Shown here one piece after another: positions 1 to 32,791 of a stretch of DNA of 32,791 nucleotides (position 1 is its first letter; each line of letters begins with the position of its first letter). The position numbers and the translations under genes are program-made. The notes under the pieces are model-generated. The model was not told the DNA's origin, made no database searches, and saw nothing but the letters and a program-made list of their open reading frames with translations. The stretch spans positions 1-32,791 of the forward strand of contig CAIYTF010000154.1 of NCBI GenBank assembly GCA_903929035.1, given 5' to 3'. This DNA is from an uncultured Ignavibacteriales bacterium. GTDB taxonomy: Bacteria > Bacteroidota > Ignavibacteria > Ignavibacteriales > Ignavibacteriaceae.

Positions 1-168
1 AAACGTTATTTTCTTCACGCTGTCAATCAAGCTGTTCTGTTCGCCTCCACCGGTAAATTTGACATTGAGATATGTCTGGGCATTAAGCCGAACTGAAAAC
101 AAAGCAAACAAACCTATTACAACGACTTTGTAATAACTATACCGATTACAGCTGGTACTTCTGTTCAT
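1..168 (-). CDS. Secreted protein, N-terminal part only (cut by window edge)
   Basis: The frame is open from an ATG at 168 to the window edge (56 codons), with a strong SD (GGAGGA) 5 bases upstream. The N-terminus has basic residues, a hydrophobic stretch (KVVVIGLFALFSV) and then RLNAQ, which reads as a Sec signal peptide with cleavage after NA. The mature part begins QTYLNVKFTGGGEQN. This style of start (signal peptide ending in AQ, then a short beta-strand-like sequence) is common in secreted Bacteroidota proteins, including those with T9SS sorting tails, but the C-terminus is outside the window. It lies downstream of nadB on the same strand behind a 326-base gap holding a structured leader, so it probably has its own regulation. 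Function unknown. Confidence 0.7.
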   Translation of the reverse strand, partial: MNRSTSCNRYSYYKVVVIGLFALFSVRLNAQTYLNVKFTGGGEQNSLIDSVKKITF

Positions 169-194
169 AAAATCCTCCAATGATGTTTAAAAAT

Positions 195-279
195 AAAAAA
201 AGACGCGAGCCTATCCTTATACGTCCTTAACTGAGGTACCGTCATACCCGAAACAAAGACAATAAAGATAGGCTGCGTC
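195..279 (-). terminator. Terminator-like stem with U-tract
   Basis: The arms 279-267 and 215-202 form a 13-bp stem with one bulged base, and 201-195 gives seven U in the minus RNA. The loop is long (about 51 nt), so it is less typical than a compact terminator. It could simply end nadB transcripts, or act as the off state of the leader. Confidence 0.5.
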
Positions 280-348
280 CGTATTATCGAACGCAGTCCT
301 ACCCGCTTGTTCTTGTTTCATCAAAGTGCGGTTTTTCAGATTAAGAAC
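195..348 (-). promoter_or_regulatory. Structured leader with competing hairpins (attenuator-like)
   Basis: Read on the minus strand, 303 to 267 folds into a 12-bp stem: GGTAGG with CCTATC, then CTGCGT with ACGCAG, around a 12-nt loop. The 3' arm of that stem (279-267) also pairs with 215-202 (GATAGGCT, bulge, GCGTC), and that second stem is followed by seven U. The two folds cannot coexist. One pair of the first stem is G-U in the minus-strand RNA but A-C on the plus strand, which supports a minus transcript. Further upstream, 348-343 pairs with 314-309, and 331-328 could pair with 306-303 as a pseudoknot. It precedes the secreted-protein gene. No known riboswitch class is recognised; the ligand, if any, is unknown. 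Confidence 0.5.
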
Positions 349-494
349 AGAGCGTAAAGACCACTCAAATACAATTATGTTAATTAAATACTACGTTAAT
401 ATTTCCAAGTTTGATTTTTGTTAATAGTGAAATTTAATAAAATATTTTGAATAAGCAAAAATAATTATTGGGATTTTCAAAAATATTTTAATAG

Positions 495-2120
495 TTACGA
501 CTTCTGATACTTATTCCGAATAACCGTATCGCTTGGCACATCTTGAGAACTTGCCGGATAATCTAAACTAAAGTGCAATCCCCTGCTCTCTTTTCTCAAA
601 AGGGCGCATTTTACTATCAAATAGGCACAGGTAACTAAATTTCGAAGTTCAATAAGCGATGAGAAAACTTTGTTTTTTTTATAAAATTCTTCAACTTCTT
701 CAAACAAAGTATTGATTCTTCTTTGTGCCCGTTCTAACCGTAAATCGGACCTGACGATACCGACATAATCGGACATCAGCTGTTTTACTTCTTTTTCGCT
801 GTGAGAAATAACAACCATTTCGTCCGGTGTCAGAACACCGGCTTCATCCCAATCGGGTATTTGCGGGAGCACGGTTGACTTGGTTTCTAATTGCTTCTTA
901 ATCGCGGCAGATGCCCTGCCTGAATATACAAGTGCTTCCAAAAGTGAATTAGAAGCAAGCCGGTTGGCACCGTGTACCCCCGTCATACTGACTTCACCGG
1001 CGGCATACAAAAACTGCAGTGACGTGCTCCCGAAACTATCCACTATTACTCCGCCGCAAGCATAATGCGCCGCCGGAACAACAGGAATAAAGTCTTTCGT
1101 AATATCAATTCCTATGCTTAGGCATTTTTCATAAATATTCGGGAAATGTACCTTTATTTCACTTGCAGGTTTACGTGTAATATCAAGATATACAAAGTCT
1201 TCGCCCTCTTTCTTTAACTCTGAATCTATGGCTCTTGCCACGATATCCCGAGGGGCTAACTCTAACCTTGAATCATATTTTCCCATAAACCGGTCGCCGC
1301 TTTTTGTGCGCAATATACCGCCAAAACCTCTCACCGCCTCGGAGATAAGGAAAGCCTGCTCCCGAGTGGAGGATGTTCCCGTGGAATATAAAGAGGTTGG
1401 ATGGAATTGTATAAATTCCATATTTGATAGACGTGCTCCGGCTCTATATGCCATAGCAAAACCATCGCCGGTGGCAATAGCCGGATTTGTTGTATGGAGG
1501 TAAACTTGCCCTATTCCGCCGCTTGCCAAAACGGTGGCACAAGCCTTAATTTTAATTACCTTTTCATTTTCAATATCAAGAATATATGCTCCCCAGCAAT
1601 GTCTGCTGTCAATTGGCGAGTTTTTTAGTTTCTTGATGTTATGTTCCGTCAAGAGGTCTATTGCAAGATGATTTTCCAATATAGTGATATTCGGCACCGA
1701 AGATACATATTCAACTAACGCGCGTTCAACCTCTCTCCCTGTCAAATCTTGAGCGTGTACTATTCTCGCGTGGGAATGCCCCCCTTCTCGCGCGAGATCA
1801 AACTCGTTACCGGACATTGTGAATCGAGTTCCTATCTCCATTAGTTCGCGAATATGCTCTGGACCCTCTTTCACTAATATTTCGACCCGTTCTCTATCAC
1901 AAAGTGCCGCGCCGGCAACCAATGTATCATTAATATGGTTTTCAAATGAATCAGTCCCGTCAAGAACCGAGGCTATACCGCCTTGAGCATAATTTGTGCC
2001 GGACTCAGTTTTTTCTTTTTTTGTAACTAAAATAACATTGGCAAATTTAGAGACTTTCAGAGCTGTATAAAGCCCTGCAATCCCGCTTCCGATTATAAGT
2101 ACATCAGTAGTTTTTTCCAC
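495..2120 (-). CDS. nadB: L-aspartate oxidase
   Basis: A flavoprotein that oxidises L-aspartate to iminoaspartate, the first step of de novo NAD synthesis; NadA uses the product. The 541 residues match the usual length. The N-terminal FAD-binding motif is GSGIAGLYTA (from about residue 11). Family blocks follow: TNYAQGGIAS, HSHARIVHAQDLTGREVE, the GGIGQVYLHTTNP block, PAAHYACGGV and the FAD-contacting HGANRLASNSLLE. The C-terminal helical domain has the RLERAQRRI stretch. It starts 12 bases after the zinc-ribbon membrane protein gene and looks like the last gene of the parAB operon. nadA and nadC are not in the window. The fumarate reductase/SdhA family is the only serious alternative; the HGANRLASNSLLE block and length favour NadB. 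Confidence 0.95.
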   Translation of the reverse strand: MEKTTDVLIIGSGIAGLYTALKVSKFANVILVTKKEKTESGTNYAQGGIASVLDGTDSFENHINDTLVAGAALCDRERVEILVKEGPEHIRELMEIGTRFTMSGNEFDLAREGGHSHARIVHAQDLTGREVERALVEYVSSVPNITILENHLAIDLLTEHNIKKLKNSPIDSRHCWGAYILDIENEKVIKIKACATVLASGGIGQVYLHTTNPAIATGDGFAMAYRAGARLSNMEFIQFHPTSLYSTGTSSTREQAFLISEAVRGFGGILRTKSGDRFMGKYDSRLELAPRDIVARAIDSELKKEGEDFVYLDITRKPASEIKVHFPNIYEKCLSIGIDITKDFIPVVPAAHYACGGVIVDSFGSTSLQFLYAAGEVSMTGVHGANRLASNSLLEALVYSGRASAAIKKQLETKSTVLPQIPDWDEAGVLTPDEMVVISHSEKEVKQLMSDYVGIVRSDLRLERAQRRINTLFEEVEEFYKKNKVFSSLIELRNLVTCAYLIVKCALLRKESRGLHFSLDYPASSQDVPSDTVIRNKYQKS

Positions 2121-2132
2121 TATTTACAGACT

Positions 2133-2834
2133 TTATTTTGTATGAATTAGAAATGGAACAAAGTGAATCATTACAAAGAAAAAGACTGCTGCAATAATTA
2201 TTAATACTTTGCGGTTAAAGAAATGCGCGCAGGCAAGTATTGTCAGCGCAAAAGCCCACATATAGAAACCTGACTCAATTACAAGGAAAAAATAAGCAAA
2301 GAACGGATGAATGAGGAATATTGTCGGGTTTTTATAAAAAATATATTTACCGAATATCACAAACTCGGGAATAAATAACGCGGCAAAAGCAAAAATTACG
2401 GGTATTTGCGCGTATAATATTGCCGCTCCGATTTGCTTTATCTGCAGTCTTTTCTTTGTTATTTTCATAATTAAGCCGAAAATAGAAGATGCTGAAATAA
2501 TTGAAGCGGTTAAAGAAAGAAAGACAAACTGAATTTCCCCAAATTTAAAGTATTCCCGCCCAAACAAAACTGCATCAACTGCCTGATACATAATCGAATT
2601 TTTTATGGAAAGTAAAATCACTAAAGGAATAACATAATTTTTCTTTTCCGAAAAAATAATTGCCGCGAATGCAGCTGACGGAGAATCAATTATACGAAGA
2701 ACTATCTCGCCAAGATCGATATTCGGAACTCTATCCCTTAAAACATTACCGCAGTACCGGCAATTTACCAAAAATAAATCGCCCGTTTGACGGCAAGCCG
2801 GACAAATTACCGGAGAAATAATTTGTTTGCTCAT
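2133..2834 (-). CDS. Zinc-ribbon membrane protein, Yip1-like
   Basis: 233 residues. An N-terminal zinc ribbon (CPAC at about residue 13, CRYC at about 26) is followed by about five hydrophobic segments from residue 65 to the end. That layout (small zinc ribbon, then a five-helix Yip1 domain) is widespread in bacteria, but the role is unknown. The ATG overlaps the stop of the upstream DUF5683-like gene by 4 bases, indicating translational coupling, and nadB follows 12 bases later. The Yip1 assignment rests on topology and general look, not on a diagnostic motif. Confidence 0.7.
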   Translation of the reverse strand: MSKQIISPVICPACRQTGDLFLVNCRYCGNVLRDRVPNIDLGEIVLRIIDSPSAAFAAIIFSEKKNYVIPLVILLSIKNSIMYQAVDAVLFGREYFKFGEIQFVFLSLTASIISASSIFGLIMKITKKRLQIKQIGAAILYAQIPVIFAFAALFIPEFVIFGKYIFYKNPTIFLIHPFFAYFFLVIESGFYMWAFALTILACAHFFNRKVLIIIAAVFFFVMIHFVPFLIHTK

Positions 2835-3316
2835 CTGCTAAAATAATATTTAAACGAAACAACTTTGTCTTTTCCTGACGGATTTACCGTAAAATCAAAT
2901 AAGTGAGCATCAACATAAGCATCTACAAGATTGAGAACATAGGTTATTCCAAGATAGACCGCGAACAAATCGCGTTGATCGTGATAAAATTCACGCAGTC
3001 TTTTGTCTAAAGGTGACGCGGTCTGAATAAATGCATCGCGGTTCTTTTTATACTCTTTGTTGTTTTGAATATAGTTATAAGTAAACCATCCCGCGCAACC
3101 CCAAACAACGGGTGCTTTCCAATATGATTGGTTATAAATTTGTCCCGTTCCCGGAAAAACCGCGCTGAAGAGCAAAGACTTCCAAGGAGCCTTTGCCATA
3201 ACAAAGGCTGTAGTATCCTCTAATCCTACGGTATTTGTCGTGTCCCTTTCCCGCGGGGAATCGGCAAGAAGAATGCCGGAGAAAAAAAAACTAAGAATTA
3301 CTATTGTTAATTTCAT
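2831..3316 (-). CDS. DUF5683-like envelope protein
   Basis: 161 residues with a hydrophobic signal at residues 2-18 (LTIVILSFFFSGILLA). The central block PWKSLLFSAVFPGTGQIYN, then YWKAPVVWG and YNYIQNN, is the hallmark of the DUF5683 family of Bacteroidota/Chlorobi, often found right next to parB. The C-terminus has YLGITYVLNLVDAYVDAHL, again typical. It probably sits in the inner membrane or periplasm; the function is unknown. The start overlaps the parB stop by 26 bases, and this start is needed to include the signal sequence. It is part of the parA-parB operon. Confidence 0.8.
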   Translation of the reverse strand: MKLTIVILSFFFSGILLADSPRERDTTNTVGLEDTTAFVMAKAPWKSLLFSAVFPGTGQIYNQSYWKAPVVWGCAGWFTYNYIQNNKEYKKNRDAFIQTASPLDKRLREFYHDQRDLFAVYLGITYVLNLVDAYVDAHLFDFTVNPSGKDKVVSFKYYFSR

Positions 3317-4256
3317 AGAGAAGTTCGATTAATCTTTCAAACTCGGCTTGAGAATAATATTCTAATACAATTTCGCCGGTTCCGTCAGCTTTTTGTTTGC
3401 AAAGCACTTTAGTGCCAAGTAACCGGCGTAAATTATCTTCAAATTGAGAAAACGCGATATTTGCCGGATCATTACTGTTTTGTTGAATTTTTGGACGTTT
3501 AGATACTTTCGGGGCTGACAATATCGCGTTTTTTACCAACTCTTCAACTTTTCTAACAGAAAGATTTTGGCTGATTATTTGATCAAGAATAGCCAATTGC
3601 CTGCCAATATCAGGAACATTTACCAGTGCCCGGGCGTGTCCCATAGAAATCGTTCCGTGAATGAGACAGTCTTGAATCTTCTGTGGCAATTTCAGCAGCC
3701 GTATAGAGTTGGTGATAGTTGATCTATCCTTCCCTACCCTGTTTGCAATATCTTCGTGAGTTAAGTTACACTCTTCAAGCAGTCTTTGATATGCCAACCC
3801 GACTTCCACCGGATTTAATTGTTCCCGCTGAATGTTTTCAATCAAAGCCATCGCGAGCATTGCTTCATCAGTAAGGACTTCAAGGATATAAGCAGGTATC
3901 TCGCTAAATCCTAATTCGGTGAAAGCCTTAAATCTGCGTTCACCCGAAATTAATTGATATTGGTCTTCACCGATTTTTCTAATAGTGATTGGCTGAATCA
4001 ACCCATTTACAACAATGGATTTTTTCAGTTCCTCCATTGCTTCCGGTTCAAAGTTTTTACGCGGCTGAAATGGGTTTGGTTCTATCTTTGATAGTTTAGT
4101 TTTAAAAAATCCCTGAGCCGGTGCCAAATTTGGCTTCTCTTCGGCCTTAACCGGGTTGCTGCTCACGGATTCAGTTACTGCCTGTTCTTCTATGTGAGGT
4201 GAAGGAGCAAGTAAGGCATCTAAACCGCGTCCAAGAACTTGTTTATTTTTGCTCAT
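3291..4256 (-). CDS. parB: Chromosome-partitioning protein ParB (Spo0J)
   Basis: A CTP-dependent DNA clamp that loads at parS sites and works with ParA in origin segregation. 321 residues. The N-terminus MSKNKQVLGRGLDALL is the usual ParA-interacting start. The ParB/Srx core (about 53-145) includes NPFQPRKNFE and the CTP-binding GERRFK (105-110), followed by MALIENIQREQLNPVE. The helix-turn-helix region is around LTHEDIANRVGKDRSTITN, then MGHARAL. The C-terminal dimerisation region ends at residue 321. The start is 4 bases from the parA stop. No good parS site was found in this window. Confidence 0.96.
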   Translation of the reverse strand: MSKNKQVLGRGLDALLAPSPHIEEQAVTESVSSNPVKAEEKPNLAPAQGFFKTKLSKIEPNPFQPRKNFEPEAMEELKKSIVVNGLIQPITIRKIGEDQYQLISGERRFKAFTELGFSEIPAYILEVLTDEAMLAMALIENIQREQLNPVEVGLAYQRLLEECNLTHEDIANRVGKDRSTITNSIRLLKLPQKIQDCLIHGTISMGHARALVNVPDIGRQLAILDQIISQNLSVRKVEELVKNAILSAPKVSKRPKIQQNSNDPANIAFSQFEDNLRRLLGTKVLCKQKADGTGEIVLEYYSQAEFERLIELLYEINNSNS

Positions 4257-4260
4257 TATA

Positions 4261-5022
4261 TTATTTTGTATTCCTTTCCAGCAGCTCGGAAGCCAAGCTC
4301 ATATAATTCTTCGAACCAACGGAAAGAACATCATAAAGTATTATAGGTTTTCCATAACTTGGCGCCTCCGATATCCTCACGTTACGGTTAATAACCGTCT
4401 TAAAGACTCTCTCCCCAAAAAACCGGCGGACTTCTTCAGTAACCTGCATAGAGAGTTTCAAACGGTTATCATACATTGTCAATAATACACCTTCAATACT
4501 CAAATTTACGTTATAATGCTGTCTCACGATGTTGATCGTGTTTAATAGCTGTCCAAGACCTTCCAACGCGAAATATTCACACTGAACCGGAATAAGCACA
4601 GAATTTGCGGCTGTCAAAGCATTTAACGTGAGAAAACCAAGTGAAGGAGGACAGTCAATAATTAAATATTCGTATTCATTGGTGACTTGCTCAAGAGCAG
4701 TTTTAAGTAGTTTTTCACGATTCGGGATGCTGATTAGCTCAACCTCAGCACCAACTAAATTAATATTTGCAGGAAGAACGTGGAGAAACGGAATTGGTGA
4801 TTCCAAAATTGCTTCCCTGATATCCGCGTTACCCACGATAACTTCATAGACAGAAGGAGTTCTTTTTTCAGAGCCAATACCTGATGTTGAGTTACCCTGC
4901 GGGTCTATATCTATTAACAATGTTTTCTTTTCAGCGACAGCTAAACTCGCGGATAAATTTATCGCGGTTGTGGTCTTGCCCACACCGCCTTTTTGATTTG
5001 CAATCGCAATTATTTTACCCAT
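4261..5022 (-). CDS. parA: Chromosome-partitioning ATPase ParA (Soj)
   Basis: A deviant Walker-A ATPase that binds DNA as an ATP dimer and moves ParB-parS complexes. 253 residues, the normal length for chromosomal Soj. It has [13 protein letters not shown] (from residue 10), [11 protein letters not shown] (about 39), and Walker B in [10 protein letters not shown], followed by the family's [10 protein letters not shown]. It is the first gene of a minus-strand operon with parB, the DUF5683-like gene, the zinc-ribbon gene and nadB. The 178-base gap upstream, AT-rich, contains TAAGTTTG at 5052-5045 on the minus strand, a fair match to the Bacteroidota -7 element, but no TTG lies at the right distance. 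Confidence 0.96.
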
Positions 5023-5200
5023 AAAGGAATATCCAAAAGCCTTTCAAACTTATAGTTCAATCTTTCAATTAATTTATTTTTTCGAATTATTCCAAATTAC
5101 ATTTACAAATAAATATATTAAAAGGATGTTCTTCAAATTGCTTACACATCATCGGGTTCGCAATAATTATAAATTAACTAATCAATATAAGGATATGAAT

Positions 5201-5872
5201 TTATTTTAAGAATAATAACTTTAGAAAATCTATAATAGACTTGAACGGTGTCATTTTGGATTTCTGATCACCATATATAGTTGGGATTGGAGTATAACCA
5301 ATCCGCAAACCTTCGCGTACGGCATTTATTATTATCTCGGTTTCCGCCATAAATCCCTCATTTTGAGGAAGTATTTCTTTCAGATGCTCCGTTCTATACC
5401 CGCGAAATCCTGATTGAGAATCTTTGATAAAACGGTGCACTTTTAAGGAAAGCAAAAAAGATGTAAGAAAATTACTAATTATCCGCTGTATAGGCATAAT
5501 GCCCGGTGTTCTCCGCCTTGCTCCAATAACAACATCAAATTCTTCCAACTTTGAAAAAAAATCAGGAACGTGCTCCGGAGGGTGCTGTGCATCACCATCA
5601 AGGGTAACAATCAAGCGTGCTCCCATCTCAATTGCTTTTAAAAACCCAATATTTAACGCGTATCCCTTGCCTCTATTTATAGCAATTTTTTCAAGAACAA
5701 CGCGTTTATCAACCGGAATATTTGATGTAGAATTATCCGTTGAACCGTCATTAACTAAAACAATGTAATCAACATATTCTAATGAAGTTAGCACCACATT
5801 CTTAATGTATCTTTCTTCATTAAAAAACGGGATAACCGCGAATCTATTTTTGCTGTCTAAAGAGGTTCTCAA
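5201..5872 (-). CDS. GT2-family glycosyltransferase
   Basis: A GT-A fold glycosyltransferase of the dolichol-phosphate-mannose synthase type, which moves a sugar from a nucleotide sugar to a lipid carrier or glycan. Visible motifs are FAVIPFFNEERYI, VNDGSTDNS, GKGYALNIGF, the DxD-type VTLDGDAQHPPE, SGFRGYR, and the downstream AETEIIINA. An open frame continues upstream to an ATG at 6043, but that part lies inside cdaA and does not look like this family; the fold begins at about 5850. The start given (TTG at 5872) is a guess, as no clear SD is present, and yields 223 residues, close to the family norm. It overlaps the end of cdaA by 29 bases. The substrate is unknown. Confidence 0.82.
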   Translation of the reverse strand: MRTSLDSKNRFAVIPFFNEERYIKNVVLTSLEYVDYIVLVNDGSTDNSTSNIPVDKRVVLEKIAINRGKGYALNIGFLKAIEMGARLIVTLDGDAQHPPEHVPDFFSKLEEFDVVIGARRRTPGIMPIQRIISNFLTSFLLSLKVHRFIKDSQSGFRGYRTEHLKEILPQNEGFMAETEIIINAVREGLRIGYTPIPTIYGDQKSKMTPFKSIIDFLKLLFLK

Positions 5873-6662
5873 CTGCAATAATAAGTTTACGGAAATGGGA
5901 ATATTCTTGTGTAACGCGTAGCCGTTTTCTAAGTGCCTCCTTTGATAAGCCTCGCGTAAGCACACCTTGCTCCGCAACCGATATGCTCCCTGTTTCTTCC
6001 GAAACAATAATGCTGATAACATCAGCTTGCTCCGATATTCCAATACCTGCGCGGTGTCTCATTCCAAGAGGTTCACCCTTGTGGGTGGTTGTGCCGGATA
6101 AAGGCATAGCACACCTTGCCGCTTCAATTATATTATTTTTTATAATAACTGCTCCATCGTGCAATGCTGCTCTCGGGTAAAAAATACATCTCAATAAATC
6201 TTTAGAGAGCCGGGCATTTAGAATCTCCCCTGTTTCATTGAAGCCTCTAATTCCGGAAGATTTCAGAACAATGATTAATGCACCGTGCTGCTGCTGAGAT
6301 AACTCGAACGCGGCATCAACTATATGAGTTACATATTCCGGAGTTTCCGAGTTGTTGTTTCGGGCAAACGGATTTCGGGCAATTAATACCAATAACCGTC
6401 TAATTTCCGGCTGAAACAAAATTATGAATGTAATAACCCAAATATCAGTAATAAATTTTAGCAGCCAGCTTACTGCTTTCAGATTTAATAGCTGAGCACT
6501 AAAGGATAACAACATCACTATAAGAAGCCCAATGAAAATCTGTGATCCTAAAGTACCTTTTAGCCATTTATAGAGATTATAAATAATATATGCCACGATT
6601 GAAATATCAATCACATCCAAAAGTGATATTTTAAGAAATCCGAGGTTAAATAGGTCAATCAT
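5844..6662 (-). CDS. cdaA: Diadenylate cyclase CdaA (c-di-AMP synthase)
   Basis: Makes cyclic di-AMP from two ATP; the messenger usually controls potassium, osmolyte and cell-wall balance. 272 residues with three N-terminal membrane helices (about 13-33, 38-58, 66-86) and a DAC domain. The catalytic motifs are DGA (169-171, in ALHDGAVII) and RHR (202-204, in GMRHRAGIGISE), with SEETGSISVAEQG after them. It lies directly after folP (8-base overlap), an arrangement often seen in Bacteroidota and Chlorobi. The CdaA regulator CdaR is absent, as usual outside Firmicutes. Confidence 0.95.
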   Translation of the reverse strand: MIDLFNLGFLKISLLDVIDISIVAYIIYNLYKWLKGTLGSQIFIGLLIVMLLSFSAQLLNLKAVSWLLKFITDIWVITFIILFQPEIRRLLVLIARNPFARNNNSETPEYVTHIVDAAFELSQQQHGALIIVLKSSGIRGFNETGEILNARLSKDLLRCIFYPRAALHDGAVIIKNNIIEAARCAMPLSGTTTHKGEPLGMRHRAGIGISEQADVISIIVSEETGSISVAEQGVLTRGLSKEALRKRLRVTQEYSHFRKLIIAVENLFRQQK

Positions 6663-7791
6663 TTAGTAAAGTCAATGCTTTATATGTTTTTTTAAGTTCT
6701 CGAATTTTTTTATAATCGTGAGTGCGTATAATTGATGCACCGTTTATTAAACAAGCCATTTCCACAAATCCGCTGGAAAAATCTCTCTTATCGGCAGGTA
6801 AATCAGTTACCAAACTCAACATACTTTTCCTTGATACACCCATCAATATAGGAAACTTTACCTGAGTAAATTCTTCTAATCTTGCAATAATTTCCCAATT
6901 ATGCGCTATTGTTTTTCCAAAACCAATACCGGGGTCTAAAATGATGTTTTTTATTCCTGCTTCGGAGGCTTTTTTTGCCTGCCTCAATAAAGCGGACAAT
7001 ACTTCAATCACTACATTATTATATACAGGATTATGCTGCATAGTCGCCGGCTCACCTAAAGTGTGCATCAAAATATAATAGCAATCAAAACTACTGACAA
7101 CATCAAACATACTCGTCTCGAATGTACCCCCGCTTATATCATTTACAATCGCTGCCCCTGATTTAAGAGCGGCTTCTGCAACCTTACTCTTATAAGTATC
7201 AATCGAAATAACAGCATCGGGATAAGTCGATTTGATTCCTTCAATTACCGGTATTACTCGTTCGAGTTCTTCTTCTTCGGATACTTTTTCTGCTCCCGGG
7301 CGGGTGGATTCACCTCCAATATCAATAATATCAACATTATTATTTAACATTTCGCCGGCAGTTGCTATTGCATTTCCAATTGTATAATTCTTTCCCCCGT
7401 CAGAAAAGGAATCGGGGGTAACATTTACAATACCCATAAAATACGGATATTTTTTACCCTCTAAAAATCCGGATATATTTGCTTTAGGCTGAGTTAAGCA
7501 CTCAGGAAGGTTATTAATATATAAATTTGACTGCTCCATCAGCAGCTTTAATAATCGTAATGATTCAGTTGAAATAATTCCATAAACATTCGGCAAATAG
7601 TCCGATAAAGGTTTATGGAATTCAGCTAAGTTTTCAAGCCGAAGCAAAACATCCGGGTTTATCCGGTCAATCTCAAACAACTCAAAATTATATGGATGTT
7701 CCGAAATTATACACATAGCTTCAGAGCCATATATTTTGGCATATCTATCGGAAATAACGCCTAAAGAAATATTTGGACGAATCGCGAACAT
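6655..7791 (-). CDS. folP: Dihydropteroate synthase with N-terminal extension
   Basis: Joins p-aminobenzoate to hydroxymethyl-dihydropterin pyrophosphate in folate synthesis; the sulfonamide target. The catalytic TIM barrel starts at residue 119 with MGIVNVTPDSFSDGG, followed by DIGGESTRPGAE, SIDTYK, VNDISGG, the DPGIGFGKT block and LMGVSRKSML. The protein has 378 residues against about 270-300 for most FolP because of an N-terminal extension of about 115 residues. The extension starts with MFAIRPNISLG and is mixed alpha/beta without a motif I know. A later ATG at about residue 85 (MEQSNLY) is possible, but the extension looks coding throughout. It ends inside the start of cdaA. Confidence 0.93.
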   Translation of the reverse strand: MFAIRPNISLGVISDRYAKIYGSEAMCIISEHPYNFELFEIDRINPDVLLRLENLAEFHKPLSDYLPNVYGIISTESLRLLKLLMEQSNLYINNLPECLTQPKANISGFLEGKKYPYFMGIVNVTPDSFSDGGKNYTIGNAIATAGEMLNNNVDIIDIGGESTRPGAEKVSEEEELERVIPVIEGIKSTYPDAVISIDTYKSKVAEAALKSGAAIVNDISGGTFETSMFDVVSSFDCYYILMHTLGEPATMQHNPVYNNVVIEVLSALLRQAKKASEAGIKNIILDPGIGFGKTIAHNWEIIARLEEFTQVKFPILMGVSRKSMLSLVTDLPADKRDFSSGFVEMACLINGASIIRTHDYKKIRELKKTYKALTLLND

Positions 7792-7803
7792 AAGCTAAGT
7801 GTT

Positions 7804-7893
7804 AATTATCAATGGTTAATTGTTAATGAAAAAATTGGCAATAAGATTTGATAATTAACCATTGATAATTTACAATTAACCATTAACCATTGA
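7804..7893. repeat. AT-rich intergenic repeat with 18-bp inverted arms
   Basis: 7804-7821 (AATTATCAATGGTTAATT) and 7853-7870 are perfect reverse complements. A further related piece with two copies of the ATTAACC unit continues to about 7893 and overlaps the last codons of rpe, which therefore ends SMVNG. Low-complexity ATTAACCATT repeats of this kind are scattered in many Bacteroidota and cyanobacterial genomes. As RNA it would form a long weak hairpin between rpe and folP and might act as a terminator or be a MITE-like remnant. Confidence 0.7.
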
Positions 7894-8535
7894 CTTATAC
7901 ATTCGGGTGGTTTCTTCAACATTTTCAGAGTCAAAGACTGCTGAACCCATTACAAACACGTCCACACCTGCATTAGAGGCTAAATCAAGTGTATCTTTGT
8001 TTATTCCGCCATCTACTTCAATTAAGTATGATAGTCCTTGTTTTTCTCGAAATTCCGCGATTCGTTCAATTTTTTTTAGCACCGGTGTAATGAATTTTTG
8101 TCCGCCAAAACCCGGATTAACCGACATTACAAGAACTAAATTAACAGATTCAAGTATTTCTTCAACTGCAGAAAACGAGGTTGCAGGGTTAAGTGCAACC
8201 CCTGCATAAATGTTCATTTGCTTTATTCTTTGTATTGTCCGGTGCAGATGAACAACTTCTTCCGTATGAACCGTGATAAAAGATGATCCTGCCTCGGCAA
8301 AAGCAGGAATTATAGCATCAGGATTTTTAATCATCAGATGTACATCTAAAGGCAGAGAAGATATTTTTTTCACAGCACTAACAATAAGGGGTCCAAAAGT
8401 AATATTGGGGACAAACTGCCCATCCATAATATCACAATGAATAAAATCCGCACCGCCTGCTTCGGTTGCCTGCACTTGCTTCCCTAATTGAAGGAAATCA
8501 GCAGAAAGAATTGAAGGAGCTAAATATTTTTTCAT
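7876..8535 (-). CDS. rpe: Ribulose-phosphate 3-epimerase
   Basis: Interconverts ribulose 5-phosphate and xylulose 5-phosphate in the pentose phosphate pathway. 219 residues, standard length. It has all family blocks: LAPSILSADF, HCDIMDGQFVPNITFGP (metal-binding His/Asp), DVHLMI, SVNPGFGGQKF and EVDGGINKDT. It overlaps the upstream PASTA gene by 4 bases, so the two form an operon. Its last few codons fall within the ATTAACC repeat. Confidence 0.97.
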   Translation of the reverse strand: MKKYLAPSILSADFLQLGKQVQATEAGGADFIHCDIMDGQFVPNITFGPLIVSAVKKISSLPLDVHLMIKNPDAIIPAFAEAGSSFITVHTEEVVHLHRTIQRIKQMNIYAGVALNPATSFSAVEEILESVNLVLVMSVNPGFGGQKFITPVLKKIERIAEFREKQGLSYLIEVDGGINKDTLDLASNAGVDVFVMGSAVFDSENVEETTRMYKSMVNG

Positions 8536-9338
8536 AGATGTTTCGCGTTAAATTCGTCTTCTTTTATTTCTGTATATTTGCAAATAAATAAATCAATTTT
8601 ATCTCCGTGATTAACCTTAGCACCGCCAGCCGGATACTGATCCGCCACGGTGTTCGGCAAAAGTTCCTTGAGCGTGGGAAGGAAACTTATCTTCCCTACC
8701 TCTAATTGTAATCCTTTTAGTATTTCCTCAGCCTCTGATTTTGACTTCCCTACCAAATTCGGAACTTCGATAGTTCCTTCAACTGCCCCAAGGCTAATAG
8801 ATATTCTCACCCTTGACGTTCTGCGTATTGACATACCAGAGACAAATTCTTGGGACACGATTATATCCTTTGGAGTTGTAGAAGGAACGTATCGAACATC
8901 CCCTATTCGTAAACCCGCTTTCTCAAGTGCCAATTTCGCGTCAATTAAAGATTTTCCCATAAGATTTGGTACTTTGGAGGTTTGATCACCGCCGCTGACA
9001 ATAAGGAAAATACGCCGTCCGCTCTTTACCGCGCTGCTTGAACCCGGTCTTTGAGAAACAACCGAATTTTTTGGGTATCTGTTATCAAGCACAGTATCAC
9101 CAACAGCGGAAGTTAATTTGTTATTTTCTAATAGTTTAACAGCTTCTTCAGCCGGCATCCCTACAACATTCGGCACTTTTATTTCCGCGGCATAAGTGTA
9201 CCAAGGCATAATCAGGTAATTGAACACCATCAGCAATATAAATATTCCAATGAGGACAAATAATAGCTTTTTTACAATAGGGTTTTTAATAAAGTCTTTC
9301 ATATTTTCAAATATATAAAACTTGCTATTTTGTTCCAA
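8532..9338 (-). CDS. Membrane-anchored PASTA-domain protein
   Basis: 268 residues: a short cytoplasmic N-terminus, one membrane helix (about residues 23-45), then three PASTA repeats outside the membrane. The repeats begin near KVPNVVGMPAEEA (about 54), KVPNLMGKSLIDA (about 123) and VPNLVGKSKSEA (about 195). PASTA domains bind peptidoglycan fragments or beta-lactams in PknB kinases and PBPs. Here there is no kinase or transpeptidase domain, a stand-alone form common in Bacteroidota/Chlorobi. First gene of the rpe operon and divergent from the defence cassette. The exact role is unknown. Confidence 0.88.
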   Translation of the reverse strand: MEQNSKFYIFENMKDFIKNPIVKKLLFVLIGIFILLMVFNYLIMPWYTYAAEIKVPNVVGMPAEEAVKLLENNKLTSAVGDTVLDNRYPKNSVVSQRPGSSSAVKSGRRIFLIVSGGDQTSKVPNLMGKSLIDAKLALEKAGLRIGDVRYVPSTTPKDIIVSQEFVSGMSIRRTSRVRISISLGAVEGTIEVPNLVGKSKSEAEEILKGLQLEVGKISFLPTLKELLPNTVADQYPAGGAKVNHGDKIDLFICKYTEIKEDEFNAKHL

Positions 9339-9599
9339 TGAAAGACAGGATTATTTATCACTTATTTTATTCCTTTATCAAAAACATCATAATTCCCCAT
9401 AGCAAGTTCAACTTATTCCCCCACGCTAATCGTTATATAGCCGATTTCTTGCTATTAACAGTTTTTTTGTCGTACACCCAATCAGTTGAGTGATTACAAA
9501 TTCACACTTTTCCTTAGATATTTCACGAAAAATTTGTAATATTCCTTTGGTAATTATCCGGTTCTTGTCTTTTCAATTAATATAATGATGAAACAGTAA
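9339..9599. other. Divergent intergenic region
   Basis: 261 bases between the PASTA gene (minus) and the methylase gene (plus); it must hold both promoters. I see no convincing TTG/TAnnTTTG pair in either direction. A short inverted repeat, AATCA-GTTGAG-TGATT, lies near 9480-9497 and could be an operator for the cassette. No gene is visible. Confidence 0.4.
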
Positions 9600-11528
9600 A
9601 TGAATAAAATTGACCTGCTGAAAAAACTAAATAATCTTTCCGAACTATCTTCGGACGAGCGGATATATCTCCTTAACCTCGTGAATACGCACACAAAATA
9701 CGGTCTCGTGTGGGAAGATAAACCCGAGGATATGGAAGAATTACTGAGGCAAAATCTTCCCGTGTTAAAAGAAGCGGCTGAAAAAGCCATTATAAATGGT
9801 GATAATCATCCGAATCATATTCTCATCGAGGGCGATAATCTTCACGCGTTAACATCCCTTTCTTTTACCCACGAAAAGAAAATTGATGCAATCTATATTG
9901 ATCCGCCCTATAATACGGGTAAAAAAGCTAATGGTAAAACGGATTTTAAATATAATGATGAATACGTGGATCGGGATGATGGATATAGACATTCTAAATG
10001 GTTATCCTTTATGGGTAAGAGATTGAGGCTGTGTAAAAACTTGTTGACTAATAGAGGCATTGTTTTTATATCCATTGACGATAATGAAGTCGCGCAACTT
10101 AAAATGCTATGTGACGAAATTTTTGGGGGTGTCAATATGATCGCTGTTCTTCCAACAATTATGAATTTAAAAGGGAATCAAGATCAGTTCGGGTTCGCGG
10201 GAACACACGAATATACTTTAGTGTATTCAAACAAAAAAGAAAATTGCGTAATCGAGAATTTCGATCTTGATGAAGAAGATTCAAACTCTTGGGAAGAAGA
10301 TTATTTGGGCGTTTATAAAAAAGGTGCTAATCTAAAGGCTACCGGAGTAAATGCGCCTCGCGAAAAAAGACCAAATCTTTACTATCCAATTCTAGTAAAT
10401 TTCAACAAAGAAATATTCACGATATCCGATGATGAATATGAATTAATATATGATAAAAATACGAAATCATTTAATGATAAATACGTTCGGGAATTATGCG
10501 ATAATTATAAGAAAAAAGGATTCAAATGTTTACTTCCTCATACCAATAATGAATTTATGTCTTGGCGTTGGAGTTTGGGAAAAGTCAAAAATGAAAAAGA
10601 CAATATAATTGTTGTTGGTGATTTGTTGGAATTATCGGTTTACAAAAAACAACGACCTGAAATTGGAGAGTTGCCAAGTAAAAAACCAAAAACTTTGTTT
10701 TATAAACCTGAATATAGTAGTGGTAATGGAACGGCACAATTGGTGAGCATTTTTGGAAGTAAAGTGTTTAACAATCCCAAACCAGCGGAATTAATAAAAG
10801 ATTTTTTCAAAATATCAACCCAAAATAACTCGATTATTTTAGATTTTTTCGCCGGTTCCGGCACCACGCTGCACGCGGCGATGCAATTAAACGCTGAAGA
10901 CGGCGGGAACAGGCAATGTATCTTAGTCACAAATAACGAGAACAATATCTGCGAGGAAGTCACCTACGAAAGAAATAAAAGAGTAATCCAAGGATACAAA
11001 AATTCCAAAGGAGAAAATGTTGAAGGTCTCGCGCGAAACAATCTGCGGTACTACAAGACGGAATTTGTTCCAAGCGAGAAAACGGAAATTAATCGCAGAC
11101 GGCTAACCAACGATTGTACCGAGATTTTACAAATTAAAGAAGATTGTTACAACGATATAACCGATCGCGAAGGCTTTGACAGGAGAAAATGTCGCGTAAG
11201 CTCGAACAGGCACGGAAAATATCTAATAATTGTATTTTATAGCAGGGAACAAAAAACAACAACCGAAAAACTTCGCGAGTATATCGCGGGGCTTACCGAT
11301 CTATCCGAAAAAATCCGCGTTTATTCTTTCAGTTCCAGCACGGATGTATTGGCGGAAGATTTGTTTGAAGTTGCCGATCAAATCGTAGCGGTGCCTTTGC
11401 CCGATGCAATCTATAACGCGTATAAAGCAACATTCAAAACCATCAAGCTGGATAGAACCAATTTGATGGAAGAATCATCCGACTATGGAGAAAACGATTC
11501 GTTCAGCGAACTTCGGGAAGACGAATAA
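9600..11528 (+). CDS. Type III-like DNA methyltransferase (Mod)
   Basis: An amino-methyltransferase (N6-adenine or N4-cytosine) of the beta order: motif IV DPPYNTG (101-107) precedes motif I FAGSGTT (about 415-421). The preceding GDNLHAL and the following KWLSFMGKRLRL and FISIDDNEVAQL are typical of type III Mod proteins. The stretch of about 190 residues between the motifs holds the target-recognition part. The C-terminal 150 residues are specific to this group. 642 residues, usual for Mod. DPPY could serve N6-adenine methylation, but the base is not certain. It is the first of five genes with 3-4 bp gaps, on the opposite strand to the housekeeping genes. Confidence 0.92.
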   Translation: MNKIDLLKKLNNLSELSSDERIYLLNLVNTHTKYGLVWEDKPEDMEELLRQNLPVLKEAAEKAIINGDNHPNHILIEGDNLHALTSLSFTHEKKIDAIYIDPPYNTGKKANGKTDFKYNDEYVDRDDGYRHSKWLSFMGKRLRLCKNLLTNRGIVFISIDDNEVAQLKMLCDEIFGGVNMIAVLPTIMNLKGNQDQFGFAGTHEYTLVYSNKKENCVIENFDLDEEDSNSWEEDYLGVYKKGANLKATGVNAPREKRPNLYYPILVNFNKEIFTISDDEYELIYDKNTKSFNDKYVRELCDNYKKKGFKCLLPHTNNEFMSWRWSLGKVKNEKDNIIVVGDLLELSVYKKQRPEIGELPSKKPKTLFYKPEYSSGNGTAQLVSIFGSKVFNNPKPAELIKDFFKISTQNNSIILDFFAGSGTTLHAAMQLNAEDGGNRQCILVTNNENNICEEVTYERNKRVIQGYKNSKGENVEGLARNNLRYYKTEFVPSEKTEINRRRLTNDCTEILQIKEDCYNDITDREGFDRRKCRVSSNRHGKYLIIVFYSREQKTTTEKLREYIAGLTDLSEKIRVYSFSSSTDVLAEDLFEVADQIVAVPLPDAIYNAYKATFKTIKLDRTNLMEESSDYGENDSFSELREDE

Positions 11529-11531
11529 CCA

Positions 11532-13877
11532 ATGCCAATATTAAAAGACTACCAAGAAAAAGCGGTAACTCGCCTTTTGGATTATACCTGCGATGCTCTC
11601 GGACTGCCCGATCGCCGAATACAGATGGTTTTGAAAGCTCCAACAGGTGCCGGGAAAACGGTGACGATGGCGGCATATCTATCGCGATTAATACAGGAAG
11701 TAACTCTGCGACCGAATCTTCCCCGCGACATTGCTATCATCTGGATAGCCCCAAACACGCTGCACCTTCAAAGCTATCACTCTTTGAAAGGATTCTATAG
11801 CGAATTGAATGATTTGAAAACTGTGCAAATAAATGACTTGAGCGGTAACGTGGAATTGCGGCCAAAAGATTTATTGTTCATCAATTGGAGCAGCGTTGAT
11901 AAGGAAAAAAACACTTTCAGAAAAGAAAATGAACGAAGTTTCAATCTTGAAACTCTTATTCTGAATACCCGCCTGCAAAACATTGAAATAATCGCGGTAA
12001 TAGATGAGGCTCATTTATCTGCTTTTACCGGAGAACAAGCCAAAAATGTTTTGAAACTGATTGACGCTAAAATAGAAATATCCGTTACCGCCACTCCACT
12101 TCATATTCCCGATAGAAACGTGGTAATCCAAAGGCAAGAGGTGGTTGCATCCCAAATGATTAAAAAAGGCGTTCGCCTGAATGTAGATTTATCTGAAGAA
12201 GAACAAAAAGGTTTGTCTTTGGATTTGCACTTATTGCAAAAAGCGATGAGTAAAAGGCAAGAGGCAGCGGACGCTTACGAGGCGGCGGGCATAAATATAA
12301 ATCCGCTGTTGTTGGTTCAATTACCTTCGGAAAAAGCAACGCTGACGGACGAAGACAGAACTAAACGGAAAATAATAGAAGAGCATCTTGAAAGCGAATT
12401 TGGAATAACGACCCGAAACAACCTGTTGGCGATTTGGCTATCTGACAGTTCCGATAAAATAAATCTATATAACTTGGAACATCCCGCCGCGATGCAAAGA
12501 GTGCTTATTTTCAAACAGGCAATTTCTCAGGGGTGGGATTGTCCGCGCGCTGCGGTGTTGATTATTTTCAGGGAAATCGGCAACCCCACTTTCGGCATTC
12601 AGACGGTGGGAAGAATACTCCGTATGCCTGAACAAAAACATTATTCCGATGATTTTCTCAATTATGGCTATGTTTATACCAATCTTCAAAACAGCGTGAT
12701 TCGTTTCTTGCCGGATAATGAGGACTATTTCAGCAAACAGAGAGCAGTATTCAAAAAAGGACTCTCTAACCATCAATTGCAATCTTCATACATTGTTAAC
12801 GATAGACCTAGCCTCGGTTTTCTATCGAGTGATTTTCTTAGAATTTTTAATCATACCGTTGAAAGTTTATACGAAATATCCGAAATACCGGAAGCACATC
12901 TTTTTAATTCGATTGAAGAAGCGGAAATAAAGGCGATTACTGAAAAAAACAGGAAAGAATTCGCGGCTAAATTTTGGGATTTGCAAGTGGAGGAAATCGA
13001 AATTTCAATCCCTAAAGATATTTATGTTGATGCTTACGATGTGAATACTATTCTTGTTAACAACGACAAGATCGGACATTTTTCCAAAACGCAGGCAGAA
13101 CTCAACGAGATGCTCGAAAGGTTTTGTTATGATTCCGTTTCAGTATTAAATAAATCGAAAAGCTGGAAACTACTGAAAAGAACCTTGATTGAATTCGTTG
13201 AATATTATATGTCGTATGATGAATTTACCGCCCGTAAAATTTTGCTGCACGCGCCAAATCAGAAGCTGTTAACCGAGATAATCACCATTTCTCTGGAGAA
13301 CTACGACAAATGGCAAAAAGAAAAAGGGGATAAAAACCGGCGTGAAGAAACCTCCGTTTGGCAGGTGCCGGAAGAGCGATTTTATTCGGAAATATTTCAT
13401 AGGCAAGAGAAAATTAAATTTCACGCCCTTGAACCGTTTTTTGAGTTTAATAATGCTTCAACCCCGGAGAAAATATTTCAAAAATTGCTCGAAGATAATT
13501 ACCGCGAATTGGAATGGTGGTATAAAAACGGCGATAAAGGCAGAGAACATTTCGCTGTTTCTTACACGAACTCGGCGAATGAATTGTCTCTCTTTTTTGT
13601 TGATTTTATAGTAAAATTTTCAGCGGACACTTTCGGCTTATTTGATACTAAAACAAAGGGTTCTGACCCCGAAGCAAGCCGTAAACATAACGCGCTGCTC
13701 GACTATATCGCCAATATTAATAAACGAAATCCCGATAGAAGTTTGATTGGCGGAATATTAATTCCGGAATCGAAAGGGAATGATATTCTTTTTAGATATT
13801 GCCGCGACAAAATTGAAAACACGAGCGATCTCACGGGGTGGGATTATTTCAATCCATCAGTAATTAATAAGAGGTAA
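11532..13877 (+). CDS. Type III-like restriction helicase-nuclease (Res)
   Basis: An SF2 ATPase with a C-terminal nuclease. Helicase motifs: APTGAGKT (36-43), DEAH in VIDEAHLSAF (about 156-165), VTATP (about 184-189), and motif VI TVGRILRMP (about 358-366). Near the C-terminus FFVDFIVKF (from 688) followed by FDTKTKG (about 704-710) fits a PD-(D/E)xK nuclease core with Asp, Asp-Thr-Lys. At 781 residues it is somewhat shorter than classic type III Res (about 900-1000). It starts 3 bases after the mod stop. In type III systems Res and Mod form one complex that cuts after ATP-driven translocation. The presence of SMC- and HerA-like partners suggests it works in a larger machine. Confidence 0.9.
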   Translation: MPILKDYQEKAVTRLLDYTCDALGLPDRRIQMVLKAPTGAGKTVTMAAYLSRLIQEVTLRPNLPRDIAIIWIAPNTLHLQSYHSLKGFYSELNDLKTVQINDLSGNVELRPKDLLFINWSSVDKEKNTFRKENERSFNLETLILNTRLQNIEIIAVIDEAHLSAFTGEQAKNVLKLIDAKIEISVTATPLHIPDRNVVIQRQEVVASQMIKKGVRLNVDLSEEEQKGLSLDLHLLQKAMSKRQEAADAYEAAGININPLLLVQLPSEKATLTDEDRTKRKIIEEHLESEFGITTRNNLLAIWLSDSSDKINLYNLEHPAAMQRVLIFKQAISQGWDCPRAAVLIIFREIGNPTFGIQTVGRILRMPEQKHYSDDFLNYGYVYTNLQNSVIRFLPDNEDYFSKQRAVFKKGLSNHQLQSSYIVNDRPSLGFLSSDFLRIFNHTVESLYEISEIPEAHLFNSIEEAEIKAITEKNRKEFAAKFWDLQVEEIEISIPKDIYVDAYDVNTILVNNDKIGHFSKTQAELNEMLERFCYDSVSVLNKSKSWKLLKRTLIEFVEYYMSYDEFTARKILLHAPNQKLLTEIITISLENYDKWQKEKGDKNRREETSVWQVPEERFYSEIFHRQEKIKFHALEPFFEFNNASTPEKIFQKLLEDNYRELEWWYKNGDKGREHFAVSYTNSANELSLFFVDFIVKFSADTFGLFDTKTKGSDPEASRKHNALLDYIANINKRNPDRSLIGGILIPESKGNDILFRYCRDKIENTSDLTGWDYFNPSVINKR

Positions 13878-13881
13878 CACT

Positions 13882-14100
13882 ATGGCAAAAAAAGGACTCG
13901 ACTCGAGTTTCCTGCACTATGGTATTCGTAAAGATGATTTAAGGCTCATCGAAACCATCTGTATAGAACATAAATTGGATTTTAATTGGGTTCAGGAAGA
14001 ATTACTGAAAGAATACCACGAGAAAAAAATCCGTGATCAATACCTTGAAGACAAGGCAATCGAAAAAGTAATTGAAAAAGCAATCTCAAAAATCAAGTAA
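13882..14100 (+). CDS. Small conserved-looking protein of the defence cassette
   Basis: 72 residues, highly charged, mostly helical by eye. The first half (SFLHYGIRKDDLRLIETICIEHKLDFNWVQEELLKEY) reads like a compact helical adaptor; the second half is a Lys/Glu helix. It sits 4 bases after res and 3 bases before the SMC-like gene, so it is a genuine member. I recall small proteins of this size being annotated as associated with DNA modification systems in databases, but cannot confirm the match here. No catalytic motif; an adaptor between Mod-Res and the ATPases is a guess. Confidence 0.8.
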   Translation: MAKKGLDSSFLHYGIRKDDLRLIETICIEHKLDFNWVQEELLKEYHEKKIRDQYLEDKAIEKVIEKAISKIK

Positions 14101-14103
14101 ACT

Positions 14104-16104
14104 ATGTTAATAAATCGAATCATCGCGACAAATTTTAAGACCTACCTCAATCTGGATTTGGATATTTCCGTTGAGGAAGATAAGCCGATAATACTAATAG
14201 GCGGCGAGAACGGGGGCGGCAAAACGACCCTGTTTGAAGCAATCTATGGCGCACTCTATGGCTTGAATATTAGTTCACCAAGGCAGTTCAGAGAATTACT
14301 TAACGCGGGGATACTTGATACAAAGGGCAGTAAAATTATTTTGGAACTTCACTTCTCGGGGCAGGTGCTGAATGAAGTAAAAAAATATGTATTAACCCGG
14401 ACATATATGCTGAACTCTTTCGGAAATCCCGCCGAAAATGTGAAATTGAATATGAACGGTGATGTATTCAAGTATGGAACCGTCACACCGCCGGCGCAGC
14501 GCGCGGAACAAGAAGCGCAAGTCAACAAAATAATTAAAGCGAATTTACCGCAAGAGTTAAGCCGCTATTTTCTGTTTGATGCTATGGAAGCGGGGAATCT
14601 CCTCAAAGAAGACCAATTGAATCGTGTAATAAAAGAGAATATCGAAAATGTAATGGGGTTTAATAAGTATATGCAGTTAGCTGCTGCATCTGAAAATTTG
14701 TTTCAAGAATACACGGCGCAGCGTCTGAAGATTGAAAACGAGAAAACCGAATATACAAAGTTGATTGAAGAAAAAAAGAAATTGGATGCCGCGATTAAAA
14801 GCATACAATCGGGATATGATGTTGCTCTTCAATATTCGGCAGCAAATCGCGAACTGTTTCAAAATATGAAGTCCGGATTGAATCAAGAAACGACTATCAA
14901 CAATAAAATAGAACAAGCCAAATTACAGGTTGAAAATATTTTACAGAAAGAAAATTTGTTCAGGGGCGAATTGGAAGATTTTATTAAAAACATCGAGTTG
15001 TATGTATGCGTTCCAAAGTTGGTTGACGCTATTCGCGCGGAAGTGAATCTTGTTCTGAAAGAAAAAAATGAAAACAGGCGGCAAGCCAATCTAAATATAC
15101 CGCCCGAGCAGGTTGAAGCGATCGGCAATTTAATTCTCGAATTTTTAAAAGAAAATAATCCGGAGCTAAAAGATATTGCTATCGGCGATTTGGTGGATTA
15201 TGTATTGGCTTCCGCTAATAATTCAATCACAACGGACGAGTATGCAGCTTTAGAATATTCCGATGTCAAAGTTCTTGAAGAATTTCTTGCACGAAAAACC
15301 ATTAACCCGTTTCCCCGGTTATCTAAAAAGCAACTCGAATTAGGTATGGATTTCGAGCAAATTCCCGGTTTACAGGGAGAAATAGAGCAAATGAAGTCTC
15401 GAATATCCGGAAATAATTATGAAATTATAAGGGATTATGAAGAGAACGAGAAGAATATAAAAAAATTACTATTGGCGTTGGAGGATGAGAAAGCCGCTCT
15501 TCAAAAAGTCGAAAAACGTTTGCATCAATTCGATATTCAGACAAGCAGGGAACACGACTTGAAGTATGACACTCTCGCGAAACTAAAAATGTTTTTTGAA
15601 GATGTGGCAAATCAATTGTTAACTGCAAAGAAGCAGACAATAGAATTGAAAATGAAGGAAGACCTTAATATCAATTTAACCGCTTATCGAGATGTAATTG
15701 ATAGAGTGGAGCTGTCTGAAAATCTTTCAAATTTGACATTTAAACTCTTTCATACTGCAGGTAATGAAATTTATTTGAACCAGTTAAACACCGCGTCCAA
15801 ACAAATCGTGGTGCAGGTGCTGCTAAAAGCACTGCACGAATTTGGAGATTATGATCCTCCCGTGATGATTGATACAGTTATGGGCGTTCTTGATGAAGCA
15901 AGCAGAGCAAGCGTGTTAGAAAACTATTTTCCGGAGTTGTCCCATCAAACTCTTTTGCTTAGTTCCGATAGTGAAATTAGAGTTGATAAGGATTTTGATA
16001 AAATCGGCACGAACATTTCGAAATGTTACACCTTAAAAAGGGATAGAGAAAAACAATTAACTGAAATAGTTTCCGGTTATTTCGGCAAACATTTAGGAGA
16101 GTAA
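14104..16104 (+). CDS. DndD/SMC-like ATPase
   Basis: 666 residues. The N-terminal Walker A is GGENGGGKTT (33-42) after the RecF/Rad50-type start INRIIATNFKTY. A long helical, coiled-coil middle (about 180-530) is followed by a C-terminal half of the ATPase with Walker B in PVMIDTVMGVLDEASR (586-601) and LLLSSDSEI. The pattern IDT..G.LD followed by R..V.ENYFP.LSHQ..LLSSD is close to DndD of phosphorothioation systems. The ABC signature normally before Walker B is weak (LNTASKQIVVQ), unlike LSGGE. There is no Rad50-type CxxC hook. Likely a DNA-sensing or remodelling ATPase; DndD itself is only one possible relative. Confidence 0.85.
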   Translation: MLINRIIATNFKTYLNLDLDISVEEDKPIILIGGENGGGKTTLFEAIYGALYGLNISSPRQFRELLNAGILDTKGSKIILELHFSGQVLNEVKKYVLTRTYMLNSFGNPAENVKLNMNGDVFKYGTVTPPAQRAEQEAQVNKIIKANLPQELSRYFLFDAMEAGNLLKEDQLNRVIKENIENVMGFNKYMQLAAASENLFQEYTAQRLKIENEKTEYTKLIEEKKKLDAAIKSIQSGYDVALQYSAANRELFQNMKSGLNQETTINNKIEQAKLQVENILQKENLFRGELEDFIKNIELYVCVPKLVDAIRAEVNLVLKEKNENRRQANLNIPPEQVEAIGNLILEFLKENNPELKDIAIGDLVDYVLASANNSITTDEYAALEYSDVKVLEEFLARKTINPFPRLSKKQLELGMDFEQIPGLQGEIEQMKSRISGNNYEIIRDYEENEKNIKKLLLALEDEKAALQKVEKRLHQFDIQTSREHDLKYDTLAKLKMFFEDVANQLLTAKKQTIELKMKEDLNINLTAYRDVIDRVELSENLSNLTFKLFHTAGNEIYLNQLNTASKQIVVQVLLKALHEFGDYDPPVMIDTVMGVLDEASRASVLENYFPELSHQTLLLSSDSEIRVDKDFDKIGTNISKCYTLKRDREKQLTEIVSGYFGKHLGE

Positions 16105-16107
16105 AAT

Positions 16108-17697
16108 ATGAGTATTAATAATATCCAGCACATCAAACAATCCAATGATCTAAATGAAATTCTTGGCGAACTAAAACAAAGAATCGAACAAAAAATAAAT
16201 CTGAAGCAATACAGTGAAAATAATACTCCGATTCTTTTAGGCAATAATAAAGTGACGCGTATCTGTTTGCTGGCGGGCTTATCGACCGAACATAAAAGGA
16301 CTATGGAAGAAATCGAGCAAATACATTTAAGTCCATCACGTATCTCTGAAATGTTATTCACGCTCCATAATTTAAGTGCCTTCTTTTTTGCTCTGATTAA
16401 TCTTCGCTATCGGCATTTACCGATTGATTGGCAGAATAATTCTTTGAAAAGCAAGGTGGTTAACGCGGAAATCTTAAGAGGGAATGAACTCCTAATGAAA
16501 GACTCCGTGTTGGATGATTGGTTGATGAATGCGCCGAACATCGGGTATGGAAAATATTCCGGAACAATTCCGATGCTTGAATTAAATATCGGCAGTTATG
16601 AAGACGATATTCTGGCTGCTATTAATCTGAATCGAAAAGACATTTCAAATACCCAGATACTTATCGCGGGTGCCACAGGTTCGGGGAAATCGAATCTCAT
16701 TGCCGTATTGCTTAATGAAATTAGAGTATTATCGATAGAAAGTGCTTATCCGGTAAACTTCCTTTTATTCGATTACAAAGGTGAATTTTCCGACATTTCC
16801 AATAATGCATGGCTCGCGTACTTTGAAGTTGATCGCGGCGCGATATTTGACCCAATTAAGCAGCCGCTTCCGTTTACCCCTTTCAAAGATTTTACAGGTA
16901 AAACACAGAACGAAATCAATCTATACTCAACGGAATTGGCAATTGCATTATGTGCTATTGACAGGGCGAGCATTAGCGCGAATATGAACAATAAACTATC
17001 GGAAGCAATTATCGGCGCATATAAACGCAGCCTCAACAAGCCTATAACATTCGACCTTATTCTGCAAGAATACACTTTTTTGCAATTGGAAAGAGACAAA
17101 TTCAAAGACGACAGTGTAAAATCTGTACTCAAGCAATTAATTCGGGCTAACCTATTCATAGCAGAAGACAAAGTCGATTTAATCAAGAGCAGCTTTATCG
17201 TGAAAATGGATGCTTTTCCTAAAGATGGTCCAATCGCGAAAGCGATTGTTTACTTCATCGTGTCAAAACTAAACACGATATATGAAAACTTGCCAAAACA
17301 ATTAGTTGATGAGGAATGCGCGGAACTCCGTCACTTCACGATCATAGACGAGGCTCATTATATGCTTGGATTCGACAACAAGCCGCTCCGAGACTTGATT
17401 GCAGTAGGCAGAAACAAAGGATTAAGCATTATACTTGCCACTCAAAATATGGACAGCTACAAGAGTGAATACTTTGATTTTTATGCCAACGCTCAATACC
17501 CGTTAATAATGAAACAACAGTCAATGAATGACGGAGTAATCAAAGACTTGTTTGGAGTATCCGGTGCAGAATTTCAAGAAATTAAATCCGCCATTTCCGG
17601 ACTTCAAAAAGGCGAGTTAATCATAAAGAACCCAACAGCTATCTCACTTGGAATGGGCAAGAAGTTCAAAAAAATCAAGATTAACCATTTAATCTAA
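16108..17697 (+). CDS. HerA/FtsK-like ATPase of the defence cassette
   Basis: 529 residues. Walker A is LIAGATGSGKSNL (from about 185), then FLLFDYKGEFSD, and a Walker B HFTIIDEAHYMLG (about 409-421), then AVGRNKGLSIILATQ with the Arg-finger region. This is the HerA/VirB4 style of hexameric DNA translocase, as in DndH/DptH-type and other defence ATPases. The N-terminal 150 residues lack the HAS-barrel look of HerA; a stretch NNKVTRICLLAGLS recalls the DndE fold, but this is only an impression. Last gene of the cassette, 3 bases after the SMC-like gene; 38 bases separate it from adk. Confidence 0.87.
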   Translation: MSINNIQHIKQSNDLNEILGELKQRIEQKINLKQYSENNTPILLGNNKVTRICLLAGLSTEHKRTMEEIEQIHLSPSRISEMLFTLHNLSAFFFALINLRYRHLPIDWQNNSLKSKVVNAEILRGNELLMKDSVLDDWLMNAPNIGYGKYSGTIPMLELNIGSYEDDILAAINLNRKDISNTQILIAGATGSGKSNLIAVLLNEIRVLSIESAYPVNFLLFDYKGEFSDISNNAWLAYFEVDRGAIFDPIKQPLPFTPFKDFTGKTQNEINLYSTELAIALCAIDRASISANMNNKLSEAIIGAYKRSLNKPITFDLILQEYTFLQLERDKFKDDSVKSVLKQLIRANLFIAEDKVDLIKSSFIVKMDAFPKDGPIAKAIVYFIVSKLNTIYENLPKQLVDEECAELRHFTIIDEAHYMLGFDNKPLRDLIAVGRNKGLSIILATQNMDSYKSEYFDFYANAQYPLIMKQQSMNDGVIKDLFGVSGAEFQEIKSAISGLQKGELIIKNPTAISLGMGKKFKKIKINHLI

Positions 17698-17735
17698 AAA
17701 TTTACTTTATTGGTAAAAATACTAATAGGAATTGT

Positions 17736-18905
17736 ATGTTAAACATTGCTTTATTTGGTCCCCCCGGCGCCGGCAAAGGAACTCAATCAGAGTTCCTTAT
17801 CAAGAAATATAATCTATATTATATATCAACCGGCGGTTTGCTGAGAAAAGAGCTTGCCGATAAATCTAAACTTGGTTTAGAAGCGCAGAGCATCATTGCT
17901 TCCGGCGGCCTGGTTTCCGATGAAATAATCGTGCAGATTATGGAAAAAACAATTACTGAAAATCCGGATGCAAACGGGTTCCTGTTTGACGGATTCCCGC
18001 GTACTTATATTCAAGCCTACATTCTCGAAGGACTGATGATAAAACTCAATACATCTCTCACCTGTCTGATAAGCCTCAATGTGCCCGAAGAAGAATCCGT
18101 TTCGAGGCTATTAAAACGCGGCGAAACTTCCGGTCGTTTGGATGATAATGAAACCGTTATAAGAAATCGGCTGAAAGAATATAATGAAAAGACACTACCC
18201 GTGCTCGAGTTTTATAAAGAACGCGGTATGTTTTTTGAAGTAAATGGTCTGGATACAATAGAAAATGTTAACTTTGAAATTACAAAAATCATTAAGCATC
18301 AGTTACGCAACAAACTATTCAATATTGTGTTATTTGGGTATCCGGGTTCAGGACGCGGATCTCAAGGCAAATCCTTAGCAAAGAAATTTGAACTTGAATA
18401 CGTTGCCACGGGTCCTATGTTGGATAAAGAGATTGCCCAAGGCACTCCTATCGGCAACAAAATCAGGGTACTTTATGAAAACGGGCAGTTAGTGCCGGAT
18501 GAGATAGTTGTTCAATTAATTGAAAAGAAACTTATTAACTCCAAAGATGTAAAAGGATTTATCTTTAAGGGGTTCCCGCGAACTTTGGTTCAATCTTATA
18601 TACTTGATGGTTTGCTTAAAAAACACGGTGCCTCCATTTCCAAAATTATTGAAATTGAAGTTCCTCCTTTAGAATTAATTTCACGATTAGATGAACGGAG
18701 CAAAACCGAGAATTGTATGCCTTATGACAACAGCACCTCAAAAATAGTGAAGAGGCTGCAAGAACACGAAACAAAAACTGTTCCTGTTATTACAAAATAT
18801 AATCAATTGCACGAAGTTATAAAGATAAACGGGATGGGTCCTTTTGATGAAGTTTTCGCGAGAATTTCTTTTGAAATTGAAACAGGGATTCGATTGATGC
18901 GATAG
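17736..18905 (+). CDS. adk: Tandem adenylate kinase (active plus degenerate domain)
   Basis: Two adenylate-kinase domains in one 389-residue chain. The first has a perfect P-loop GPPGAGKGT (8-16), FDGFPRT (about 84-90) and a short-LID block RGETSGRLDDN with the catalytic Arg, so it should convert ATP + AMP to 2 ADP. The second starts at about residue 195; its P-loop is GYPGSGRGS (201-209) with the key Lys replaced by Arg, and the LID Arg block is lost (DERSKTENCMPYDN), although KGFPRT remains. The second domain is probably inactive and structural or regulatory. The gene lies between the defence cassette and tRNA-Arg on the same strand. Confidence 0.92.
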   Translation: MLNIALFGPPGAGKGTQSEFLIKKYNLYYISTGGLLRKELADKSKLGLEAQSIIASGGLVSDEIIVQIMEKTITENPDANGFLFDGFPRTYIQAYILEGLMIKLNTSLTCLISLNVPEEESVSRLLKRGETSGRLDDNETVIRNRLKEYNEKTLPVLEFYKERGMFFEVNGLDTIENVNFEITKIIKHQLRNKLFNIVLFGYPGSGRGSQGKSLAKKFELEYVATGPMLDKEIAQGTPIGNKIRVLYENGQLVPDEIVVQLIEKKLINSKDVKGFIFKGFPRTLVQSYILDGLLKKHGASISKIIEIEVPPLELISRLDERSKTENCMPYDNSTSKIVKRLQEHETKTVPVITKYNQLHEVIKINGMGPFDEVFARISFEIETGIRLMR

Positions 18906-18949
18906 CAATCCAACGAAAAAAAATCGGCTGAAAAAAATATAGTATTTAG

Positions 18950-18980
18950 TTGAAATAAAATGATAAAATCCTTATATTTG
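18950..18980 (+). promoter_or_regulatory. Bacteroidota-type promoter of tRNA-Arg
   Basis: TTG at 18950-18952, 20 bases, then TATATTTG at 18973-18980, an exact match to the TAnnTTTG -7 element. The tRNA starts 16 bases later. This supports a Bacteroidota-like housekeeping sigma factor. Confidence 0.75.
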
Positions 18981-18996
18981 TTTTCTAAGTAATTAT

Positions 18997-19070
18997 GCAC
19001 CCGTAGCTCAATTGGATAGAGCGTTTGACTACGGATCAAAAGGTTGAGGGTTCGACTCCTTCCGGGTGTA
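18997..19070 (+). tRNA. tRNA-Arg (ACG)
   Basis: A 74-nt cloverleaf: acceptor GCACCCG with CGGGTGT (closing G-U pair), D arm GCTC/GAGC, anticodon stem TTTGA/TCAAA with loop CTACGGA (anticodon ACG, read as ICG), T arm with GTTCGAC, discriminator A. CCA is not encoded. Sequence around the anticodon and T arm is the usual target for phage integrases, and phage-type genes begin about 110 bases downstream. Confidence 0.95.
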
Positions 19071-19131
19071 CATTTTTATTTTTTTAGCCTTGTAACTACA
19101 TATAATATAAATAGTTAATTTTAACCGCTAA

Positions 19132-19149
19132 AAATAGTGCAGACTATTT
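19132..19149 (-). terminator. Weak terminator after the terminase gene
   Basis: AAATAGT and ACTATTT (7 bp) with a 4-nt loop; the minus-strand reading continues with more U. AT-rich and weak, but well placed 28 bases after the large-terminase stop. Confidence 0.45.
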
Positions 19150-19177
19150 GCAAAGTTTTGAGGTTTTCCTGCCTAAA

Positions 19178-20560
19178 TTAGTATTCGTACGTCTTCTTAA
19201 TATACTTTTTTAGTTTGTCGTAATTTGCCTTTGATAACTGTAATTCCTTTATAATCTTCTCGTCTATTTCATTTTCTGACGCTTCCTCTTTTAGAAAGCG
19301 ATATTTTAATTCCATAAAAGCGTCACTTAGTTTTATAAGATTATCAAAATCCATATTATCGGGGTTTTGTTCAGCGAATTCCGTCACGTATTTCAAATGT
19401 GTATGTATCCCGTAGCGAATCGCGTCCATTGTATGATCTTTAAATTTAATCGGTTCTTCAAGTATGTTGCCATCCTTGTCTTTCCTGTAAGCATAGCCTA
19501 AGACCTCGTTGTTTATGTTCGTATTATTTGGATTACTATATATTTTCTGACGTTTCACGTGATCAATACCATCCTTAACGCTCTTATCTGCCGGTAATAC
19601 CATAAATCCCGCGTTATGTATTTCCTGTATTCTCTGCGGCTCCGCTGCATCAGCATAAATTGGATGGTTCTTCGATATTTCCAAGTCTTTTAGTTTCTGT
19701 ATTAGTTCCGTGTTGGTCAGCCTTGTTTGATATAACGATTCTGTCAAATAAAACTCATTCTCCCGCCTGTCAATTCTTATTAAAGCTGTCGGATTAACAA
19801 AACCGAAATCAAGTCCATAAAACGTGTCGGTAAAAAACTTCGGATAATTATTTATTATCGGGAACGGCTTATATATTAACTCTGCCAACTGGCCCCAAAG
19901 TCCTAAAGCATACACGTTGTAATAATTCTCGTCCTGTTCAGCCAAGCTTTCGAGCACGCCCGCGTATTCAGCATCAAGTTTCATATTATCTTTATATGTT
20001 GTCTTTAGAACAGTTGACTTATTTTTTATATCAGTGCTCGGGTTGGAGAAGAAGTGCTTGTATAACCAGTTTTGACTGCTTACAGGATTAAAGGTTAGCA
20101 TAATTTGTTTATGATGCTTTGTCTGTCCTCTTAATCGTATATCAAGCTGCATAAAATCCTCTTTACGAAGTTCTGTTGCTTCTTCAACCCAAATAGATGT
20201 AATACCGTGTATGGATTTAATCTTCTCCGGATCATCCATACCCGCTGTTACAATCTCGTTGCCATTTGCTTTGAATTTAATCGACATTTCCGTCTTGTTA
20301 AATTCAAACTTGTGATATATTCCCCACGACAAAATAACATCGCGGAGCAGCGCGTAACAACTTCCCCTGATGGTACGCGCTATCTTCCTGACGACTAATA
20401 TTTTATGTCCCTTCTCTGTTATAATTCGTATAAGCTGCTTTTGAGCCGTGAAATAACTTTTCCCGCTCCCGCCGCCGCCGTAGAGAACTTCATACCTGTT
20501 GATATTACTCAGCAGCTGGAAATATACAGGGTTAATCTCGTTCTTTAGATTAATTTCCAC
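19178..20560 (-). CDS. terL: Phage terminase large subunit (PBSX/Terminase_3 type)
   Basis: The DNA-packaging motor ATPase and nuclease. 460 residues, full length for the family. Walker A is GGGGSGKS (28-35), then VVRKIARTIRGSCYALL, Walker B in ITSIWVEEATEL (about 139-150), and the coupling motif in LTFNPVSSQNWL. Nuclease domain: FYGLDFGFVNPTAL, IYADAAEPQRI and the distal KDHTMDAIRYG, giving the usual three acidic clusters of an RNase-H fold. The start overlaps the small-subunit stop by 11 bases. Nothing phage-like follows it: the next gene downstream is the tRNA, where a portal gene would be expected. Confidence 0.94.
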   Translation of the reverse strand: MEINLKNEINPVYFQLLSNINRYEVLYGGGGSGKSYFTAQKQLIRIITEKGHKILVVRKIARTIRGSCYALLRDVILSWGIYHKFEFNKTEMSIKFKANGNEIVTAGMDDPEKIKSIHGITSIWVEEATELRKEDFMQLDIRLRGQTKHHKQIMLTFNPVSSQNWLYKHFFSNPSTDIKNKSTVLKTTYKDNMKLDAEYAGVLESLAEQDENYYNVYALGLWGQLAELIYKPFPIINNYPKFFTDTFYGLDFGFVNPTALIRIDRRENEFYLTESLYQTRLTNTELIQKLKDLEISKNHPIYADAAEPQRIQEIHNAGFMVLPADKSVKDGIDHVKRQKIYSNPNNTNINNEVLGYAYRKDKDGNILEEPIKFKDHTMDAIRYGIHTHLKYVTEFAEQNPDNMDFDNLIKLSDAFMELKYRFLKEEASENEIDEKIIKELQLSKANYDKLKKYIKKTYEY

Positions 20561-21125
20561 CGGTAAACGTCACGTCCTCTGCTTCTTCAAATTTGCTGTC
20601 TAAACCTATTTCCTTTATTGCCGCCGTGCTGTCGCCCTGCGGCGCGTACTGAACAAAAGTAATCTTAACTCCTTCGTCCTCTTTCTTGACCTCACCACCT
20701 AAGAGTTCCATATCAAGGCGGATCAGAGTTTCTGCTGCTTTCAGCAAAGCAGTTACGTCTCTTATATTCTCAGGCTGTATTTTTAGAATCATCACTCCTG
20801 TTTTCTTATCAATTTCAATTACGGTATTTACCGCTTTTTTGATAAACGATAGATAATCACGCACTACCACTCTGTATTCCATACGCTGAGCTACAATATC
20901 AGCGTCTGTCTTCTCAGCCATAATTTCAGATATATTATTAATCCGTTCTTGAATAACCTCGCTCCACTTGAACTTCGTCATCCAATTTTGCAGTGTCTTT
21001 GGCTTCCTTTTAGTAATATTTGAAAGTTCTCTTATTGACCTTTTTTCGCCCATCCTATAATAAGTTTCAAAGGCCTCTATCTGTTCAACTGTTTGAGGGT
21101 TTTTAGGTGTTCCTTTTTTTGCCAT
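20550..21125 (-). CDS. terS: Phage terminase small subunit
   Basis: 191 residues. The N-terminal helix-turn-helix (SIRELSNITKRKPKTLQNWMTKFKW) is followed by helical oligomerisation segments (about 60-150) and an acidic C-terminal tail. It recognises the packaging site and regulates the large subunit. The position directly before terL with an 11-base overlap supports the call; the family is too variable for a firm motif. Confidence 0.85.
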   Translation of the reverse strand: MAKKGTPKNPQTVEQIEAFETYYRMGEKRSIRELSNITKRKPKTLQNWMTKFKWSEVIQERINNISEIMAEKTDADIVAQRMEYRVVVRDYLSFIKKAVNTVIEIDKKTGVMILKIQPENIRDVTALLKAAETLIRLDMELLGGEVKKEDEGVKITFVQYAPQGDSTAAIKEIGLDSKFEEAEDVTFTGGN

Positions 21126-21340
21126 TATAATGTAATCCCGTATAAAGAGTTTCCCGTTTGATTATCGCCCGAGCGTTTTTTTATTTTTTTTTCAATATTC
21201 TTTTGTCTTTTCTCAAAAAGTTTTACGTTATGACTACTGTGATGTTCTGTATCACAAATAGCAAACCAATTGTTATCTATAAACGGATTAAAATATTTAT
21301 TTTCCGGTTTTTTCTCTTTTATTTCATCTATGTTTGTCAT
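21125..21340 (-). CDS. Small hypothetical phage protein
   Basis: 71 residues, basic C-terminal half (KRQKNIEKKIKKRS). It starts 4 bases inside the thyX end and its stop shares one base with the terS start, so it is packed as a real operon gene. ICDTEHHSSHN recalls short His-rich HNH-like patches, but too few conserved residues are present to claim a nuclease. Function unknown. Confidence 0.55.
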   Translation of the reverse strand: MTNIDEIKEKKPENKYFNPFIDNNWFAICDTEHHSSHNVKLFEKRQKNIEKKIKKRSGDNQTGNSLYGITL

Positions 21341-22002
21341 TCTTTATTCCTATCAAATATTAATGGTAAATTCTCTTTTAAGTAATCTTTGCACATATTA
21401 GCAATTATCTGCATATCAGGATGTGCCGCCTTTGATGTTCTCAAATCAAGTATATGAATCCATTCCCTTAAATTAGCCGTCATAGATATTTCTGTTTTAA
21501 GGCAGTTAGGCAATATTGCACGTGCTTGTTCAGGTTTCCAATTTCTGTAATTAATTAATTCAATATAGGTTTGTTCTATTTCAATTAAAGTTTCAAAAAA
21601 TACTCTATCTTCTATTTTACAATACATAATGGACATTGTATTAACATAATGTCCTTCTTTAATCTCTATATTATGGGGGATTACAAATGTTAGTTGATTT
21701 CCAAATTTATCTTTAGTATAATTAGCATATCTTGTACTTTCAATACTAAAAACTACGCCTGCTCTGTGCCTTGTTAATTCAGCCATTACTCCTCTGTCAG
21801 TTATTATCTTAGCTGATAGAGAGACGTGCTCAAGCACCGATAAATGTCCTTTCTTCATTATCAAATTGATAATTTCCCTGTAACTATCACCGGTTATATA
21901 TTCCTCTGATTTGTAACAAGTACGAGCGTGTTTTTCTAACTTCTTGTATATTTGTTCCGAATTAAACGGTTCAAATGCTACTGATGGGTTTATTAATATC
22001 AT
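21337..22002 (-). CDS. thyX: Flavin-dependent thymidylate synthase
   Basis: Makes dTMP from dUMP using methylene-THF, NADPH and FAD. 221 residues. The ThyX signature is present as RHRAGVVFSIESTRY (78-92), with HLSVLEHVS upstream (FAD-contacting) and KPEQARAILPNCLKTE and the conserved Arg (DLRTSKAAHPDMQ) downstream. A phage copy raises dTMP supply for replication. It lies in the leftward phage operon, after a 128-base gap with a strong hairpin. Confidence 0.94.
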   Translation of the reverse strand: MILINPSVAFEPFNSEQIYKKLEKHARTCYKSEEYITGDSYREIINLIMKKGHLSVLEHVSLSAKIITDRGVMAELTRHRAGVVFSIESTRYANYTKDKFGNQLTFVIPHNIEIKEGHYVNTMSIMYCKIEDRVFFETLIEIEQTYIELINYRNWKPEQARAILPNCLKTEISMTANLREWIHILDLRTSKAAHPDMQIIANMCKDYLKENLPLIFDRNKE

Positions 22003-22022
22003 TTATTCTTTCTTTTTTAATA

Positions 22023-22050
22023 ATTGCCTCCCCAACCACGAGGAGGCAAT
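22023..22050 (-). promoter_or_regulatory. Hairpin in the thyX leader
   Basis: A perfect 9-bp inverted repeat (ATTGCCTCC / GGAGGCAAT, 10-nt loop) ends 20 bases before the thyX start on the minus strand. Upstream, smaller hairpins (GCAG...CTGC near 22085-22105 and TCCCT/AGGGA near 22117-22130) are also possible. No U-tract follows, so a terminator is unlikely; an RNA-stability or translation-control element is plausible. The 128-base gap has no gene. Confidence 0.5.
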
Positions 22051-22130
22051 ACGTATGAATTATTTTTTCCTAACCACTCAAATTGCAGACCTTTCTTTCT
22101 GCTTTGTTATTTGTTTCCCTTTATAGGGAG

Positions 22131-22811
22131 TTATTTAATACACTTTTCCGTGTAAATGTTCTCTTGTTTAATTGAATTAAAAATACTATAAGCAATTTCC
22201 CACATTATGGTATTGCCAAGTGATTTTATTCTGTTGTTCCTGTGTTTTGCGTGCGTAAGTCCGTCCAACCTTCCGGTATGTGCATCATCCACTCCACAAA
22301 GTCGGGTTGCAGCTTCAATCCAACTTTCTGCGTTATATCCGGGACCGCGTCCGAATGTCTGGTATTGTTTAGATTCGTACATCCAATCCAATCCCTCGCT
22401 TTCGGAGTTGGCAGTAAACCCACCATCGCCTGTAAATTCAGCATCCCTTGACCTGTCCGCTCCCTTCTCGCTAATATCGTTTTCATTGATTCTGTACTCT
22501 CGTTCGCTCTCGGAGTTGGCAGCATCTTTGGCAATATTGTATCCGATAATCCATATTTTCTTCCCGCAAAATGGGCAATACACGAAGTATCCCCATTTGT
22601 TTATTATCGAATAGCCGGAGTTTTTCTGTGCTATAAATTCAGGACAGCCCGGTCTATAATTAATCGAGTTACCTCTGATCTCCTGCCATTCGCATTTGTC
22701 CGTCTTGATTCTGTGCTTATAATACTGTTCCATTAATTCAGGAATATTATCTTGGTCAAGGACATAGTTTTCTTCATCATCCTGCAAATTATATAATTCG
22801 TCCGCGTTCAT
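22131..22811 (-). CDS. Zinc-ribbon protein with cytosine-methylase-like C-terminus
   Basis: 226 residues. The N-terminal part is a phage-style zinc patch (CEW at about 39, RPGC at about 54, CPFCGKKIW at about 79-87). The end, RLCGVDDAHTGRLDGLTHAKHRNNRIKSLGNTIMWEIAYSIF, closely resembles the C-terminal end (motif X region) of Dcm-type C5-cytosine methylases of phages. The catalytic PCQ loop and SAM motifs are absent, so it cannot methylate alone. The same DNA in another frame (22534-22226) also encodes methylase-like blocks, LPTPRANES, LLPTPKARDW and DFVEWMMHIPEGWTDL, another recognisable phage Dcm-associated form. Either an overlapping gene or the trace of an old frameshift. Confidence 0.7.
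   Translation of the reverse strand: MNADELYNLQDDEENYVLDQDNIPELMEQYYKHRIKTDKCEWQEIRGNSINYRPGCPEFIAQKNSGYSIINKWGYFVYCPFCGKKIWIIGYNIAKDAANSESEREYRINENDISEKGADRSRDAEFTGDGGFTANSESEGLDWMYESKQYQTFGRGPGYNAESWIEAATRLCGVDDAHTGRLDGLTHAKHRNNRIKSLGNTIMWEIAYSIFNSIKQENIYTEKCIK
22226..22534 (-). CDS. Overlapping frame with phage Dcm-type LPTP/EWMMGFP motifs
   Basis: 102 residues in a different frame inside the 226-residue gene. It holds MLPTPRANES, then NLQAMVGLLPTPKARDW, then LKLQPDFVEWMMHIPEGWTDL; this series (repeated LPTP-ARD blocks then EWMMGFP-GWTDL) is typical of C-terminal parts of phage cytosine methylases. The ATG is inside the other gene and has no obvious SD, so translation is not established. 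Reported because the family match is too good for a chance shadow frame. Confidence 0.4.
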   Translation of the reverse strand: MPKMLPTPRANESTESMKTILARRERTGQGMLNLQAMVGLLPTPKARDWIGCTNLNNTRHSDAVPDITQKVGLKLQPDFVEWMMHIPEGWTDLRTQNTGTTE

Positions 22812-23137
22812 CTTCTCACCTCCTGCACTATCAAAGGCTCAACCCAATAAACGTTAATCTCCTTTAATAAGTCAGGGCTATTGCCCTCAAAGTCAGAGTA
22901 AAATTCATTACCGCCTCTTGCCCTCCATATAATCCCGCCTAAGTTATCAATATCATCTTTTTGTATATGCACACATTGAACTTCACCGTGCGTAAATGAG
23001 TGAGCGTGGTCGCCTAGTTGTACTCTTTCAAAATCGTGATCTGCCGGCATTAGCTTAACTTCTTTGAATGTATATGCTAATTCACTCATAGAACTCTTCG
23101 TCCCGTATCTTGCTTTTTCAATTGCTATCGTTGTCAT
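22808..23137 (-). CDS. Hypothetical phage protein
   Basis: 109 residues, soluble, no motif I recognise. Sequence such as HAHSFTHGEVQCVHIQKDDIDNLGGIIWRARGG looks like a beta-rich small domain. It overlaps the next gene by 4 bases (coupled translation) and begins 8 bases after the VRR-NUC gene, so it belongs to the replication/packaging operon. Function unknown. Confidence 0.65.
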   Translation of the reverse strand: MTTIAIEKARYGTKSSMSELAYTFKEVKLMPADHDFERVQLGDHAHSFTHGEVQCVHIQKDDIDNLGGIIWRARGGNEFYSDFEGNSPDLLKEINVYWVEPLIVQEVRR

Positions 23138-23145
23138 TTTAGTTT

Positions 23146-23442
23146 TTACCTTCTTTTAGATTTTTTTACTAGTTCTAAAATCATTTCTTTAAATGATTCA
23201 TAATTATCTATAACGCTGGCTATGCCGCCTGATTTTATTATCTGTTGTAAATTTTTTTCCTGCAATAATGTTGCTTTAGCTCCTTCTCTCTTGAACTCTA
23301 CTGCAACGAACGAGCCGTCTATGCTCATTCTTAAATCCGGTAATCCCGATCTGCTGCCAAGCACGAGCTTCTCCGCGTATATGTTCGGGTATTCCTGCTT
23401 TAGGTACTTCAGGCATTTTGCCTGCAACTTCGATTCTAACAC
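23146..23442 (-). CDS. VRR-NUC domain nuclease
   Basis: A small PD-(D/E)xK nuclease (VRR-NUC), which in phages usually partners SNF2/DEAD helicases and acts on branched DNA. Motifs: ESKLQAKCLKYLKQ start, then SRSGLPDLRMSIDGSFVAVEFKREGAKATLLQ (Asp in PDL and E-x-K in VEFK), then the helix with LQEKNLQQI. The open frame extends to an ATG at 23532, but I prefer the GTG at 23442: it has an SD-like AAAGGA 8 bases upstream and begins where the domain begins. It overlaps the helicase gene end by 167 bases. About 98 residues, typical of the family. Confidence 0.88.
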   Translation of the reverse strand: MLESKLQAKCLKYLKQEYPNIYAEKLVLGSRSGLPDLRMSIDGSFVAVEFKREGAKATLLQEKNLQQIIKSGGIASVIDNYESFKEMILELVKKSKRR

Positions 23443-24670
23443 TTTCGTAATCCTTTCTGAAATAATATGTCGTGTAATCTTTCTTATCTTGAACTGCTTT
23501 ATATATTTTGTCTTCAATACCGCCTTTTGCAAATATCCAATGCGCGGCAGCTTCAGTCGTTCTGTTCTTATCCTGCATCCGTGCCCTTGCCTGCCAATAG
23601 AGTAACGAGCTATGCGATATGTTGTAGAATATTATAATATCCGCTGTTGATAGGTTTACGCCCATACTGCCTGACTGTATTTGTGATATAAACACTGTAT
23701 CAGTATTAGCATTAAATATTCGCGGGCTATTTGTCCAATCCTTAAAGGTTGCTTTTAGTAAATCGCCCTCAGCTATAAAATTATAATAAATACCAATCTT
23801 GCGTCCTTTATAATTATTCTTTATAAATACCGCTTTTGAATCATCAAGTATTATTTGTTTACCGGTTTCCGTTTTTACCGTACCGCTAAAAAGCTGGTGC
23901 ACTTTGCTCATCTTCTTCGCGGCTGTATCGATAACAACTTCTTCATTGCCTATTAGCAGTATTTGGTCGCTTAACAAGGTTTTTATCTTGTTATAAGTTT
24001 CAGGCTTCATTTGAACGTATCGTACAAACTCAATTACTTCTTGGTTAAAGCCCGCTTGCGATTGCGTGAATGATATTAAGTACGGTTTAATATCCGGTTC
24101 AATCTTGTGCATCTTCACTTTACTATAATTTTTAACAAGCCATCCGTTTATTATCCGTTCCGTTACATACACGTAATCCTTTGCCCACTCGTAAAAGTTC
24201 CTGTATTCACTCCAAGGGGAATAGACTCCCGATATACTGAACTGGTGAAAGAGCTGTGAATAACTCTCAGGTGTCGGTGTACCGGATAAGAATATTACTC
24301 TTGCCGCTCCGGTTTTCATCCACAAAATAGCCGCGCGTTTGCTCGGCTTCGGGAATGCTCCCAAACTATGCGCTTCGTCCGCGATAACGAGATCAAAAGT
24401 TTGTTTTTTTACCTTGTGCAGGCTTTCATAATTTATGACCGTCATCTTGAAAGGCTTCTTGATCATCTCGAAATCCTTTTCAATTGAGCTGATCGCCATC
24501 AGCTTTGTAACGAACAGGACATTCTCCGCTTTAACAAGATAGGCGGCAGTAAGTGCCGTTAGCGTCTTACCTGTCCTGACCTCCATCGCGAGGTAACACA
24601 TCCCTTTTTCTTTCAAAAGCTTGGCAGCCTGTCGGGCAATCTGCTCTTGGTAGTCTCTCAGTATGCCCAT
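23276..24670 (-). CDS. SNF2-type phage helicase
   Basis: 464 residues. Walker A is MEVRTGKTLTAL (about 29-40), DEAH at 98-101 (VIADEAHSLG), motif III LSGTPTPES (about 121-129), and the C-terminal RecA-like lobe with GVNLSTADIIIFYN and motif VI YWQARARMQDKNR. Typical of phage replication modules, often with a VRR-NUC gene next door, as here. The last 55 or so codons (after about residue 409) overlap VRR-NUC in another frame and look unlike helicase, so the helicase may end functionally before that. No known partner other than the neighbouring nuclease and the prim-pol gene upstream. Confidence 0.9.
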   Translation of the reverse strand: MGILRDYQEQIARQAAKLLKEKGMCYLAMEVRTGKTLTALTAAYLVKAENVLFVTKLMAISSIEKDFEMIKKPFKMTVINYESLHKVKKQTFDLVIADEAHSLGAFPKPSKRAAILWMKTGAARVIFLSGTPTPESYSQLFHQFSISGVYSPWSEYRNFYEWAKDYVYVTERIINGWLVKNYSKVKMHKIEPDIKPYLISFTQSQAGFNQEVIEFVRYVQMKPETYNKIKTLLSDQILLIGNEEVVIDTAAKKMSKVHQLFSGTVKTETGKQIILDDSKAVFIKNNYKGRKIGIYYNFIAEGDLLKATFKDWTNSPRIFNANTDTVFISQIQSGSMGVNLSTADIIIFYNISHSSLLYWQARARMQDKNRTTEAAAHWIFAKGGIEDKIYKAVQDKKDYTTYYFRKDYESVRIEVAGKMPEVPKAGIPEHIRGEARAWQQIGITGFKNEHRRLVRCSRVQERRS

Positions 24671-24785
24671 TTGTTGTCTCTTATTGAGAAATGACGTCTC
24701 ATATTAATACAATTTTTGAATAATGTGATAATTGGAGCAAATGTGGACAGTTGTGGACAGATGAAGTGTCCTTTTCTTAGAAATC

Positions 24786-24894
24786 GTAACATATTATTAT
24801 ATATAGCGTTATAGCCACAGGGGAAAAAATGGACAGATGGTGGACAGATGAAAAAGGGCTTTTTTGAACGATGTAACATATTATTATATATAGC
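24786..24894. repeat. 22-bp AT-rich direct repeat, two copies
   Basis: 24786-24807 and 24873-24894 are identical (GTAACATATTATTATATATA then GC), each about 25-40 bases after a pair of GGACAG boxes, so the left arm is built from a duplicated unit too. Confidence 0.88.
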
Positions 24895-24907
24895 TTTTCT
24901 ACCTTTT

Positions 24908-25050
24908 TTTGGACAGTTGGACAGTAAAACCGAGTGCATACACCCCCCACGTATACAGTATATATATATCCCCATACTCTCTCTCCCCCTTATATTTATA
25001 TTACTTTCCCCTAAACCTATATATGTAAAAAAACTGTCCAACTGTCCAAA
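24908..25050. repeat. 18-bp perfect inverted repeat (paired GGACAG boxes) flanking the core
   Basis: 24908-24925 (TTTGGACAGTTGGACAGT) is the exact reverse complement of 25033-25050. Each arm holds two boxes 8 bases apart. The 107 bases between contain the AT/pyrimidine core. Too wide for a simple protein operator; fits two facing initiator-binding arms. Confidence 0.85.
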
Positions 25051-25137
25051 TTGGCACTTAACTAATTGAATTATAATGAGTTGATTAATCGAAAAACAAC
25101 TGTCCAAATGAAAAAACAACTGTCCAAAAAGGGGTAT

Positions 25138-25258
25138 CAACTGTCCAAATTGGCACTTAACTCTATATATAATAGGGTTTTGTAGATTCTGCTTGTTTTT
25201 GCATACCAACTGTCCAAATTGGCACTTAACTCTATATATAATAGGGTTTTGTAGATTC
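25138..25258. repeat. 52-bp direct repeat, two copies
   Basis: 25138-25189 and 25207-25258 are identical over 52 bases (period 69). Each has a CTGTCC box, then AAATTGGCACTTAACT and an AT-rich stretch with TATATATAATAGGG. A third copy of only the first 22 bases lies at 25042-25063. Confidence 0.92.
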
Positions 25259-25294
25259 CGCGTAAATTGAGCGAATACCTCGCGAACGTGCATA

Positions 25295-27796
25295 TTATTT
25301 AGCCCCCGTTAATTCGCGGTATTGAGTTAAAATAACGTTAAGTTCACCCCAGTAAGAAGTGTATCTATCTTTACCACTCTTTCTGTTTTTAATCTTTAAT
25401 TTTAATGATGAACCGAATTTATTTATCCACTTTCCGAAAGTAACAGACCTGACCATCATCCCTTTACTATCCTCGGCTCCTTCGTTGTCCTCGTTGAAAG
25501 AATCAAACAAGTCTTTCCTGTTGAACTCCGTCCCCGATTTCAGTGTACCGTCCTCGATCTTATCCATCATAAACTCGAAGAACTCGCGGGAAGTCTCGGA
25601 AATAGCCTGCCGGATACGCGGGGAGCCTATATTGGCATCAACTTTTACCAACCCTGAAGCAATATAAATCCGCAGGCACCACATAGCGAACCAATCAGCC
25701 CTAACCTGTTCAATGTTACTCCACTCGGTAAACATATCGTGCCCGAATTCGCTTCGTGGAGAGCGTTCCTCGTTATAGTAGGGAGATAACTCCACTTCAT
25801 ACTTTCTACGCTCGTAGCTCGCGCCTGTGCCCTTTACAGTGTGATTGGTAGTGAGTATGAACTTAGGCGCATCGGCAAATTTTATAGTAAAAGCGGCTTG
25901 ATTCTTGCGCTCAATTCTCATATCGCCGGTAATCTTGTCGAATATTAGCGTTAAAGGGAAGTTTTGACCAATATCATCGAACAGGACAAAATCCGTGTCC
26001 AAACCAATATCCTGCCACATAAAGCGGTCGCGAAAATCAACGCCTTTGCTTCCTATTTTAATACCGTTGCGGTAAGCCTGTAAATATTTAGCAATTAAAG
26101 ATTTACCTGTACCGCCGTTAGCATCATCATCTAAATCAGGAATCTTCTCATCGCATAATATCATTGCTTTGGCATTACTCATAGTCTTGTGCCTGTGGAG
26201 CATATAGCCGATCACGCTGCACACCTTATTGAAGCGTGCATCATTACCGTTTACAGTATTCAGGATAAAAGTTCGGAACTCACCCTGCACGTCATCCTCT
26301 AGTTTTTCTATATTCCCCGATTCATTCGTGATAAAATCAGGCAGGTCACGGTCAAGGAGCGCGGATTTCCAAATCGGTTTAGGAATTTTGGCATACTCGA
26401 TATAAGCAGCCCCGATTTTGGTCACGCGGACGGCGATATTCCTGAAGAAAAGCCACCCTGTATGAGCATCGTCCTTTAAGAAATCATCAGGCAGCGTTTC
26501 TAAAAAAGCAAGTTTAGTCATAGATAGAAGCCTTGTCTCCAAACCGATGATAACGGAAAGGAGTTCTTCACTTTTAATATTATCCGTTACATATTGATTA
26601 ATAATATCAGCAATATCGTGAAGCTGCATAATATCGACTAAATTTCTATCAACGCGGACAATAATAAACTCGCTGCCTACAATAAACTTGCGGAAGCCTC
26701 TAATATGCAGGAAGCGGATATAAGCGGTATAATCGATAGATGTTTTAGAATTGCCGAGTTTATCTTTAATCATCGAAACAAAAAAGAGTTCTTTTTCGAT
26801 ATGCCCTTTTTCGGAAACAGATTCAACAGTCCAAGTTTCGCGTTCAAGCTTGCCATAGCCAAGCTCACGCAAGCCGGCGGCAGCATTCTTAAAATTACCG
26901 CTATGCGCAAGCAAAGTATAACAATGGAACAGGCTGTACCCTTTATCCCCATCGAAAGGAGCGGCGTTAGTGCTAAAAACTTGCAATCCTTTACCATTAA
27001 CGATGGTAGCAGATACTGACTTATCCGTTTTCCCCGGCCGTGTCCAATCCTCGTAAATGCCTCTTGATTTACCCTGCGTCCAACCGGCTTTCAATAGTTC
27101 GGTCCTGACGATGTCAAGCGCCTTCGGGTCATTAGCGAACTCGTCACCGGGCCTGCCCCCGCGCGGGCACTTGACCTCTGTCCAATTATCCGTGCTGACA
27201 ACAACAGCCGGCTCGATAACCGGACGGACGTTGAGTTCAGCCGGTACACTGTCAATACCCCTGCAAAAATCCATTAATATAAATCTTTCCGTCTCCTCGA
27301 TAACCGCGATACTTGTCAAATCACCGGATAGCAAGCTATAACCGTGAGACGGAGAAACGATAACATAACCGCCCTCGCCGCGAGTTTCAACAACAGTTTC
27401 ATTGCCTATTTTGGCAAGTTTAAGATTACCGGCAATGGCAATGCACCTGAGAAACAAGTGATAACCGCCGGAAGGACTTTTCTCGTAAGGGAGAGAATAT
27501 TTCTCGATAATAGCTTTAACGCGCGGGTCAGAAATAAAATTATTAAAACGCGCGTCAACATCACCGTCTTTATTGTCAAAATCAAGGCATTCAAGGTTAT
27601 TAGATACTCTGCCGCAAATAACGGCAAAGCCGGTAGTACCGTTGCGTCCCGCGAACATCCGTGAAAGTTCAGCGGGTGTAGCGATATGCTCCTGGTAAGA
27701 TTTCCAGCTCGCGAAAGGTTTTTTTGTATGAGTATCAACCGCGATAATTGACAGACCTGCCTCTGCATAACCAGCCGCGATATGTAATAAATTCAA
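25295..27796 (-). CDS. Primase-polymerase / SF3 helicase replication protein
   Basis: 833 residues. The N-terminal prim-pol (AEP) domain has LECLDFDNKDGD (DFD at 72-74), SPSGGYHLF (109-113) and VETRGEGGYVIVSPS. A linker domain with ARDWTR-like IYEDWTRPGK and STNAAPF follows. The C-terminal SF3/D5-type helicase has Walker A GGTGKS (about 558-563), Walker B FVLFDDIG, and the LTTNHTVKG sensor. Such proteins start replication in many phages, satellites and plasmids. The start is TTG right after the upstream stop, with GGGGAAA as possible SD. The stop lies next to the repeat-rich origin candidate. Confidence 0.92.
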   Translation of the reverse strand: MNLLHIAAGYAEAGLSIIAVDTHTKKPFASWKSYQEHIATPAELSRMFAGRNGTTGFAVICGRVSNNLECLDFDNKDGDVDARFNNFISDPRVKAIIEKYSLPYEKSPSGGYHLFLRCIAIAGNLKLAKIGNETVVETRGEGGYVIVSPSHGYSLLSGDLTSIAVIEETERFILMDFCRGIDSVPAELNVRPVIEPAVVVSTDNWTEVKCPRGGRPGDEFANDPKALDIVRTELLKAGWTQGKSRGIYEDWTRPGKTDKSVSATIVNGKGLQVFSTNAAPFDGDKGYSLFHCYTLLAHSGNFKNAAAGLRELGYGKLERETWTVESVSEKGHIEKELFFVSMIKDKLGNSKTSIDYTAYIRFLHIRGFRKFIVGSEFIIVRVDRNLVDIMQLHDIADIINQYVTDNIKSEELLSVIIGLETRLLSMTKLAFLETLPDDFLKDDAHTGWLFFRNIAVRVTKIGAAYIEYAKIPKPIWKSALLDRDLPDFITNESGNIEKLEDDVQGEFRTFILNTVNGNDARFNKVCSVIGYMLHRHKTMSNAKAMILCDEKIPDLDDDANGGTGKSLIAKYLQAYRNGIKIGSKGVDFRDRFMWQDIGLDTDFVLFDDIGQNFPLTLIFDKITGDMRIERKNQAAFTIKFADAPKFILTTNHTVKGTGASYERRKYEVELSPYYNEERSPRSEFGHDMFTEWSNIEQVRADWFAMWCLRIYIASGLVKVDANIGSPRIRQAISETSREFFEFMMDKIEDGTLKSGTEFNRKDLFDSFNEDNEGAEDSKGMMVRSVTFGKWINKFGSSLKLKIKNRKSGKDRYTSYWGELNVILTQYRELTGAK

Positions 27797-28117
27797 TTAT
27801 TTCCCCATAAGCGAGGTAATTTCCTCTTTAAGTTCAGTTTCGCGCTTGACCAAGAAATCAACAATAAGTTTAGTCAATTCATTATTCTTATCAACCAGTC
27901 GAATATCTGCATCGGGCACGTCCATCCCTGTACCGATTCGTTGTTCTTGTCTATCAATTGATATGCGGAAGCCGCCTAATCTCATCTTCGCGTAATCAGG
28001 CTCCGAGAACATCTCCAAACATTTAATAGCCTTAGCCATAGCTTCAATTTCCTTAGCGCGGTAAATCAACGCTATCTTTTCCTTCTCCGCGGACACGAGT
28101 AACTCTTTATTATTCAT
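27797..28117 (-). CDS. Hypothetical phage protein, helical
   Basis: 106 residues, largely charged and helical (KEKIALIYRAKEIEAMAKAI at the start, LVKRETELKEEI at the end), with a short non-helical centre (GGFRISIDRQEQRI). Its stop is followed at once by the TTG start of the prim-pol gene, so the two are coupled. No known domain recognised. Confidence 0.65.
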   Translation of the reverse strand: MNNKELLVSAEKEKIALIYRAKEIEAMAKAIKCLEMFSEPDYAKMRLGGFRISIDRQEQRIGTGMDVPDADIRLVDKNNELTKLIVDFLVKRETELKEEITSLMGK

Positions 28118-28139
28118 AGCTATCTTTCTATAATTGAAA

Positions 28140-28178
28140 GGTCATAAGCGGGCAATAAACAAGTTACCCGCTATGACC
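28140..28178 (-). terminator. Stem-loop after the SSB-like gene
   Basis: GGTCATAGCGGG and CCCGCTTATGACC (12 pairs, one bulge, 14-nt loop), then UUUC on the minus RNA. A possible partial terminator or processing site inside the operon, 12 bases after the SSB stop. Confidence 0.5.
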
Positions 28179-28190
28179 GTAAATAATTAA

Positions 28191-28598
28191 TTAAAAGGGA
28201 ATTTCATCCTCGATACCGACAGATACTTCGTCCGGGTCATCATTGACAAGCTCGGCGGTACGCGCAGCGAGCTTTTGATCAGAGAGAATATTAGTATAAT
28301 CAGCCTCCACTTTAACATCGTGGTACTCTTTACCTTTATATTTCCCTGTTTTAAGTTTACCAACCCCGATATAAGTAACGCGGAGATAAACCCCTATGCT
28401 AATTTCGGATAGTTTTTTATTGAGCGCGCCAAAGCCGTAAACACGTACACGTGAGTTATCCGCTTTCATAAAAGTATGAACTAATTGGTCACCGTACTGT
28501 GTTGTTACAATATTCGACCCGAGAAAATAAGCTGTTAAAGTCTTATCTTCGTATTTTGTCAGGTTAATACCTGATGCTGTTATTTCCACGAAAGCCAT
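28191..28598 (-). CDS. SSB-like single-stranded DNA-binding protein
   Basis: 135 residues. A beta-rich N-terminal OB-fold region (VRVYGFGALNKKL, YLRVTYIGVGKLKTGKYKGKEYHDVKVE) and an acidic tail ending DEIPF, the motif SSB proteins use to bind partners. The SD AAGGAG overlaps the last codons of the exonuclease gene, whose stop is 1 base away. SSB next to an exonuclease and prim-pol fits phage replication/recombination. It has no canonical SSB sequence similarity that I can see; the tail and context carry the call. Confidence 0.78.
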   Translation of the reverse strand: MAFVEITASGINLTKYEDKTLTAYFLGSNIVTTQYGDQLVHTFMKADNSRVRVYGFGALNKKLSEISIGVYLRVTYIGVGKLKTGKYKGKEYHDVKVEADYTNILSDQKLAARTAELVNDDPDEVSVGIEDEIPF

Positions 28599-28599
28599 T

Positions 28600-29559
28600 T
28601 TATAGCTCCTTCATATAGTTTTTAGATAGTTGAATAGTTATAGGGATATTAAAAATTTGCGGTTTTTTAGGATTAATATCAAAAACCGACTTAACCTTGA
28701 GGAAGTTGTAGAAATCCTCTTTCCACTCGTTTTGCGAGCGGAGCTTAGCACCAAAGCCCTCGATACCGCCTTTGTTAAGCGAGCGGGTATGTAAGATTAT
28801 AGTACCTTTAATTATGTAGCCAAAAGCGGTTAGGCAGTGGGCGTACGCGCCAAGCTGCCAATGATGTGTTTGGTGGATACTGTTAGCGGTTTTAATATCA
28901 ACAAGATAAACTCCTTTGGGCAGATAAACCGGATTACGCCCGTTGATAGCATACTGTCCGTCCTCGATGTCAAGGAGCATATCGATAGTACCCGCGAACT
29001 CGTACTCGTGATTGTAAACGATCTGTTCAGATGCAAGCACGATAGGATTGACAAGCCTCATAAACTCCGCGAGCCTGTAGAGTTGAATAAAAAGGGTTTG
29101 GTCATCGATTACAAAGCCTCTTTGACCGGCAGGAATTTCTCTATAATGAAAAGCAGTACCGGTAAGTAAATCCTCGAAAGATTTATGAATAAAAGTACCG
29201 CGTTCGCCCGCTTCTTTGAAGACGCGGTCAGCCTCCTCGTTGCCTACATTACCGCGCCATTGCGCGAGATAATCACTCGGGAAAGCCTTTAGAACAGTAG
29301 TAACTGATGGATAATGCTTAATTACGCCGTCATTATCAACAACCTCGTAGAACCGGCCGTCCCGCGTGTCCATACGCGTGACGTTAGTACCGTCAATAGC
29401 TTTAGGCGACTTATCAACTTTAGCGGGCATAACCTCGACAAACTTATCCACTTTGATAGCCTTACCCATTTCCGCTTTAGTCCTGCGCTTGCGCTTAGGT
29501 TTCGGTTCAATTTCAGCAGCCTCGATACCGGCTTCATAAAATATGTTAGGCTCAGACAT
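28600..29559 (-). CDS. RecB/Cas4-like PD-(D/E)xK exonuclease
   Basis: 319 residues. Nuclease signature: GTFIHKSFEDLL (His, about 117-128), EFAGTIDMLLDIEDG (Asp, about 190), GVYLVDIKTA (D-x-K, about 223) and WQLGAYAHCL (Gln, about 234). This is the RecB/AddB/Cas4-type phage exonuclease (lambda-Exo-like role in recombination/end processing). A basic N-terminal region (PKPKRKRRTKAEMGKA) may bind DNA. The ATG overlaps the upstream HTH gene's stop by 8 bases. No partner annealing protein is visible besides the SSB-like protein. Confidence 0.86.
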   Translation of the reverse strand: MSEPNIFYEAGIEAAEIEPKPKRKRRTKAEMGKAIKVDKFVEVMPAKVDKSPKAIDGTNVTRMDTRDGRFYEVVDNDGVIKHYPSVTTVLKAFPSDYLAQWRGNVGNEEADRVFKEAGERGTFIHKSFEDLLTGTAFHYREIPAGQRGFVIDDQTLFIQLYRLAEFMRLVNPIVLASEQIVYNHEYEFAGTIDMLLDIEDGQYAINGRNPVYLPKGVYLVDIKTANSIHQTHHWQLGAYAHCLTAFGYIIKGTIILHTRSLNKGGIEGFGAKLRSQNEWKEDFYNFLKVKSVFDINPKKPQIFNIPITIQLSKNYMKEL

Positions 29560-29887
29560 ATTTAACCTTCTTTCCTAATTTAATCTGTTCAATCTTCTTC
29601 AAAGAAATAAGTACCTCACTTCTCCTGTAAAAAACTTTGCGCCCTATCCGGTAGAAAGGCAGTTTGCCTTCTTTCGTCCAAAGTTGGAGCGTGGTACAGG
29701 ATATATGAAGAAGTTCAGCGGCTTCTTTCCGTGTAATCAAATCCTCTTTTGCAGGGAAAGGGTCGATCGGGGGAGCGGTATTAAGCAGTGTCTCTCTAAT
29801 AGTATCCGCGATGAGTAACTTTAAGGACTGTCCATAATTCGCGGCAAACTGCATCACGAGGACACCCAAGTCTGTTTCAGCATTCAT
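29552..29887 (-). CDS. Excisionase-type helix-turn-helix protein
   Basis: 111 residues with a C-terminal MerR/excisionase-like DNA-binding domain: LITRKEAAELLHISCTTLQLWTKEGKLPFYRIGRKVFYRRSEVL (about 46-89). The N-terminal half is helical and of unknown role. Such HTH_17 proteins serve as excisionases or operon regulators in phages and mobile elements. It is separated from the small genes upstream by 180 bases that contain an oppositely directed small-RNA candidate. Confidence 0.82.
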   Translation of the reverse strand: MNAETDLGVLVMQFAANYGQSLKLLIADTIRETLLNTAPPIDPFPAKEDLITRKEAAELLHISCTTLQLWTKEGKLPFYRIGRKVFYRRSEVLISLKKIEQIKLGKKVKYV

Positions 29888-29946
29888 TTTTATTCCTTTT
29901 TTCCTTAACTAATATAAATATTTATTTGTAAAATTACTATAATCTA

Positions 29947-29977
29947 TTGCGTGCTTATAAAAAAAGCCGTATATTTG
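29947..29977 (+). promoter_or_regulatory. Bacteroidota-type promoter, plus strand, inside the leftward operon
   Basis: TTG (29947-29949), 20 bases, TATATTTG (29970-29977): the same layout and spacing as the tRNA-Arg promoter. It fires against the phage operon into the gap between the 38-residue gene and the HTH gene. Confidence 0.6.
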
Positions 29978-29979
29978 TC

Positions 29980-30066
29980 AAAGCAAGACCCCATATTCTT
30001 GCTTTCCCCTTTATATCCTTACATCCTACCCCCGGAGTTATCTTTTTTCCACCGGGGGATTTTATT
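29980..30066 (+). ncRNA. Candidate small RNA of the phage element (about 85 nt)
   Basis: Directly after the promoter. It opens with a perfect 9-bp hairpin (AAAGCAAGA / TCTTGCTTT, 8-nt loop) at 29980-30005, then a CU-rich linker, then a 7-bp G/C hairpin (CCCCCGG 30029-30035 with CCGGGGG 30052-30058) followed by ATTTTATTT, a terminator-like end. It lies antisense to the leader of the HTH/exonuclease part of the minus-strand operon and ends near the 3' end of the 38-residue gene, so it could be a regulator of the operon. Confidence 0.5.
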
Positions 30067-30183
30067 TCAAATACCAAGTTCCTTATAAACAGACTCCCTT
30101 CCTTTGCTATACCCGATGACAAAGGCGATAACCGGCAGGGCAGCAAAAACAGCTATTATAATAGTGAGCCATATTTCGTCCAT
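30067..30183 (-). CDS. Small membrane protein (38 residues)
   Basis: One membrane helix (about residues 3-22: WLTIIIAVFAALPVIAFVIG) then a charged tail ending KELGI. The ATG overlaps the upstream stop (TAATG), which argues for a real coupled gene. Holin or phage membrane-protein roles are possible, but nothing specific supports them. Confidence 0.6.
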   Translation of the reverse strand: MDEIWLTIIIAVFAALPVIAFVIGYSKGRESVYKELGI

Positions 30184-30365
30184 TACTTCACGTCCTCCGC
30201 TTTATACATATTCTTGAGATAATTCTTCATTTCGAGCACGGATGAAAAAACCATATCAAACTTGGCACGACCTACACTAAGGCACAGCCGGTACTCTTTT
30301 TTACCATCAACAATAGAAACCTCGTAATAGTGAGGTTTGCCTGAGCAGTCTTTAATTAACGTCAT
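30183..30365 (-). CDS. Small hypothetical protein (60 residues)
   Basis: Soluble, beta-then-helix character (YYEVSIVDGKKEYRLCLSVG, then MKNYLKNMYKAED). Stop overlaps the next start. Part of the early phage operon; unknown role. Confidence 0.55.
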   Translation of the reverse strand: MTLIKDCSGKPHYYEVSIVDGKKEYRLCLSVGRAKFDMVFSSVLEMKNYLKNMYKAEDVK

Positions 30366-30391
30366 CGTGTCAATACCTTTTTAATAAATTT

Positions 30392-30423
30392 GGGAGCGAA
30401 GGTTAATATGGTTCATCGCTCCC
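30392..30423. repeat. 8-bp G/C hairpin between small phage genes
   Basis: GGGAGCGA and TCGCTCCC, 16-nt loop, in the 93-base gap between the 60- and 69-residue genes. No clear U-tract in either direction. Possibly an RNA processing or attenuation site. Confidence 0.5.
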
Positions 30424-30458
30424 TGTTTATGTATTATGTTTCGTTACCGTTTTCGCGG

Positions 30459-30668
30459 TTATGCCAACCGCAAACTCTTTCTAATATTCAGCTCGGTGCC
30501 AACCTCCCATTTAACTAAACGCCGTCCGTAAGCTTTCAGCTTTGCAAAGGCAACTCTGAAAACATACCAATTATCCTGCTCCACTAATTTAGAAGCGTAT
30601 ATTTTCCCCTTTTCGTACATAAAAACGTGAGAGAACTTTCCGTTTTCTTGGGTTATTGTAATTCTCAT
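30459..30668 (-). CDS. Small basic hypothetical protein (69 residues)
   Basis: Mostly beta-strand at first (MRITITQENGKFSHVFMYEKG), then a basic region (KLKAYGRRLVKWEVG). The ATG overlaps the stop of the 31-residue gene upstream (ATGA). Unknown function; early operon member. Confidence 0.55.
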   Translation of the reverse strand: MRITITQENGKFSHVFMYEKGKIYASKLVEQDNWYVFRVAFAKLKAYGRRLVKWEVGTELNIRKSLRLA

Positions 30669-30760
30669 AACGAACCATCCTGATCGTTTTTAGCGGCGTC
30701 GCGCGCGTTAATCCAGAGGATAACCACCGCGGCGATAACTATAAATATTATTGCTTCCAT
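30665..30760 (-). CDS. Tiny membrane protein (31 residues)
   Basis: First gene of the leftward operon. SD AAAGGA lies 8 bases before the ATG. The peptide is a single membrane helix (AIIFIVIAAVVILWI) with a charged tail ARDAAKNDQDGSL. The stop overlaps the next start by 4 bases. Typical of tiny phage-encoded membrane peptides; function unknown. Confidence 0.6.
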   Translation of the reverse strand: MEAIIFIVIAAVVILWINARDAAKNDQDGSL

Positions 30761-30799
30761 AACTTTTTTCCTTTTAATAATTAACTATTATTATTATTT

Positions 30800-30837
30800 A
30801 GCGATTCTACCTGATTTATAAACAGGTTCTAATCGCT
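30800..30837. promoter_or_regulatory. Palindromic operator between repressor and leftward operon
   Basis: A 38-bp imperfect palindrome: AGCGATT (30800-30806) with AATCGCT (30831-30837), inside it ACCTG (30809-30813) with CAGGT (30823-30827), centre near 30818. It abuts the repressor start codon (30839) and sits 40 bases upstream of the leftward operon's first gene, the place expected for a lambda-type control site. Promoter boxes themselves are not clear. Confidence 0.6.
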
Positions 30838-30838
30838 T

Positions 30839-31144
30839 ATGTTCGGTGAAAGATTAGAATCTCTTAGGAAAGACTTACATTTAAGCCAAACCGAATTGGC
30901 TAAAAAGTTAGGTATTTCACAAAACGCGTACTCTAAGTATGAAAGAGGCTTAACCGAACCAAATATGGCTACACTTTCATTAATCGCATCTATTTGCAAA
31001 GTCTCTCTTGACTTCCTAATCACGGGCAAAGAGAGTGATTTTAGGAAACCAATACCTGCCGGAGAATCACCGTTACCTCTTGATGCTCGTGTCAGTGCCT
31101 TAGAAGCGGCAGTAGCCGGCATACTCAATCGTATCGAAGTCTGA
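30839..31144 (+). CDS. XRE-family phage repressor
   Basis: 101 residues. N-terminal XRE/Cro helix-turn-helix: LRKDLHLSQTELAKKLGISQNAYSKYERGLTEPNMATLSLIA (about 9-50), followed by KVSLDFLITGKES, the usual end of the domain. The C-terminal 35 residues end in a helix (LDARVSALEAAVAGILNRIEV), likely for oligomerisation. There is no peptidase domain, so it is not a LexA/CI self-cleaving repressor. Divergent from the leftward operon with a palindromic operator between, which fits a lysogeny switch. Confidence 0.87.
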   Translation: MFGERLESLRKDLHLSQTELAKKLGISQNAYSKYERGLTEPNMATLSLIASICKVSLDFLITGKESDFRKPIPAGESPLPLDARVSALEAAVAGILNRIEV

Positions 31145-31198
31145 TTTTCCAAACACTCCCCGGGTTTGTTTTCCATATTATTATAATTAACTAAATCA

Positions 31199-31525
31199 CT
31201 ACTCACGATAAGCCTCCTTGGCATCTTTAATAATAGCTCTAACCAAATCTTTATCTTTGGTAATCCTAACTATTTCGAGTAGGTGCTTGTACTGGAGCTT
31301 AGTTTCGTCCCTCTCCTCAAATATTTGGTAGAGGTGATTTTTACTTTTAAAACCCAGCAAGTCAGCCATAAACCAGTAAACATTTTTAATACCCAGGTTC
31401 CGGTTTTCTTTACCGAACCTAAGAATAGCCGTTTCGCAGGCGTTAAGCACCTCCATTACCGGATGCCATTTATTATCTTGTTCAGGTTCAATTTTGCTCT
31501 CAATTTTTTTTGTTCCATTTTCCAT
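31199..31525 (-). CDS. Possible phage regulator, CII-like
   Basis: 108 residues. A central helical unit (VYWFMADLLGFKSKNHLYQIFEERDETKLQYKHLLEIVRITKDKDLVRAI) recalls the phage CII/CP76 regulator style (helix-turn-helix then L-L-I-LTGD type ending). The N-terminal 20 residues are charged and unstructured. It converges on the XRE repressor gene. The assignment is tentative. Confidence 0.45.
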   Translation of the reverse strand: MENGTKKIESKIEPEQDNKWHPVMEVLNACETAILRFGKENRNLGIKNVYWFMADLLGFKSKNHLYQIFEERDETKLQYKHLLEIVRITKDKDLVRAIIKDAKEAYRE

Positions 31526-31558
31526 AATACTTACAAACCTTTCCTAACTTTATTCTAT

Positions 31559-31589
31559 TTGTCTTCAAAGTTCAATTACTATATATTTG
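31559..31589 (+). promoter_or_regulatory. Second Bacteroidota-type promoter in a phage gap (plus)
   Basis: TTG (31559-31561), 20 bases, TATATTTG (31582-31589), again the same layout as the tRNA promoter. It drives into the 156-base gap between the CII-like gene and the 64-residue gene. Confidence 0.55.
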
Positions 31590-31594
31590 TAATA

Positions 31595-31683
31595 GGGCAA
31601 ATTGTTATTATTTGTTATAATCTGTCCTTATTTAACCGTAACCGTATGTGGGTCACGGCAGCGGAGCTTTATACTTTTTTTTT
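31595..31683 (+). ncRNA. Candidate small RNA in the immunity region
   Basis: From the promoter just above, about 90 nt to a run of nine T (31675-31683). A small hairpin (CCGT / ACGG near 31642-31659) and GTAT/ATAC closing pairs just before the T-run are visible, but no strong terminator stem. A 28-residue open frame starts at 31647 without an SD. Could be an antisense RNA or short leader; the call rests mainly on the promoter. Confidence 0.35.
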
Positions 31684-31876
31684 AAGAATACTTACTTACT
31701 CTAAGCGAATATTCAGGCAAAGCCTGCTTTGAACAAATCTTAGCGTGTTTTCGCGCTAAGATTTGGTTCTCAAACATTTTTGAATGTTGAACTATGCCGG
31801 TAATTCCATAACCGTCTCCGCCGTTATGTAAATATCCAACAATCTTATTTTTAACTGATACTGATATGATATACAT
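31682..31876 (-). CDS. Small hypothetical protein (64 residues)
   Basis: Starts MYIISVSVKNKIVGYLHNGG. It begins 1 base after the 66-residue gene's stop. Its codons for QILARKHAKI are made of a 12-bp perfect inverted repeat (31734-31745 with 31754-31765). The first codons are part of a 63-bp segment duplicated at 32501. Unknown function. Confidence 0.5.
   Translation of the reverse strand: MYIISVSVKNKIVGYLHNGGDGYGITGIVQHSKMFENQILARKHAKICSKQALPEYSLRVSKYS
31734..31765. repeat. 12-bp perfect inverted repeat inside the 64-residue gene
   Basis: CAAATCTTAGCG and CGCTAAGATTTG, loop of 8. A second smaller one (AACATT-TTTG-AATGTT, 31771-31786) follows. Strong enough to fold in RNA or to be a protein site. 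Confidence 0.8.
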
Positions 31877-31910
31877 CCTAATTCACCGCCTCTTTCTCAA
31901 CTATGTACTT
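31848..31910. repeat. 63-bp direct repeat, copy 1
   Basis: Identical to 32501-32563. In the minus reading it covers the last 11 codons and stop of the 66-residue gene and the first codons of the 64-residue gene. Confidence 0.93.
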
Positions 31911-32078
31911 AGAGTTTGCAAGATATTTGAGGCCAATAGCAAGGATTTCCTCTGTAACGGCTTCTAACTTCAAACCGGTTTTTTTCGAACGTGCCAAAAG
32001 CCGTCTATGCTGCGCGCCCTTGACCTTCATAGTTTTAAAATCGCGCTTTTGATCGGGTACTATATTCTCTATGTTCAC
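31878..32078 (-). CDS. Small ribbon-helix-helix-like protein
   Basis: 66 residues, GTG start. MKVKGAQHRRLLARSKKTGLKLEAVTEEILAIGLKYL fits the RHH (Arc/MetJ) pattern: strand, helix, then E-x-L-x-x-G-L helix, so it may bind DNA. The C-terminal SKYIVEKEAVN is identical to that of the 67-residue gene, and its first codons (MNIEN) to those of the 61-residue gene. No SD is obvious. Confidence 0.55.
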   Translation of the reverse strand: MNIENIVPDQKRDFKTMKVKGAQHRRLLARSKKTGLKLEAVTEEILAIGLKYLANSKYIVEKEAVN

Positions 32079-32089
32079 TGTTTTTCTTT
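32063..32089. repeat. 27-bp direct repeat, copy 1
   Basis: Identical to 32474-32500; holds the GTG start and MNIEN codons of the 66-residue gene. Confidence 0.9.
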
Positions 32090-32134
32090 ATAAAATTGAT
32101 TATTCATTTTTCTTAATTAGTTGAAAGTTGTTCT

Positions 32135-32383
32135 ATGAAACTTAATCCTGAACAAAAAGCCCATCTCTCGTATTCGTTCAATCAAAAAGGTGTCGAATCA
32201 GAATGTATAATGTGCCACAAAGCCAAATATATCTTGGCGAATGAACTTATTTCATTCTCGCGATACACCGAAAATTCTCTAAGTGCCAAAATTTTCCCAT
32301 TCATTATGATAAAATGTCCGAATTGCTATCACACTCAACTATTCTCTCCGGAGGACATTTTTGCTCCGCAAACTCCAAAATGA
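32135..32383 (+). CDS. Small zinc-ribbon-like protein
   Basis: 82 residues with two CxxC pairs (ECIMCHKAK at about 23-31, KCPNCYHTQ at about 60-68), spaced as in small treble-clef/zinc-ribbon proteins. The ATG has no obvious SD. It runs against the surrounding small genes and converges on the 61-residue gene with 80 bases of overlap. Unknown function. Confidence 0.55.
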   Translation: MKLNPEQKAHLSYSFNQKGVESECIMCHKAKYILANELISFSRYTENSLSAKIFPFIMIKCPNCYHTQLFSPEDIFAPQTPK

Positions 32384-32489
32384 TGTCGTCAAGATCGAAC
32401 CACTCGTCTTTCCACGCCGTATCTGGTGTTTCGGTCGCTATTTGTATTTTTTCTTCCGCGCTGTTGATTGTCGTATTCTCTATGTTCAC
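32304..32489 (-). CDS. Small acidic hypothetical protein (61 residues)
   Basis: GTG start in the 27-bp segment shared with the 66-residue gene. Very acidic (KDEWFDLDDIILEFAEQ). Its 3' half overlaps the plus-strand zinc gene, so one of the two may not be expressed. Acidic small proteins in phages can be DNA mimics (anti-restriction), but there is no specific evidence. Confidence 0.4.
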   Translation of the reverse strand: MNIENTTINSAEEKIQIATETPDTAWKDEWFDLDDIILEFAEQKCPPERIVECDSNSDILS

Positions 32490-32500
32490 TGTTTTTCTTT
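32474..32500. repeat. 27-bp direct repeat, copy 2
   Basis: Identical to 32063-32089; holds the start of the 61-residue gene and directly abuts the 63-bp copy 2. Confidence 0.9.
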
Positions 32501-32563
32501 TTTTTAACTGATACTGATATGATATACATCCTAATTCACCGCCTCTTTCTCAACTATGTACTT
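32501..32563. repeat. 63-bp direct repeat, copy 2
   Basis: Identical to 31848-31910. Here it covers the end of the 67-residue gene and the start of a vestigial MYIISVSV frame that stops after about 46 codons. Confidence 0.93.
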
Positions 32564-32734
32564 GGACAGGTTGCCAAAGCTGGCTTCGAGTTTACGTAAG
32601 AAATAAGGTCTTACAATGCCTCTTTTTACATTTTGATAGGTACTTATATAAGAAACTCCAATCCAAATTGATAATTCCGATATACTTAGCCGATTATCGT
32701 ATAACAGTTTAGAGAAGTCTATTTTGAATTTCAT
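32531..32734 (-). CDS. Small Cro-like HTH protein
   Basis: 67 residues: FSKLLYDNRLSISELSIWIGVSYISTYQNVKRGIVRPYFLRKLEASFG has the XRE/Cro shape (helix, helix-turn-helix, helix). The C-terminus SKYIVEKEAVN is shared with the 66-residue gene through a duplicated DNA segment. The upstream 57 bases to the window end are AT-rich with no clear promoter. Confidence 0.55.
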   Translation of the reverse strand: MKFKIDFSKLLYDNRLSISELSIWIGVSYISTYQNVKRGIVRPYFLRKLEASFGNLSKYIVEKEAVN

Positions 32735-32791
32735 TATTTTAATTTCTATTAAATTATTTAATTACTATGACTAATTTAATAGCATTTAATA

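Follow-up and report, generated by a model that had tools for sequence, protein, structure and literature searches.

A conserved five-gene cassette of type III Mod-Res, DndD-like, and DndE-HerA genes in Bacteroidota

Does a type III restriction-modification (R-M) pair that is followed by ATPase genes of Dnd character form one system with them? The question is raised by a 32,791-nucleotide stretch of DNA from an uncultured Ignavibacteriales bacterium (the window, i.e., the whole stretch that was analysed), for which a five-gene defence cassette of type III-like Mod-Res plus ATPases had been proposed. Gene set and order of this original prediction were confirmed, while its description of the parts proved incomplete with respect to the family of the small protein and a DndE domain. 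Research on Dnd systems asks what DndD and DndE do besides helping to install sulfur, and the cassette places both in a sulfur-free setting where the base modification can be read and the nuclease is defined.

Gene content and surroundings

Five open reading frames, all on the plus strand, span exactly positions 9600–17697 of the window, as claimed, with gaps of 3, 4, 3, and 3 bp. The genes directly to the left are on the minus strand, as are the phage-like genes past the tRNA. The next plus-strand gene (17736–18905) starts 38 bp past the cassette, encodes two fused adenylate kinases, and lies outside the five-gene set. An integrase by the tRNA-Arg was considered and rejected, the gene after the cassette being the double adenylate kinase instead, and no repeat of the tRNA-Arg end was found in the window. 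For an empty-site comparison, one congener alone (G001:C554) shares the adenylate-kinase gene that follows the cassette, and it carries other genes upstream of that gene.

Conservation and distribution

The order Mod-Res-Sp-DndD-DndE/HerA was fixed among relatives, with DndD in 73/73, Sp in 65/66, Res in 54/55, and Mod in 49/50 of the loci having enough upstream sequence to show the respective gene; most junctions between cassette genes measured at most 60 bp. A neighbourhood survey had been suggested for conserved co-occurrence, which was thus found, and the contrary case, i.e., Mod-Res pairs that never co-occur with the other three genes, clearly fails against these counts. Because five genes in one order recur at dozens of loci of other species, the arrangement is not due to chance, and the five genes are a real, conserved cassette. 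Almost all relatives with the cassette belong to the Bacteroidota, including species that have type or named strains (e.g., Phocaeicola coprophilus DSM 18228, Bacteroides nordii WAL 11050, and Segatella copri iA622).

Viral contigs yielded 600 pattern matches, none of them a relative, and plasmids yielded one distant match at 25% and no other. A common linkage of the cassettes to mobile elements was rejected, as the L136 integrase had 0 matches and the L136 relaxase 1 match in 66 long loci. Some cassettes carry extra inserted genes, some of which resemble known toxin or Abi families.

Mod and Res

The first gene (9600..11528, plus strand) encodes a type III beta-class N6-adenine DNA methyltransferase of 642 aa (Pfam N6_N4_Mtase, E 1.4e-38; PADLOC MTase_III, 1.7e-83). 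The Mod call was correct: DPPYNTG and FAGSGTT are present in the order of beta-class amino-methyltransferases (DPPY before FxGxG), and these motifs are nearly invariant in the cassette alignment. The second gene (11532..13877, plus strand) encodes Res (781 aa), likewise rightly called as an SF2 helicase with a PD-(D/E)XK nuclease core (VDF...FDTKTKG) adjoining Mod (Pfam ResIII, E 1.1e-15; PADLOC REase_III, 7.2e-14). The nuclease residues D691, D705, and K707 were invariant in 20 cassette Res proteins, as were the helicase residues (alignment A3).

The central target-recognition domain (TRD) of Mod (about residues 206–399) is variable, with an identity of 0.22 compared with 0.54 for the core (1176 cassette pairs). 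In 14 cassette pairs, Res was at least 85% and DndE-HerA 82–99% identical, yet the Mod TRDs were only 16–27% identical. Since near-identical cassettes carry unrelated Mod TRDs, target specificity appears, from these sequence comparisons, to be set by Mod rather than by DndE.

Both cassette proteins formed clades apart from sampled stand-alone type III homologs, with support 98 for the Mod core; the comparison set included a Mod-Res pair from the host's own genome (G000:C71). A nesting of stand-alone Mods inside cassette Mods in a first FastTree was withdrawn, the two being separate at that support once the TRD was removed.

Small protein and DndD-like ATPase

The third gene (13882..14100, plus strand) encodes a helical small protein (Sp), whose length of 72 residues had been given correctly, whereas its family had been left unplaced. 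It belongs to the named, Dnd-tied family Sp-DndD (PF20306), which it matched at 29.1 bits, above the Pfam gathering cut-off of 27.2, and it adjoins the DndD-like gene. Its invariant residues are F10, G14, D19, W36, and L42.

The fourth gene (14104..16104, plus strand) encodes a DndD-like ABC ATPase of 666 aa with a coiled-coil insert. Its best PADLOC match was DndD (6.2e-55), followed by PbeC (7.9e-47); against TIGR03185 it reached an E-value of 4.1e-49, but its 167.6 bits lie under the curated cut-off of 245.85. The Walker B/D-loop reads IDT..G.LD, and the catalytic residues are invariant in the alignment. Neither CxxC nor CxC occurs in the protein, and alignment A2 contains no conserved cysteine. 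Hence, the original description as an SMC-like ATPase with a DndD-style motif was apt in its DndD-like part, whereas "SMC-like" is better replaced by an ABC ATPase of the DndD clade that lacks a zinc hook. Membership of the CxC/PbeC group was rejected because the hook is missing. In the phylogeny, cassette DndD forms a deep clade separate from both PT DndD and PbeC.

DndE-HerA fusion protein

The fifth gene (16108..17697, plus strand; 529 aa) had been described as a HerA-style ATPase, which holds for its HerA half, while the N-terminal half had been overlooked. No Pfam DndE match was obtained for the protein, and hhalign of its N-terminal domain (residues 1–141; 16108..16530, plus strand) against DndE was weak (P about 0.003). 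As sequence comparison was too weak to show DndE, the domain was folded alone (AlphaFold2, pLDDT 90.0; full-length model, 85.7). The predicted structure consists of strand-helix-helix twice, i.e., two ribbon-helix-helix units; the top 13 Foldseek matches were all DndE chains, and 104/107 residues aligned with DndE 4lrv (Z 10.6, rmsd 2.5). According to this model, the N-terminal domain has the DndE fold.

The remainder (residues 148–529; 16549..17697, plus strand) is a DndH-type HerA/FtsK translocase domain with Walker A GATGSGKS and Walker B IIDEAH, the catalytic residues being invariant in the alignment. It matched 7es4, the C-terminal domain of DndH, at Z 38.4 (rmsd 2.4 over 348 residues), compared with Z 27.8 for the next unrelated structure, and residues 175–508 matched PADLOC DndH (3.9e-24). 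With DndE and HerA predicted to be fused in this protein, a scanning core of DndD-DndE type is complete, which goes beyond "DndD-like parts."

Comparison with known systems

The cassette resembles type III R-M systems (e.g., EcoP15I-like) in its beta-class Mod motif order, its swappable TRD, and a Res of SF2 helicase and PD-(D/E)XK core in one operon with Mod; it differs in having three further co-conserved genes and a Mod and Res that fall apart from stand-alone pairs. Dnd systems with a DndE-HerA fusion, whose HerA/FtsK proteins Rakesh et al. (2024; PMC10853773) place in their clade 3, have a DndD-family ATPase adjoining the fusion (L102, L103), where the cassette has a DndD-like one. However, these two carry DndC (L102 also DndB), whereas the modification gene of the cassette is an adenine methylase, and the DndD and HerA proteins of the cassette branch as a deep clade of their own. 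The predicted lack of sulfur-transfer genes was borne out, with none beside the cassette and no match to dndC (TIGR03183) in the whole genome.

PbeABCD/CxC systems (PMC6459918, PMC10853773) present the same succession of helicase-nuclease, small protein, coiled-coil ABC ATPase, and DndE-type protein. In contrast to the cassette, PbeA is a helicase with an HKD-type nuclease rather than a PD-(D/E)XK type III Res, PbeB does not match PF20306, PbeC bears a zinc hook of CxC type (C..C in L104 and L108), PbeD is a DndE without HerA, and methylases, where present, are cytosine rather than adenine methylases. The solved structure nearest to the cassette HerA domain is the DndH motor of DndFGH (7es4); nevertheless, neither DndF nor DndG is among the five genes, only DndH positions of about 1360–1700 are matched by the fifth, and HerA carries a DndE domain in place of the other DndH domains. 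The cassette may also be akin to the HerA/FtsK capture systems of Rakesh et al., in which a DndH-clade HerA/FtsK domain has become part of a multi-gene defence operon: its closest fold is the DndH C-terminal domain, and its operon is conserved. Finally, two loci (L089, L090) encode a PF20306 small protein, a DndD-like ATPase, and a DndE-HerA fusion in the same order, but with a sigma70-r4/alpha-CTD-like protein of ~700 aa as the fourth protein and neither methylase nor Res.

A named system with this gene order was found neither in PADLOC-DB nor in the PubMed Central articles searched, none of which describes Mod-Res with DndD and HerA. The parts are known already, the DndE-HerA fusion having been noted in 2024 (PMC10853773), with Krishnan et al. 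2020 (10.1093/nar/gkaa726) cited as the source for such fusions; the coupling to type III Mod-Res may be an undescribed version. Going by PADLOC-DB 2.0.0 matches, current defence annotation would amount to no more than a type III system plus stray Dnd-like genes.

Proposed mechanism and alternative explanations

We hold, with about even confidence, that the cassette is a dedicated five-gene R-M system in which type III Mod-Res is joined by a DndD/DndE scanning and HerA-pumping module. In favour of this view, distances among Sp, DndD, and DndE-HerA correlated at r 0.87–0.95 (Sp-DndD, r 0.91, 49 cassettes) and those of Res with this trio at r 0.61–0.68, in addition to the linkage in fixed order, the separate Mod and Res clades, the TRD turnover, and the intact catalytic residues; against it weigh the weak sequence match of the N-terminal domain to DndE as well as the Mod-Res exchange and the genus g63 loci described below. 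Host DNA would be marked by Mod through adenine methylation at Mod's own site, while Sp, the DndD ATPase, and the DndE domain would together make up a clamp-like complex that loads on DNA without sequence choice. A hexameric HerA ring would then translocate the loaded DNA and bring unmethylated sites to the Mod-Res complex, where the Res nuclease would cut them and spare methylated host DNA. The ATPases may plausibly serve to sense foreign DNA or to translocate it, as originally suggested, and the coupling of the DndD/DndE-HerA engine to Res cutting is inferred. If the model is true, a second, ATP-driven engine has been added to type III restriction. Coupled here to Mod-Res with no dndC in the genome, an engine known until now from sulfur-based Dnd defence would evidently be able to act in the absence of sulfur chemistry too.

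A bolder reading is tentative: DndD-DndE may be a general scanning and translocating platform and not a sulfur machine at heart, placed here inside a five-subunit type III complex with Mod as the interchangeable specificity. Classical type III enzymes find their second site by long-range sliding, which Sp-DndD-DndE/HerA would replace.

Rather unlikely, in our estimate, is that a self-sufficient type III pair and an independent Sp-DndD-DndE/HerA system travel together since each helps to keep the other, the trio acting, e.g., against plasmids or on DNA topology like SMC-like defence systems. Mod distances tracked the trio only weakly (r 0.33–0.41), as such independence would have it. Mod and Res of the window grouped with those of L020, L025, and L030, a grouping rejected by the HerA protein (p-AU 1.4e-5); this conflict indicates that the Mod-Res pair was swapped between cassettes and that the halves fit loosely. 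Genus g63 of the same class has cassette-clade DndD and DndE-HerA without adjacent Mod, Res, or Sp, at separate loci in 3/4 genomes, so that the two can have a role without an R-M pair; AU tests of whether this pair is ancestral or a product of loss gave p 0.51 and 0.39 and favoured neither. The pairing of the trio with a non-R-M partner in L089 and L090 points the same way. Against independence stand the near-complete linkage of Mod and Res, the fixed order with 3–4 bp spacing in the window, Res distances that follow the trio (r 0.61–0.68), and the separate Mod and Res clades, which are not expected from free association.

Even less probable is that the trio serves modification, with DndD/DndE opening or scanning DNA for Mod and with Res acting by itself, as it does in classical type III systems. 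In its favour, DndD and DndE belong to the modification machinery of Dnd systems (PMC10853773, PMC12707154). However, Mod has a TRD of its own that varies completely while DndE-HerA is nearly constant, and Res follows the trio more closely than Mod does. Moreover, it is established that ordinary type III Mods methylate unaided by DndD/DndE-like helpers.

We consider a back-up or abortive arm, in which Sp restrains DndD/DndE-HerA until phage inhibition of Mod-Res frees the complex to damage or clear DNA, highly improbable. A negative-regulator role has been proposed for the small protein of the related CxC systems (Rakesh et al., PMC10853773), and inserted toxin- or Abi-like genes would suit such an arm; yet no recognisable nuclease or toxin domain was found in Sp, DndD, or DndE-HerA, and Sp, conserved with invariant residues and closely tracking DndD, is unlike a fast-evolving sensor. 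An ordinary type III system lying beside unrelated ATPase genes by chance, for which it could be adduced that Mod-Res pairs from these families also exist on their own (one in the host genome), is refuted by the linkage and order counts in dozens of species and retains next to no probability.

Gene content of the cassette

The five plus-strand open reading frames that the original prediction had placed at 9600–17697 were recovered at exactly these positions with intergenic gaps of 3, 4, 3, and 3 bp, i.e., Mod (9600–11528, +), Res (11532–13877, +), a 72-residue small protein (Sp; 13882–14100, +), a DndD-like ATPase (14104–16104, +), and a putative DndE-HerA fusion (gene 5; 16108–17697, +). As claimed, they run against the local gene direction, with the left-hand genes and the phage-like genes past tRNA-Arg (18997–19071) being encoded on the minus strand. 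Mod was assigned as a type III amino-methyltransferase (N6_N4_Mtase 1.4e-38; PADLOC MTase_III 1.7e-83) and Res as an SF2 helicase-nuclease (ResIII 1.1e-15), whose nuclease residues D691, D705, and K707 and helicase motifs were invariant in an alignment of 20 cassette Res proteins. Sp scored over the gathering cut-off of PF20306 (“Small protein found in certain Dnd DNA modification systems”). The fourth gene encodes a DndD-like ABC ATPase (PADLOC DndD 6.2e-55; TIGR03185 4.1e-49, under the curated cut-off), which lacks the CxC zinc hook present in PbeC, the ABC ATPase of the PbeABCD (CxC) systems. In a tree with PbeCs and DndDs of phosphorothioation (PT) systems it formed its own deep clade, with several long branches and an unsure nearest sister. 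DndC was not found in the window's genome, in agreement with the absence of sulfur-transfer genes stated in the original prediction.

Structure of gene 5

Modelling predicts gene 5 to be a DndE-HerA fusion. For the full-length protein, the AlphaFold2 model (pLDDT 85.7) aligned with the C-terminal HerA domain of DndH (7es4) along 348 residues (Z 38.4; next entry 27.8). Residues 1–141, modelled alone (pLDDT 90.0), showed two copies of a strand-helix-helix unit; the best 13 Foldseek matches were all DndE chains, with E-values only from 0.036 upwards, and structural alignment to DndE (4lrv) covered 104 of its 107 residues with Z 10.6 and rmsd 2.5. F-plasmid relaxosome structures formed the second-ranked group (Z about 7), consistent with the resemblance of DndE to TraY described by Rakesh et al. 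(PMC10853773). Sequence comparison alone weakly supported a DndE domain; the assignment is supported by four distant homologues (L089, L090, L102, L103) carrying a recognisable DndE domain at the same position, preceding the HerA domain. The two folds in gene 5 thus point to a complete DndD-DndE core plus HerA motor in the cassette: the “DndD-like parts” and HerA-style ATPase of the original prediction were both found, the former not as loose parts, since the DndE fold would complete the core.

Conservation and distribution

Scanning 84,980 species genomes turned up 149 gene 5 relatives; the 80 loci retained come almost entirely from Bacteroidota, with one from Ignavibacteria and one on a contig labelled Alphaproteobacteria. 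At loci with enough upstream DNA, the expected co-occurrence was borne out, with DndD at 73/73, Sp at 65/66, Res at 54/55, and Mod at 49/50, in the constant order Mod-Res-Sp-DndD-DndE/HerA. The sole exception (L056, 9708–11569), an intact DndE-HerA gene after a 92-aa DndD remnant without Mod or Res, may reflect either decay or misassembly. Among 395 genomes sampled evenly across the phylum, only the window's own yielded the cassette; the other finds were limited to two distant HerA relatives and two that lack Mod-Res. The cassette is therefore widespread yet sparse.

Across 49 complete cassettes, distances among Sp, DndD, and DndE-HerA (the trio) correlated at 0.87–0.95, those of Res with the trio at 0.61–0.68, and those of Mod with the trio at 0.33–0.41 (0.40–0.47 with the target domain removed). 

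Additional genes lie between Mod and Res or ahead of DndD in several cassettes (L004, L005, L009, L013, L015, L018, L020, L029, L044, L046, L050, L054); we take these to resemble Abi_2-like, schlafen-like, DUF1016-like nuclease, RhuM-like, and toxin-antitoxin genes. All five cassette genes also occur on an unverified 15.6-kb record filed as “Bacteriophage sp.” (L136, MT835906.1), after integrase-like and mobilisation-relaxase-like genes; the record appears to be a mobilisable element of Bacteroides that was deposited under a phage name.

Exchange of Mod and Res

In 14 cassette pairs with Res at least 85% and DndE-HerA 82–99% identical, Mod cores shared 63–89% identity and the target domains only 16–27%; it thus appears that cassettes exchange specificity through Mod and keep their ATPases constant, and a role of DndE as the specificity part is unlikely here. 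Mod and Res of the window clustered with those of three other cassettes (L020, L025, L030; supports 99 and 100), whereas the HerA tree rejected this group (p-AU 1.4e-5), which had been picked from the Res and Mod trees. The Mod-Res pair has thus been transferred between cassettes as one unit. The stand-alone type III pairs sampled from the same families, including one of the host, branched outside the cassette Res clade and the cassette Mod-core clade (support 98). This second, ordinary pair of the host lies at G000:C71 13–4068 (L134) without ATPase genes. Two cassettes carry a tandem second Mod of different sequence ahead of a single Res (L011, 1628–5461; L012, 1797–5396), and the second copy of L012 is broken.

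Proposed mechanism

Families, folds, intact motifs, linkage, co-variation, and target-domain turnover are observed; the working steps that follow are inferred. Mod would methylate adenines and thereby mark self DNA, DndD together with Sp and the DndE domain would load onto DNA, the HerA ring would pump the loaded DNA, and Res, Mod-bound at unmethylated sites, would cut it. The parallel gene order of PbeABCD (helicase-nuclease, small protein, ABC ATPase, DndE) and the HerA-capture model proposed by Rakesh et al. (PMC10853773) point in the same direction. Rival explanations are that two independent systems travel together, that the trio serves modification, or that it acts as a back-up arm.

The ATPase pair in other settings

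The pair of DndD and DndE-HerA occurs in at least four settings, one being the Mod-Res-Sp cassette of the window. PT genes accompany the pair in L102 (DndC-DndD-DndE/HerA-DndB by sequence resemblance) and in L103. Two four-gene sets (L089, 3750–9798; L090, 3688–9522) comprise a ~700-aa HTH protein (sigma70-region-4 match and weak alpha-CTD-like match), an Sp-DndD small protein, a DndD-like ATPase, and a DndE-HerA fusion; in contrast to the cassette they contain no methylase, the ATPases being related but the partner protein different. Finally, in one genus of the window's class, DndD and DndE-HerA proteins that fall within the clade of the cassette have no adjoining Mod, Res, or Sp. The two genes adjoin in G410 and occupy separate chromosomal loci in the genomes G284, G276, and G409 (loci of the genus: L149, 9718–13445; L142, 7914–9980, with L092, 9767–11497; L143, 6092–8251, with L091, 7718–9469; L150 with L151). 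This genus is the strongest evidence for a putative independent function of the ATPase pair.

Relation to known systems

A search of PADLOC-DB 2.0.0 left the small protein unmatched, and hits to the other four were confined to generic type III, DndD/PbeC, and DndH/HerA entries. Rakesh et al. (PMC10853773) note DndE-HerA fusions, citing Krishnan et al. 2020 for them, and report that cytosine methylases replace PT in CxC systems; a type III Mod-Res partner is not mentioned in the main-text passages of that paper considered here. The cassette joins two known kinds within one conserved system, its parts being known and the combination probably new, with earlier cataloguing in Krishnan et al. 2020 or supplements possible.

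Surroundings of the cassette

The next plus-strand gene (17736–18905), two adenylate kinase domains joined head to tail, lies outside the five-gene set. It has a paralogue at G000:C185 and homologues in the single congener examined; a strong match was absent among the more distant relatives searched. Beyond tRNA-Arg, a phage-like minus-strand region (18997–32791), including a terminase large subunit (19178–20560; PF04466 7.8e-53), is possibly a prophage at the tRNA.
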